A stretch of DNA of 64,000 bases, from contig NC_087072.1 in assembly GCF_026151205.1 (NCBI RefSeq), positions 15,724,169 through 15,788,168 on the forward strand, read 5' to 3'. The position numbers and the translations under genes were made by a program. Shown one piece after another: positions 1 to 64,000 of the stretch. The stretch comes from Bolinopsis microptera. Lineage: Eukaryota > Ctenophora > Tentaculata > Lobata > Bolinopsidae. The notes under the pieces are model-generated. The model was not told the DNA's origin and made no database searches. It was given only the letters and a program-made list of their open reading frames with translations. Each line of letters starts with the position of its first letter. The first letter of the stretch is position 1.

Positions 1-417
1 CCGGCGCTTTTTCTTTTTGATACATGTTGCATTTCCCTTTGCGCGAAAAAGAGTATGCAACTTGTATCAAACTTCTTTACCTAGCCATTACTAGTCTCTT
101 GTCTGAGTTGTCCCACGTCGCGATCCTCATCGTTTCATTTCATTTAAGAAAATTAAAACAGCGCTGCGGGCTCACAGCGTGGGGCAAAGCTTTTCTCGAT
201 CTCACAGCCACTGTTGTGTGTTGGGGAAGCTTGAAAAGAGCGCCGCGCACACAGTACACAGCACAGAGATTGGTGTACTATACCAGGCAAGATACCCCCA
301 TTACATAATATTGTAGAGATATAGCGCACGTATTTGAGATATCGTTTCAAAGATCAACATTGGCATGATTGATGATGCGGAGAGCAATCGATGAAAATTG
401 AGACAAGACACAGCTAG
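1..417. other. no gene recognised
   Basis: I see no coding exon, RNA gene or clear repeat boundary in this stretch. Short open frames on both strands have no recognisable motif. Confidence 0.4.
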
Positions 418-706
418 GGGAGTTATTTTGACGGATGTTACTCGTCTAAATTTCTTCGAAGTAGCGCGCGCCGCTTTCTTCTCGAAATGTTATGGCCCGA
501 CGGCACGAGCTACGAAGTAGCGCGCGCCGGGCCAGATCATTAACAATGGTCAAGAGTTATTTTGACGGATGTTACTCATCTAAATTTCTTCGAAGTAGCG
601 CGCGCCGCTTTCTTCTCGAAATGTCTCGAAATGTCTCGAAAATGCCCGACGGCACGAGCTACGAAGTAGCGCGCGCCGGGCCAGATCATTAACAATGGTC
701 AAGGAG
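418..706. repeat. tandem duplication, 134-bp period
   Basis: Two consecutive copies of a GC-rich unit starting at about 421 and 555, with a stub of a third at about 704. Each unit carries two AGTAGCGCGCGCCG blocks and ends with ATTAACAATGGTCAAG. The second copy has a small internal expansion of TCTCGAAATG. A related end block recurs at 3240-3302. It is probably part of a miniature transposon family that fills this end of the window. Confidence 0.75.
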
Positions 707-762
707 TTATTATGCAGAATTGAATTACACATATTCGTAGGCGAAGCTTGGCTTACATAATG

Positions 763-831
763 TTACCTGGGGACCAGGCTATTATGTTCATAAAGATTCA
801 CCGAAATGACAGGCTGAGCGCCGCCCAGTAA
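763..831. mobile_element. miniature transposon, TTAC family, copy 1
   Basis: A 69-bp element with inverted ends (TTACCTGGGG at the left, CCCAGTAA at the right), bounded by the 8-bp direct repeat ACATAATG at 755-762 and 832-839. Related copies lie at 3364-3440, 4931-5007 and 58162-58259. It is too short to code; 8-bp duplications are typical of hAT-type transposases, so it is probably a non-autonomous hAT derivative (inference). Confidence 0.75.
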
Positions 832-1017
832 ACATAATGCAGCGATTTCATCGGACGAGAGCAACTGTTGGCGACGTTTGACTACAAATGGCAGCATTTG
901 ATCGAAAACCTGGTTATCTTGACACACGCTGCAACCCCTTTTGATCGCGCGCGAAGCTGGCCGGGGTGCACGCTTCGCGTGCACGAGAGGTATACAACGT
1001 GTAGCAATGGTTATCAG

Positions 1018-1034
1018 CCCCCCCCCCCCCCCCC
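1018..1034. repeat. poly(C) tract
   Basis: An uninterrupted run of C, flanked by unrelated sequence. Poly(G/C) runs recur in the window at 7642, 7745, 19970, 39471 and 39691, several of them inside MITEs. Confidence 0.9.
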
Positions 1035-1157
1035 TGTGAAGAAAGTTGGATCTATATTGATATTCTATATCCAAATGCCAAAGTTGGATCTATAGAATTA
1101 GAAACAGTTCGGTATGTTTTTCTTAGCGATATCAGATACCTTACTCTGGATTATTAC

Positions 1158-1243
1158 GACGGGTTTATTAACGACCGGTTAAAATATGGCTCGGGAAAAA
1201 TATGGCGAAATTGCTCAAAACCCACCACATTTTCCCGGTCGCC
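1158..1243. repeat. dispersed repeat, copy 1 (second copy 3073-3160)
   Basis: A segment beginning CGGGTTTATTAACGACCGGT and ending at a CCGGTC block is repeated with roughly 10 percent changes at 3073-3160. No coding capacity is seen. It suggests that the first 4.3 kb contains duplicated material. Confidence 0.7.
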
Positions 1244-1512
1244 ATTTTACCGGTGTCCAACCTTTCAATTTTAGATCCAAAAATGTTGTCTCAGATGTAA
1301 ATTTCCTTATTAGAGATAAGCAAGTTTAGTAATTTTTTTCTAAACTTGCTTATCTGCATTGCTAAAACTTGTGAAACAAGTCGAATTATCAATAATTAGG
1401 GGGTGCACGATAAAAATAAACTTGCTCGGATTTTTAAAAATTTTGTACCATTGTTTTCTATCTACTAGAGACTGTGAGAATTTTCACAATACCAAATTTT
1501 TCATACCTTTTT

Positions 1513-2040
1513 GGAAAGATCAGTGAGTTTCGCCTAGGTGCCATATTTGATGGTGCGCGGCTTTTGGAACAAAAGTAGCTGTAAAAGTCGCGTAATTTGA
1601 CCAAATTTGACCAAATTCGTTGATTTTTGTCGTATTAATTGGATATATCTTTGATCTTCGGTTCCTTGAATGAGATCATTCTGAAAATTGGCGACGACCT
1701 TCCAATAGGGCTTTCACAACTGTCCGAAAAATTTGGTGGATATCGGAGTTGATATAGTGATGAAAATGGGGCAAAATGCGCTGCTTTTAGCTGTAACATA
1801 ACGTCTGATGGTTGGATATGCTTTAAATTTTTCGGACACTTTCCTTGTAAGTCAATGAGTAAGCTAACCAATTTTTGTTGCAATCGGAGGTCGGGAAGTA
1901 TACTGATACTGAATATCTATTTGTTTGAAGAAAATTGTGCTGGCCGAAATTAGCGCTAAAAACCATCCTACAGTCGGCACGCGCGGCTTACTGTCGATGG
2001 CGCACTACCTACAATAATTGTTGAAAGTAGACTCTAGCAA
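1513..2040. repeat. duplicated segment, copy 1 (second copy 3553-4330)
   Basis: This segment, starting AAGATCAGTGAGTTTCGCC, recurs in the same orientation at 3553 onward, where it has been split by later insertions at 3738-3847 and near 4099-4290. Comparing this empty copy with the filled one shows the insertion boundaries and target duplications of the smaller elements. No gene is recognised in either copy. Confidence 0.7.
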
Positions 2041-2087
2041 ATTGTTTTTTTGAATTAGCATTAAATGTTTACGTGTATCAAATAACC

Positions 2088-2205
2088 TTGATTGACGATG
2101 TCCATCCGTCGAGATCGTTGCTCTGCGAAGCAGAGCAACGATCTACGACGATGCGAAGCAAGAATGCTAGTTCGCGCGGCGCGTCGAAGCGGCGAAGTCC
2201 TCCAA
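2088..2205. mobile_element. MITE with 9-bp TSD, TTGG/TTGATTGAC family, copy A
   Basis: A 118-bp element flanked by the perfect 9-bp repeat CAAATAACC (2079-2087 and 2206-2214). The left end is TTGATTGACG and the right end GTCCTCCAA. The centre is a near-perfect hairpin, AGATCGTTGCTCTGC with its complement separated by GAA. Copies B (3738-3847, opposite orientation) and C (4520-4634) also have perfect 9-bp duplications. Nine-base target duplications are typical of Mutator-like elements; no transposase is present here. Confidence 0.85.
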
Positions 2206-2399
2206 CAAATAACCATTATGACTCAATTTGTAGAAAATCTTCGAAAGAATGCATCGTTCACATTGTTTAGAATTATGAATAAATGACTGATGAAACTGAT
2301 TCATGTTATTGACAGTTTTAATTAATTCAAGTTTTAATTTAACTGTTACTTTTACTTTGAGTCCTATTTCATTATTATATTGTTATATGTAGAGATAGT

Positions 2400-2515
2400 C
2401 AATACCTAAGAAATTAACAAGAATTGCGCCCGTTGTTTCGTTTTGGCGGACGCTAGATTTCCATTTCACATTTACTATAAATTTAAGTATAAGCTCCAAT
2501 CAGCTCACTTCAATC
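2400..2515. repeat. dispersed repeat, inverted partner at about 50886-50993
   Basis: The block starting AACAAGAATTGCGCCCGTTG is found reverse-complemented near 50886-50993, with small indels. Both sit in non-coding sequence, so this is an unclassified interspersed repeat. Confidence 0.7.
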
Positions 2516-3072
2516 TTCATAATATTAATAGTATTGATAAATTATGCATCAAATACGGGGAAAAATTCAGTTCAATTGCCGTAGAACTTAACTTGTATCT
2601 GTAAATCAAGAAATGATCAGCAAAGGTAAACTATACTCGTGTACAAATCAATACACTACGCATGCCACTTACAAATTTATTGGGCGTATTACCTAATAGT
2701 AATATTATACATTACATGCATCATATACATTAAAACACAGTCGTGCCGCGCATTCATAGATCACAGGCTATCTATACATCACATCTCCGCAAGCAATCCT
2801 CGCGCGCGCGCAACTTTTTCGTTGCTTGGTAACGGACGGAAAGAACACGACATACTCAGACCCACCTACTGCAATCAAAAATTGGCCTATTTAAATCAAC
2901 TTTGACAATAAGGATATATGACAAGAATTGGGCAAAAAGGTGAATTTTTTGCAATTTTAGCCAAATGAATTCGAAAAACCTACAACAAGTGTCCCAATAG
3001 TCTTCTTTAGTGAATATAAGACAACGATTAAAATATGAGCACCCGTACCCCTTGGGAACCCTAAAAGCTGAG
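2516..3072. other. no gene recognised
   Basis: AT-rich spacer between repeats. Short open frames show no motif and no splice-site logic that I can defend. Confidence 0.4.
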
Positions 3073-3363
3073 ACGGCGGGTTTATTAACGACCGGTGAAA
3101 ATGTGGTTCGGGAAAAATATGGCGAAATTACCCTAAACCCGCCACTTTATCCCGGTCATAATAATCCCGAGTAAGGTATACATAAAATTTTTCGCAATTA
3201 ATGGGAAAAATCGCGATTCCGTACATGCCGCGATTTCCTTTTGTCCCTGACGCGGCAAGTGCTACGAAGTAGCGCGCGCCGGGCAAGACCATTAACAATG
3301 GTCAATATCAGGCCGCGCAAACACCCTCACTAAGTTCGGGCGTTATCATGCGCGGCCCTCAGA

Positions 3364-3440
3364 TTACCTGAGGACCCCAGGCTATTATGTTCATTAACAT
3401 AAAGATTTGGCGGAATGACAGGCTGAGCGCGGCCCAGTAA
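3364..3440. mobile_element. miniature transposon, TTAC family, copy 2
   Basis: A 77-bp element, same orientation as copy 1, flanked by the 8-bp direct repeat CCCTCAGA (3356-3363 and 3441-3448). The ends are TTACCTGAGG and GGCCCAGTAA. Confidence 0.75.
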
Positions 3441-3469
3441 CCCTCAGAGCGCGAGAGTATTATTGCGTT

Positions 3470-3552
3470 ATAACCTACCAGGACGAGCGCCGAGTTGGAC
3501 TCGTCGACGGTCCTGATAACAAATATTTTACGAGTATTACCCGTTCGTTAAG
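3470..3552. mobile_element. miniature transposon, TTGTAGG/TTAACGGG family, fragment
   Basis: This carries the family core (CCAGGACGAGCGCCGAGTTG, then ACGAGTATTACCCGTT) shared with copies at 4099-4176, 4208-4292, 4505-4723, 58266-58350 and 58779-58855. It lacks a clear left terminus. Confidence 0.6.
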
Positions 3553-3737
3553 GAATGATCAGTGAGTTTCGCCTAGGTGCCATATTTTATAGTGCGCGTA
3601 AAAGTCGCGTAATTTGACAAAATTATATTTGTTGATTTTTGTCGTATTATTCTGTCATATCTTCGGTTCTTAATTAAATTAAATGAGATCATTCTGAAAA
3701 TTTGTGAAGACCTTCCGATAAGGCTCTTACAACTGTC

Positions 3738-3847
3738 TTGGAGGACTTCGCCGCTTCGACGCGCCGCGCAAACTAGCATTCTTGCTTCGTCGATCGTTGC
3801 TCTGCTTCGCAGAGCAACGATCTCGATGGGTTGACACCGTCAATCAA
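3738..3847. mobile_element. MITE with 9-bp TSD, copy B, inserted in a duplicated segment
   Basis: A 110-bp element from TTGGAGGAC to GTCAATCAA, flanked by the 9-bp repeat ACAACTGTC (3729-3737 and 3848-3856). The empty site is visible in the sister segment around 1722-1735, where ACAACTGTC occurs once. This confirms both the boundaries and the duplication length. The hairpin core lies at about 3790-3823. Confidence 0.9.
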
Positions 3848-4098
3848 ACAACTGTCCGAAAAATTTGGCGGATGTTGAAGTTGATATTAAAATTCAATGA
3901 TATAGTGATGAAAATGGAGCAAAATACGCTGCTTTTAGCTGTAACTTTTTGGACAGTTTCCTTGTAAATCTATAAATAAGCTAAGCTAACCAATTTTTGT
4001 TAAAATTGGATCAAGGGAAAGTTACTAAATACGCATTTGTTTCAGGAATTTTGTGCTGGCCGAAATTAGCGCTAAAAACCATCCTACAATCGGCACTT

Positions 4099-4292
4099 GT
4101 AGGTTTACAACCTACCACCACCAGGACGCGCGCCGAGTTGGAACAAATATTTCACGAGTATCACCCGTTAAAATCGGCACGCGCGGCTCACTGTCGATGT
4201 TTGATGTTAACGGGTGATACTCGTAAAATATCTGTTCCATATACCGTCAACGAGTCCAACTCGGCGCGCGTCCTGGTAGGTTGTAAACCTAC
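4099..4292. mobile_element. two inverted TTGTAGG-family elements forming a foldback
   Basis: The left element (TTGTAGG to CCGTTAA, about 4099-4176) is flanked by the 9-bp repeat AATCGGCAC, also found just after it. The right element (about 4208-4292) is the inverted copy. Together they form arms of about 80 bp around a 30-bp centre that belongs to the host duplicated segment. The sister copy near 1965-2010 lacks both insertions. Confidence 0.75.
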
Positions 4293-4504
4293 AATGCACT
4301 AGTAGCCACTAAATCGCTCGCCCAAATTTTGTAAAATTCTAGTTAAAAGGCCCTGAATACTGAAAGGTACGAAAGTAATAGTAATACAATTCAGTGTATT
4401 TTAGGCCAGGACGCTGATTCTGAATCACGCTCCAGGCCCATGACGTATGCAGTAGGGTAAAATTGTTTTCCTGCATGGAGGGTTATGGGCAAAAAACCAG
4501 CAAA

Positions 4505-4723
4505 TTGTAGGTTTATAACTTGGAGGGCTTCGCCGCTTCGACGCGCCGCGCGAACTAGCATTCTTGCTTCGCATCGTCGATCGTTGCTCTGCTTCGCAGA
4601 GCAACGATCTCGATGGGTTGACATCGTCAATCAAGTTTATAACCTATCAGGACGCGCGCCGAGTTGGACTCGTCGACGGTCTAATATTTGAAACAAATAT
4701 TGTACGAGTATATTACCCGTTAA
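4505..4723. mobile_element. TTGTAGG-family element carrying a nested MITE
   Basis: The outer element runs from TTGTAGGTTTATAAC to CCCGTTAA. It is split at GTTTATAAC by the 4520-4634 MITE. The order of insertion is therefore clear: outer element first, 9-bp-TSD MITE second. Confidence 0.75.
4520..4634. mobile_element. MITE with 9-bp TSD, copy C (nested)
   Basis: A 115-bp element from TTGGAGGGC to GTCAATCAA, with the perfect 9-bp repeat GTTTATAAC at 4511-4519 and 4635-4643. The palindromic centre at about 4578-4611 can form a hairpin with 15-bp arms and a 3-base loop. Confidence 0.9.
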
Positions 4724-4930
4724 GCTATGTCATTGTCATGTTATAGGCGCCAAATTTGAAATTATCCATTTTTCGTCAATTTTACACACTTGCAACTTAT
4801 TTGTGCTGCACGCGCTACGGTGAATTTGTATTACTATTATTCACACTTAGAGGCAACTATTATACTGTGTATTGGTACCAAATTTATCAAAATCGGAGAC
4901 AACGAATCTGTGCCAACTCATAGCGCTTAT

Positions 4931-5007
4931 TTACTGGGCCGCGCTCAGCCTGTCATTCCGCCTAATCTCTATCTTTATGAACATAATAGCCTGAGGTCCC
5001 CAGGTAA
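4931..5007. mobile_element. miniature transposon, TTAC family, copy 3
   Basis: A 77-bp element from TTACTGGGCC to CCCCAGGTAA, flanked by GCGCTTAT on both sides (the preceding A also matches, so the duplication reads as 8 or 9 bp). It is in the opposite orientation to copies 1 and 2. Confidence 0.8.
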
Positions 5008-5016
5008 AGCGCTTAT

Positions 5017-6320
5017 TAATATTACATAGAGTTAGACTATGATATTGTCCTATTTAAGATGTTCATTTATGTTCTATTTTTGATTTGAATAAAGTTATAT
5101 AAATATAATATAATTATTATGTTTTAGTTGTCATCTTATACATATTATACTTATAGTGCAATATATTTAAATGACCATGGCTCAATGACCAGACGCGATC
5201 ATGCATGCAATATAAGTATAACCTATGGCCATGTTTCGTAAATTTGACCCAGTCAAACTGGCTATCAAAGATATGTTTATATCGAATCCGATCTCCGCTA
5301 CAGTGCACAGGATAAGATCGCGCACTGGTGAAATCGATTTATTAGCCCACAGCCAGCAGGTCAGTTGCAAGTTGAATTTGATAGAACAAACTTGAAATAC
5401 CGAATACGTTTACTACTTTGCTTTTCTCATCTTTAGTTCTAGGTATCTTACATTAATTTGACGCTGAACATTGGTATATTTACTTTTTTTACTGTTTACT
5501 CATCAAAGCTTAAACTTGAATGCTGTTTGTCCAACAGTTTGAGTTACAGTTCACCAATTCTTTGCGATTAAGTTTGACCAACTGTCGCCAGATAATGGTA
5601 GTCCTCAGATCACCAATCTAATTCCGATAATGTTATTGATCATTAACGTTGATTGATCCGTCTTGAAGTCTCGACTACGGTCAATAATTTACTTCTGATA
5701 GGATCGGTCCTTTAAGTTTAACATGTTACAATTTTCGAGTAACCGTTTCGTGATTATCGTTAAATTCCCGTTCGAATCTCAGTCAAATATTATACTTTCT
5801 GCCTCTAAATACTGAAGACGAAGTTGCAGAACATATTTCCGAGCGCATTTAGACAACCCTTTAAACGATAGGAAACTGGATCTTATCCTGTATCCGAATA
5901 GTTCATGACAGATTACTTAGGATTCCAAACAGTTACAGCCCGGCCTACGTCGACACAGGTCTCCTAATTACTCCGTTTCTCCGAGTAGATGGGTACCAGG
6001 CAGGGCCACGGTAGCAGAGCCGTTTTATTATGCTACTCCTTGACTTTTGTGTGCCGGTATCCAGAGTGTTAGCGGTGTCCATGGTAACGGCATATTTAAC
6101 CGCTCTCATGTCCGCAACGTAGCAAATAATTAGGAGGTAGCTTAAGGGTAATTACAGGGTTTATCGAGCTGAAGCAAAATATAGAAGGCTAATGTTGGTC
6201 TCATCACATGTTAGATGAGCGGGTAACAAGGAAGTACTGATAGTCGTTTATCGCATTCTCTTGCGCCCATTAGCATTGTCTTCCTCTAGGCTTGCCTATT
6301 CTGTATTCAGATTTCTTTTA
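5017..6320. other. intergenic region upstream of the EF-hand gene
   Basis: No coding exon recognised. Part of it is likely to be promoter or a 5' non-coding exon of the EF-hand gene at 6369, because a pyrimidine-rich splice acceptor stands just before that start codon. I cannot place the matching donor. Confidence 0.4.
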
Positions 6321-6350
6321 TCAGTTCCCTTTGTTTGTCTATCGATACAG
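6321..6350 (+). other. probable 3' splice site of a 5' UTR intron
   Basis: A pyrimidine-rich stretch (TTCCCTTTGTTTGTC) ends in ATACAG just 18 bp before the best start codon at 6369. This suggests the EF-hand message has a spliced leader exon upstream. The open frame does continue upstream, but only through non-ATG codons. Confidence 0.4.
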
Positions 6351-6368
6351 GTTTTTGATTGGGTCGCC

Positions 6369-7238
6369 ATGTTCAGTAAATCCGGTAAAGAGAACCCCAG
6401 ACAACTGTACAGCACTTCAAGCCGGAACAGTTCTGCTCGGAACAGTGGCAGACACCTCCCCCTACCAGACGACGTGGCAGTGAGCGCCAACAAGGAGGCC
6501 GCAGAGCAAACTACTCGCATGAGAAAGTTTCTGGAATCTACTAAAAACTTCTTGCAAAGTCAGAGCCAAGCTGCCAATCTTCACATCACCCTGAACGAAG
6601 TTAGAGGTAAAGATAGGCAGGACAAGTTGACTCGAAGAGCCTCCAACTCCTCTAACGATTCCAGTGGTGGAACAGGCGCCCCTAACAGCATGAGTCGGAA
6701 AGCTGGCAGGAGAACATCCTGCCTCTTCAACCCGAGCGAGAGAAAGGTCCTGCATCCTGTTACCCTGAGTATCGATCAGATTTCTGAGTACGAGCACGCT
6801 TTCAGAAAGTACGACCAGAACGGGGACGGAGTGATCTCGGTGGCAGAGCTGAGTTTCCTCCTGGAGACCATCAGCCTGAAGCCCTCAGAGGAAGAAGTGG
6901 TGGAGATGATCGCTACTGTGGACGCTGACAGGGATGGTGTTCTGAGCATGTCGGAGTTCGTGAAGCTCATGTCCCGGCACCACAATCCCGCGGTAACACC
7001 TCAGCAGCAGTACGAGGCTATCTTCAAGGTGTTCGATGCTGATGGTAACGGCTATATCAGCAGATCTGAATTTAAAGACACCTTGTTCAGCATTGGACAG
7101 CGGTGCTCGGAGGAGGAGTTGAATGCACTGGTTGACGAGATAGATCTGAACAGAGATGGAATTATTAGCAAGAGGGAGTTTTTGAGAGTGTTTCTTAACC
7201 ATCCCACTGTTGCAAGTCTTGACAAGATGCAGGACTGA
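6369..7238 (+). CDS. calmodulin-like protein with four EF-hands and long N-terminal tail
   Basis: A single-exon frame of 289 codons from the ATG at 6369 (G at -3). The open frame extends upstream only through non-ATG codons, so I start here. Residues 1-140 are Ser/Thr/Arg/Asn-rich and look disordered. Four canonical 12-residue calcium loops follow at about 149-160 (DQNGDGVISVAE), 185-196, 223-234 and 259-270; each begins with Asp, has Gly at position 6 and ends with Glu, so all four should bind calcium. The paired spacing matches calmodulin and troponin C. By family knowledge it is a calcium sensor that changes conformation to regulate partner proteins; the partner is not visible. The N-terminal tail is unlike calmodulin itself (149 aa), so the protein could be a tethered or membrane-associated calmodulin-like protein. 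The fold call is very secure; the specific role is unknown. Confidence 0.9.
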   Translation: MFSKSGKENPRQLYSTSSRNSSARNSGRHLPLPDDVAVSANKEAAEQTTRMRKFLESTKNFLQSQSQAANLHITLNEVRGKDRQDKLTRRASNSSNDSSGGTGAPNSMSRKAGRRTSCLFNPSERKVLHPVTLSIDQISEYEHAFRKYDQNGDGVISVAELSFLLETISLKPSEEEVVEMIATVDADRDGVLSMSEFVKLMSRHHNPAVTPQQQYEAIFKVFDADGNGYISRSEFKDTLFSIGQRCSEEELNALVDEIDLNRDGIISKREFLRVFLNHPTVASLDKMQD

Positions 7239-7333
7239 AGGAGTGTAGTGATCATAGGAATAGTATATATTATATTACTGCACATTATACTTATAGCTTT
7301 TAGAAATTCATGTTTTTTTCCCAGATAAAATTA

Positions 7334-7339
7334 AATAAA
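7334..7339 (+). terminator. poly(A) signal AATAAA of the EF-hand gene
   Basis: A canonical AATAAA about 95 bp after the stop codon at 7238, in a T-rich then A-rich 3' UTR context. Confidence 0.55.
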
Positions 7340-7609
7340 AGTTTACCCGTAACCTTTGTGATCAGTATCTGAAGCTATTTCATCCTTTCAGAAACTGAAG
7401 GCTCTTTCCACTTAAAAGCATAATGAAAGGCTCAGATAATATTTTCCATATCCAATATCTGGACAATTTGAACGAGAAGAAAATGTTATGGTTATGAAAG
7501 ATTGTTTAAACTTAAAGTGTTACGTATCATTTATTGTCATAATTATTTTTGTTATACTTTTAAATTTTGATACCACTGTGTTACTGACTATTCGTGATAT
7601 TAGTTATAT

Positions 7610-7639
7610 GGGGGTAGTTCACATATTACATAATCAGCT

Positions 7640-7672
<33 letters not shown>

Positions 7673-7810
7673 TCCTGAATGATTAAGCTAGTGTAATTTT
7701 GACACAATAGCTATGAGTAATGTATAAAACTGATTACGGAGGGAGGGGGGGGGGGGGGGGGGGTAAAAATGTTCCAAAAAATGATTACGTAATATAATGT
7801 GAACGACCCC
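7610..7810. mobile_element. MITE with GGGGTCGTTCAC-type ends and poly(G) tracts
   Basis: The ends are imperfect inverted repeats (GGGGTAGTTCACAT at the left; ATGTGAACGACCCC at the right). Inside are two long G runs, one of about 30 at 7642-7671 and one of about 20 from 7745. A sister copy with shorter G runs lies at 14484-14632. No coding capacity is present. The poly(G) runs are potential quadruplex formers and assembly hazards. Confidence 0.75.
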
Positions 7811-9124
7811 TAATGTTAATAAGACATGGTACAACTTCGATAATTCAAAATAGCAAACTAATCAAATATAAATACAGCTTAGAAACTTATTTATACTGTT
7901 AATACAATCTTGCATGGTTTTATAATCATATATACTACAACTAAACGAAAACGTAACAAAACAAAAGCACATTGAGAAACATTCAGCCCTGTGAGTTTGT
8001 TCACTGTGCTGCACAATATCTTTATCACTAGAAGAGGGTTATACCTGTACAGATAGGATCTCAACTTTGGTAGAGGGGCTAAAGTCAGGTGATGTTCTAA
8101 GTTTTGACTCTTTCGATACAAATAAAATTTAAAATTTGTAAAGATCTAAACGTTCAGATCAGAATCCATTCTAGACTGATATAATTCCAAGGTGACTGAA
8201 ATTTTGGGTCACGCAGAAGAAATGTGCCACAACTTGGGAGTTTTTCACTGAACTTACAGAATTAGGTCTAACAAGTTACGGTTTAATTATTTAAAATAAA
8301 AAGTATTTCTGAAGTTCATAATATAACCCACTCCTACGACTGTTAATAGTAAATCTAACGGATAAAAACTTGTTTCTGAACTAAAGTCTGATCTAAAAGT
8401 TGAAACAATGAAGTTAAAGAAATTTAGTCATGATCATTTAAAATAAAATTTTGATAAAACTGTATGACCAACATGAACAGTGCACTAAATAATTTAATAA
8501 TGATTAAATTAATGCATCGGAACATGCTAGTTAATGTGTAAGTACAACAGTAACATAATTTCTATTAACGACTTCTTTTCTGGGATAAATCAATCATCTT
8601 ATTTAAAACAAACTACAGAGTGGCCACGAATTAATAAACGATCCTAAACACCGGTAATCTAAGCAGAGGAAAAGTTGCTCAGACAAGATACTCTACAACA
8701 GTTCAACCTACTCTACTTAATATTGCGTTAGTTATGGGCCACTTCGTATTATACGTACGATTGATTCGAAAATTCTGAATACAAATAATCAACATTTGAT
8801 GAGGAATCATAAACACTGCGTCAAATCAAATTAGAAAATAAAAATTACTGATTATGGCAAATTTTACAGGGAATGATGGAATGAGTATAATTTGAAAATC
8901 CTGATTACCATGCCCAATAGATCTGGAGACTGGTGGGAAGATGAACTATATGTTTTCGAAACACGTGACAGCAATTTACCAATCAGCTTCCAGCATTGAC
9001 CATTCCGAACCCAGCATCTCTGTCACGTGCCCCAACAAATACAGTTCCCAAACAGTATGCTGATCTATGAACTGATGTAAATTCAGTAATGTTTAATTCA
9101 AACTTGATCGTCATCTCTATATTG
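7811..9124. other. 3' flank of the attractin gene; no gene recognised
   Basis: AT-rich sequence downstream of the attractin stop codon (the gene runs right to left). It presumably contains the 3' UTR. No convincing poly(A) signal on the minus strand was identified. Confidence 0.35.
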
Positions 9125-9304
9125 CTATACTTCGGCAGTGAAATAGACGTTAGGGTTTGATATGACTTTGCCGTAAGGTAAAGAAGTGACAAAGGAACCA
9201 GATACGATGGCGAGGTTTATGTCTTTAGGCCCGGGCATTGTGAGTAGATATGATGAGAGACCGTACTTTTCTTCTGCTAATGGTTCTATTCCTAGAGGGC
9301 GTAC
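9125..9304 (-). CDS. ATRN: attractin exon 25: C-terminus and stop
   Basis: Acceptor TTTTTTCAG at 9305 onward. Encodes VRPLGIEPLAEEKYG to NVYFTAEV, with TAG at 9125-9127. The tail is shorter than in vertebrate attractins. Confidence 0.82.
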   Translation of the reverse strand, partial: VRPLGIEPLAEEKYGLSSYLLTMPGPKDINLAIVSGSFVTSLPYGKVISNPNVYFTAEV

Positions 9305-12300
9305 CTGAAAAAAAAACATGAATCAATTTGGTGTTTTAATTTTAACACATCAGCTATAGTCATTTGTTTATGAAATTTCGACGAATAGTTGATTCTCATG
9401 ACCATGATTTTAAGCAGTACACGCGGCAATTTAATATTAAAATCATCAAAATTCGACTGACCTCGAATATTCTTCCTGGTGCGGGGGAATTTGGGTCTTT
9501 AAAGAGAACTTTGTGGGTTTTGAAAGGTCTAAGTGCTCTTTCTTGAAGTTGAATCTCTAAGTTCCTCTGAGTTCGGTATTGGGAGTACCGTATCTTAGCT
9601 GAAATAAGTGCTGTCACTTTTACCATTATAGTACATGTTCGATACTCAAAATGTCTGCAAGCATGCACTTGACTAAACCTAAAGAATCTTTAGGCTCTTC
9701 ATCTTTAGTAAATATGAAGAACGTACGTTGAAAAGCTGGGCAGAGCACGGGATGACCACACATATCCCTGCTGCCTACCATCACATACTGCTGCCTACCA
9801 TCACATACTGCTGCCTACCATCACATACTGCTGCCTACCATCACATGAGTGAGAGTCATCTCCATTCTCCAGGCAATAATGGAACTTAGTACAGACAGAT
9901 CCGTCTAAAAAAATCGATCTGCTGACACTCAAAGCTTTCAGAGGTTTTTTGACGTTTTTGAGTCCCATTAGGTGCCCTTTATGGCTGACCAACTTTTCCA
10001 AACTTTTCCACTTGTCTTAAGGCCACTTTTTGCCACTTTACCACTTTTTACCACCTTTTTTGTTTGTCGGATATCTTTAGTTGTGAACATCGTAAAAGGT
10101 TGCGGATCAATCGAGTGTGTTCATATTATCAGGAAGAAAAACTTTTGTTCAAACAATTTTTACGTCAGATAATAAGTTAATTGGATAATTATCAATTAAC
10201 TAATTAGCAAAATTCTAAAAAATTTTTATTGGCTAAAAATGATCGGAATAGCTTAAAACACGGATAAAAGTAGTTTTTAGAAAAAATTTTAAAATTTTTC
10301 ACTTACATTTTTTTTCGAGACTTGGAAAAAATTTCCGCCAAAAGTGATCAAATCGCATGAAACACGGATAAAAATGCCTTTCTAAAAAACGTAGTGAATT
10401 TTTCGTTTCAAGAATACTTAAATCGCCAATATTTGTAGTTGGAGTTCAGTAAATCTCGGCAGATTTTAGTAATCAGGAATTAGTATTACTAAGTGAAGAG
10501 GTCTGAAACTGAAAAACGTTAACCATACGATCGCGCGGCAATATAAGAGTTTCATAAACTAATTTTCACAGAAACTGCACCAATGGCACAGTCAAGATCG
10601 AAACGATAGCCTGCTGTACTGTCATTTTATTGATTTCAATGATGAATCAGTGGGGTTAAGATAATCACATTTGTAATAAAATATAAATAAAACATCTCTG
10701 TACCGTCAATTGTGCTAGTCTAAACCAGCCTACCTGTATTACCAGACCTCTTCTTTTCCTCGACAATCAAACCAAGTTGCTCATATGAGTCATATCGCAT
10801 TTGGTGGGTGATGTAAGTAGTAATACATATCGAGCTGTATTCAATCACAAAACGACACAATGCAATACGTGTATATTATATTATGGCCCTTAATGAGGTA
10901 TATGAAACGTTCTATATCGTACACTTCTCGTTTCTCCCGTGAGAGGCCCAGTATGGAGAGGTTTTACAGTTTATCACGAAAACGTCTACTTGGCCTCATG
11001 GCTCAAAGAAGGCAAGAAAAGACCAGAAAGCTTTCAACTCGCTCTTTTCAATGCCCGTCCATCTGTCCCACATTAATCCTGAGCTGATCATCATAGCCCC
11101 GAATATCCTACGGGAAGAACCTGTATTTTTATCTCACGACGTCCGGATTTCAAATCAACACCCTCAATAACATTAACAATCCTTCCTGATCAGAATCTGT
11201 CTCTATTAGCAATTTCCAAAATATCCTGACTCTCGTGGAATATTTCACTGAATTATTTATTACCGGTTCTTTACTACCCCTTGCCCGTCACTCGTATCTA
11301 CATCTTACCCTTGCCAGTATGTTACCCTTGCTGATTTTACGTTTAGCCGACCCTGACATATGGGGGTGATTTGAGGTATCCAGCATAGCAAATGAAGCGG
11401 TATGCAGAACAATACAAAACAAGTCACAGTTGATGTTGGAAGGTGTATTTACACTTGCTTTCTGGATCTGGCTGTTCCTTAGTTTCCTTGGTCTGTTCTT
11501 GCCTTCTTCGAACTGTAAATGAGCCATGTAATGAGGCCAAGTATACTTTTTCGTGATAAACATTAAAACGTCTCTATACCGGGTTTCTCATTAAGAGCCA
11601 TATAATATACACGTATTGTGTCGTATTCTGATTGAATACAGCTCGTTATGTATAAGTTTCAATACCTACAACACTACTATATAACAAATAATTTGAATGA
11701 CAGGATGGATTACTGAGGGCACTGTGTTAAAGTGATTTGAATGACAGGATGGATTACCGAGGGCACTGTGTTAAGGTGATTTAAGTGGGTCCCAATCCCC
11801 ACCGACCATTCTTCTTTGTGTCATGAATACTTGCTTCATCATCTCCTTTTAATAAAAATCACGGTGTCTTTATTGAATAAGCGCATTACTACTTACATCA
11901 CCCACCAAATGCGATATGAGCAACTTGGTTTGATTGTCGAGGAAAAGAAGAGGTCTGGTAATACAGGTAGGCTGGTTTAGACTAGCACAATTGACGGTAC
12001 AGAGATGTTTTATTTATATTTTATTACAAATGTGATTATCTTAACCCCACTGATTCATCATTGAAATCAATAAAATGACAGTACAGCAGGCTATCGTTTC
12101 GATCTTGACTGTGCCATTGGTGCAGTTTCTGTGAAAATTAGTTTATGAAACTCTTATATTGCCGCGCGATCGTATGGTTAACGTTTTTCAGTTTCAGACC
12201 TCTTCACTTAGTAATACTAATTCCTGATTACTAAAATCTGCCGAGATTTACTGAACTCCAACTACAAATATTGGCGATTTAAGTATTCTTGAAACGAAAA

Positions 12301-15300
12301 ATTCACTACGTTTTTTAGAAAGGCATTTTTATCCGTGTTTCATGCGATTTGATCACTTTTGGCGGAAATTTTTTCCAAGTCTCGAAAAAAAATGTAAGTG
12401 AAAAATTTTAAAATTTTTTCTAAAAACTACTTTTATCCGTGTTTTAAGCTATTTCGATCATTTTTAGCCAATAAAAATTTTTTAGAATTTTGCTAATTAG
12501 TTAATTGATAATTATCCAATCAACTTATTATCTGACGTAAAAATTGTTTGAACAAAAGTTTTTCTTCCTGATAATATGAACACACTCGATTGATCCGCAA
12601 CCTTTTACGATGTTCACAACTAAAGATATTCGGCAAACAAAAAAGGTGGTAAAAAGTGGTAAAGTGGCAAAAAGTGGCCTTAAGACAAGTGGAAAAGTTT
12701 GGAAAAGTTGGTCAGCCATAAAGGGCACCTAATGGGACTCAAAAACGTCAAAAAACCTCTGAAAGCTTTGAGTGTCAGCAGATCGATTTTTTTAGACGGA
12801 TCTGTCTGTACTAACTAGTTTCCTGACTTTCTTACCTTTTTAATTTCATATGGGATCATAGCGATACACATTCAACGTAATACAGTAAAGTTCACCAAAG
12901 TTAATCTTATTAAGATTGCAATGCAATATTTAAAAAATAAAAGCACCTGTCCATGCTAAGAGGAATATTAGGAGGAGGATGACAATGCAGGAGGAGAAAA
13001 TAATAAAGAACTGCTTCAGATCGATCTGGTTGCTAGCCTGGTGCACCTGAAATAAAAACAATAATTAGCAAATATATACAGCAAAACCCTGATTTACCGT
13101 ACCCCTTCCCTTTCCACCAAAGCTTTGGGAAAATGTGTAAATATTTAGTTTGATATTATATAGTAATAGTACTATGTTTGATATCGCGTGATCTTATAAA
13201 ATACAGCTTACTAACGTGTCCCTTATGCCAAGCAAGGTTTTCGGGCTCAAGGCTCGTTACTTCCCCCATTATATAAAGTGCTTGTGAAATAAAACCCCTA
13301 ATGAAGAACCAGTATTGAGCGGACAGAAACCATGTGAATTGCGATCCGACTGTGATTCAAAAATCAGATTTTTTTCTTTCCTCAAACTACACGGTAAATC
13401 GTGGTTTTACTGTATATATTATATATACTCAATTTGCGTTTTTAAAAAGCCTATTATGTTCCATGTTTGAGTTGGTAAACAGTAGTGGTTCAGCAGACTA
13501 CTAAATGGCTCCTAATTCTCACTGACTCTTGTTATCACGTTTATCGGTTTATGGTCTATTTTTTTGCGGCTCATGGTCATTTCAAGTCTAGTGACCTTAC
13601 TTAACACTACTAGATAACCTAAAAGCAGATACTGGGCTGACGACAGTAGATGAGATAGCTAGACTGATGGAGGACAGAAAGATGTGGAGAACTGGATCTC
13701 AGGAACACTACCTGCCTTAAGCCAAGTCAGTAAGTCATGGTCATTTCAACCTTCTGTATAATAAACCTTGTGAACATGTGATAACTTATGTCAGACGAGG
13801 TTATCAGGTAATCGGCTTTATGGAAACGACCATCTGCAAAATGTTTTGTCGTGAATGATGGCCTTTACATATAAATATTACTGTGTTTATGTCATGCTAT
13901 GGTTAAGAGGATGGGACATAACAAATTGTTTACAATTGACACAATATTATAATAACTCTATCAAGGGAAATTAACATTTAATCTCTGTTGCCAATATCCT
14001 TTAAAACCGTTGGCTAAGAAGCAAACTTATTTTCCATCCACATTTAACATTGTATCATTATACTAAGGTAATTAAGGCATTAAACCCGTCATTCGTCGTT
14101 CTACACAAATAGAAGTAAGATTATGCTATAATTGCTATAATTGTTCTAATTGACCTCCCCCTCCACAAGCTGCTAGTGCTCACTACAATCATATGAACAC
14201 AGCACCGACCACCACCTCCCTAGGAATATCACTACTCAATGCCATGTCCCAAGGTTAAATTAAATTGTACTAATAATCTACTAATTAATCTACTAATCTA
14301 CCAAAGCAGGCCCATCGGTGGTTTACTAATAGTCAAACACGGAGAAGGCATTTTAGTGTCACCCTTGCTTCTAGGTATCTTGGTGATTTATCTATTGTTT
14401 TCTCTATTTGGACAACACAAACGACACATTTGACTGCCGGTACAGAAACCCAACATTGCGTCCACGAGCCATTTGCATGATAAGGGGTCGTATTACGTAA
14501 TCGAGGGGGGAGGGGGGGTTTCCAAATGATAACACTAGCGTAATTTTGACACAATAGCTATGTGTAAAACTGATTACGGAGGAGGAGGGGGAGGGGGTCC
14601 AAAAAGTGATTAAGTGATATGTGAATGACCCCGGTCTAAGCAATTACAAAAGATAGGTTAATCAGATAGACATCATTCATGAACTATCAAATGTTTTCCA
14701 CAAATGTTTGATTTATTTCTCACTATTCTATAAGATCGTGTTTTCAAAAAATAAATCACCTTAAATTTTCTCATAACAAGAGACATATTATACAAAATAG
14801 AGGAACCATTAAGTATTAACCAAGGCAATTTCGGTGCTGAAGCTGCTAATAAAACAACTCCAAGAAGAACAACCAGATTTGAGGCGCCCAGTATTTATCT
14901 AAAATTAAAAAAGGAATAATCTGACGTGAGTTTCAAAGAATAAAGTAATACTAATACTGGACCACTTACTCGCTCAGGATTTGACTATTATATTAATTTA
15001 AAATTTGTGTCGACGACTCGACTGTGCTGCATAAATTACGTCTTTGATCTTTGACGCAACCTTTGGTAGAATCGACCAACGAAAACTCAAGCATTAAAAA
15101 ACCCCCGCCACTTCTGTGCTAACAAACCCCAACTTTACCCACTTCTGTGCTAACAAACCCCAACTTTACCCGATTAATACGGATGGTTCTTCAGCATTTA
15201 AGGTTTTCTACCATTCCTTATCTTTAGAGTTGAGTTCTAACCTCTATCCTAAGAGTTCGCACATCTCCAGGCCTGTAGTTTTTGAACTCCAAGTAGAGTC

Positions 15301-18300
15301 TCAGCTCTGCAGCCCGCAAGTCCCAGTCATATCTTGACTTCTTAAAGGTGTTAGCCCAACTCCTTTGTATCGTCTTTTCCCTCTGTAACATTTAGCTTTT
15401 ATTAGAATCATGACTACGATACCACAGATTTATAAGTAGTCAAGGCAGCTCTTACGCTTTGATTAGGAACCAGGATTCATTATTCTGAACAACAAACAAA
15501 CAGTCGTGTTAAATTTGGGTACAAATTGTTAGTAACAACATATTGTCAACATGTCAAGTATTACAGGCATTTACAGGTCAAGTATTACAAGTCAAGTATT
15601 ACAGTCAGATCCCTATTAGAAGACAAACTACCACACACAACAGAGGTATTGTGGAATGTGGGGTATTACAAATGAAGAATGCTTTAGGCAGCAGCAGTAA
15701 ATAATGCTACTATTAGCGGATCATGGCTAAGTTTAAAATTATGAATAATTTAGATAAAGATTTTCAGGCAACAATAAGATGAGAATTCAATTCCATATTT
15801 TTAAGTGCAAGATTTTCGAACATCGATGACCTCCAGCTTTTATGATAAGTCAGTCTATGATTTTATTTATTATGGGTAAAGTGTTTTTTTGGTCATAATA
15901 TAACACCACATTTTCCGTCCAAGTTCCCAAGCAGCCCACTATAAAAAGAGTGCTGTTAAGAAAATGGCAAGGTACCCACAATTAATTCTTCCAGGAAGGT
16001 AACTTCCTTGTCGCGAGCTAAATGAGAGGTTATTTTTCGTGGCATTGGTTCGAAGACTGTCATGTCCTGTCTTTCTGGTGTCTGTTGTTTGGGTGAAGGA
16101 GCAGGGGGTTGCTTGGCGAGATACTATGCGAAATACTATCAGTCTCGTGGTTTAATCAAAAAGTTATGCTAAATTTACAGTGTCATTTCAAAGCATCACT
16201 TTTGACAAAAATAATTTTGGTGAAGTGTTGTCGGTACATACGTTATAGGTGTTGTACGAGTTGCCGAGGTAAAACATAGTTGTGTTCAAATTAAACTCAG
16301 TGTAGTTGGAGGAGGAGAAGGTGACTACTATCTCTATCATCACATCCTCTGTAATGCTCGCATTTAACTTCGTCATAAAGTTCACCTGAAAGGAAAAGTC
16401 TTCTTTATCTTGCTTTTTCTACGAACTGGTTGTAGTCATTTCGGAAATGAATGATATGATGAACATGGTCAAGTGCAGTGAGGCGAAGCCGATAGAAATA
16501 TAATCACAAACTCCGCCGAGAGATGTGATAAGAAGTTAGAAGCATCTGTGGTTTTTCTACTTTTAAAGTAACATTCTGACTTGAAAACAATATTACCTTG
16601 CTGGTGGTAACGGTCGTAGAGTGAGTGAAACCGCCTGCATTCAACAGACGAAAACATGTTCCACCGTCTTTCTTCGGATCCCCTTCGTATCCTAATTAAG
16701 ATAATAAGGTTAAGAAGGTTTCTTCCCGAAATATCAAGCAAAATTGCTGATCTTATAATATTCGGGCGTAATAATTATATGCATTCAAGAGAAAATATCA
16801 AGCACACGAGGAGGATAAAAATAGACCCGCGAGCCCTGAACGAGCACATTTCAAGCAAAACCTAAAATTACCAATCTGAAGAATTTAAATTACCCTTAAT
16901 GCAGGTGTCACAGCCGGTTCCCCCAACTCCCATTGTGTTACACTTGCATCTACCAGACAAGTTGTTACAGAAAGGCTCAGAGTGCTCACTGCAGTGGCAA
17001 GGCTTGCAGAGTCCCTTGTTTGTAGCGTCACCATAGTAACCGTCTACACAGCTATCGCAGTTTTTACCTGAAATTAGAAAGAATGTCAACCGTTAAGCGA
17101 TTAGCCGGAAAAGCTTTGTTTATGCTTTGTCAGAAAACCATATATTATGGGCCGTATTTTTCATCCAATTTTTGTCCATTTGACCGCAGGAAAGTGATTG
17201 TGGTCGCCACAAAGGGAATTATATACATATTTCATATACAAAGTTACGTTACTGCTCACAGCACTGTACGATTGTTAACTGAAAATTGGATTTCCGACCT
17301 CCGCGGTTATGTTTCAGAAAGTCTAGAAAATCATTTTAAATGAGCACCAGTTTTTCACAGCCGTTAAAATAGTTGTCAAAACAATCTAATTTAACACCCA
17401 TACGCACGAAAACTCCGAAAATCTACCATCCACAATTTAAAGTTATAGTTATTATATTAGCTACTGTCCTAATTGTTTTTGTATTTAAAGCTATATACAA
17501 TCACGTGATTAGATGGTACGTGCGTGCGCGTCTCCTGTATATCACGATATATTGACTAGCGCCTTACATTAACGACATCAAAAATACACACAGCGGTTGA
17601 TGTTTTCTTCTCAGAATTGTAAGCGAATGTCGCCCCGGTTCAGATGCAAAATTAGCGCAAAAGTCAGGTCCGTGCGCAAATGTTACAATTTCGCCAGAAC
17701 ACCTCTAACCTGCAGTCTCATGAGATTTTGGCGCTGATAAAAATTTTTCGGCAACCAAATATTGAACAGATAAACTTTCATAGTCCAGGCAAGCAAATTA
17801 CCGACATGGATCAAATATGAGTTGTTAGAATTTAGATTTCTGCAATACATTGTTACAGTTCGGATGAAAAATATTGCTTCAGACCGAATTCGAACCCGGA
17901 CCTTCTGCATGCGAGGTGATAATCTTGCCAATGGAGCGACATTTGCTTCCAATTCTGAGAAATAAACTATGGGCGACAATTTTTCAACAATTTTGCTAGA
18001 AAACCTCCCCAAATACATAAGGTCCAATATACCCACTACGTTACACCAACGTCTGTACGCAACAAATTTATCCCTGGGTTCTCCTACTCAAAGTAAGTAT
18101 TTGGAGGATTGGAAAACATCCAGCACTAGCAATATACACTAGACAGACTAGAAACGTGAAATTGAAGATATAAAGTCACATGAGTCGTGAGCAAGTGACT
18201 CGATCAATAATTATTGCTATTGTAGTTGTACTACCAACAAAAGGGCATGGCTTCAACCATGACACGTGACACTGCAATTATCCAACCATGACACGTGACA

Positions 18301-21300
18301 CTGCAATTATCCACAAACCTCGAGTGTCCCCCTGGCACTGATCACAGTGGACGTTGTCCGTACAGTTACTGTGTCCGTTACACTGGCAAAGTGGGCAGGA
18401 TTCGTAAAACCAACTCTTCTCTGGACAAATCTGACAAATATCATATTATGTATTAAATCTATTGAACAAGAAAAGTAGTATATTAAAGTAGCGGAAATTA
18501 TAAAATATTAGCACATTTGTAAACGGTTTAATCCTGTATCTAGTTATGAAAATGTAGCTTACATTGGTAACAAGGGGACTATAAAAGGTTCCAGAATGGC
18601 AAGAACCAGTGCCTGTACCACTACCGTCATCACACCAGCCACACTCCGGCTCAGCTTGACACAGGGTGCAGTTACGATGTGCACTGCACGACGCAGCTAG
18701 TCGGGGGATAGGGCGTTATAATTCAACATTAAATTTTCAACATTCAACAAAAAAAGTATCAACATGTCAGTTCGGCAATTCCCCACTGGCAAAAAGTGTT
18801 CGCTTTTACAATGTGGATGTAACTTAGTAACCGCAAATTGGTTTTGTGGGGTAACAAATTATAAAAATCTTGAATTCGTGTAAAATAATTTACAAATTGA
18901 TTTCGGGGAATGTAATTATCTTAACCTGGGCATATTGGAGAGCTGTAGGTCATGGTCCACTTGACACACTGCCCGTAGGGATATCTTGCGTGGTATGTTG
19001 AAGTATCTAAACACTGACCCTCTCTCCGACCATCTAGCAGATACATATCTTAGTCTAGTAGATACATATCTTAGTCTAGTAGATACATATCTCAGTCTAG
19101 TAGATACATATCTTAATCTAGTAGATACATATCTTAATCTAGTAGAGCTACATAATCTCTTAGTTTACTAATATAGAGAGATATTATCTCAAACATGGTA
19201 TTAATGTTTTTCATACAAAGTTACAACAAAGTCTTCATGTTATGTATCCTGGGTTTGGACAGGATATTACCCGCTTAAAATATTTCCATCGCGTTACATA
19301 ATACTCAATAAATATAATAGATGTGTAGTGTTGTAATTAGTTTATGTATAGTATTAATTATTATGGTATAATATCTAGAACTACTATTAGGGGTGGGAGA
19401 AGTATGGGGTTACACAGAATGAGAGATATTATCGTGACTTCATAAAGTGTTATATATACACTATACAGTTACATCCTAATAAAATATCAATACATGTATC
19501 AACATACATGAGGGTATGATCAAATGTATGGGCAGTGATTTTAAGAAAACCATACATTCATTAAAATCATTTTTAAATGATTTCACACCATACTGCATAG
19601 TTAATACTATACACCAAAGTAATATAAACGCTTCTCCAAAAACAAAATAGTAAAATATCAACACTCAAGGTTTTAGTCTACAACCACGAAAAGCTGGCCT
19701 CTAAATACCCCAGTTTTTAACTTTTTAATGTAATGTTATTGTAATTTCCAGCTTTTCGCAGCCAGCTTTACACCACTGGGATAGAAAATAAAAACAGTAC
19801 TACTTGTACTGACCTGGATAGAGTTTATCAAGTTGGCACCACATACAGCTCCTGATCATGTGTTCATTGCCCAGGCACTTGCTACAGGAGGTGGCAGCAG
19901 AACACGGTCTGATAGCACTGCAGTCCACTTCTTGTCCTGTGTTAAGGAGCAATAAGTTGTGGGGTATTTGTGGGGGGGGGGGGGGGGTGTTAGAACAATG
20001 GTTACTGGGTTGTTGTTTAACGTATTGTGACCTATTAATTGTTCGTCAATTAGTAGAATAACGGGCAGCTAAAACTAACTAAATAACATGTTAACTATAA
20101 CACTTACTTTCATTCTCAACATTAACACCGCACCTCCTATTCTTAACATCCCACACACACTGCCCCTTACAATGCTCACACAACTTGTACTCCGAGCACT
20201 GGATACGACTTGGTTTATTATTCGGCACGTTCCGGCACTTGAACAGGTCATCAAAGCCGGTAGCGTTAACCAGAGCTGTAGGACGGCAGGTATCAGGGTA
20301 GTGTTGGTCCCACACGCAGTCCGGCCGGGTCTGGCAGGCGTGACACCGCCGGTCAAACCCGTCCCCTGGGACACACTCCTCGTCACACTTCACTGCGCCA
20401 CAGTCACCTGGGTTACTACAATTAGATGTTCTGATATTTCGTTCTAAATCACTGCAATATTAGTAAAGCAAGGGTTGGATAATATTTATCATTTATTCTT
20501 TAAAAGGATCAGGAGTCAGGTTCGTACTGCAACTCTACTCTATGACGCTCGTGCAAGAAGGCGTGATATCTGCAAACCATTGTAAGCTACATTCCATGTA
20601 CATTAGACAAACAAAAACAGTTATATTATGCCACAACAATAGGACGAGACTAAAGGGAAGTGATATATACACACACTTCCTACACAACAGATCGAAGTAT
20701 GAATTATATATTGTTTTAGGCAGACAAACAGAAACTATTAACTTATAATACTATATCATAGGGGAACAAATATAAATGATAGAAAAAATACTAGCAGTTA
20801 AGTAAGTACTCAGTAACACTAAGTAACACTAAGTAACACTAAGTAACACTAAGTAACACTAAGTAACACTAATTAACACTAAGTAACTCTAAGTAACACT
20901 AAGTAACACTAAGTAACACTAAGTAACACTAAGTAACACTAAGTAACACTAAGTAAGTACTAACTGATGGGAATGGTAAAGCAGTTGCTAGTAGTCTCAT
21001 TCCATCCGCACTCCGTAAAATCTTCTCTAGCGCTCAAACAACGTGATTTGTTGGTGTGATCCTCACACACGCCTGATAGTTGTGTGATTAATTAATCATT
21101 ATAATAATATTATTGATTAATATAACTATATAATATTGCATACTCTTCTGGAGTTGACTACTGGTGGGGAGTTGATGCAATTATTTAGAGTAATATTATA
21201 TCATAGCTAGTAATATTATATCATAGCTCAACATTTATGTGCGACTTATGGAGCAAGATATTATGCTCATAAATCTGTAAATGCTGTATTAAGGAGTGAT

Positions 21301-24300
21301 CTCCGCTTTGCTAGCGTAAATTTACGTCAACTGCCTATTTAAATCTGCTTTGTTGTAATTTTTTTGTAACGTTAGAATAGAAATAAAAATAAAGGTATAA
21401 CGTAACTAATTGTTTAATTGCTCAGTTGGTTTTCTTTAGCAATTATCTCTTCTAATTATACCAAGTAAAACTAAGAAATTCTTCTGATCACAAAGTATAA
21501 TGGCTGAATAAATGCTTCAAGAAAATAACTTTTACTAGTTAAATGTTCATAACTTGATAAATTAGAGTATCGTATTATGATAACTTGATAACTCGATATG
21601 TTTATAATCGGGTAAATTAGACGCTTTTAAAACTCAACGCAGATGTCTGCAGAATAAAGCGATTGAGGAAATAAAAATTTTCTTGTCCGAAAATATGCTT
21701 TTTATGATTTATAAACTCATGATGCATGCTTAATACAAGCATTTATAATGTTATAATTCACCAGAAAAATTCAAAATTAAGTATCGATTTTAATCACGCC
21801 TATTTATCCATTTGTAATAAAATGCTCAAATCTTGTAACCCCAGTGAAGACACCATGCTAAGCTCACATTTTAAATATCAAATCAGTGGATTGGGCGATG
21901 AACGGATGAACGTTGCGCAATAAACTTGCATTGGACATTTACAATTTGGGCGTTGTTTAAATACGAAGCAACCGTTAAGAGATACCAACCGTTAAGAGAT
22001 ACCAACTTGGGATTGAGTAAATCAAGCATATCTTTCAGCGTATTTAATGACAAATATCTCAATTTTCTGGTGGCCGTTTTCAAAATGAAAAAAAAAAACC
22101 TTTTAGTTTTAAACAAATTTTCGAAATGATTGACTGTGACTCAAAAGTCACTCGACAGCCTCTCATTGATCTGATTGAGTTTCGCCTGTTTGTCAGCCAT
22201 AGTGCCCCTATTCCTGACAACTCCGATGAAGTGGGCCCATCTCGTGAACTCCCCAGGAAATTGAGCCCAGTTCTGGAGTCCTGTTTCGGCTACGTTGTCT
22301 GATGGATTAGATGGGTTCCTGACCACAGGGCACATCTTCATTGGGAACATGGCACGTGCAGTCTCACTGTAGTTTGTAGACCATTCCAGACGCAGCTCAT
22401 GCTTACGTTGGATCATGTCGGTAAGTCTTTGTAACATTACCTCAGACGTGATGAGCAGGTTAGAGGCTCCTTTCTTTACCATGTCTTCGTGAGCCCCAAT
22501 AACGAGAAGGGACAGTAGCAGACTGCTTGGTCTGTGGAACTGATCCTTCCACAGAATACCATTCCTCCAATGCTTCACCATCCTGATCATATCCTTTATC
22601 TTTATCGGCTGTTTTCTGATGAAGTCGGACTCTTTTTCGCAGGCTGCTGAGAGATACCAGATGTAATCCATTGGTCGCTCTTCTTTTATTGTCTGGTACA
22701 AGTTTTCAGAACTGTAATCATTGCGCCAATCGTAACAAGGAATCAAATCCACGTCCATGTCTCCAACAGTGAATTGGACTGAGTATTGAGTGGTAGAGAT
22801 AAGGGTTAACTTTGGAAGAGATTTTTCTGCTTTTGTTAGCATCATTGCAGCATCCTTAAGCAAACTCGCCAGAGCACTTATGATGCTCGGTAGCCATCTA
22901 GCATGTCCTGTTTTTGGGAGATCATCACTGTACAGAACCAGATCTATATCTGATCTAGATTTAGTGGCAGTATCGTGGCCTAGAGATCCACCCTTGGCTA
23001 CTCTAGTCACACGGAACGGTAATCGGGTCTGGCAAAAATCAATAATCTGTTCAATAATTTCACGGTTGTCCTCGTATTTTACAAGCTCAGGACGAACAAT
23101 GCTTCCTTCAGATAAGTTGACTTGAAGTTTAACCTCCGGTCCGTCTACCGAGAAGTCGGGATGATCACCAACCGATCTCTCGATCATGGAACCCTGTAGT
23201 CTGACATCAAGTGGAGCATCTAGAGATCCTTGAAAGGACTGTTTCAGCTGATTCATGGTTAGATAAGAAGAGGTAGAAGACTGAAATGTATCCAAAATAT
23301 TGGACAGTACAGCATCATTTTCACCACCTCCATCCTGTCGCCGCTCAAACAGATCAGCCAGATTTTCAGGAGGCTGAGATCTGGACGTCTCTCTACCACC
23401 AAAGAACAGAACCGGATCTTCACTGAGGTCTTTCAGCAAATCCTTTAAAAAGTTATTTGAAATTATTATGGATACCCTGAGATTTTCTTCGGATGAAGCG
23501 GATATTACCTTGCCCTCACTCTCAATCTTCACAAGTTGTTTCTTGCTGTCGCATATATCCGTGGACGCCTTGGGATGTTCCTCGGATACAGTGGACTTTA
23601 CCTTACCCTCACTCTGACTGTTCTTGAGTTCCTTCTTGTTATCGGATATCTTTGTGGATCCTTTTGAATGTTCCTTTGATCCAGCAGACTTTACCTTGCC
23701 CTCACTCTCATTCTTCTTGACCTCTTTGATGTCATTGGATGTCTTCACGGAAGGTTTGGGATGTGCCCCTGATACGGCAGACCCTTGATTTCCCTCGCTC
23801 AGAACTTCCATGAATTGTTGTTTGTCATTGGACGCTGATCGAGTAATATTTAGCTTGCGCTGGGTCTGGATCCTTACCAGCTCTTTCTTGTTATTGTTCC
23901 CCATATTCTTGTTACTGTTCCCCATATTCTCTAAGATACTCATTTTTTTAGCTAACTTATAACAGTCACGTCAAAACTACATTGTTACAAAAATATCAAG
24001 GAAGGAATAAGTGATCGGGTTTGGATATATAGGAGCCGTTCACCGTTGCAACGTTGATGAACACAGATGACTTGTAACTGTAAGGAATTACAGATTACAA
24101 AACATAGAACTATAATGTTGGCGATCTTACTATCTCAGTCAAGAACTGATATAACTAAGCGTATGAGAGCTCGGCGTTAAGTATGCACATTGTTAATGTT
24201 TTACAATTTCAAATTCGGCAATATCAAAGATGTTGCTCCACGTAAATCAGATAGGGCAGAAGATGTTTTTACTTTTAAATTACTACTCTAGGAATCGGAC

Positions 24301-27300
24301 AACTTGCCCAACTTTCTCAGATTCCCACACACTGTTGCTTGATAAGATGCTTCAAATCGGATTTCCAATGCGCCCAAATTTTAACTGTCCTGTGGAGATC
24401 GTTGCAGTTCACATGATATTGATAAACGCGCTAGATACCATTTTACATGAACTGATCCATGGTATTATACTGTTATCTTAGATGCATGTGGTGTTACTAA
24501 GAGAGATCGTAGTGGTAAATATGGAATTTTTCACACCTTAAAAAAATTTGTTGAAACTTCCTTGCAACTACTTAAAATAATTTGCCTACTTCCGATAAAT
24601 CAGACGCTGTCGACGTAAAGATTGGGACAAAACGCAAGCTCCATTACGTCAACCCAAAAACATGTGCAGGATCATTTTACAACAATCAGAATTCTAATTT
24701 CGATATTGGTTTTTAACAAGTCTTTTTAAAAACGTGTTGGATCTGAATGACGTCACAACATGTTATGTTACAGATCATTTCAAGTTCCTTATACGCTATG
24801 TCGTGCACCTTGATAAGTTATGTATGTATTCGAGGAGCAACACGCGAAGATTCTCGGCTATTCCTATTAATCATCACAATATAATCCTTCATTATGCGAT
24901 CCAACACAATACTGCACTTCAAGGAAATGATACAATTGCAAAAATAGCACAACAATTGATATGAGATTGATATGAGAGAGGCTACCTTCAAGAAGACTTT
25001 TCCGTGAGAGCCTTATTTCGAGAGGAGGCTACACTTGCTCACATAAGGTCTTAAAGCTAGTGTTATTCTTAGCAAATTGTAACCCTCAACCAACTTGAAT
25101 TAAAACACTAACGTCCTTATCGCATTGACCAAAAAGCGTTATTTGAGTTTTATATCTAGTGTGCCGACTGTGAACCGTACATCATCCTTAATGATATGGT
25201 AATTCTAGTGCAATCATAGCTAAATCATATGCTAGATATATCTACTGCACAGTGTGAAGAATACAATTTAGGCGAGCTTAGACCTGAAATTATAGGTCTC
25301 AATTTAGTCGATAGAAGGGAAACGTAATCGTTCATTATTATAACTTTTGCCTGACCAATTACTGAATACCATTCAATTACTGAATACCATTCAAATTAAT
25401 AATTGGGAGCGGATTTCTAATAAAATGAAGAGCAAGCAAACACGTACTAGAGATACAACTTTACACGTTCAACTACTTTATCAAACTTTAAACTGTGGAC
25501 AAGGCGGTACTGTGAAAATAAGCTTATACCGTACAGATATAAACTGTGTAAAATCGAATATTTGCTATCAATGAAACCTATGACAGTAAACATTAAAGAA
25601 TAGCATGCAACATCACAAAAATTCATAGTGATCTTGACACGCATTACACTAAGGGTGAACCCCACTGATCACTATGCAATAAACAGATAACAAACTCAAA
25701 GGACCAATGCAATCGCGATCATAAAATGCACCGCACGAACAGTTTCCGATTGTTCATTTAAATTTTGTTCATCGTCATTTCCGCTACTAATTCTTGAGAT
25801 TTTGTAAATAAATCGCAAAGGTGGCGAAAAATAGTTTCACAATTTTCGCCACTACAAAGTAAGTAAGTAAACAGAAGAGCATGCTATCTGAAGTAACGAA
25901 GTTGATGTCCGGCGTCACAAATACGCACACTGCACAGAGAACTGAAGAGCTCAGCTGAATATGATAAGAAACCTAGTCCAGCAAAAATATAAAATTGTAT
26001 GTTTATGATTACTTGCCGATCAAGGCAGTTACAGGAATGTACAGCCAGGACTGATCACATGGCCACCCTTATCTTCAGTAACTGGTAAAGATGGCCGTAA
26101 AATTTTCCTAAGTTGGCGTGTTGTTTCTACTGGTATCAATACGGCCGCTTCGATCATAATAGCAAATACCCATGATAATTAGCCGCACCTATAATTAAAC
26201 TTTTTAATTTCATAGCTTAGTACGTTACCTCTATGTTATACATACGTCCAATAAAACGGTTGTAGAACCTCTAACCGGTCTCAATGGAAGGGAACATTTA
26301 TCATTTGTGCAAACGTGGTGAAATCCCTTAGTGCATAAGACAGATGCCTGATGAGTGAAGGTGCGTCGCGTGCATTTTATTTATGTTAAACAATTATATG
26401 GTAGTTTTGAATGAGTTTGGTACGAAACTCATTCAGTTGGGCAGTTGAAGGGTTTTATTTTTATCTTAGCTTTTGTATGTAGCTTTTTTTGTAAAACAGA
26501 AAATGGGCCTTCGAGCAGTATTACCTGGTTTCGTCAATTACTGGTACAAGGACGGTATCCCCCAGCAAGTACCAAGTCTGGCTTTTATTCACATAAAATA
26601 TTGACAGTACACAGTATCATTGTAAAAACGCACTCATTTTAATGCATAAATTGAAAAACTTTCCTAATCTAGTACCATTGTCTCTCAAGAAAACAATTCC
26701 CAAAAGCGCACCATTATTTAATACTAACCCGGATTCTATTCTCACTACACAATGGTCAGAAAAGTATGGTCAACACCCTTACAACAACTCAGTATTTTTT
26801 AAAGGTCCATTATTAGCAATAAACCGATATAATGTTGCAGCAACTTCCCCGCCTAGTCTGTATAAAAACTATGCTCATCGATCAGCAAAATGAAAACATT
26901 GAAGACGAATGGCCTAATTTCATGTTATTTTGTATAACAGGACTAAGAAAATCAAAGCGTAACATAAACCAAAATGCCGATAATAACCTTGTCTCTACAT
27001 CTTAGATTATATGCACACACTTATGCACCACTCAATAAACGTCGCATATCTCATCAATTACACTGCCAACATAGGACATTCTTTTTTATCGCCGCGTATT
27101 TCAAATCAAGTTACAAATTCTACAAATTTTGAAGTGCTCAGTCTTGTTTTACTTTTCTTATCTTTACCTATTAACCATTGGAAAATAAAACTTTAAGTTG
27201 TAAACCTTCATTGCATACTTTACCGGTAGAGTCTAAATTGAATAGTTTGAGATTTCCTTTACATTTTATATTTATGCATGTGCCCCACGGGGATGAATTT

Positions 27301-30300
27301 CTTATTACCATTGATATTTTTTTTGAGTAAACATTGGCTGGTACTACGGGCCAGTCCCCAACAAAAAAAAATTGAAAAATTATACCAAGTAAAACTAAGA
27401 TTTTAATCTGATAAGAAAGGTGGAGCAAATGCTTATTGAAATCTGTAGTAAATATTCATAACTTGATAAAATCGAGTATCGTATGATAGCCTGATAATAT
27501 ATAATATATTTTTCAACCGGATATCGACCGTTTTTAAGATTTAACAAAGATTTATTAACTTGTCGTAATGTCTATAGCATGACGCTATTTATAAAGTATC
27601 GATCCGGTAGTCCAAAGCAGGCTCTAGCTCTCAACATATAACAATCTCATAATGCTTGCTACATACATTTTCATAATTTACCGAAACATGATCATGATAA
27701 TTATAATAAAAAATGGATTATATTTTGTTACCTAAAAGCACAATTTCGCATAAAAAGTAACGCAGGAAATGAGCTTTTCCTTGCAAAGCTTACATTTCAA
27801 TATCATCAAAGCGATGGATTGAACAGTGCAAGTTGCAAAATGGATCTTCAGCATTTGCGCACTTTTTAAACACCGTGCAAACCATCCTATTCAGAAATTG
27901 CTGGTAAGGCATAGATATTCGGTCCAATCAGCCTCTAATAAATCGAGTATAACCTCAGTTTATAATGTCTTAAACCGCGGTGGGAGTTTCGCAAATCAAA
28001 ATGTGAGAAAATATTTATAATTCTGTACATCAGTATTTAAGTCCGTGACTCAAAAATCGCTCGAAAGCCTCTGAACGATTACATTGAGTTTTGCCTGTTT
28101 GGCAGCCATAGTGCCCCTATTCTTGACAACTCCGATGAAGTGGGCCCATCTCGTGAACTCCCCTGGGAACTGTGTCCAATTCTGCAGTCCTGTTTCTGCC
28201 ACGTTATCTGATGGGTTAGATGGGTTCCTGACCACAGGGCACGTCTTCATTGGGAACATGGCACGTGCAGTCTCACTGTAGTTTGTAGACCATTCCAGAC
28301 GCAGCTCATGCTTACGTTGGATCATGTCGGTAAGTCTTTGTAACATTGACTCAGACGTGATGAGCAGGTTAGATGCACCTTTCTTTACCATATCTTCGTG
28401 AGCCCCAATAACGAGAAGGGACAGTAGCAGACTGCTTGGTCTGTGAAATTGATCCTTCCACAGAATGCCATTCCTCCAATGCTTCACCATCCTGATCATA
28501 TCCTTTATCTTTATCGGCTGTTTTCTGATGAAGTCGGACTCTTTTTCGCAGGCTGCTGAGAGATACCAGATGTAATCCATTGGTCGCTCTTCTTTTATTG
28601 TCTGGTACAAGTTTTGAGAACTGTAATCATTGCGCCAATCGTAACAAGGAATCAAATCCACGTCCAAGTCTCCAACAGTGAATTGGACTGAGTACTGAGT
28701 GGTGGAGATGAAGGTTAACTTTGGAAGAGACTTTTCTGCTTTTGTCAGCATCTTTTGTGCATCTTTTAGCAAACTCGCCAAAGCACTGATGATGCTCGGT
28801 AGCCATCTAGCATGTCCCGTTTTTGGGAGATCATCACTGTATAGAACCAGATCTATATCTGATCTAGATTTAGTGGCAGTATCGTGGCCTAGAGATCCAC
28901 CCTTGGCCACTCTAGTCACACGGAACGGTAAACGGGTCTGGCAAAAATCAATAATCTGTTCAATAATTTCACGATAGTCCTCATACCTCACAAGCTCAGG
29001 ACGAACAAGACTTCCTTGACTTCCTTCAGTCAAGTTGACCTGAATTTTCACCTCCGGTCCGTCCACTGAAAAGTCGGGATGATCACCAACTGATTTCTCT
29101 ATTGTGTCAATTGTAGTGCTCGGTAGTCTGGCATTTAGTGGAGCATCTAGAGATCCTTGAAAGGACTGTCTCAGCTGGTTCATGGTTAGATTGGTGGAGG
29201 AAGAAGACTGAAATGTATCTAAAATATTGGACACCACTGCTCCATTTCCACCACTTCCTTCCTGCTTTCGCTCAAACACATCAGCCAAATGTTCAGGAGG
29301 CTGAGACCTGGACGTCTCTCTACCACCACAGAATGGAACTGGATCATCACTCAGATCCCTCAGCAAATCTTTCACAAAGTTATTGGATATTATCATGGAC
29401 GCCTTGAGATGATCTTCAGATCCAACAGACCTTTGCTTGCCCTCGCTCTGGATCTTCATGAGCTCGTCTTTGGTGCTGCTATCTTTCTTGTACTTCAAGT
29501 ATTTGGACTCCCAGCTTCGTTCCAACACAAACCTCTCCCTGTCAGTGGTTTGTCTGGCACTGACTGCTGTTTCTACCTCAGGAGCACTACAACCGTCAAT
29601 AGACGGCTCGAAAAGGACACAACTTCTCATCTCCATTAGGATTTGTATGGTTTTATCGCTGTATTCAGCAGGAAGTGGGGTGGTCATGAGGAGCTCAGCT
29701 CCTTCATTCCACACGATATCAATGCTAGGTCCCAGCACGACAGGAGTGCAGCCCTCAGCTCTCAGAACTACTCTCCATCTCAGTTGACAGATCCACCCAT
29801 AACACCTGTAGTTCACATACATTAATCTGCCCATTGAGCCATCAAGACGAAGAGCTATCTCATACGCTTGGGTGTTGTCACAAAGTGCCTTCCTGTTGAC
29901 GCACAGTTGCCACTTGAAGTTCTGGTCGTCCATCAAGTCGAGAAGTGCGACACCCTCCGCATCCCGATGAGTTCTGGTTTCAATTGCAGGGTTCTTGTAG
30001 ACCACTTCACTTGCGTAAAACAACGTCAGGATCTTCACACCCACCACTATGTGGTCTCCCGACACAAAGTTCTTCAGCTTGTTGGTCTCACAGATAGAGT
30101 CCACTCCTCTTCCAATACCAGAGCCGGGCGGGAACTCTGTTACCAACCTCCTACTCTCCACGTGATAGGGATCCTTCAGCTCTCCCAGGGTAAACTGGCA
30201 CTCCAACATATACCTCCGGTTCGTTTTGTCATCGTTTTTTATAAACATGGAGACTTTGCCACGTGCTTTCTCGTCGTCTCCGTTAGGAAAGAGACGTATT

Positions 30301-33300
30301 TGCCAGTGAGCACCTCCCATGTAGAACTTAGAACTGTGGTAGGACTCCCTGGAACAAAGTAGGTCCAACTTGTCCAGCTTAGCATTTTCATCATGATTAA
30401 CATCCATTGGATTGAGGGTGATGATATCTTGAAACATGGTACTGACTATAGTGCATTCTAGTTCTAAAGAGAGACAATCGTTCCTGACAAATCCCGGCTC
30501 GTTCATTACGTCAACTAACTTGAAGAAGCGCTGACAACCCCAGCACTGGCCGTTCTTTGAGAACACAGCACCCTCCCTGGCAGAAATATTGAGAGATTTG
30601 AGGGGAGCTAGTAAGTTAACGAGGGACAAGTTGAACTGTAGAGCAACTTGTACCCCAGCAGGGTACATCTGGGCCTTGTCAAGAGACAGGTAAACTTTAA
30701 CGTAATCCGCGTTCAGTGCCAACCCCAGCTCCCACTTGTGTCCTCCGAATGTGAAGGGTTCCGAGCAAGCTCCCTCGTAGAGCATCTTGGAGAAGTTGCC
30801 GAGGAGGAAGCGGAATCTGGTGGGTCTGTAGTCGAGGTGAGGTGGTGCCGAGGTGTAGTCATCACATGTCTCCACCCTGTTGAGGCGGAGGAAACAGTGC
30901 ATCTCCTGCAGCTCACGTGACATTGTGGATACTGCGGAGGGGGGACGGGGAGTTTTAGCGGGACTCCTTGTTAGTGCGGGACTCCTTGCTAGTCCGGGAC
31001 TCCTTGCTAGTCCGGGACTCTTTGTTCGTGCGGGACTCTTTGTTCGTTGAACTAGTTCAGAGGTCATCTTTACATTATCCTGGTATATTGATGTCGGTGA
31101 AACATACCGTTAATAAGCAATAAAATTACCAAGATCAATAAAGAGTAACTAAGTTTTAATTGAAACTCTAAATCAAAATGTCAGACAAGTTTCGAGTTTG
31201 AGGTTGAACTAGCACAAGCTTTCTGAAAAAGTAGACAAAACAAAATCTAAAAAGCCTACTAACTGAGAATAGTGGAAATTCAGCAAAACAATCAAGTGCA
31301 ATTTATCAGTAGTACTATCAATAAGAAAAGATTGGCCAGTTACATAATCACACAATCTCTTACGCTGCTTGATTTTGCCAAGCATAAATTGCTCCTACTA
31401 TATCGATTCGCAGCTCAAACGCGATTGTTGAAATTCACTAATACAGTTCTTACTAAACAATTTAAACTTTTAACAAGTGCAACAAATAGGACAGTAGTGT
31501 TGGTGTCACGTGACTCAGTATGGAAAACTGAGCTGAGCATCATACAGGGCCGGGACAATTGTTATTTCTGCCATGCAATCTATTTGTTTTTAGTGCAGGA
31601 CAACACGACACTTGCTACTTTACCATAACTTTCTTTACGACACAATTACAAGTCAAACTTCAAGTCACGTGAATATACAGCCTGGAAAGAATAAGGAGGG
31701 AGAATACTCACCGAAGTGGTAAACAATGAAGTCGTGATGGAGTTTGCCGTTGTATCCTCCGAAGAAGTAGACAGAGTTGTTGTAGGTGAAGGAACCCTGG
31801 CCCATTCTGAAAGGACCCACCTGTTTCAGCTTTCTGAAACTTTTCAGTTCTCGTCCTTCTCCGGTTTCTGAGTGCACAAATCTACTTATTGTACACTTTT
31901 AAATAATAATTATAAGCTAAGCACAAACGAGCAGCTTCCGTTTAATCAACTTTCCTTACTTTCTCACAGTTCTAAATCCCTAGGGATATCAATGTATTGT
32001 AGAAACATTTTCTAGCTCAAAAGAGAAAGGCGTTGCGTATTATAACTAAAGAAGAGCTAGTACATTACTGGAATAGTTTCTAACACCACACCGCCTCTGA
32101 CCGGTTCTTACCTAAGTTCAGGATATAAGGAGCAGTGTTGTAACACTGTGTTGAACCCTTGCTGAGATGAGCTCCTCCAAGTACAACTAGGTTCCTACCC
32201 ACCATCCCAACTGCGGCTAAGTACACTAGCGGTATTGTGTTTCTGTCTGCTTTGTACAGGTTGCTCCTGAAATTAAGGAGATTACAAGTTACTCCTGAAA
32301 TAAAGGAGATAACAGGTTACTCCTGAAATAAAGGAGATAACAGGTTACTCCTGAAATAAAGGAGATAACAGGTTACTCCTGAAAAAAGGAGATTACAAGT
32401 TACTCCTGAAATAAAGGAGATTACAGGTTACTCCTGAAAAAAGGAGATTACAGGTTACTCCTGAAAAAAGGAGATTATAAGTTACTCCTGGAATAAAGGA
32501 GATTACAGGTTACTCCTGAAAAAAGGAGATTACACGTTACTCCTGAAGAGAAGAGAGTACCCTCTCTGAATTCGCCAGGAGGGACTATTCAATCTAATTT
32601 AATAAATTCTACTCAGCATTTGAGAGTTCAACGATACATTTCATTCAAAAAAGACAAAAGTAAGTTTGGTGCCATGTTAACGTAAAATATTTTTGCTCTG
32701 AAAAGAAACTACAGCATGCTATCCTAGCTCCAGACACAAAGACCAATAAAACACATGGAAATTGGAAACAAGTCATGTGACTCAAGTATGGGGCATAGTT
32801 GGAGAAATATTTTCAGCTCACCATCGAACATGTCGAACAATTTTAAAGCGCGAGGTATTCCGTCTTCCCATAACGATTTACATAGTTAAAAAAGGCGAAC
32901 CACGTAAAACAGTCTTGAAGCTTAAGTCTTGACAACATTTTCAGTAGGTAAATCATTAGTCACCCAAATAAAATTGCAAATAAAAATTATCATTCCAGAA
33001 AATTGTAAATTTAAAAACAATAGGGGGGTAGCCAAGGGGAATTTTGGCGGAAAAAAAATCCATTAAGGCATTTCCCAGAATTCGCCAAAATTCCCCTTGG
33101 CTTCCCCCACAATATAAGTAAATTAAGATGCTCAAGACCATCGGGTACAGACTCTCGGTACAGACTCTCACGAATCACAGGGGTCTCCCAAATAAAGTTC
33201 TATCCAAGTTAAAAGAAGCTTTTAGTATTAATAATTAAACATTTCTGCAGAGCAGAATAACTTCTGAATGTCAGTATGTAATTTTTATTATTTGAATTAA

Positions 33301-36300
33301 CGTTAATGCTATTAATATACACATATGAAGTAAATCCTAATTATAATATACATGCTCCCAGACCACAATCAATGAACATGCTGATGAGAAATTACACACT
33401 GTGTACACGTGCACTAAAAATAATGATCCATTCAAACAAATTAGCGTACGTGTTGTAGAGGGCGAAGGACGCAGTAATTATTATAATAATATGGTAGTTA
33501 GATGCACTATGATTAGCCCGATACTAATGGCCGTTTTTCTTGTATATACAATATTGCTATTGTGTAATGGCATACTAAAGCCCTGATCCAAACGATGAGT
33601 ATCTTACTATATATAAAGCGAGACGATATATGTTTATCCGTGCCATTTTACTGACACCACGGCATCAACTTTAACGCTACTTTCCGCGAAAACCGTAAAA
33701 GATATACAACTGAAACTTTTTTGACTGGGCCAAATGCTTTAATGGCCTCCAAATCAGCATGAAAAAATAAAAAATTGGCCAAGAAATAGAAGTTTTAGAG
33801 CCCCAAATTTGGACCCCCAAGTGGTGTCAAAAACGCGAATTAAATAGATAATAATTATTTTAGTCTCTTGAGTCTTGACCCTATTTTAGGGTTATACGGG
33901 TTCCTGCTAGTTATAATAATCCAAGAGAGCGCCCTATAGTTTGTAATTATGTAGTAGACTGGGCGGTGGTAGACTAAATTATACAACAACAGAGACCGGT
34001 TTATATAAGATCCTGATAGTGGAATGTGAATATTTTACCACCACCTGCCCTAACAAATAGAGTTGCATCCCGTGCTATTATTAAACAGGTGGGTAAAAGT
34101 GTTCCTTCATATCAGTATAAGTAATAATAATAACATGATCAACACGATATCTACACGGTTGTCTAAACATGGTTTATCAAAACAGTTTTGGTTTCCACTT
34201 AGTCTGGATCTGTGGTGTCAAAGAAAAAGTACTTCAGCGCTTTGAGCTGAGCCTCAAATACTTGGTGGAATAATATATTACTCGAGAACAAATTATATAG
34301 AAAATTTGAAAATAAATGGCTGCCTCCCAACTCACCAGTGTTTCATATAAAAGTCGTACTCTACAAAAGTAGATTCCTTAATAGTTTCCAGCTCGCTCTG
34401 TATCCAGTACTGTTCGTTTTCTCCCATTATACGTGTCGTGTTTAAACCTCCGAATACTGCGAGATATAGGATATAATGGAGTTCCTAAAATAGAATCCCT
34501 AGAATTTACAAGTAAACATTATATGGTTCATATCAGGGTTATTCTTCAGAATCTAAACACGAGATCCAGTGGAAGAGGCTGAATTGTTCTGGCTAAACTT
34601 GTGTGTCAACCAGTGGAAGAGGCTGATTTATTCTGGCTAAACTTGTGTGTCGAATGGTTTATGTGTTGCAACTGCAATACGTGAAAGTGTGGTGCCTGAT
34701 ATTTCGATTTTCGCTCTGGAATAAGGGCAAAACATATAATAGCAGGGTGGAGCAAGAAGTTGTGCATTAAATTTAATACCTCACTCAAATAATGTAGGTG
34801 TAAATTTAGGCCGGCCCATGCCAATATGTAACCTCACAACATTTTCTTTTGTCCAGCTCAAAGTATTAAATTAAGCCCTAAAAGGCTCGCAGAGTCCTGA
34901 TCCCCTTGATAAAAAGTTTAAAGTTTCCACAATTTTCGAGAGCATGATCACTGATCATGCGCATATGAAAAGAAAACGTACCAGTATATAACTTACCAGT
35001 AACTTATTAGTAACTATATCCGTACATATACTATTATAATAACTTACCAGTTATCTTGTCAGTAATAGGATTCAGCACACACGACGGAGCGTATCGTCCG
35101 TGGTAGATCCGGCCATCTTCAAACTTAAGGAACCTGTCAGTAAACACAGTAAATACTCAGACAGCTCGCTAGTAACTACACGATACTCCTATTCAGAACA
35201 GACAGCAAACTCCTGTCTGCTCTACATTATAATAATATGTACACATTACACAATTGCAATTGTTTAAAAGTCCGACTAATCACAATTTTTCAAACACATC
35301 ACAGTTTCCAAATCTGGCTATTACAACACCATACTTTTAAAAACGTTCGAGATTTAAACGTTGAAGAGAGCACACTAACAATGTGAATTGTGAACAGTAA
35401 CAACAACCCACTGATTCAAGCCAGTGTAAAGGGAAATAACCTGCTATCAGCGTCGTAGAAATGTCTAGTCATCTTACGGTGGCCTATAACTTTCCACACA
35501 TTGGTTTCCACATCATAGGTTTGTATGTTTATAATGGCCACCCCCTTGGAGTCTATACCGCCTATATAGTAGATAGTACTGTTGACCAGCACAGCACAGT
35601 GTCCCATAGAGCTTGTCCTGTAGAAGTAACCAATTCAGTGAAAATAAATATACCCTCATTTTAAGTTTACGTCACCTATTTTTTGAGAGCAAATCGAACG
35701 CATGTCATTTATCGCCTAGTTATTTTGATAATTTTTACCGGGTTCAGTGCAATACCATGCTCATTAATCAAGAATATGCCAAAAATATGAGATAATTCTT
35801 ACTTCTGAATAAAGGTTAAATATTTTAAAGTTGTAAAACAGGTAAATTGATATTCACGGCAGGTATTATTAAAGCTTGAATGTTACCTGGCATAAGCTGG
35901 GTACATTTCTCCCAGGGGGTGCTGTGGGTTGAGTTGGTGCCACTGAGATGAAGTGATGTCATACTTCCACAACTCGTCTGTAATCTGGTAGTTCATCTGT
36001 CCTCCAAACATTATCAGGTAGTTCTGGGGTACGAGCATTTGTGTTAAATAATTATGTTATAATTACTGTTCTTACGAATAAATAATGAACTTTATAAGAA
36101 ACTTGGTCTCACCGCTCACGAAAGATTTGTCAAATCTCAATAAGTTAATGATTGACAGGATTGTCGATAATAATTGGCCGAATGACACCAAACCCACGTG
36201 AACACTAAATGTGCTCTTATCACGTGACACGTCAATGTGTCACGTGATCTTCTGACGTGGTCACCTCGCTTCAAAGAAAACACGGACACGGACTAAAAAA

Positions 36301-39012
36301 GGTGACGTCTTATCAACTGCAAGTCCACTAAAAGGACATAAGTTGCACTAATTATACACTAATTAGACACTAATTAGACACTTCTACAGGTTGTCCAGAT
36401 AAGGGGAGCTGCTCTGACGTGGTCTAATCAAGGCCCCACATTTAGAGCGTAAAGAAATTAAAACTAAAAGATTAAGAATTTGACCATACATTAGAAAAGA
36501 CTAAAAAAGGCCTGTCTTCGACTACGTTGGGTAACGTGGGTAACGCGAACGTGTTCTTGATAATTTATAATGGACACAGTTGTCTAGCAAGTAGTTACAT
36601 TCATTTCCATTTCTATGCTGTGACCTGTATCTAATATTTAGGATTGGAAACAGCATACATTAATGAACTGATACTCAACGAGGGATTTTGTCCAATAACT
36701 CGCTGTACTACGACATTTTCGTCAGAAGGAACTGGTACACAGTTGTTCCTTTACAACCTTACCATGTTAATTATTCAAAATTGTTTTGCCTTATATGGAG
36801 GTTAATGATATGGGGTAATTGAAACTTCAGTGGAAAGTTTACATTAAAAGAGAATAAAATATGAAGTTTTTCACCGAGTGGATTTGTAAAACTCATGCGA
36901 ATGATCTTACCCATATAATATGAATATCCTCTTTCCTCAATAAACTTTATCCCAAAAAGTAGCGAAATCTTGGGAAAATTGGGAGATTAGGTTTGGCCAC
37001 GATACAGTCACTATACGCCATACGGCATATAAACGGTGACCGTATCGTGGCCAAACATAATCTCCAAATTTCAAAAATTTAATTAATATCGGAAGAGAAA
37101 GCCAATAAGAACGTGTAATCAGCTTAAAAAGGAGGTCTACAAATGTACAGCATCCCTTGCAAGTTAGTCCCTTATCCCCGGTATATATTTAAAAACCTTA
37201 AACTAAATGTACCTTGTAAGCAGTGAGAGTGTGACCGTCCCTATCTATTGGTCCACTGTCTGTCCCTTTAGACCACGTGTTAGTTAACAGATCATACTTT
37301 GCCATCTTTACTTTAGTTCCATCCAGGTGGTACCCTCCGAACACCCAGTAGGTATGATCCACTAGAGCTCCACCGAAGCTAGCGCGTCCACCCGGCGATG
37401 AGGCTGCAAGTATGAGTCAGCAGATAGTTGACATGGTTCATGGATAAAAAGAACACGACACATTGTGGTTGCAGCTTTTTTCCTGGCATATGTCATAAAA
37501 TGCCATCATATATTATTTGTCGACATAATATTGATATCAAATTTCTTAATAACATTATAACATGACAGCCACAGTTCCAAAAAACGGCAGATACTGTCGT
37601 TAACACAACACTTGATTATTATACTCACTGCTAGCTGCTCGGTAACTCCACCAATTGACAAGGGTATCAATCTCACAGTTATCTCCAGTAAAACCGTCAG
37701 GACACTCACAACCCCCAACTTTACACTGACCACCATTCTCACATTTACAGGTTGCTGTGTTACACAGATCACCTTGCCAACCAGCATTACAGACACACAC
37801 CCCACCAGTGCACTGACCTTGACCACTGCAGTCGTTGGGACAACCGTCAACTCTGCAAATAGTTATAATTAGGAACTTATGACATCGGGACTATTGTTAG
37901 AAACTCCAGACATAAACTCCAGACATAAACTATTCAGACATACTAGAAGGAAACATAATTAACTAACATAATTAACGTATTCCAAACCTATATGAGATAC
38001 TGAAACCATCATGGTTAACAAACTCGTCAGGTCTGAAAACTAAGTAGATGGAATTGGATGTGGAAACCATTTCTCGGTCCTGCTTTAGTAGTTGTATGTC
38101 ATCGTCTATTAGCAGTCCCCTGATGTGGTAGTGGAGATTAAGTGCCTTAAATTTTGATTGCATTAGGAAGAAAACGTTGTAACAATGCGATATTTGCAAG
38201 GCCAGGATACTCAATTTGTAGAAAATTTGTGAAAATACTAAAATTTCAAACCCAATTCATTGACAAGTAAAGAAAAATAGTTTCATACCCATAAACACCA
38301 ATGGTACGATCAAAGGGAGAGAGACCATCATGAAAATGAAGGAAATCCCAGCAACACTCTGTCATGAATTCATTCACATACAGTCTGATTGTTGTGCCCC
38401 TGAAAATTTACTAGATTAACATATTGATTCAAGTAAAACGTTCCAAGAAAATGGATACAAAGCAGAAAAGTCAAAGAATTTAAAATGAAAATTATGTGCA
38501 TTACACATCTTTATTTAAAACTTAAAATCAAATGAAATGCATAGCTTACACTGGAGATTCTATAAGTACTGAACATTGGGAGAGATTTGAGTATCCTTTC
38601 TTAGAAACACCATCCCACTCATTACTAAGGATGACGCCCTCATTATCAGTTATCCTAAAAAGTAGTTGAATAATTATTAATTTAACTTTAAACCATAGAA
38701 AAATAATCCCTGGTTTATTGAGCCTCTACGTTATAGGGGATATCAAACGATTGTTGATGATCAAAAAGATTGTGCATCTAAAACAATAAACTTTCAAATG
38801 TATCTCTGGGATCTCAGTAAACTGTAAATTAAGAACTACCTTTTTCTCAACTGGCATATGGCACATGATATTTCATAAGACCCAGTGCTATTGGTACATG
38901 CACATTTATCAAGAATGCAAGGTCCAGTGCATGATCTGCAGACTTCAGAGACTACAACTTGAAAGTAAAGTATAAAATATATCCCTGCCGCGCACAACTT
39001 CCATATTCTCAT
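9125..39012 (-). CDS. ATRN: attractin-family multidomain transmembrane protein (25-exon gene)
   Basis: I joined 25 coding exons (listed separately) with GT-AG borders and matching phases into one frame of 1184 codons plus stop. Order: signal peptide (1-24), Cys-rich EGF-like segment, CUB (about 60-174), EGF pair (175-245), Kelch propeller (about 250-590), PSI/Cys-rich repeats (about 590-838), two laminin-type EGF (839-935), a membrane-proximal beta-rich region, one TM helix (about 1059-1078) and a tail of about 105 residues. This is the attractin/attractin-like architecture; by family knowledge these are cell-surface proteins acting with E3 ligases and melanocortin-type or developmental signalling in vertebrates. 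Vertebrate attractins are about 1400 aa and have a C-type lectin domain between PSI units; I find no exon for it here. ATRN versus ATRNL1 cannot be separated. Intron 12 hosts two OAS-family genes on the same strand. Confidence 0.88.
9462..9598 (-). CDS. ATRN: attractin exon 24: cytoplasmic tail
   Basis: Basic juxtamembrane segment (KIRYSQYRTQRNLEIQLQE), then RPF, as in the attractin tail. Acceptor CTTATTTCAG, donor GTCAGT. The preceding intron contains the 2.9-kb inverted repeat. Confidence 0.8.
9771..9846. repeat. 20-bp minisatellite, about 4 copies
   Basis: Near-perfect tandem copies of CTGCTGCCTACCATCACATA in attractin intron 24, just outside the left arm of the giant inverted repeat. Confidence 0.9.
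9886..12814. mobile_element. 2.9-kb long-terminal-inverted-repeat (foldback) element
   Basis: The left arm (about 9886-11050) is repeated in inverse complement in the right arm (about 11480-12814). Long stretches are identical, for example 9930-10830 against 11880-12780. Outer ends read GTACAGACAGATCCG on both sides, next to TA, which would suit a TA target duplication. The right arm has about 220 bp of extra sequence (11655-11880) with a short direct duplication. The centre (about 11050-11480) has no transposase. It sits in the attractin intron between the TM and tail exons. Best read as a non-autonomous DNA transposon with arms over 1 kb. Confidence 0.8.
12947..13046 (-). CDS. ATRN: attractin exon 23: transmembrane helix
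   Basis: Encodes NQIDLKQFF followed by a hydrophobic helix of about 20 residues, the characteristic attractin TM entry. Acceptor TTATTTCAG, donor GTGCTT. Confidence 0.85.
13047..14483. other. attractin intron 22 sequence, no feature recognised
   Basis: Non-coding, AT-rich. No exon that fits the attractin frame is seen in this part of the intron. Confidence 0.4.
14484..14632. mobile_element. MITE, GGGGTCGTTCAC family, copy 2
   Basis: A 149-bp sister of 7610-7810: starts GGGGTCGTATTACGTAATC, ends GTGAATGACCCC, and shares the middle segment TTTTGACACAATAGCTATG. Its G runs are much shorter, which shows that those runs expand or contract between copies. Confidence 0.78.
15242..15340 (-). CDS. 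ATRN: attractin exon 22: membrane-proximal region
   Basis: Encodes SRYDWDLRAAELRLYLEF and onward, ending RTLRIE. Found by looking for the stretch expected between exons 21 and 23; phase 0 on both sides fits. The acceptor CACCTTTAAG and donor GTTAGA are weaker than the others, so this exon is less certain. Confidence 0.6.
16242..16385 (-). CDS. ATRN: attractin exon 21: membrane-proximal beta region
   Basis: Encodes MTKLNASITEDVMIEIVV, then YTEFNLNTTMFYLGNS, with several N-glycosylation sequons. Acceptor CTTTCAG, donor GTATGT; phase 0 both ends. Confidence 0.78.
16597..16691 (-). CDS. ATRN: attractin exon 20: post-EGF region
   Basis: Encodes GYEGDPKKDGGTCF and onward, the conserved exit from the last laminin-EGF. 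Acceptor TTAATTAG, donor GTAATA. Confidence 0.8.
16894..17067 (-). CDS. ATRN: attractin exon 19: laminin-EGF 1 end and laminin-EGF 2
   Basis: KNCDSCVDGYYGDA, then CHCSEHSEPFC and CDTCIKG. Acceptor ATTTCAG, donor GTAATT. Confidence 0.9.
17860..17965 (-). repeat. tRNA-derived SINE-like sequence
   Basis: Read on the minus strand, CATTGGCAAGATTATC resembles a degenerate box A, and GGTCCGGGTTCGAATTC about 25 bp later matches a pol III box B/T-loop, with CTCGCATGCAGAAGG between them as in a tRNA-Ala-like anticodon arm. The acceptor stem does not pair, so it is not a working tRNA. Likely a SINE head in the attractin intron; its 3' extent is unclear. Confidence 0.5.
18254..18312. repeat. 28-bp direct duplication beside exon 18
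   Basis: The unit CATGACACGTGACACTGCAA with TTATCC is present twice in tandem, ending about 7 bp from the exon 18 donor. Confidence 0.85.
18319..18430 (-). CDS. ATRN: attractin exon 18: laminin-EGF 1, first half
   Basis: CPLCQCNGHSNC, then CDQCQGDTRG, typical laminin-EGF spacing. Acceptor TTTGTCAG, donor GTTTGT. Confidence 0.87.
18563..18696 (-). CDS. ATRN: attractin exon 17: PSI domain
   Basis: CSAHRNCTLCQAEPECGWC is a textbook PSI core. Donor GTAAGC. Confidence 0.85.
18926..19006 (-). CDS. ATRN: attractin exon 16: short linker
   Basis: Encodes DTSTYHARYPYGQCVKW. The frame is fixed by the phases of exons 15 and 17. Vertebrate attractin would have its C-type lectin domain near here; this exon is far too short for one. 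Confidence 0.7.
19037..19146. repeat. 21-bp minisatellite, about 5 copies
   Basis: Tandem copies of AGATACATATCTTAGTCTAG(T) in attractin intron 15, about 30 bp upstream of the exon 16 acceptor region. Confidence 0.9.
19814..19936 (-). CDS. ATRN: attractin exon 15: PSI repeat
   Basis: Encodes CSKCLGNEHMIRSCMWC. Acceptor TTAACACAG, donor GTCAGT. Confidence 0.82.
20108..20407 (-). CDS. ATRN: attractin exon 14: PSI/Cys-rich repeats
   Basis: A long exon with at least 14 Cys (CDEECVPGDGF, CHACQTRPDCVWD, CEHCKGQCVWD). Acceptor GTAACCCAG, donor GTAAGT. Confidence 0.82.
20812..20957. repeat. 10-bp minisatellite, about 14 copies, abutting a splice donor
   Basis: Tandem AAGTAACACT units with two variant copies. 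The array stops a few bases from the exon 13 donor (20964); in minus orientation each unit reads AGTGTTACTT. Confidence 0.92.
20965..21072 (-). CDS. ATRN: attractin exon 13: PSI/Cys-rich segment
   Basis: Encodes VCEDHTNKSRCLS, then ECGWNETTSNC, a PSI-like pattern. Acceptor ACTATCAG, donor GTTAGT. A 10-bp minisatellite begins immediately downstream of the donor. Confidence 0.78.
21073..22140. repeat. 3' flank of OAS gene 1, part of a tandem segmental duplication
   Basis: Blocks here match the flank of the second OAS gene at a constant offset of about 5.9 kb: TTATACCAAGTAAAACTAAG at 21456 and 27379, TTCATAACTTGATAAA near 21546 and 27467, and GCGATG(A)ACGGAT-type sequence near 21895 and 27812. 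The flanks are clearly more diverged than the coding parts. Confidence 0.7.
22141..23943 (-). CDS. OAS-family nucleotidyltransferase, gene 1 (no MATH domains)
   Basis: Single-exon, 600 codons from the ATG at 23941-23943. Residues 48-165 are about four 31-residue repeats starting SEGKVKS. The catalytic half begins near 290: GGSLGH at 318-323 (P-loop-like nucleotidyltransferase motif), S-D-I-D with D332/D334 as metal ligands, and third Asp D399 in DVDLIP. The OAS C-domain follows: KIKDMIRMVKHW at 448-459, CPVVRNPSNPSDNVAE near 538-553. This matches 2'-5'-oligoadenylate synthetases, which by family knowledge make 2'-5' oligo(A) from ATP on binding dsRNA; RNA binding here is not proven. No zinc ribbon of the cGAS type is seen. 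It lies in intron 12 of attractin, same strand, next to the 28-31 kb paralogue, with about 95 percent identity over the last 310 residues by eye. It lacks the MATH domains of that paralogue. Confidence 0.88.
   Translation of the reverse strand: MSILENMGNSNKNMGNNNKKELVRIQTQRKLNITRSASNDKQQFMEVLSEGNQGSAVSGAHPKPSVKTSNDIKEVKKNESEGKVKSAGSKEHSKGSTKISDNKKELKNSQSEGKVKSTVSEEHPKASTDICDSKKQLVKIESEGKVISASSEENLRVSIIISNNFLKDLLKDLSEDPVLFFGGRETSRSQPPENLADLFERRQDGGGENDAVLSNILDTFQSSTSSYLTMNQLKQSFQGSLDAPLDVRLQGSMIERSVGDHPDFSVDGPEVKLQVNLSEGSIVRPELVKYEDNREIIEQIIDFCQTRLPFRVTRVAKGGSLGHDTATKSRSDIDLVLYSDDLPKTGHARWLPSIISALASLLKDAAMMLTKAEKSLPKLTLISTTQYSVQFTVGDMDVDLIPCYDWRNDYSSENLYQTIKEERPMDYIWYLSAACEKESDFIRKQPIKIKDMIRMVKHWRNGILWKDQFHRPSSLLLSLLVIGAHEDMVKKGASNLLITSEVMLQRLTDMIQRKHELRLEWSTNYSETARAMFPMKMCPVVRNPSNPSDNVAETGLQNWAQFPGEFTRWAHFIGVVRNRGTMADKQAKLNQINERLSSDF
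23944..27360. other. spacer between the two OAS genes, no gene recognised
   Basis: AT-rich intron sequence. I looked for remnants of MATH-domain coding sequence upstream of gene 1 and saw none. Short open frames at 24230-24481 and 26445-26893 (+) have no motif. Confidence 0.45.
27361..28049. repeat. 3' flank of the MATH-OAS gene, duplicated with 21.43-22.14 kb
   Basis: Syntenic blocks shared with the flank of gene 1 show that the duplication extended about 700 bp past the stop codon. That supports DNA-level tandem duplication rather than two independent retrocopies. Confidence 0.65.
28050..31067 (-). CDS. MATH-MATH-OAS fusion protein (OAS gene 2)
   Basis: Single-exon, 1005 codons, ATG at 31065-31067. 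Residues 1-45 are a basic Ser-Pro repeat (ARSPGLARSP). About 83-207 is a MATH/TRAF-like beta-sandwich (FSKMLYEGACSEPFTFGGHKW, then L-x-V-Y-L-S-L). About 243-350 is a second one (SSKFYMGGAHWQIRLFPNG). About 385-490 is a third, Cys/Trp-rich block I cannot name. One copy of the 31-residue linker repeat follows (541-570), then the OAS module: GGS at 723-725, D737/D739, third Asp D804, KIKDMIRMVKHW at 853-864. All catalytic ligands are present. MATH domains in TRAFs and SPOP bind receptor tails or substrates, so the fusion may couple oligonucleotide synthesis to a signalling scaffold; this is inference. Host intron and strand are the same as for gene 1. I am sure of the OAS fold, fairly sure of the MATH call. 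Confidence 0.87.
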   Translation of the reverse strand: MTSELVQRTKSPARTKSPGLARSPGLARSPALTRSPAKTPRPPSAVSTMSRELQEMHCFLRLNRVETCDDYTSAPPHLDYRPTRFRFLLGNFSKMLYEGACSEPFTFGGHKWELGLALNADYVKVYLSLDKAQMYPAGVQVALQFNLSLVNLLAPLKSLNISAREGAVFSKNGQCWGCQRFFKLVDVMNEPGFVRNDCLSLELECTIVSTMFQDIITLNPMDVNHDENAKLDKLDLLCSRESYHSSKFYMGGAHWQIRLFPNGDDEKARGKVSMFIKNDDKTNRRYMLECQFTLGELKDPYHVESRRLVTEFPPGSGIGRGVDSICETNKLKNFVSGDHIVVGVKILTLFYASEVVYKNPAIETRTHRDAEGVALLDLMDDQNFKWQLCVNRKALCDNTQAYEIALRLDGSMGRLMYVNYRCYGWICQLRWRVVLRAEGCTPVVLGPSIDIVWNEGAELLMTTPLPAEYSDKTIQILMEMRSCVLFEPSIDGCSAPEVETAVSARQTTDRERFVLERSWESKYLKYKKDSSTKDELMKIQSEGKQRSVGSEDHLKASMIISNNFVKDLLRDLSDDPVPFCGGRETSRSQPPEHLADVFERKQEGSGGNGAVVSNILDTFQSSSSTNLTMNQLRQSFQGSLDAPLNARLPSTTIDTIEKSVGDHPDFSVDGPEVKIQVNLTEGSQGSLVRPELVRYEDYREIIEQIIDFCQTRLPFRVTRVAKGGSLGHDTATKSRSDIDLVLYSDDLPKTGHARWLPSIISALASLLKDAQKMLTKAEKSLPKLTFISTTQYSVQFTVGDLDVDLIPCYDWRNDYSSQNLYQTIKEERPMDYIWYLSAACEKESDFIRKQPIKIKDMIRMVKHWRNGILWKDQFHRPSSLLLSLLVIGAHEDMVKKGASNLLITSESMLQRLTDMIQRKHELRLEWSTNYSETARAMFPMKTCPVVRNPSNPSDNVAETGLQNWTQFPGEFTRWAHFIGVVKNRGTMAAKQAKLNVIVQRLSSDF
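31068..31711. promoter_or_regulatory. presumed promoter/leader of the MATH-OAS gene
   Basis: This 640-bp gap separates the MATH-OAS start codon from attractin exon 12. A CACGTGACTCAG block near 31507 combines an E-box with a partial AP-1-like site. An acceptor-like ATATACCAG lies about 12 bp upstream of the start codon on the minus strand, so a spliced leader is possible. No TATA box is assigned. Confidence 0.3.
31712..31867 (-). CDS. ATRN: attractin exon 12: last Kelch blade
   Basis: GQGSFTYNNSVYFFGGYNGK motif; acceptor TGCACTCAG, donor GTGAGT. It is followed by the 10.6-kb intron that holds the two OAS-family genes. Confidence 0.87.
32112..32266 (-). CDS. ATRN: attractin exon 11: Kelch blade
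   Basis: AAVGMVGRNLVVLGGAHLSK motif. Donor GTAAGA. The acceptor AATTTCAG lies at the edge of a tandem array that repeats the acceptor sequence itself (see 32267-32545). Confidence 0.85.
32267..32545. repeat. tandem array of a 3' splice site (about 10 copies, 26-28 bp)
   Basis: Units read GTTACTCCTGAAATAAAGG on the plus strand. On the coding (minus) strand each unit is CCTTTATTTCAG followed by GAGTAACC, essentially a copy of the true exon 11 acceptor and first exon bases (AATTTCAG then GAGCAACC). The array therefore presents about ten decoy acceptors directly upstream of the real one. Confidence 0.88.
32546..33601. other. attractin intron 10 sequence with a small foldback
   Basis: Apart from an inverted repeat at about 33026-33102 (arms beginning GTAGCCAAGGGGAATTTTGG, about 35-bp loop), nothing is recognised here. 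Confidence 0.5.
33602..33910 (+). mobile_element. Helitron-like element, short copy
   Basis: A 309-bp element that starts with TC (TCTTACTATATATAAAGCG), ends with CTAG, and stands between A (33601) and T (33911), the Helitron insertion pattern. A short hairpin (ACCCTATTTTAGGGT) lies about 15 bp before CTAG, also Helitron-like. The same two ends flank the 2.4-kb element at 59402-61837. No Rep/helicase is encoded, so it is non-autonomous. Confidence 0.75.
33911..34335. other. attractin intron 10, no feature recognised
   Basis: Non-coding sequence; no motif seen. Confidence 0.4.
34336..34456 (-). CDS. ATRN: attractin exon 10: Kelch blade
   Basis: VFGGLNTTRIMGENEQYW. The acceptor at TCTCGCAG was chosen because it preserves phase; the earlier TTTTAG would not. 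Confidence 0.78.
35048..35133 (-). CDS. ATRN: attractin exon 9: Kelch, between blades
   Basis: Encodes RFLKFEDGRIYHGRYAPS and following residues. Acceptor TTACTGACAG, donor GTAAGT. Confidence 0.82.
35441..35617 (-). CDS. ATRN: attractin exon 8: Kelch blade
   Basis: GHCAVLVNSTIYYIGGIDSK, followed by YDVETNVWKVIG: a full Kelch unit. Acceptor CTTCTACAG, donor GTTATT. Confidence 0.87.
35887..36023 (-). CDS. ATRN: attractin exon 7: Kelch blade
   Basis: NYLIMFGGQMNYQITDELW motif; donor GTAACA. Phase 0 entry. Confidence 0.87.
36192..36250. promoter_or_regulatory. cluster of CACGTG E-boxes in an attractin intron
   Basis: Three CACGTG palindromes within about 60 bp. Two belong to a perfect 11-bp-arm inverted repeat, TCACGTGACAC with its complement around GTCAATG. 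TCACGTGA is the preferred site of USF/MITF/TFE-type bHLH-zip factors. Function is not shown. Confidence 0.35.
36980..37066. repeat. short foldback (MITE-like) in attractin intron 6
   Basis: Inverted arms of about 24 bp (GGAGATTAGGTTTGGCCACG and its complement) with a loop of about 37 bp. No coding content; no target duplication assigned. Confidence 0.65.
37213..37403 (-). CDS. ATRN: attractin exon 6: Kelch blade
   Basis: Encodes a Kelch motif (YWVFGGYHLDGTK, then WSKG) with the double Gly. Acceptor ATACTTGCAG, donor GTACAT. Confidence 0.87.
37629..37852 (-). CDS. ATRN: attractin exon 5: EGF domains and entry to Kelch region
   Basis: Two consecutive EGF-like units (CPNDCSGQGQC to GDLC; CKCENGGQC to GDNC). 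Acceptor TATTTGCAG, donor GTGAGT. Confidence 0.88.
37988..38119 (-). CDS. ATRN: attractin exon 4: end of CUB
   Basis: Encodes YLVFRPDEFVNHDGFSISY, the last CUB strands. The donor GTTTGG at 37987 was chosen over a later GTTAAT because only it keeps phase with exon 5. Confidence 0.75.
38289..38399 (-). CDS. ATRN: attractin exon 3: CUB core
   Basis: Acceptor ATTTTCAG, donor GTATGA. Encodes the CUB signature ECCWDFLHFHDG, with conserved Cys and the DFLxFxDG turn. Confidence 0.85.
38550..38654 (-). CDS. ATRN: attractin exon 2: start of CUB domain
   Basis: Acceptor ACTTTTTAG, donor GTAAGC. Encodes the first CUB strands (ITDNEGVILSNEWDG, then a Cys). Confidence 0.82.
38840..39012 (-). CDS. ATRN: attractin exon 1: start codon, signal peptide, Cys-rich segment
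   Basis: The ATG at 39010-39012 opens a hydrophobic leader (MRIWKLCAAGIYFILYF) followed by Cys-rich EGF-like sequence (CRSCTGPC). Donor GTAGTT after AAAAAG; the exon ends with two bases of a codon. Confidence 0.8.
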
Positions 39013-39418
39013 GACCTACATCTGAGAAGTAATGAAGATTAGAACTGAATCAATAAAATCAAATCAAAATACTAAAAGAAGAATCACTTTACAAATCTTC
39101 TAAGAACAAAACCAAAAAATAATCGTTACGTTAATTGCTAGTAGATAAGGATGTCTGATGAAGTGTGCTGTCATTTTAATCTCCTACTTCGTAACTTGGC
39201 TATCATACAAAGAAACATTACTGCCCTTGTCCTTCCATGTGATACCTAGCACCATAATGCATATGCAATATTCTAGTATATGTCCAGTCCAAACCATTTT
39301 TTGTTTCAAGCCTTTGTCAGTGTACAAGTTTTGGATCCTTTATAGAGCAGAACTAATTAATTAATTGTTCATTATCGCAAAACCTATCATTTGGGCTAGA
39401 TAAAGGAAGATACTGGAA
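39013..39418. other. region upstream of attractin, no gene recognised
   Basis: Presumed promoter or 5' UTR side of the attractin gene. No TATA box or upstream exon identified. Confidence 0.35.
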
Positions 39419-39746
39419 CAGTGGTGTAACGAAGGGCCCGCCAACCCCGCTGTACGAGGGGTGCCGTCTTAGGGGGGGGGGGGGGGGGGGGGCATCAAAT
39501 CGTCGTTTGAATGTGGGACAATTTTGAAAAACCAACTGAGGTACTAGAAAAACTGCAAGTTTTGCTCTAGAAACACGCTTTTTTGAATATTTTATCCTCT
39601 AAAATCACCTAATTTGTTCAATTTTAGGGAGGGGCGCCAAAAGGCGGAGGTGCCAAAAGGCAGGGGGCGCCAACAGGGGCGCCTTTTCTCGGGGGGGGGG
39701 GGGGGGGGGGGGGGGGGGAGCGCCAACAGGCAACGTTATGCCACTG
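39419..39746. mobile_element. hAT-like MITE, CAGTGGCGTAACG family, copy 1
   Basis: Ends CAGTGGTGTAACG and CGTTATGCCACTG form terminal inverted repeats, flanked by the perfect 8-bp repeat TACTGGAA (39411-39418 and 39747-39754). Two internal poly(G) runs (about 39471-39491 and 39691-39719) make it 328 bp, against 288 bp in the sister copies. The CAGTGG-type end plus 8-bp duplication indicates hAT. Confidence 0.88.
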
Positions 39747-39754
39747 TACTGGAA

Positions 39755-40161
39755 TCATATCACACATATCCACAATCTTACATCAAACGCCTGATCGACG
39801 ACAAAGTCACCAGACTAAATCAGGAAACCTGGTTAACTGATGAACCCAGTCACACCAAATAGGGGAAGGAAGAAAAATTCAAACAATATACACATAATTA
39901 AATATAACAATGACCCTATATAAAAATTCAATATAAAAATTCAATAAAAATCTTAGAAAATTTCATAAAAACCCTTTGTAGTAGGATACAAAAGTGATAA
40001 TTACTTTATTGAGTACACAATAGTTGTAATTCTGAAATAATTTAAGTTACACAATTCTAATTATTTACAAGTGTGTAGGGATAATTTAGAAATGTTATAT
40101 AATGCTAGTTTTAGAAAAATAGATAAATCGAGTTTGTATGGTTCAATCTTATTTTAAGGTC
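39755..40161. other. no gene recognised; probable LINE 3' tail
   Basis: AT-rich sequence following, on the minus strand, the stop codon of the LINE remnant at 40162. It may be that element's 3' UTR. Confidence 0.35.
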
Positions 40162-40882
40162 CTATAGCATTATGCACTTGCCAGTATTTGAGTGGAAATC
40201 TGGGCTCTTATAGTAGGCTGTATAATTTTCGTTCACAGAGAGAATTGAATGGATTGCTCTTGCTGTAGCAGTGAGTGTGGTAGGATCTAGAGTTTTGTTG
40301 GAGAGCAAACCGACTAGGTCAGTAATGTTTAGGGGATGGAAATTGAATTTTTCCCTAACTGAGGAGTAGAGCAAACAGTCAATCAATACGTGACTTTCGT
40401 CCTCAATAGGCTTGAGCCCTTTGCTGAAAAAGCAGTAGGTGCACCAACGTTCTTCTCTTGGTACAAGGGGGGTTTCGTATCTGCCCCTTTCGATGTAGAG
40501 GTTGTGGCAGCTGATACGAAACCTTGTCAGACTTTTTCGAACATCCGGTATATTGATAATTCGTAGGTATGCCTCTGGTTCGAAATCATGTTTAATTAAG
40601 TTATAGAATTCTAGTTTTGGCGAGGAGGCCTTGGCAGCTTTCCAGGTATTCACGAATTCTTCCCTCATGTTATGACTGATTTGGGTGGAGAGCTTAGATT
40701 TTGAGGAAGATGAGGGGGTGAAGTTGTATTTGGTGAGAAGCTTTGAGATGTTGGTATACCAAGGAAGTCCCAACATGATTTGTTCGTGAAATGCAGCACA
40801 GAGTAGTTCGTTTTCAGTGTTTTCAAGGCGACTATAGTAATCTATTGCAAGTTTGCAGGCTTCAAAGAATAGAGTAGTAGTA
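40162..40882 (-). pseudogene. LINE ORF2 C-terminal fragment
   Basis: Open frame on the minus strand, running without interruption from the edge of the hAT MITE at 40883 down to the stop at 40162. It carries the C-terminal features of non-LTR retrotransposon ORF2: an amphipathic region (KLAIDYYSRLENTENELLC) and RFRISCHNLYIERGRY, followed by a Cys/His cluster (CTYC, then H and C in ESHVLIDC). The reverse transcriptase and endonuclease are absent. The upstream end is cut exactly where the MITE is inserted, and nothing coding follows beyond the MITE. Confidence 0.7.
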
Positions 40883-41170
40883 CAGTGGCGTGACGAAGGG
40901 CCCTGCTGACCCCGCTGTGCAGGGGGGCGCCGTCTTAGGGGGGCGCCAAATCGTCGTTTGAATGTGGGACAATTTCGAAAACTTAACTAAAGTACTAGCA
41001 AAACTGCGCGTTTTGCTCTAGATACACACTTTTTTAGAGATTTTACCGGCGTATCCTCTAAAATCACCTAATTTGTTCAATTTTAGGGAGGGGCACCAAA
41101 AGGGGAGGGGGCGCCAACAGGGGGGCGCCTTTTCGGCAGGGGGGCGCCAACAGGCAACGTTACGCCACTG
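40883..41170. mobile_element. hAT-like MITE, copy 2
   Basis: 288 bp from CAGTGGCGTGACG to CGTTACGCCACTG, flanked by the 8-bp repeat TAGTAGTA (40875-40882 and 41171-41178). Same orientation as copy 1, inverse to copy 3. It has no long G runs. Confidence 0.9.
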
Positions 41171-41278
41171 TAGTAGTAGTAAAAGTAGCCAATTCAAATT
41201 GTTGGCCCTAAATTAATATCTAAATTTGATATTTTAACTATACTACCACTTTTTATCCCTCTTTCTCCAACAAATTGA

Positions 41279-41545
41279 CACAAACACATCAACATCATCA
41301 AAAATCTTATCACTACACTCGGCAACAACAGACAAAATTACAGAACTGCAGTGCACCTCATCACGGGATATTGTGGCTTAAACAAACACCTCCACACCAT
41401 TCGCAAATCAAGCACCAGTGCTTGTCCTATGTGCATCGACGGAGAGGAAACTGTCTCACACTTTTTAGGACAGTGTTCGGCTATTGCCCAAATAAGAAGT
41501 CAATATTTCCAGGACTATTACCTCTTCTTCTGTATCTTTGGTTAA
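41279..41545 (+). pseudogene. LINE C-terminal fragment (post-RT/RNase H region)
   Basis: This frame encodes TAVHLITGYCGLNKHLH, then CPMCIDGEETVSHFLGQC, a pattern typical of the C-terminal zinc-knuckle region of non-LTR retrotransposons. It is cut off by a stop at 41543-41545, and no upstream RT is present. Opposite strand to the 40162-40882 fragment and probably a different element. Confidence 0.65.
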
Positions 41546-43440
41546 ATTACGCTGTAAAAGTATCATCCTGGGATCCCAATCCATCAACAATAATAACACC
41601 TGGACTTACCACAACTTTCACATCGCCCCTCACTCAGTCACAGACCAAACCATTTCATCACTCACTCACCAAATTGCCGACCCAATATCTATTGAAGTGG
41701 CGAAAATTTTCTAGACAAATGATATTTCGATATTATTGCTGCAGCAGATACAAATATCAACATTATTATATTCCCAAACGTTTGAACCTTTAAATTAACT
41801 AGGAAAGTCAATCCTCAACTTGACTTTTACTGCTTTAAACAGATATGATGATATTAAGTGAAACAAATTTTAGTGAAACAAATTTAAAATTTTATCCTTT
41901 ATTTTACAATCATAATATAATAATATTTATAAGCCTCCGTTTTGAAAGTTTTAAATTTTAATATATTCACATTTCTATTTAAAATTCAATTTAATGTATA
42001 AGTCAATAACTGGCCGCCAAAGCCGCGCATTCTTAAAAACATGATTAAATTGTTTATGATTATACGACAAATAGAAATAAATTTAAAATTATCCGTGGTT
42101 TTTTTAAAAATAAATTATAATCTTACCTAAATCCAAAGCCAGCTTTGTAAAATTTACTTTTAGATCAAAATATATCGTCAATTCTAAATATTTACAATGC
42201 AACATTTCATTAATTTACATACAAGCGTACTCCAGCCCCTGCACGCATCCGTTCTTATGCGGCGCGGCTCAAGCCGCGCACGCACGTATTATTTTATACT
42301 TTTTGCTTTCTAATAAATATCGTGTCAATGTGTACGTCTAAATGTTCATGCTTTGTGTAAACCGAATCCAATTGAGATTAGTGACAAGGATAAGGACCCA
42401 AGTGCCTGTACGGCTTTTTCGGACCCCTGTGGACCACTACTCTTGAAGTCGCTCTACAACTATTGAACATTTATAACTGTTATATAATATATAACGACAT
42501 TTGACAATTATTATCATTAATCTATAATCTAGCTGTCTTGCTGAGGGGGAGGAGTAAACGCTTCACAAACTAAAGTGCTTACAACATACAAAATTTAAAA
42601 CCATCAACACGGTTATAGTTCATATCAAGGGCCAATTTGGTATACCTCTATTTCGTTGTAATATCTAGTATATCTTCACATCTTATATTAATACTATAAT
42701 GAAATACAATAGGATACATGTTTCGAGAAAGAAAGGTTGGTCCGATTATTAACAAAAGTAAACAAAAGTCCATCAGGGACTCCACGGAGTCGAAAAAGGT
42801 ACACGGCTGCTGTCTGGTGCTGCTAGGCATTTATTGATCACGATGTTTTATTGTATTGGTTTTTGATGATTCTATTGTTCGTGACTAATCAAGTTCTAAG
42901 TGGGGGTATAAAGTGCTGCTTAAGATACTTCGTCATCTCATTTCCAGTATAATGAATAAGATAGTAAACAATATAGTTTCAGTAGTTGACCCATACAGTT
43001 AGGTCCGTCATAACTCACAATTGTTTAGTCATCTGTCAATTGTCAAAGTCGTTGTGTGTTTAGTCGCTGAGTTAGCAGTAAGATAAGTTGTTACGCGCGC
43101 GCGCGTTTAATCCCGTCGACGTGAAATGTGACAATGAAAACGCTACAGAATTATTGTTTTCGCGCGTTACGTAGAATTTACTAGTGTGTAATACTGGTTA
43201 ACACTGGGTGTACACTGAGTGTAAGTCGCTAAGTTTCATATACGAGCCGAATATTTCTAATTTTGAGTGTATCGTGAGCATGTTTTACAGTGCAATTGTT
43301 CGGTACTAGTGTGTTTGTGTGTATATATAAATATATCATCTGTGGAGTATGGTGTGTGGACTGTGGTAAATAATGTGTTTAGTTGGAGTGCAGTGGTTGC
43401 ATGTATGAGGAAAGATAAGTGGTTATTTTAGTAACTCATA
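41546..43440. other. no gene recognised
   Basis: AT-rich, apart from a short GC-rich island near 42240-42290 and a GCGCGCGCG run at 43095. The last few hundred bases may be the 3' UTR of the LINE that follows. No poly(A) tail is visible. Confidence 0.35.
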
Positions 43441-43444
43441 TTAA

Positions 43445-46400
43445 TCAAAACTTGAGCTTATTCGTGGCAAAATTAAGCTCACACCAATCAAGTGTATCAT
43501 GCTTGAATTGCAATTCTTGTAAAGCAATTTTCAATGTATTCTTAAACCCGTTTGTCGGAGTATTAAAACTTATCTTACTTGATGTTTGTCGACAGCTGTT
43601 CCACATGTAGGATGATTGGTAGATGAATTGTGAGGATGGTTGTGATGTGATGAAATGATCCTCTCGTCGTGGTGACCTGTTAAATGATGAGTACAGTGAT
43701 AATGGTTCCTCTAACTTATTAATTTTGAATAGTTCTAAGAGACAAGTGTACTTATACAGGTTGTGAACAGTTAACAATTTCTGATTCTTAAACAAGGGCT
43801 TAGAGTGTTCTTTTTTGTAAAAGTCCACACCTAGTCTTTGCTCACCAAATGGTCGTGTCCGGGCACAAGTTCTAAATTTTTCTAAGTAAGCTTCTTTATC
43901 CCCAAATAGAATTCTTATACACTTTTTCTGTGTTTTAAAGAGAGGTTCGAGTCGGTTGTTGCTAATACCACCCCATACAGATATTCCAAATCCCAAATGT
44001 GATTCGAATAAAGTATGGTATAAATCCTTATAATACTGTTTAGGGACAATGTGTCGTATTCTGCATAACTTACCTACTTCACATTTAAGTTTTGAGTTAA
44101 GTGACCGTGTGTGAGTTTTCCAATTAAGTTGATCATCGATAATGACACCTAGAAATTTAGCTTCTTGGACTTTTTTAATGACAACATTGTTCAAAGTTAA
44201 TATGTTCTCGTCATTTTCTACTTCCTCTTTGGCACGTGACGGTCTAAAGTGGATAAAACAGCATTTCTTAATGTTAATATGTAATAAGTTTAGTTTCATA
44301 TACTTATAAACAGATGCTAAAACTTCATTTCCCTTTTCGTACAGTCTTCTGACACATGTTTCTTCAATAAATATGTTAGTGTCATCGGCAAATAGTATAA
44401 ACGTTCCTATAATTGATGAGTTTCGGATGTCATTTATGTAGATGATAAACAGCAGGGGACCTAAACAGGACCCTTGGGGCACTCCGTAGACAACGGGCAG
44501 TTTCTCAGAGTCTTCACCTAATACTGAGACATACTGGTATCTATTCGACAGGTAACTTGCAATAAGGTTGTTTGCATTTCCACGGATCCCATAATTTTCT
44601 AACTTATGCAGTAACTTTTCATGTGAGATTGTATCAAAAGCTTTGCTAAGATCAATAAATATTCCAAGTACGTGTTGTTTTTTCTTGAGACGTGATTCTA
44701 TGTGGTTAACTGAGTAATTTAAAGCATAACTAGTTGAATGATTTTTACGGAATCCGTACTGGTTTTCATACAAGGAATTCTGTGAATGAAAGAAGCTATA
44801 TAATCTGTTGAATATAATTTTTTCAAATATTTTACCAAATACTGCAAGTGTCGACACAGGTCTATAATTTTCAAGGAGTTCCTGGTTATCTTTCTTGTAA
44901 ATTGGACTAATCCTTCCAATCTTAAGGTCATCAGGGAATATGCCATCTTTCATACATTCATTGTACAGTACAGTAAGTAGAGGAGTGACTATTTTTGAGG
45001 ACTGTTTTACAACATGAATAGGAATATCACTTGCCTTACCGTTCTTAAGTTCAGATATGATTTTGCTAACCTCGTCTGTTGTGCAGTCATGCATGTAAAT
45101 GCTGGAGGTGTTTGAGAGCGGTAAATAGTCATAGAAACTAGGTAGATTGTTTATGTTCATTTGACCAAGTTCATTGTAAGCAGTATTTAGGTCAGAGGCC
45201 AATGATACGAAATACTTATTGAATTCGTTTGCTATGATCCTCCTGTTCGTTATCTTAACGTTGTCTATGGTGAACAGCGGCTTTATTTCACGCCGCCGTA
45301 TTCCTCTTATACTATTAATTAGTTCCCAGGTCTTTTTACTATTCCCGCTATTTTCTGCAAATTTACCAGAGAAGTAATCTGTTTTCACTGTTTGACGTGT
45401 TTTCTTTAGGACTTTTCTGTATTCTTTGTAGATAAGGTAGCGACTACGTTTTAGTGAGCATTCAGGGCACTGGCAAATCCCGCCCTTGTTATCAGTTTCC
45501 CCGAGTTTACATTTTCTATTTCTTATCTCAACCCAATTTTCGTACAGTTTATGCTGATTATTAATTGAGCAAATGAGACCGGGAGTTATCCAAGGGTTAA
45601 CCTTAACAGTTCTCTTAGAGGTTTTCGGGGTTTCTAGTTTAAACGATTTTTCGATGCAGTTTTTGTAAGTGTCATGGAATTCAGTAAAGTTATGGATTAT
45701 TTTAGTTTTAAGCTCATCTTCAAGATCCACTAGGAAGCCGTTAACATTTGATTGACAGAAATCGTAATACTGTTTAATAGAAGTTTTTCCAGAGTTGACT
45801 TCAACATTCCAGTTAAATATGTTAAAAATAGGCGAGTGGTGAGTTATTCGTTCTTTTAGGGTGCCTGAAGTAATAACATTCTCAATGTCGTTGGTAATTA
45901 TGTTGTCTATGCAAGATGCTTTACAGCCTGGTTTTTCGTGAGTAGCAATAGATATTAACGGACAAAATCCTTTACTGAACAATATTTCTTCATATTTTTG
46001 TACATTTTTGTTATCTTTATCATGAAGATCGATATTAAAGTCTCCAGCTAGATAACTAAACTTCGGCATGTGATCAAGAAGGTTAGAAAGTTCAACTAGA
46101 GCTTGGGAAATACAGCCACTTGGTGGACGATACAAAACACCTACATTAACAGGTTGATCTTCGTTACTTAATGATAAGACAAGTATTTCTAGATGTTCTG
46201 TGACTTGTGATATATTTTCAATTACTGTAGCATTTAATCTATCGTCAACATAAAGGGCTACTCCAGTGCCCTTTTGTTTGTTAGGTGCTGTGTCCTGATA
46301 GTAACTATTATAACCGTCGAGCTGAAATAGGTTGCTTAATTCTTTCCCAGTGTTGGTTTCAGCTAGGCCTATTACGGAGAATTTTGTTTTGTACCTACAG

Positions 46401-46813
46401 GTTTCAATGGCAAGGTTGTCAAAATTTGATTTATTTCCATCAATATTTTGAAAGAGAATAGATGATTGTTTCTTTACTTGGTTGCAGAGAATATTGGTAA
46501 GGTCAGATGCAGTGTATGAGTTACAATTATTTAAAGTATTCGAGATTTTGGTTGTGTATTCGTCTAGGTTGTTGTCGTCGTTGTCGTTGTCAGTGAGTAG
46601 TTTAAATGGGTTGTATTTAACCTTGTCTAAATGGATACAACGAGTACAGTAAAACTCATTAGATTGGCTATTTGTATTGGATTTGCGATAGCATTTATGG
46701 TGCATTATGCAGTCACAGTGGAAACATTCAACTATTGTTTGGCCGATGACTATGTTCTTAGAACAGACAAGACATACCTCCTTAATGAGGGGAGTCATGT
46801 GGTTGGTAGCCAT
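43445..46813 (-). CDS. LINE ORF2: zinc finger, AP endonuclease and reverse transcriptase
   Basis: An uninterrupted frame of about 1120 codons from the ATG at 46811-46813. Order: a PHD/RING-like Cys-His finger (CLVCSKN, CFHCDC, HHKC, CTRC) near the N-terminus; an apurinic-type endonuclease (QNIDGN, GLAETNTG, YRPPSG, LAGDFNID, ITHHSP); the RT with NYRPVS, FIDLSKAFDTISH, GVPQGSCLGPLLF and FADD; then a C-terminal tail. All key RT residues are present. The motif style suits the CR1/L2/Jockey group (family knowledge), and the esterase-type ORF1 just upstream supports that group. The frame overlaps ORF1 by about 30 bp in another frame. Intactness suggests a recent insertion, though the 5' end is truncated. 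Confidence 0.88.
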   Translation of the reverse strand: MATNHMTPLIKEVCLVCSKNIVIGQTIVECFHCDCIMHHKCYRKSNTNSQSNEFYCTRCIHLDKVKYNPFKLLTDNDNDDNNLDEYTTKISNTLNNCNSYTASDLTNILCNQVKKQSSILFQNIDGNKSNFDNLAIETCRYKTKFSVIGLAETNTGKELSNLFQLDGYNSYYQDTAPNKQKGTGVALYVDDRLNATVIENISQVTEHLEILVLSLSNEDQPVNVGVLYRPPSGCISQALVELSNLLDHMPKFSYLAGDFNIDLHDKDNKNVQKYEEILFSKGFCPLISIATHEKPGCKASCIDNIITNDIENVITSGTLKERITHHSPIFNIFNWNVEVNSGKTSIKQYYDFCQSNVNGFLVDLEDELKTKIIHNFTEFHDTYKNCIEKSFKLETPKTSKRTVKVNPWITPGLICSINNQHKLYENWVEIRNRKCKLGETDNKGGICQCPECSLKRSRYLIYKEYRKVLKKTRQTVKTDYFSGKFAENSGNSKKTWELINSIRGIRRREIKPLFTIDNVKITNRRIIANEFNKYFVSLASDLNTAYNELGQMNINNLPSFYDYLPLSNTSSIYMHDCTTDEVSKIISELKNGKASDIPIHVVKQSSKIVTPLLTVLYNECMKDGIFPDDLKIGRISPIYKKDNQELLENYRPVSTLAVFGKIFEKIIFNRLYSFFHSQNSLYENQYGFRKNHSTSYALNYSVNHIESRLKKKQHVLGIFIDLSKAFDTISHEKLLHKLENYGIRGNANNLIASYLSNRYQYVSVLGEDSEKLPVVYGVPQGSCLGPLLFIIYINDIRNSSIIGTFILFADDTNIFIEETCVRRLYEKGNEVLASVYKYMKLNLLHINIKKCCFIHFRPSRAKEEVENDENILTLNNVVIKKVQEAKFLGVIIDDQLNWKTHTRSLNSKLKCEVGKLCRIRHIVPKQYYKDLYHTLFESHLGFGISVWGGISNNRLEPLFKTQKKCIRILFGDKEAYLEKFRTCARTRPFGEQRLGVDFYKKEHSKPLFKNQKLLTVHNLYKYTCLLELFKINKLEEPLSLYSSFNRSPRREDHFITSQPSSQFIYQSSYMWNSCRQTSSKISFNTPTNGFKNTLKIALQELQFKHDTLDWCELNFATNKLKF

Positions 46814-47470
46814 CCACGTGACCCTGACTAGCAGCAGCAGGAACAACAGGACCAGTTTCTCTTCCAGCAGTCACATCCCTGAAGGATCTACTGTCTACCT
46901 TTGTGGACCTCCTCTTCCTTTTGTCGATACCACCGTTAATCCTGAGAAGAACAGTGTTACGAATAAATTGACCTAACTTTGCTAGTCCCCTCCAGTTGAG
47001 GTGAAGGAAGTCTGGTTTTTGGTGTTTGTTGAGGTCGCGAGAGAGAGAGCGGTCAAGTAGACCATCTCTATCACAGAACTCATCAAATCCATCCACATAA
47101 CTGACACCAAAATTGGACGGGAGCAGCCTACGTCGAATCAAACTGTTAAAATATATAAGTTTTCTATTTAAGTCAGCACGTTTAGAGGGAATTGCTGGAC
47201 AAACAAAAACATGTATACACGGATTGACAGATTGTATCTGTGCAATCTTTGAAGCTAATGCGTTATAAATAATTTCAATGTCATGTTGGTTCTTGACGTC
47301 TTCGTTTTTGAGGTCGTTGACCCCGCACAATATTACACAGTTTCTATACCCCAACGTGACATAAGGATCTATATTATCAATGACCGGAGCGAAGATGCGT
47401 TTGCCAGGTAACCACTTGCCGAATGACTTAGCAGGATCAGTACCAAATTTCAAGCCTCCAGTGTTTAACT
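46782..47470 (-). CDS. LINE ORF1 remnant with SGNH/esterase-like domain
   Basis: The minus-strand frame carries ILCGVNDLKN (the GxND block) and PDFLHLNWRGLAKLG (the D-x-x-H block) of the SGNH hydrolase-like esterases found in ORF1 of CR1-type LINEs. The GDS block with the catalytic Ser is missing because the frame is cut by a stop just upstream of 47453, so the protein is truncated and without its nucleophile. A basic C-terminus (KRKRRS) follows. No in-frame ATG near the observed start. Confidence 0.75.
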
Positions 47471-47580
47471 TAACTTATTATTATTTTTTTTTACATACTC
47501 CTTCTTAGTGTGGTGACTTGGGGTCCATAAATATAACAATACAAGCTGATAAACCAAAAAGAACAACTGGGGTAGGTAGG

Positions 47581-47868
47581 CAGTGGCGTAACGTTGCCTG
47601 TTGGCGCCCCCCTGCCGAAAAAAGCGCCCCCCTGTTGGCGCCCCTCCCCTTTTGGTGCCCCTCCCTAAAATTGAACAAATTAGGTGATTTTAAAGAATAC
47701 GCCGGTAAAATCTCTAAAAAAGTGTGTATCTAGAGCAAAACGCGCAGTTTTGCTAGTACTTTAGTTAAGTTTTCGAAATTGTCCCACATTCAAACGACGA
47801 TTTGGCGCCCCCCTAAGACGGCACCCCCCTGCACAGCGGGGTCAGCAGGGCCTTTCGTTACGCCACTG
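47581..47868. mobile_element. hAT-like MITE, copy 3
   Basis: 288 bp, CAGTGGCGTAACG to CGTTACGCCACTG, flanked by the 8-bp repeat TAGGTAGG (47573-47580 and 47869-47876). Reverse orientation to copy 2 and very similar to it along its full length. Confidence 0.92.
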
Positions 47869-47876
47869 TAGGTAGG

Positions 47877-48896
47877 TAGCCCTGGTGGGTGCGTAAACTT
47901 TACGGTCTGCTCTCTCCAAGATCAGCCTGCTTCTCCATTTTACCGTGAAGCCTAATTTCTAGTTTTTGTAAAATATACAATGCAAGTGCAGGTTTACTAA
48001 TCTTAATCTAAGTTTAACAACTCAATAGCCCAAGTCACCATACCCGTAGTATATTCCATGGTAATAGAAGAGCTTTAAAGTTTTTCAAATTGTTGCTATA
48101 ATTGATTTAAATAAAAATGTGTTGTTTTCTTGAAAAAATTTGTTGTTTTCTTGCTCTCCGTACGTCAATGCCATATTCGACAAACAACACATCTCCACTA
48201 CTGTCAACTTCGCAAACCGCACCAAACGCTCAATTGTGCCAAAGGAGCTGGACCAGACTGGTGTGACATAACGACTACTCACACATCGTCTTAGTTCACC
48301 TTTCTCTTCCACACCCAGTTGTCACTTAAGCGTTCATATAATACACGACACATCTTACAACACTTACCATCATCCTACATTACACATTTTGATTCCACCG
48401 GCATCGGCCTCCCATAGGATTGCCATACCCCAGCATCCACATGTTATCCTTTCGTGGGCAACCCAAGCCAAGCCTCTCTTTAAGAAACACAGTGGCTGCA
48501 AAAGCGCAAATTGCAAACTAAGTATTTTGCGCGTTTTCTCGCGTTTTGACAAGATATATATTATAAGCACTCTTTAAATGCTGTCCATAAATTCCAGAAC
48601 AATCCTTTTAGTATGATTTTTAATACATCATACAATTTATGGTCTAAATATCATTATCTAGCAATTTTGAAATTTCTAGCTTAACTGTAAATAGAGTTAA
48701 GTGCATTTTAAAACAAATAAAAGTCCTCCATTTTGTTTTGATCATAACATATGAAATAAGTAAAACTAAATGGGCATATTTACACGAAATGATCAGAAAT
48801 TTTCTAAATAACAATACAGTCAAAGTTTTAGGTATAGGCAGGAAAATATTCATAACTAAAACGTTAATCAAAGATATACGAATTATACTTATTTAG
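47877..48896. other. no gene recognised
   Basis: No exon can be defended. A minus-strand frame at 48085-48312 is Cys- and charge-mixed but has no motif or splice context. Confidence 0.35.
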
Positions 48897-49080
48897 GCAT
48901 CATGTAGCCTCCAGGCTCGACAAACCCCGACAAACCCCAACACACCCCGACAAACCCCGACAAACCCCGACAAACCCCGACAAACCCCGACAGACCCCGA
49001 CAAACCCCGACATATCCCGACAAACCCCGACAAACCCCGACATATCCCGACGTGTCGAGATATGTCAGGGTATGTCGGAT
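48897..49080. repeat. 10-bp CGACAAACCC minisatellite, array 1
   Basis: About 13 units of CGACAAACCC with variants, preceded by GGCATCATGTAGCC and followed by CGACGTGTCGAG. The same unit, the same CGACGTGTCGAG border and an inverted GGCTACATGATGCC block occur at 53819-54016, so both are parts of one dispersed family. Confidence 0.85.
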
Positions 49081-49249
49081 TATGTCAGTTTGCCCAATAA
49101 TTTCGGTATCAAATTGACGAAAATAATACTCTGGAGCTCTCATAATACAATTTTTTCCGTTCGCACTCTTTTGTAGAAAGACAATAGTGAAAGGTTACGA
49201 ATGGACGTTTTAGCAGAAAAACGTGGATTTTGGAGAACGAGGTAAGTGG

Positions 49250-50656
49250 TAGGCTATTCATTATCGGTATGGAATCTTTTATCTAGATAAACAGATAAAG
49301 ATTTAGGTTTTATCTAGATAAAACCGATAAAACCGATAATTTTTCTGCTGAAGGCCGAAGCCAAAATGTTTTCCAAATTTCGCAAAAACTAATTTGTCGA
49401 ATTTTATTACTGTTTACCAGTAATCTTGCTAAAGTACCACTTCCTTTCTTTCGAAAATATTAGAGCATCAGTTTTCTTCTCCGGGGAGCAGAAGTGCACC
49501 AGTTTTCTTCAAAACAGTAGACCAACAGTTTTCTTCTCCTAAGAACAGTAGTGCACCAGTTTTCTTCAAAACAGTAGACCAACGGTTTTCTTCTCCTGAG
49601 AACAGTAGTGCACCAGTTTTCTTCAAAACAGTAGACCAACAGTTTTCTTCTCCTAAGAACAGTAGTGTACCAGTTCTCTTCAAAACAGTAGACCAACAGT
49701 TTCCTTCTCCTGAGAACAGTAGTGTACCAGTTCTCTTCAAAACAGTAGACCAAGGGTTTCCTTCTCCTGAGAACAGTAGTGTACTACCAGTTCTCTTCAA
49801 AACAGTAGACCCCACCAGTTTTCTTCTCCTGAGAACAGTAACGCAATAGTTCTCTTCAAAACAGTAGACCAAGGGTTTCCTTCTCCTGAGAACAGTAGTG
49901 TACTACCAGTTCTTTTCAAAACAGTAGACCCCACCGGTTTTCTTCTCCTGAGAACAGTAACGCAATAGTTCTCTTCAAAACAGTAGACCAGTGACCACCG
50001 GTTTTCTTCTCATGAGAACAGTAGTGCACCTGTTTTCTTCAAAACAGTAGACCAAGGTTTTCCTTCTCCTGAGAACAGTAGTGCACCAAATACCAATTCT
50101 CCTCGAAACAGTTAAGCATTTAAAGTGATTCAGTGAACCGTTTTCTTATCCTGTTGATAACTTGGAGCAACAGATTCCTTCTCCTGAAAACAATGTTTCA
50201 CGCCCAGAACACTTACAGAATTAAATTGAGTGCCCTGCCGGTATTTTTTACTTTTGTTAACAGTTACATGCTCGTTCCCGTCTCCAGAATGATTATAAGG
50301 TAAAACGCCAGCACCCTCAAGAGAACAATATCAATAACCTTCTCTGGATTTCAGCAGTTCATACAGTTCTACAGTTCCATAGGTATACAAATGTAAATTA
50401 ACCTCTTAAGCTCACATCTAAGAAAACTACCTCTTCTATCATACTAGAAGACGTTTGGGACTGTTTCTTGGATTACTTGGGAAGGCAAAAACACTAATAT
50501 TTCTTTACAATTTTACGGTATTGTGGCAGTATTTTCGGTAATATCTAGTGAATTTTTATACCGATAAAAATATGTTTTATCTAGATAAACAGATAACTTA
50601 TTTTAACGAATTATCGGAGATAATTATCGGTTACGATTATCGGAGTGGATAGCCTA
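49250..50656. mobile_element. 1.4-kb hAT-like element carrying a tandem array
   Basis: Terminal TAGGCTAT and its complement ATAGCCTA, flanked by the 8-bp repeat GTAAGTGG (49242-49249 and 50657-50664). Subterminal regions at both ends are rich in TTATCTAGATAA and CCGATAA motifs, in inverse orientation. The middle is a 57-bp tandem array (49465-50100). No transposase frame: non-autonomous. Confidence 0.82.
49465..50100. repeat. 57-bp tandem array inside the hAT-like element
   Basis: About ten units built on TTCAAAACAGTAGACCAAC and CTTCTCCTGAGAACAGTAG. Because 57 is divisible by 3, the array gives open frames of repeating 19-residue units on the minus strand; I treat these as a by-product of the period, not as a gene. 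Confidence 0.88.
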
Positions 50657-50664
50657 GTAAGTGG

Positions 50665-51242
50665 CTATAAATATGTCGTCAGTCCTTCCTTCCTTCCGTA
50701 AGTTACCATGACAACTAGCGCGCAGTGCAGCGCGCGAGTATTGCTTGCGGAGATTTAATGTATATTATATAGCTAGCATGTCAATGAATGCGCGGCGCGA
50801 GTGTATTTTAATGTATGCTATGTTATGTACAGTATTAGGTAATAAGCCCAATTTGTACATGGCATGCGTAGTATAATGTACTCTGTGTATATTATTATTA
50901 TAAAGTGAGCTGATTAGAGCTTATATTTATAGTTATAGTGAATGGAAATCTAGCGTCCGCCAAAACGAAACAACGGGCGCAATTCTTGTTAAAACTGTGC
51001 ACTCAGTATAATAATAATCTAATACGCACTATGAAGCTATGAGCACGAGAGAAGAGTACTATACCGGACGGGACTGCAAGATTGTGAGAAAGCAAGAGCG
51101 CAGCGCAAGAGACCAAAAGAGCAAGAGTGGGAGACAGTAAGAGCCACAGGATGAAAAGAAAGGAGTGTTGCGTCAGGCTTTGCTTCGCCGCATCGGTTCA
51201 CTTCCTAACCAATACATACATGCTACATGAAGAGGTCTCCCC
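50665..51242. repeat. repeat-rich spacer with inverted copy of the 2.4-kb repeat
   Basis: Includes the inverse complement of the 2400-2515 repeat at about 50886-50993. The rest has no recognisable feature. Confidence 0.55.
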
Positions 51243-52622
51243 CTAGTCGTTGGAGTGGCCTGCATCACACACATCTCTTCTACGGCGTAACATGTTCCTC
51301 CATTCCACTCGCTTTAGAGCCAACTGTTTTACTGCATCTCTGCTGATGTTATCGACACCTGTAAATTCAGCCGCATCCTCGAGTACACAGGCCATCCAGC
51401 CTTTGCGGGGTCGTCCTCTCAGTCTCTTTCCATAGTTTGGTTTCCAATCCAGTAAGAAATTGGGGAACCGCGTCTCTGGCATTCTGACAACATGTCCATA
51501 CCACCTTAGTCTAGCCGCACCGATGAAAGTTTCGATAGACTTAATTCCAGCACGCCTGAGAACTTCTTCATTGGAGACATGGGAGAACCACTTTATCTTC
51601 AAGATTCTTCTCAGGGAGGTCAGATGGAAGACCTCAAACCGTTTCATCTGCTTCTTTGTTGTGTTCCACACTTCAGCTCCATATAACAGAATAGTAATAA
51701 CAGCAGCCTTGTAGATACGGATCTTGGTGGGCGTTCTTATAGTTCGACTGTTCCATATCTTCCAAAGCTGATGGAACGCACCATTAGCACGCTGGATCCT
51801 GATGTCAAGATCTCTGTCAATGGTACCATCCCCACTGATGTTGGCACCAAGATAAACAAAGTTGCTGACCTGTTCAACAGGTTCTCCCTCCACTGTTAGC
51901 TTTATACTGTCTCTTTCGGTGTAAGGTCGCTGGGACGCACACTTGCTGATCGCCATGCATTGTGTCTTTTTAGCGTTGATCTTCAACCCAGCATAAGAGG
52001 TGTAATAAGCTATAAGATCAGTGGACTCATGCAGCCCTTCTTCAGTATTGTCCATCACTGCCAGATCATCAGCGTAGTCACTATCCATGATAACTTTTTC
52101 ATCTGCACCCTTTAGTTCCTTTTGCAGTACAGCACCATGACTGATTGCCTTGTGAACCTCGGCCAAAAAGATTCCAAAGTTCAGACAGAAATTAAATACA
52201 GGAGGGCCCTGGATATCACCCTGTCCAGTGCCCGAATTAACAGAGAACCAATCAGACATTTCACCATTAACCCTGACAGCACTCATGGTTCCGTTGAAGA
52301 ATGCCTGAAAGATTCTAACATATTTCTCAGGAAGTCCATAGTGTCTCATGCTTGACCAAATAAACTCTCTTCTGATGGAATCAAACGCTGCCTTAAAAGC
52401 AATGAAATTAACATAAAGTGGAATGTTAAACTCAATGCAGTTGTGAATAATGGTGCGGATGGAATAAATCTGATCAATACATGAGCGGTTCCGTCTGAAC
52501 CCACACTGATTTTCCCTAAGAAGACACTCCATTCCAACATCCAGCCTCTTAAGAAGAACCATTTGAAGAACCTTAAAAGACGTTGCCCTAAGAGTTATAC
52601 CCCTATTATTGCAGCAGTATAT
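51243..52622 (-). pseudogene. truncated LINE reverse transcriptase with damaged active site
   Basis: An open frame of 439 codons from the internal ATG at 52560; coding similarity (NNRGITL) reaches about 52620. It holds RT motifs from QCGFRRNRSCIDQI through SDYADDLAV, the YLGANISGDG turn, LLYGAEVW, and the C-terminal LRWYGHVVRM and GRPRKGW segments. The first catalytic Asp of motif A is Ala (FIAFKAAFDS rather than the usual FxDF), so it should be inactive. The N-terminal endonuclease is missing. Similar in style to RTE-like elements and different from the 43.4-46.8 kb LINE. Confidence 0.85.
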
Positions 52623-53396
52623 ACTACCCTAATATATACTTATATATACTTACCAATACTTGCCTAAATCCAATTCAATGAAACAAGCGATGCTGATTAA
52701 AAACAAAAAAATTTGTATCATGTATTTTAAATAACATACATACGTATAAAAGTTATTACTAATACTAAGAGTAACTTTTAAAATGTACTTTACAAGGCAT
52801 TATACAACTTAGAAGTACACGTATCCCAAAGGCCAAAATATCATGCAATTTGTAAAATTTAAACAAATATTCTTAATTATCATTGATAATTTTCTACATG
52901 TGTCGAACTCTAAAAACTACAACCCATTGTAAGAAGATTTAACGTGTAGCCTTTTGTTATTGTTAAAATAATAAAAAACAATGTAATATCTATTATATAG
53001 CATCACAATTATAATGATATCAAAATATGATAATTGGTAATGTACTGGCCAGTATATTAACATAGATCCGCTCATTACGTACCGAAGTGAACATTCACTA
53101 AGCACCGTTGATCGTCGTAATCAGAGAGCGCGGTAAAGGAGTAAAGGGCGGGAAGGAGTGGAGATTGGACAGTTAAGACAAGTTTGGAACTTTTGGGATC
53201 CATCGTTCAAAAAATTTCAAAACAAAACTTACATGAAAATTATGAAACCTTACAAAACTCTCCAAATCAATCACAATGCCTTCTAAAGTACAATGAATCA
53301 ATGTCCAAAAAAGATCAATTCGAGAGAAATCTTAGTTCCCAAAACAAGAACTTGATGTTTTTAGAAATAAAATAACAATATTTCAGCATCAAAGTA
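52623..53396. other. no gene recognised
   Basis: AT-rich sequence without a supported feature. Confidence 0.4.
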
Positions 53397-53650
53397 TCAA
53401 ACAGTTCCCAGGTAATTTGACACTACTAAATAATTCAATATTTTAAAAACAACTTTAAAAACTTTATCAACTACTGCCCGACGTGACTCGTGTGCCACAT
53501 TGTACCAACTCTCGCTCTTCGTCCAAGCTTTTTCGTCTACTTGGCGTAGGGCGCGGTAAGATTTTATGTAATCACGCGCGTACTTATCGCGCTGTAGTAA
53601 TACGTGAACATGGTCTTGTGGCTTCCAATGACCCCTGTAATCCATGTGCG
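53397..53650 (-). CDS. possible exon or ORF of unknown type
   Basis: The frame encodes a charged, Trp/Tyr-containing stretch (HVHVLLQRDKYARDYIKSY, then EKAWTKSESWYNVAHESRR) that looks more protein-like than chance frames. An acceptor-like GGATTACAG lies just upstream at about 53644. I do not recognise the family, and the phase does not connect cleanly with the exon at 54561. Confidence 0.25.
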
Positions 53651-53736
53651 GGGCAGGAGGGTCAAGCACTCTTTTTCTGGAATGAGCCTCCTGATCCGTG
53701 TGTGGGGCAGGAGGGTCAAGCACTGTTTTTTTCAGG
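53642..53736. repeat. direct duplication of about 54 bp
   Basis: GGGGCAGGAGGGTCAAGCAC occurs twice with similar flanks. No further copies found nearby. Confidence 0.7.
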
Positions 53737-53818
53737 TTGACCCTCCTGCGCCATTATACTGCCATTGATCAATCTTCTTTAGGCAACTTCCAATCACTTT
53801 TCATCCATTATTAACGAA

Positions 53819-54016
53819 TCCTGACAAACCCCGACAAACCCCGAAAAACCCCGACACACCCCGACAAACCCCGACAAACCCTGACAAACCCCGACAAACC
53901 CCGACAAACCCTGACAAACCCCGACAAACCCTGACAAACCCCGACAAACCCCGACAAAACCCCGACGTGTCGAGGTGTGTCGTATCAAGTCGGGCCCACC
54001 GGCTACATGATGCCTT
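53819..54016. repeat. 10-bp CGACAAACCC minisatellite, array 2
   Basis: About 14 units of the same 10-mer as array 1, ending in CGACGTGTCGAGGTG, then GGCTACATGATGCC. The shared borders with array 1 point to a transposable vehicle whose two ends are each preserved in a different copy. Confidence 0.85.
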
Positions 54017-54560
54017 TATTTGTTTAAAAGATTGACTTTAAATTGAACAAAATGCGCGGAACGCGCGCGATCTTATATCATATATGCGTAGGTGTTTAAT
54101 AAGCTCTACTAGTACTAGCCTTAGAGCATAACCATGCTCTTTCCACAATGCACCAGCATGAGCAAATAACTCCTTTCGCAGGAAACTATAAACGCCCTCA
54201 CAGGCTCCCATGTTTCATGTAACCGACCCCAGGTTTTGGTTTTAGATCGGACACTCAAAACAAAGATAGAAAAGCGGTCTACACGCTTACAGGCTACCAC
54301 GTCTCGTGGGAACCCAGGATTTAGTTTTGGATCGGACAATCAAAATACCGATATAGATAAACATAAAACAATAGAGGAGCAGTCTACACCCTCACAGGCT
54401 ACCACTGACCAGGTTACAGGAGCAGGACACTGTGTAGTTCGAGATATAAACACATAAGCGATGTCCAAAGCCAAGTTTCCGCTTAGATATGACAGTACCT
54501 AGGCAACTGTCTATTAACTGTTTGGCGATCCCATTAAGCAGATTTAGAAGTAACACTCAC
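54017..54560. other. no gene recognised; imperfect internal repeat
   Basis: Two loosely similar blocks (TTTTGGTTTTAGATCGGACA near 54234 and TTTAGTTTTGGATCGGACA near 54320) suggest an old duplication of about 85 bp. Nothing else is seen. Confidence 0.45.
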
Positions 54561-57148
54561 CAGGAACACTGCACACTCCTACGAGTTGCACATAGCAGGC
54601 CATGATATCTCCTGGAAGTCCCTGTCTCTCCGTCTTCAACCCGAAGCGACGGGGTTGCACCAGGGGTGGTGATAACAGAGCTTCAAGACTCTCGAAGTCT
54701 GTAGTCGATATCTATGTTTGAAGATATCGACTACAGACTCCAAGAAAGAAGACTTCAACCCTAACCCAATTCCTAACTAAAGCATACGGTGAAATCCTAT
54801 TAACCCGTTGAAATCTTATTAACGGTAAAATCTTATTAACCCTAACGATAAATTATACCAACTTTCTTACAATATCATATCAAATGGTCGAGACAGTTTT
54901 AAAAATCTTGAAAGAGGACATCTTCACTTTCAGTTCTCTACATTGCTGATTTCTGTATACCCTCTGATAACTTTTTTCAAGAAATTTATCCCGCCTAGCT
55001 CCGATGAACTAATGAAATCGTCTGAGTATAATGACTTGATCTTTTTTGCTTTGCTGTTACGTACCTATAAAAGAATAAAATTATAATCTGAACTTTATTT
55101 CCAGGGTTAATTTGCCCTTTCGATATAGCCGACAACTAAATGTCTATTTACAAACGCAAAATTTGATCGTCTCTAATACTTCATTTCATGAAACTCCCAG
55201 GCAATATTAGTTTAGTGGTCTGGGACCACCGCGGAAGAGACAATGTCAGTGATACTGTTAAAGATCAAAGTAAGCCTTCTAAATTCGGGATAGCCTGTGG
55301 CAAGCAACGCCCGATTTTAATGCTTCTACAGACCTACAGTCCATAAGAAATTGGTTTTAAAGATTTACCTCATTCCTTCAACAATGTGATTCAGGAACAA
55401 GTTGTACCACGGAAAATCAATGTTTTTAGAGTCCGGTCCAAATTCGTAATCAAATTTCCTAGCCAAGAGCGGGAATTCCTGTAATAGATTTATACTGTTT
55501 AACAGTTATGTAATAATATTTGATCTATGTAGTACGTAATACAAAGAGAAACGAGACCGGAGATATATCCAAAATCTTCGGTCTCGTAGAAGAACATTCT
55601 ACACAAAAATCACCGAATCACATGACCCCCAATAGGCTCACGTGATACGACAGTAAACCAAATAAAGCCCCTCAAGGGTGCTGAACCTAATTATCAGGTA
55701 AGGTAATCCTAAAACTAAATAAATCACCGCAAGATTCCCAAGTCACAAGTAAACATTGCTAGACAGGTATTTAGTAAGGTAAACACATAATAGCCCTGTG
55801 ATTCCGCTGTTAAATAGCCTAGTTACACGCGTAGTAACACGTCAATATACGAGAGCACAATAACAGGTCACTTAAGGTACAGTTAGTGTTACGGCATGGT
55901 CAACGCACACATAACGGACACTCAATCCACGATAAAGGCACAGTAAAGACACGTTTAACGCCTAATATGGTTACTTAAGGAACGGACACTTAACGGTAAC
56001 CGTGCCTTTAATTAAGTGACCATCGATAGATTACCAAATTGCCCTTACCTGATATCGTCCCCTTATCAGAATCAGATGAACTTTCCTCTCGATATCCATT
56101 CTGACCTAGATTCTTCCGAAATAATGGTTCTGGCGTAGTACTCTTCTCAGAATTCATTGACTGACCTGATAAAATCAGGTCATAATTATATTATTATAAT
56201 TATATTATTATTGAAAATTATTAAATACTTTCTACTAGAGGGACCTCGACCACAAAGCCATTATTAAACCTTGGCAGTCGGCAACACTCATTCAGAGTAA
56301 GCTGCAAACCTAAGGACTAGATAGATAGGTAGCAAGAATCAGTACAAACGGAACATTATTTTGATCATTGAACACGGGCAATTCATTGTATTTTCGTTTC
56401 GTGTGTGGGACTGTGGGACATCTCTCATATCACGTCCGATGAAAGTGGACACACTACGAGACTTTGTTTGTGAGAGATTTCTCGGATTGAGTTATCGCAG
56501 TCTGATCGAAACTTTTATGCTATTGCCCGTATTCCGTAATGTTTTAACTTGTCGGGTCCATTACAAATATCTCTATTAATATTATAATAATCATACCTTT
56601 TGAGATAGACTGAAGTATTATTATATCTCTATATCCAGCTATATCGTCCACGTTAGTTTCGATTCGATCGAACTCTGAATCAGATTCGGACTCACTCGAC
56701 TCTCTTTCGGTATCCATTATTTCTTGTATCTCTTGATTCGCTAAATAAAAGTAGTTTCAGATGTTTAAAAAATCCATAACTAAAGATCGAGCTTTATTCA
56801 TCAAATTCGATCGAAATGTTAATTAGTACTGTAACATTGTAATTAATGCAGATGGCATAAAAGTAAAACGGGTAAAGAAAATTTAACGGTTTTTTAATCT
56901 ATAGTACCGCACGCTGGAAAGTATTTCCAGTGTAATTGTAGCTGCAATTCACGACCGACCTATGAATTATTATTATTCGTGCCAAAACATATAAATATAT
57001 TTGATATTAAAAATAAACTATATAAAGCGTGTTTTATTTAAACTTCAACATTTTTACTCACTCGTATTCGTAAGGAGTATTTCCTGATCTCCTTGTGAGA
57101 ATTAGAAGTAGAAGTTTCTTCGGTAGAATTCATACTCGCAGACTCCAT
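54561..57148 (-). CDS. unrecognised spliced gene, partial model (about six exons)
   Basis: Probable exons on the minus strand: 57062-57148 (ATG at 57146, Ser/Thr-rich), about 56597-56729 (acidic, ESSESESDSEFD), 56049-56165 (SSSDSDKG), 55369-55478 (EFPLLARKFDYEFGPDS, then FPWYNLFLNHIVEGM), about 54942-55053 (KAKKIKSLYSDDF, then GGINFLKKVI) and 54561-54711 (VQPRRFGLKTERQGLPGD, then ACYVQLVGVCSVP). Each has GT-AG borders, but phases do not close between 56049 and 55478, so an exon is missing or a border is wrong. The N-terminus is acidic and probably disordered; the later exons are well-folded in composition. I do not recognise the family, and no 3' end is found. A 17-bp inverted repeat (about 54699-54738) overlaps the last acceptor. 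Confidence 0.45.
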
Positions 57149-57895
57149 CTTTAACTAAAAAGTACAACTTTACAAGTAAAGCCAGTAACCACATAAATCA
57201 ACAGTCGAAAGCGGAATATTTGTGGTTGATAAAGTAATGGTGTTAACAGGGAATAATAGAAACCTGTGGTCAATTGTTAAAATACGTGACTCATAAGTTC
57301 GGAAATACAGGAATGGGTGTTTTAAAACTTCGGACGAATCTGAACTATACTATGGACAAGTTTAAGCGGATGGTCTACAAAACGAAAATTATGCTGACTG
57401 CTGACGGCATAAGTATGTGGCCCTACAGAACAAAGAAGAAAGTAGTATCAAGTATGATGTAGCATTTATAAATTCGGAAAACGTACTGTAACAATTTAAA
57501 GCAATGCGGAAGCTTTTTTATGCATTGACGTGCGACCAACATTGGTTGATCAGGCGTTGATCGCGCTTTGAAATAGTGCACAAAGAAATGATTCTAGATT
57601 GAGCTCTGGAAATCTAATTTTTGAGTGGAGCTCTTGTGGAAGAGGTATTGCAAATTAAGGCTGCCTGGTATGTGAAACTGTGGAAGAGGCTGAAAAGTGA
57701 AAAGATTGCGGAGAACATTGGTTGGTCCTAGCTGTTTTATCAAAAATTGTGTTGCGACTGTGCGCGGCGTTACTGCGCATTTACAAAATATTTGTGCAAA
57801 TATGGCAAAATCATTGATCATACGTTGTCAATGATAAATCGACGTATAAGGTCTACTTAGTTCGACTGACGGTGGGGCGCCAAATTTGTGTGCTA
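57149..57895. other. upstream flank, no gene recognised
   Basis: Could include the promoter of the gene at 54.5-57.1 kb. No motif assigned. The open frame at 57274-57462 (+) lacks support. Confidence 0.35.
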
Positions 57896-58161
57896 GTTGC
57901 AGCGCAGCCACTGTGAGAAACAACATTCAGAAGACATAGCGCTCGATTATCACAATAAGAATTACGATATAAAATTTATATTCGCCGCGCCTACCCCATA
58001 CCCATGTGCTTACGTTGCTCTATTCAGAGCCCTTGCGCTTGCAGTACCACGTGCCCGCCTTTATATTAATGATGAAATCAGCGCGCCCACAGCGGCTTGC
58101 TCTAACCAGAGCCCTTTCGCTTGCAGTAGCGCGCGACCGCCGAAGGCGGCACAGGAATTCT

Positions 58162-58259
58162 TTCTGGGCCGCGCTCAGCCTGTCATTCCGCCTAATCTCT
58201 TCTATTCCGCCTAATCTGTATATGTTTGTAAACATGATAGCCTGAGGTCCCCAGGTAAA
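58162..58259. mobile_element. miniature transposon, TTAC family, copy 4
   Basis: From TTCTGGGCCGCGC to CCCCAGGTAAA, flanked by GGAATTCT (58154-58161 and 58260-58267). It contains a small internal duplication of ATTCCGCCTAATCT. Confidence 0.75.
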
Positions 58260-58265
58260 GGAATT

Positions 58266-58350
58266 CTTAACGGGTGATACTCGTAAAATATCTGTTCCAT
58301 ATATTGTCCAACTCGGCGCGCGTCCTGGTAGGTTATAAACCTACAAAAGA
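58266..58350. mobile_element. TTAACGGG/TTGTAGG-family element next to copy 4
   Basis: Reads TTAACGGGTGATACTCG to AACCTACAA and is followed by another AAGAATTC, so one GAATTC-type site appears three times: two insertions used the same or an overlapping target. Confidence 0.7.
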
Positions 58351-58778
58351 ATTCTACTTGTGAAACAACAAACAAGCGCGTCATGCAGTACGCGTAGACA
58401 CATGGCTATGTGAACACAGCGGCGTAAAAGCACAATATGGTCGAGTGAAATGTATTTGTGAATGCTTATGCGTACTCAGTATTACTATTAATATAATATT
58501 ATAAAATACTTGAGTCTTAAATGTACGCACACGTAACCAGCTAGTAACGTGCGGGTTCACGCCACAACAAAGCTAATGAGTTAATTTTTAATATAATCTA
58601 AACAGTTCTTTTTCAGTGTTTATTAGGGAGGGACCAGTAAAATTAAATTGTTTTAGTAAAACTTTTTTGTTCAAAATTTATTTCTGACCACTAGATCAAA
58701 ATTTATTTAAAAATTATAAATTAATAAATTAGCAAGACTGTATTAATAATTTAGCAAAGAAAAATATTACATTAAACT
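58351..58778. other. no gene recognised
   Basis: AT-rich spacer between MITEs. Confidence 0.4.
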
Positions 58779-58855
58779 TTGTAGGTTTACAACCTACTAG
58801 GACGCGCGCCGAGTTGGATTCGTCGACAAGGGAACAAATATTTTACAAGTATTAC
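58779..58855. mobile_element. TTGTAGG-family element, degraded copy
   Basis: Begins TTGTAGGTTTACAACC and keeps the core GACGCGCGCCGAGTTGGA, but the right end diverges after ACAAGTATTACC. Confidence 0.6.
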
Positions 58856-59001
58856 CTTGCAGACATACGTTGCATGCCACTTTTCGCGCGCGAAGCGCGC
58901 GCCGCCGAAGGGATACGAAACATGTATCAAGTATTACCTGTTAAATGAAACTTTGTAAAAAATTTTGAATTAATAGCAAAAGTTATTTATATTATTAATA
59001 T

Positions 59002-59076
59002 GTTGGGGGAATTTGCCGCTTCGACGCGCCGTGCAAACTACCATACCATTTTTGATTCGCAATTCGCATCGCAATT
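59002..59076. mobile_element. degraded fragment of the 9-bp-TSD MITE family
   Basis: Contains TTGGGGGAATTTGCCGCTTC and GACGCGCCGTGCAAACTA, matching the left half of copies B and C. The hairpin core and the right end are lost. Confidence 0.55.
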
Positions 59077-59401
59077 AAAAAAATAAAATTTAAAATTTGT
59101 TAATCACTCACTAATTAAAACATAAATAAACCTACATTATTGCTTGTGAGGTAAAGGAAAGCAATTTTGCGAAAAAGTTTGTCTACAGTTGAACAGAATT
59201 ACTGAACACATTACTAAATTTTTAGTGTGCCTTAATTTTTTAGAATTTATAACGGACCACGGTTTCAATTCCAAATTAACATGGATTTCTTGCCAAATAG
59301 GGAAAAATAAAAATGTGGAGGGTTCAGTATTCAAACTTTGATCAAGAACTTGTGCTGATACAAAAGCTAAAGTTAACAACAGATTTAGGTTTTATAATAT
59401 A

Positions 59402-61837
59402 CTAGCAGGAACCCGTCTAACCCTAAAATGGTGTCAAGACTCAAGAGACTAAAACAATTATTACCTATTTAATTCGCGTTTTTGACACCACTTGGGGTAC
59501 CAAATTTTGGGCTTTAAAACTCCTATTTTTTGGCCAATTTTTTATTTTTTCATGCTGATTTGGAGGCCATTAAAGCATTTGACCCAGTCAAAAAAGTTTC
59601 AGTTGTATATCTTTGACGGTTTTTGCAGAAATTCGCGTTAAAGTTGATGCCGTGGTGTCAGTAAAATGGCACAGATAAATATATATATATATTATGATTG
59701 GCTACTGGGACACGTCATACACACGGTTGGATTGTTAATTCGGTTGAAGTACCTTTACATCCATTATCACCATAATCTGAACATGATTTATTAAAAATTT
59801 GCAATATCGAAAACGAAAAATCTGAATAAACTGAAAATTTTGAAAATGAAAGCTGCACTCAATTGATGGAAGGAAAAAATTTACTCATAACTAGCAAGGT
59901 AAAAACTACAAATGAACGGCAGATTTATAAATCTGCTGATAAAAATTAGATAAAAGACATGGTAACTGATAAGAGTTTGAAATTACACGTAAGCAGATAA
60001 ATTGTCTAAAATTTCTGTCTCAAATCAAGTTTATAGTGCATCATGAATTTAGGCTTGTTCGATCAAAGTTATATTAGGAGATATTAGGAAAATAGTTCGG
60101 TCGGCCGGAAGGGAGTCCAGACTGGGTGTGGTGTGGAGGCAGGATCACCGAGAGACTCGAGATGCTTGTGAGAGTAGTGTACTCATCTAACCGCCATCCA
60201 GTAGGTGCCACCGGTAGAAATACATATATTATGATTGGCTACTGGGACACGTCATACACACGGTTGGATTGTTAATTCGGTTGAAGTACCTTTACATCCA
60301 TTATCACCATAATCTGAACATGATTTATTAAAAATTTGCAATATCGAAAACGAAAAATCTGAATAAACTGAAAATTTTGAAAATGAAAGCTGCACTCAAT
60401 TGATGGAAGGAAAAAATTTACTCATAACTAGCAAGGTAAAAACTACAAATGAACGGCAGATTTATAAATCTGCTGATAAAAATTAGATAAAAGACATGGT
60501 AACTGATAAGAGTTTGAAATTACACGTAAGCAGATAAATTGTCTAAAATTTCTGTCTCAAATCAAGTTTATAGTGCATCATGAATTTAGGCTTGTTCGAT
60601 CAAAGTTATATTAGGAGATATTAGGAAAATAGTTCGGTCGGCCGGAAGGGAGTCCAGACTGGGTGTGGTGTGGAGGCAGGATCACCGAGAGACTCGAGAT
60701 GCTTGTGAGAGTAGTGTACTCATCTAACCGCCATCCAGTAGGTGCCACCGGTAGAAATACATATATTATGATTGGCTACTGGGACACGTCATACACACGG
60801 TTGGATTGTTAATTCGGTTGAAGTACCTTTACATCCATTATCACCATAATCTGAACATGATTTATTAAAAATTTGCAATATCGAAAACGAAAAATCTGAA
60901 TAAACTGAAAATTTTGAAAATGAAAGCTGCACTCAATTGATGGAAGGAAAAAATTTACTCATAACTAGCAAGGTAAAAACTACAAATGAACGGCAGATTT
61001 ATAAATCTGCTGATAAAAATTAGATAAAAGACATGGTAACTGATAAGAGTTTGAAATTACACGTAAGCAGATAAATTGTCTAAAATTTCTGTCTCAAATC
61101 AAGTTTATAGTGCATCATGAATTTAGGCTTGTTCGATCAAAGTTATATTAGGAGATATTAGGAAAATAGTTCGGTCGGCCGGAAGGGAGTCCAGACTGGG
61201 TGTGGTGTGGAGGCAGGATCACCGAGAGACTCGAGATGCTTGTGAGAGTAGTGTACTCATCTAACCGCCATCCAGTAGGTGCCACCGGTAGAAATACATA
61301 TATTATGATTGGCTACTGGGACACGTCATACACACGGTTGGATTGTTAATTCGGTTGAAGTACCTTTACATCCATTATCACCATAATCTGAACATGATTT
61401 ATTAAAAATTTGCAATATCGAAAACGAAAAATCTGAATAAACTGAAAATTTTGAAAATGAAAGCTGCACTCAATTGATGGAAGGAAAAAATTTACTCATA
61501 ACTAGCAAGGTAAAAACTACAAATGAACGGCAGATTTATAAATCTGCTGATAAAAATTAGATAAAAGACATGGTAACTGATAAGAGTTTGAAATTACACG
61601 TAAGCAGATAAATTGTCTAAAATTTCTGTCTCAAATCAAGTTTATAGTGCATCATGAATTTAGGCTTGTTCGATCAAAGTTATATTAGGAGATATTAGGA
61701 AAATAGTTCGGTCGGCCGGAAGGGAGTCCAGACTGGGTGTGGTGTGGAGGCAGGATCACCGAGAGACTCGAGATGCTTGTGAGAGTAGTATACTCATCTA
61801 TATATATATATATCGTCTCGCTTTATATATAGTAAGA
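59402..61837 (-). mobile_element. Helitron-like element, long copy with internal satellite
   Basis: Minus orientation: TC start at 61837 (TCTTACTATATATAAAGCG), CTAG end at 59402-59405, inserted between A and T. Its outer parts match the 309-bp short copy at 33602-33910, but about 2.1 kb of tandem repeats is present between them. No Rep/helicase coding. The short copy lacks the repeats, so these were either gained within the element or lost from it. Confidence 0.78.
59684..61798. repeat. 537-bp satellite, four near-identical units
   Basis: Unit starts defined by GATTGGCTACTGGGACACG at 59696, 60233, 60770 and 61307, an exact period of 537. Units are almost indistinguishable; the last ends early in a TA repeat. 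Each contains the palindrome CAGATTTATAAATCTG and no open frame of note. Confidence 0.95.
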
Positions 61838-62984
61838 TTGGAGGAGAAATGTCCCGTTCAAATCTGTGTTGAAATGAAGGGAATCGACCAATAATTAAGC
61901 TTTGTTTTGACCTTAATTAATTTTGCAGAGACAGGTTGCAGAGACGAAACTAAATTCGTCGCTCACTCTTGGGATTGATACCACAAGCGGAACTGCATCT
62001 TCCAATTACAAATTATTTAAACCGTCACTAAACCACCGAATGGTTCCTTGTAGTAGAGGCTCTTACGGGCAAAAAGACGTGTTTTCTGCTACGAGTTTAG
62101 AGACCTAACCGCTAATTGGACACAATAGTATGATGTCTAAGGATCGATGATATGTTAAGAAGTATAAATTTGGCCTTATTAGTCACGTGCTATACCAATG
62201 CGCGTTTTAAACTTTGACAGTCTATTACTCTAAGGCAAATAGAGTAATTATATTCATATTTTGTCAGCAATAAGATCACATTATTTTCTATTTAGTGTGA
62301 AAATATGAGCTAGAACGGACATAATCTCGCTGAGTTATAGCTGTTTGAAATTTATGATGAACGCGCGGGTGCCAATTGATAACAACTAAATGCTTTTGCG
62401 CGTAGTGCGCGTCGAAAATTTGGCAAAAACGCTTGCGGAGTGAAAATATTCAAACTTCGATAAAGTATATGAAGTGGGTACTTCTCGGAAAGGAAAAATT
62501 TAGGCAAACACGATGTGACTATTTTTGGGTTGATTTAATACAACTGCAAAAAATTATTCAAACTTCAAGCAAAAAAGTCAAAATTTTTACCACTTTTTTG
62601 GATTTTTACCTCAGAACAAATAGAGGGATTTGTTTTATTTTTATACAATCTTGTGCGGCTGTCTTTTAGCTATCTTTATGCAAGTTTTGCCGACATGCCA
62701 ACAAAATTAACTTGCTCAAAATATCAAAAAACATGGTTTTTTGGCCTATTTTTGGCCCAAAAATCGGTTTTTTGCGATTTTACCCCAGAACAATCAGTCC
62801 AATCATCTTGAAACCACTTTCAATCGATTCTACGGTCAAAAATACGTCTAGTAAGGTGTATCTGGGGTCCCTAACGTATCGAGCAGACAATGCCCGTAAG
62901 AGCCTCTACTATTGAAAAATACGCCATCTTCGAAAACTAATTTAGAAAAAATAGCTTACAACCGGGAGCCGACCTTATTACGTA
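61838..62984. other. no gene recognised
   Basis: AT-rich. Frames at 61923-62108 and 62433-62915 (+) have no motifs or splice support. Confidence 0.4.
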
Positions 62985-62985
62985 A

Positions 62986-63230
62986 ATGTGGCACTGTGAC
63001 ACTTGTGGCACTAACATGTGGCACTTGCGACACTCACATGTGGCACTTGCGACACTCACATGTGGCACTTGTGGCACTATCATATGTAGCATGTGGCACT
63101 TGCGGCACTCACATGTGGCACTTGTGGCACTATCATATGTAGCATGTGGCACTTGCGGCACTCACATGTGGCACTATCATATGTAGCATGTGGCACTTAC
63201 GGCACTCACATGTGGCACTTGCGGCACTTT
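62986..63230. repeat. GTGGCACTTGCGGCACT minisatellite
   Basis: Higher-order tandem array of short units (TGTGGCACTTGCGGCACTCA, with ATCATATGTAGCA interludes). More diverged units continue at 63350-63450 past a TTTAC simple repeat. Open frames across it, on both strands, are products of the repeat. Confidence 0.9.
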
Positions 63231-63315
63231 AATTTTGGTGGTAAGATATTTATATATTTCCATATAGTGATTTGATACTTTGTAGACATGTGTGATGATG
63301 TTATGTCATAATTTT

Positions 63316-63347
63316 TACTTTACTTTACTTTACTTTACTTTACTTTC
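63316..63347. repeat. (TTTAC)n simple repeat
   Basis: Six consecutive TTTAC units between the two parts of the GTGGCAC minisatellite. Confidence 0.92.
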
Positions 63348-63459
63348 ATATGCAGCATGCGACACTTGCAGCACTAAAATGCGCACTTGCGGCACTTTCA
63401 TTTGTAACATGTGGCACTTTTGGCACTAAAATGCGCACTTGCAGAACTAAATTATACCT

Positions 63460-64000
63460 TATCGGGCCTTACTTAAACGGATATAATTATGAACGGACAT
63501 TAATACGAACGCTAGAAAGCAATCAAAACCATCAAAAATCCGAATTTTTCATCTTTTTTTTACGTTTTTTGATTTAAGCAAATGATTTTTAAATCAATCG
63601 TTCATACAGTAAGCAAGAAAAGCAATCTTAAATCAGTTAACGTGTTAAAATATGTGTACATGATTATTGTCTTATATCACATATCATCTTCATCAAATGG
63701 GTTTTCGTGCATTAAAAATTCCATGCTTAAAGCATCAGTAATACCCACTTTTTGGAAACATTTTTTATCAAACTACCTCGGTCCTTTAAGTGTCAACTTT
63801 TACTAGCCATTCAGCGTTAAGTGGTTTTTATCTTAGAAAACTTTAGGTTAACCTTAACATCACGTGGATCTTTCCCAGCACTTATCTGTTTCATTATCTC
63901 CCCTAAGTTAACAAGTTTGTCATGTTGGCGGGGACTAACTCATGAACTATGTTATTTAGTGCCATAATTTTGTTGACTTTTTCCGTCAAGTGACCCTTGA
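63460..64000. other. no gene recognised
   Basis: AT-rich end of the window; nothing supported. Confidence 0.4.

What the first reader, a model, noticed from the sequence alone, without database searches (positions are those of the whole stretch)
28050..31067. MATH-MATH-OAS fusion: an oligoadenylate-synthetase-type enzyme joined to TRAF-like domains
One uninterrupted 1005-codon frame joins two MATH-like beta-sandwiches (about 83-207 and 243-350) to a complete OAS-type nucleotidyltransferase with GGS (723-725), D737/D739, D804 and the OAS C-domain. Known OAS proteins are single or tandem OAS units, or carry ubiquitin-like tails; I know of no described MATH-OAS fusion. MATH domains bind receptor tails and ubiquitin-ligase substrates, so this may link nucleic-acid sensing directly to signalling.
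Basis: partly seen in the sequence, partly recalled or inferred. Interest (0 to 1): 0.92.

Follow-up and report, generated by a model that had tools for sequence, protein, structure and literature searches.

The report
MATH-OAS fusion enzyme, comb-jelly genome
A comb-jelly genome carries one unbroken gene that joins two peptide-binding MATH domains to a complete antiviral-type 2-5A-synthetase (OAS), a combination I could not find described, next to a second copy of the OAS part that lacks the MATH domains.

Summary
One open frame of 1019 codons (1005 from the first ATG), on the MINUS strand at 28050-31109, encodes two MATH domains (each above Pfam's cut-off by itself), a ~175-residue region of unknown fold, a linker, and an OAS-type nucleotidyltransferase with GGS, all three catalytic Asp and OAS1_C. 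Codon usage says the frame is coding across the MATH/OAS junction. 4.1 kb downstream on the same strand lies a paralogue (22141-23970), 88% identical over linker and OAS but without MATH (dN/dS 0.14 in OAS). These are the only OAS1_C matches found in the genome. Both are intronless, nested in one intron of an attractin-like gene. Corrections: the MATHs resemble TRIM37/SPOP more than TRAF; dsRNA-contact residues are only partly kept, so 'dsRNA sensor' is unproven. Best reading: an active 2-5A-synthetase-like enzyme whose location or stability is set by MATH-bound partners; target and receptor are unknown. Several soluble IRE1-type kinase-KEN ribonucleases in the genome are a possible, untested downstream arm. 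No transcripts or other ctenophore genomes could be examined. New variant of a known kind.

The parts
28050..31109 (-). MATH-MATH-linker-OAS open reading frame, 1019 codons, intronless; ATG at 31067
   Evidence: single uninterrupted frame, sole full-length match in genome
30958..31044 (-). N-terminal SP-rich repeat (KSPxxx/RSPxxx, 18-bp unit, 4.8 copies)
   Evidence: translation
30456..30800 (-). MATH domain 1 (ORF 104-218)
   Evidence: MATH_2 60.8 bits, MATH 35.4 bits; closest to own-genome TRIM37-like MATH
30030..30353 (-). MATH domain 2 (ORF about 253-360)
   Evidence: MATH_2 51.1 bits
29475..29999 (-). region of unknown fold between MATH2 and linker (ORF 371-545)
   Evidence: no Pfam match; in-frame coding score 0.18 over 500-545 vs background mean -0.44, 99th percentile 0.00
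29025..29474 (-). linker shared with the paralogue (ORF 546-695)
   Evidence: dN/dS 0.25
28053..29006 (-). OAS-type nucleotidyltransferase (ORF ~702-1019); GGS codons 28893-28901, Asp codons 28857-28859, 28851-28853, 28656-28658; OAS1_C 28107-28553
   Evidence: dN/dS 0.14
22141..23970 (-). second intronless OAS ORF (609 codons), no MATH; N-terminus built of ~93-bp repeats of the linker unit
16871..37890 (-). attractin-like host gene (EGF, ATRN-type kelch propeller, PSI, laminin EGF exons) whose intron between ~31.71 kb (last kelch exon) and ~21.09 kb (PSI exon) holds both OAS ORFs

Best explanation
A real fusion gene encoding a cytoplasmic, catalytically competent OAS-type nucleotidyltransferase that makes linear oligoadenylate (2'-5', possibly also 3'-5') and whose placement, assembly or turnover is set by two N-terminal TRIM37/SPOP-class MATH domains that bind peptide motifs on partner proteins. 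SHOWN here: the single frame, both MATH domains, intact catalytic motifs, purifying selection on linker and OAS, coding signal across the junction, and a MATH-less paralogue sharing linker and OAS. INFERRED: catalysis, product linkage, cytoplasmic location, and that MATH recruits the enzyme; the paralogue would be the untethered form. Which ligand switches it on is open: some RNA-side basic residues are kept, others are lost.
For: Domains over curated cut-offs; Lys-GGS, three Asp, and the R210 and K213 equivalents kept against pig OAS1; the only OAS1_C places found in the genome are these two; junction coding; OAS dN/dS 0.14 between copies; the weak AF2 model of the OAS part still finds pig OAS1 and human OAS3 first in the PDB, Foldseek E 2.7e-5 and 5.7e-5. 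Sponges hold OAS activity (PMC2852836), and lower Metazoa have OAS without a recognised RNase L (PMC6307210).
Against: No transcript evidence; structure of the MATH half could not be modelled (pLDDT 35); R195 and K66 equivalents lost, acceptor T190 is C and T187 falls in a gap; no ligand or receptor known; conservation in another ctenophore untested; the MATH half has no paralogue, so selection on it could not be measured.
Confidence: 0.5

Rival explanations
1. Apparent fusion only: a MATH gene and an OAS gene lie head to tail and happen to be in frame, or an unseen intron or alternative ends separate them at the transcript level.
For: Homology to the MATH-less paralogue starts at residue 546, so the OAS unit can exist alone; no transcript seen.
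Against: No stop between the halves in this frame while the other two frames have 2 and 5 stops over residues 500-545; codon score there exceeds the 99th percentile of background; no donor-like site of the two patterns searched anywhere in the ORF.
Confidence: 0.1
2. An OASL-like scaffold: the OAS part mainly binds RNA or proteins and the MATH domains do the signalling, with catalysis secondary, as vertebrate OASL acts through ubiquitin-like tails.
For: Fused protein-interaction domains and a partly altered substrate pocket.
Against: All three catalytic Asp, GGS and the Lys before it are intact, and the OAS part is under purifying selection, whereas human OASL lacks catalytic activity (PMC4446440 abstract); dsRNA contacts partly lost.
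Confidence: 0.2
3. First half of a 2-5A to ribonuclease pathway: its product activates one of the soluble IRE1-type kinase-KEN proteins in the same genome.
For: Six KEN matches at E 3.7e-7 to 8.9e-4, with kinase-KEN frames at several of them, best PDB match IRE1 2.6e-43, RN...H motif of KEN kept; no luminal or ankyrin part recognised upstream. Nematostella responds to poly(I:C) with genes that include OAS1 and an RNase L homologue (PMC8476169).
Against: RNase L senses 2-5A through ankyrin repeats (general knowledge), which are not seen here; closest relatives are IRE1, not RNase L; no functional link.
Confidence: 0.15

Closest known systems
OAS superfamily (OAS1-3; within bacterial CD-NTase clade C, PMC10732462)
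   Same: NTP_transf_2 + OAS1_C, GGS and three Asp, single OAS unit like OAS1
   Different: fused behind two MATH domains and a ~340-residue intervening stretch; part of the dsRNA interface changed
OASL (OAS plus two ubiquitin-like domains)
   Same: an OAS unit joined to domains of the ubiquitin/protein-interaction world
   Different: N-terminal MATH instead of C-terminal ubiquitin-like; catalytic Asp intact
cGLRs with ankyrin or TPR modules (PMC9980059)
   Same: sensor nucleotidyltransferase plus protein-interaction module
   Different: those are cGAS-type; this is OAS-type and the module is MATH
TRIM37 / SPOP MATH domains
   Same: MATH_2 model; CWGxxRFF...L core shared with the TRIM37-like gene of this genome
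   Different: no RING, B-box or BTB in this protein; MATH is doubled

Membership tests
OAS | OAS1_C (PF10421) over cut-off | tested here: met
   53-57 bits vs 19.9
OAS | GGS and catalytic Asp triad | tested here: met
   737-739, D751, D753, D818 aligned to pig OAS1
OAS | basic dsRNA-binding face | tested here: inconclusive
   K199->R and K204 kept; R195->S, K66->H, T203->I
OAS | makes 2'-5' oligoadenylate from ATP | not testable with these tools
   needs an enzyme assay
MATH | MATH profile over cut-off | tested here: met
   both domains, 60.8 and 51.1 bits vs 32
MATH | beta-sandwich fold | tested here: inconclusive
   single-sequence AF2 is nearly all beta but pLDDT 35
TRAF | TRAF-type MATH with RING/zinc fingers/coiled coil | tested here: not met
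   no RING, zinc-finger or TRAF-specific family in the Pfam scan of the ORF; coiled coil not tested
OASL | C-terminal ubiquitin-like domains | tested here: not met
   ORF ends with OAS; no ubiquitin match
cGLR (Mab-21) | PF03281 | tested here: not met
   absent from the ORF scan
RNase L (for the kinase-KEN loci) | ankyrin repeats before kinase-KEN | tested here: inconclusive
   none recognised by eye among ORFs up to ~7 kb upstream; those upstream ORFs were not scanned with profiles

The most novel reading that the evidence does not exclude
Ctenophores run a 2-5A-type second-messenger system in which a MATH-tethered OAS makes oligoadenylate at receptor or ubiquitin-ligase complexes and a soluble IRE1-derived kinase-KEN ribonuclease, without ankyrin repeats, is the receptor: an OAS/RNase pathway assembled independently of vertebrate RNase L.
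Probability: 0.12. Interest if true: 0.85.

Novelty: new variant of a known kind. Interest (0 to 1): 0.52.

Why it matters
What invertebrate OAS enzymes do without RNase L is an open question: Hu et al. (PMC6307210) found OAS but no RNase L in sponges, cnidarians, molluscs and others. An OAS covalently tied to peptide-binding MATH domains offers a handle: pull down what MATH binds and the pathway partner may follow. The fused and MATH-less copies side by side form a natural comparison. If the animal is a ctenophore, it also bears on how early animals deployed OAS.

Tried and rejected
AF2 of residues 80-545 alone: pLDDT 35, discarded, not searched. AF2 of the OAS part: pLDDT 45; Foldseek hits kept only as weak support because TM is 0.27-0.30. 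MAFFT of MATH1/2 with SPOP/TRIM37 exon pieces misaligned the fragments, replaced by pairwise scores on hand-joined exon pieces. phmmer of MATH1 against the PDB: nothing. Viral contigs searched with the OAS pair and with the MATH half: no relative, so no sign of viral origin. Third MATH in residues 371-545: no Pfam match, z 3.3 at best, not claimed. STING and Mab-21 searches of the genome found nothing, but the controls were silent too, so absence is not shown. COX1 not found; the 18S search failed twice on the server side. Prokaryote-type promoter/terminator scan is not informative for an animal gene. Retrocopy origin considered: both ORFs are intronless and nested, but no poly(A) tract was seen by eye in the DNA after the stop codons, and the copies share a stretch of 3' flank (73% over 138 bp), which favours DNA duplication for the second copy.

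Full report
OBSERVATION. The frame runs on the minus strand, 28050-31109, 1019 codons between stops, first ATG at 31067, 1005 residues. Pfam: MATH_2 (two stretches, 2.2e-29 for the protein), MATH 1.6e-11, NTP_transf_2 1.1e-5, OAS1_C 3.9e-14, all above curated cut-offs. Scanned alone, MATH1 scores 60.8 bits and MATH2 51.1 against a cut-off of 32. Genome-wide, these two are the best MATH_2 matches.

IS IT ONE GENE? Codon usage trained on the domains, against local non-coding DNA, scores residues 500-545 at +0.18 where background 46-codon pieces average -0.44 (99th percentile 0.00); the other two frames there contain 2 and 5 stops. No donor-like site of the two patterns tried occurs anywhere in the ORF, and acceptor-like ones only near residues 55 and 212. 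So the frame is coding through the junction. That a single message spans it is inferred, not shown.

THE SECOND COPY. 22141-23970(-) encodes 609 residues, 88% identical to residues 546-1019, without MATH; its N-terminus is made of ~93-bp repeats of the linker unit. Between copies dN/dS is 0.14 in OAS and 0.25 in the linker. Third-position identity is 100% over codons 816-875 but 53-86% in the linker blocks; linker and OAS differ (104/147 vs 282/320 identical third positions, Fisher p 1e-5), which looks like gene conversion over the active-site region. These two are the only OAS1_C matches found in the genome, and no relic of the MATH half was found elsewhere in the window.

SURROUNDINGS. Kelch exons matching the attractin/LZTR1 propeller (37.4-31.7 kb, the last one reaching profile end 289/289), a PSI exon at 21.0 kb and attractin/laminin EGF exons at 18.4 and 17.0 kb lie on the same strand. 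Both OAS ORFs therefore sit in one ~10.6-kb intron of an attractin-like gene. Exon ends were read by eye.

ORGANISM. The assembly has 264.65 Mb; thirteen contigs are 15.2-26.2 Mb long, and the next ones sampled are under 0.2 Mb. Bolinopsis microptera is reported with 265 Mb, 13 chromosomes, largest 26.2 Mb, N50 20.8 Mb (PMC11797021 Table 1); C1 here is 26.21 Mb and C11 20.83 Mb. The paper gives 346 scaffolds, this assembly 232 contigs. Identification is by these sizes only.

ENZYME. Against pig OAS1 (alignment, mapped): the Lys before GGS, GGS, D74, D76, D147, R209 and K212 are kept. On the RNA side (positions in human numbering, their role from my own knowledge) K199 is R and K204 is kept; R195 is S, K66 is H, T203 is I. 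Of two acceptor-pocket Thr that Hu et al. link to strict 2'-5' specificity, T190 is C and T187 falls in an alignment gap; in sponge OAS that retain 3'-product synthesis both are changed (PMC6307210). So an active enzyme is likely; strict dsRNA dependence and a strict 2'-5' product are not established.

MATH. MATH1 is closest to the TRIM37-like gene of the same genome (score 84, z 12.7; SPOP-like 53, z 6.4). The TRIM37 and SPOP labels are mine from exon sequence, and the exon pieces were joined by hand. The class binds short peptide motifs on substrates of ubiquitin ligases (general knowledge). With no RING or BTB in this protein, a tethering role is the simplest reading.

POSSIBLE DOWNSTREAM ARM. 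The KEN ribonuclease domain matches six places at E<0.001. Three are kinase-KEN frames with a Met shortly before the kinase, closest to IRE1 (2.6e-43 for one) with the RN...H motif kept. No ankyrin or luminal part was recognised upstream, but those ORFs were read by eye, not scanned with profiles, and one of the six may be the animal's true IRE1. STING and Mab-21 gave no hit, with silent controls.

LITERATURE. No held paper pairs OAS1_C with MATH; the one hit mentions both apart. Hu et al. found no ubiquitin-like domain in lower-metazoan OAS. cGLR architectures listed are ankyrin, TPR and tandem. The Mnemiopsis immune-repertoire paper does not mention OAS or MATH in its main text. Protein databases could not be searched, so the architecture may already sit unnamed in them.

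Noticed in passing
G000 C5:21.917M, C11:1.760M, C2:6.649M, C11:2.21M (two), C3:6.493M (L013-L018): Several IRE1-type kinase-KEN ribonuclease genes without recognisable luminal or ankyrin part; two or more tandem copies on C11.
   Followed up: partly
window codons 816-875 of the ORF (28485-28664): 100% third-position identity between the two OAS copies against lower values around it: gene-conversion-like tract over catalytic Asp818.
   Followed up: partly
window 60096-61346: Identical 59-aa frame repeated every 537 bp, at least three copies.
   Followed up: no
window 32255-32547: 28-bp tandem array, 10.6 copies, in an intron of the attractin-like gene.
   Followed up: no
window 43445-47474 and 51243-52628, minus strand: LINE-type retroelement frames (endonuclease/reverse transcriptase with a preceding SGNH-like frame; and a second reverse transcriptase), judged by eye.
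   Followed up: no
window 6219-7238, plus strand: Protein with four EF-hands in a single 339-codon frame.
   Followed up: partly
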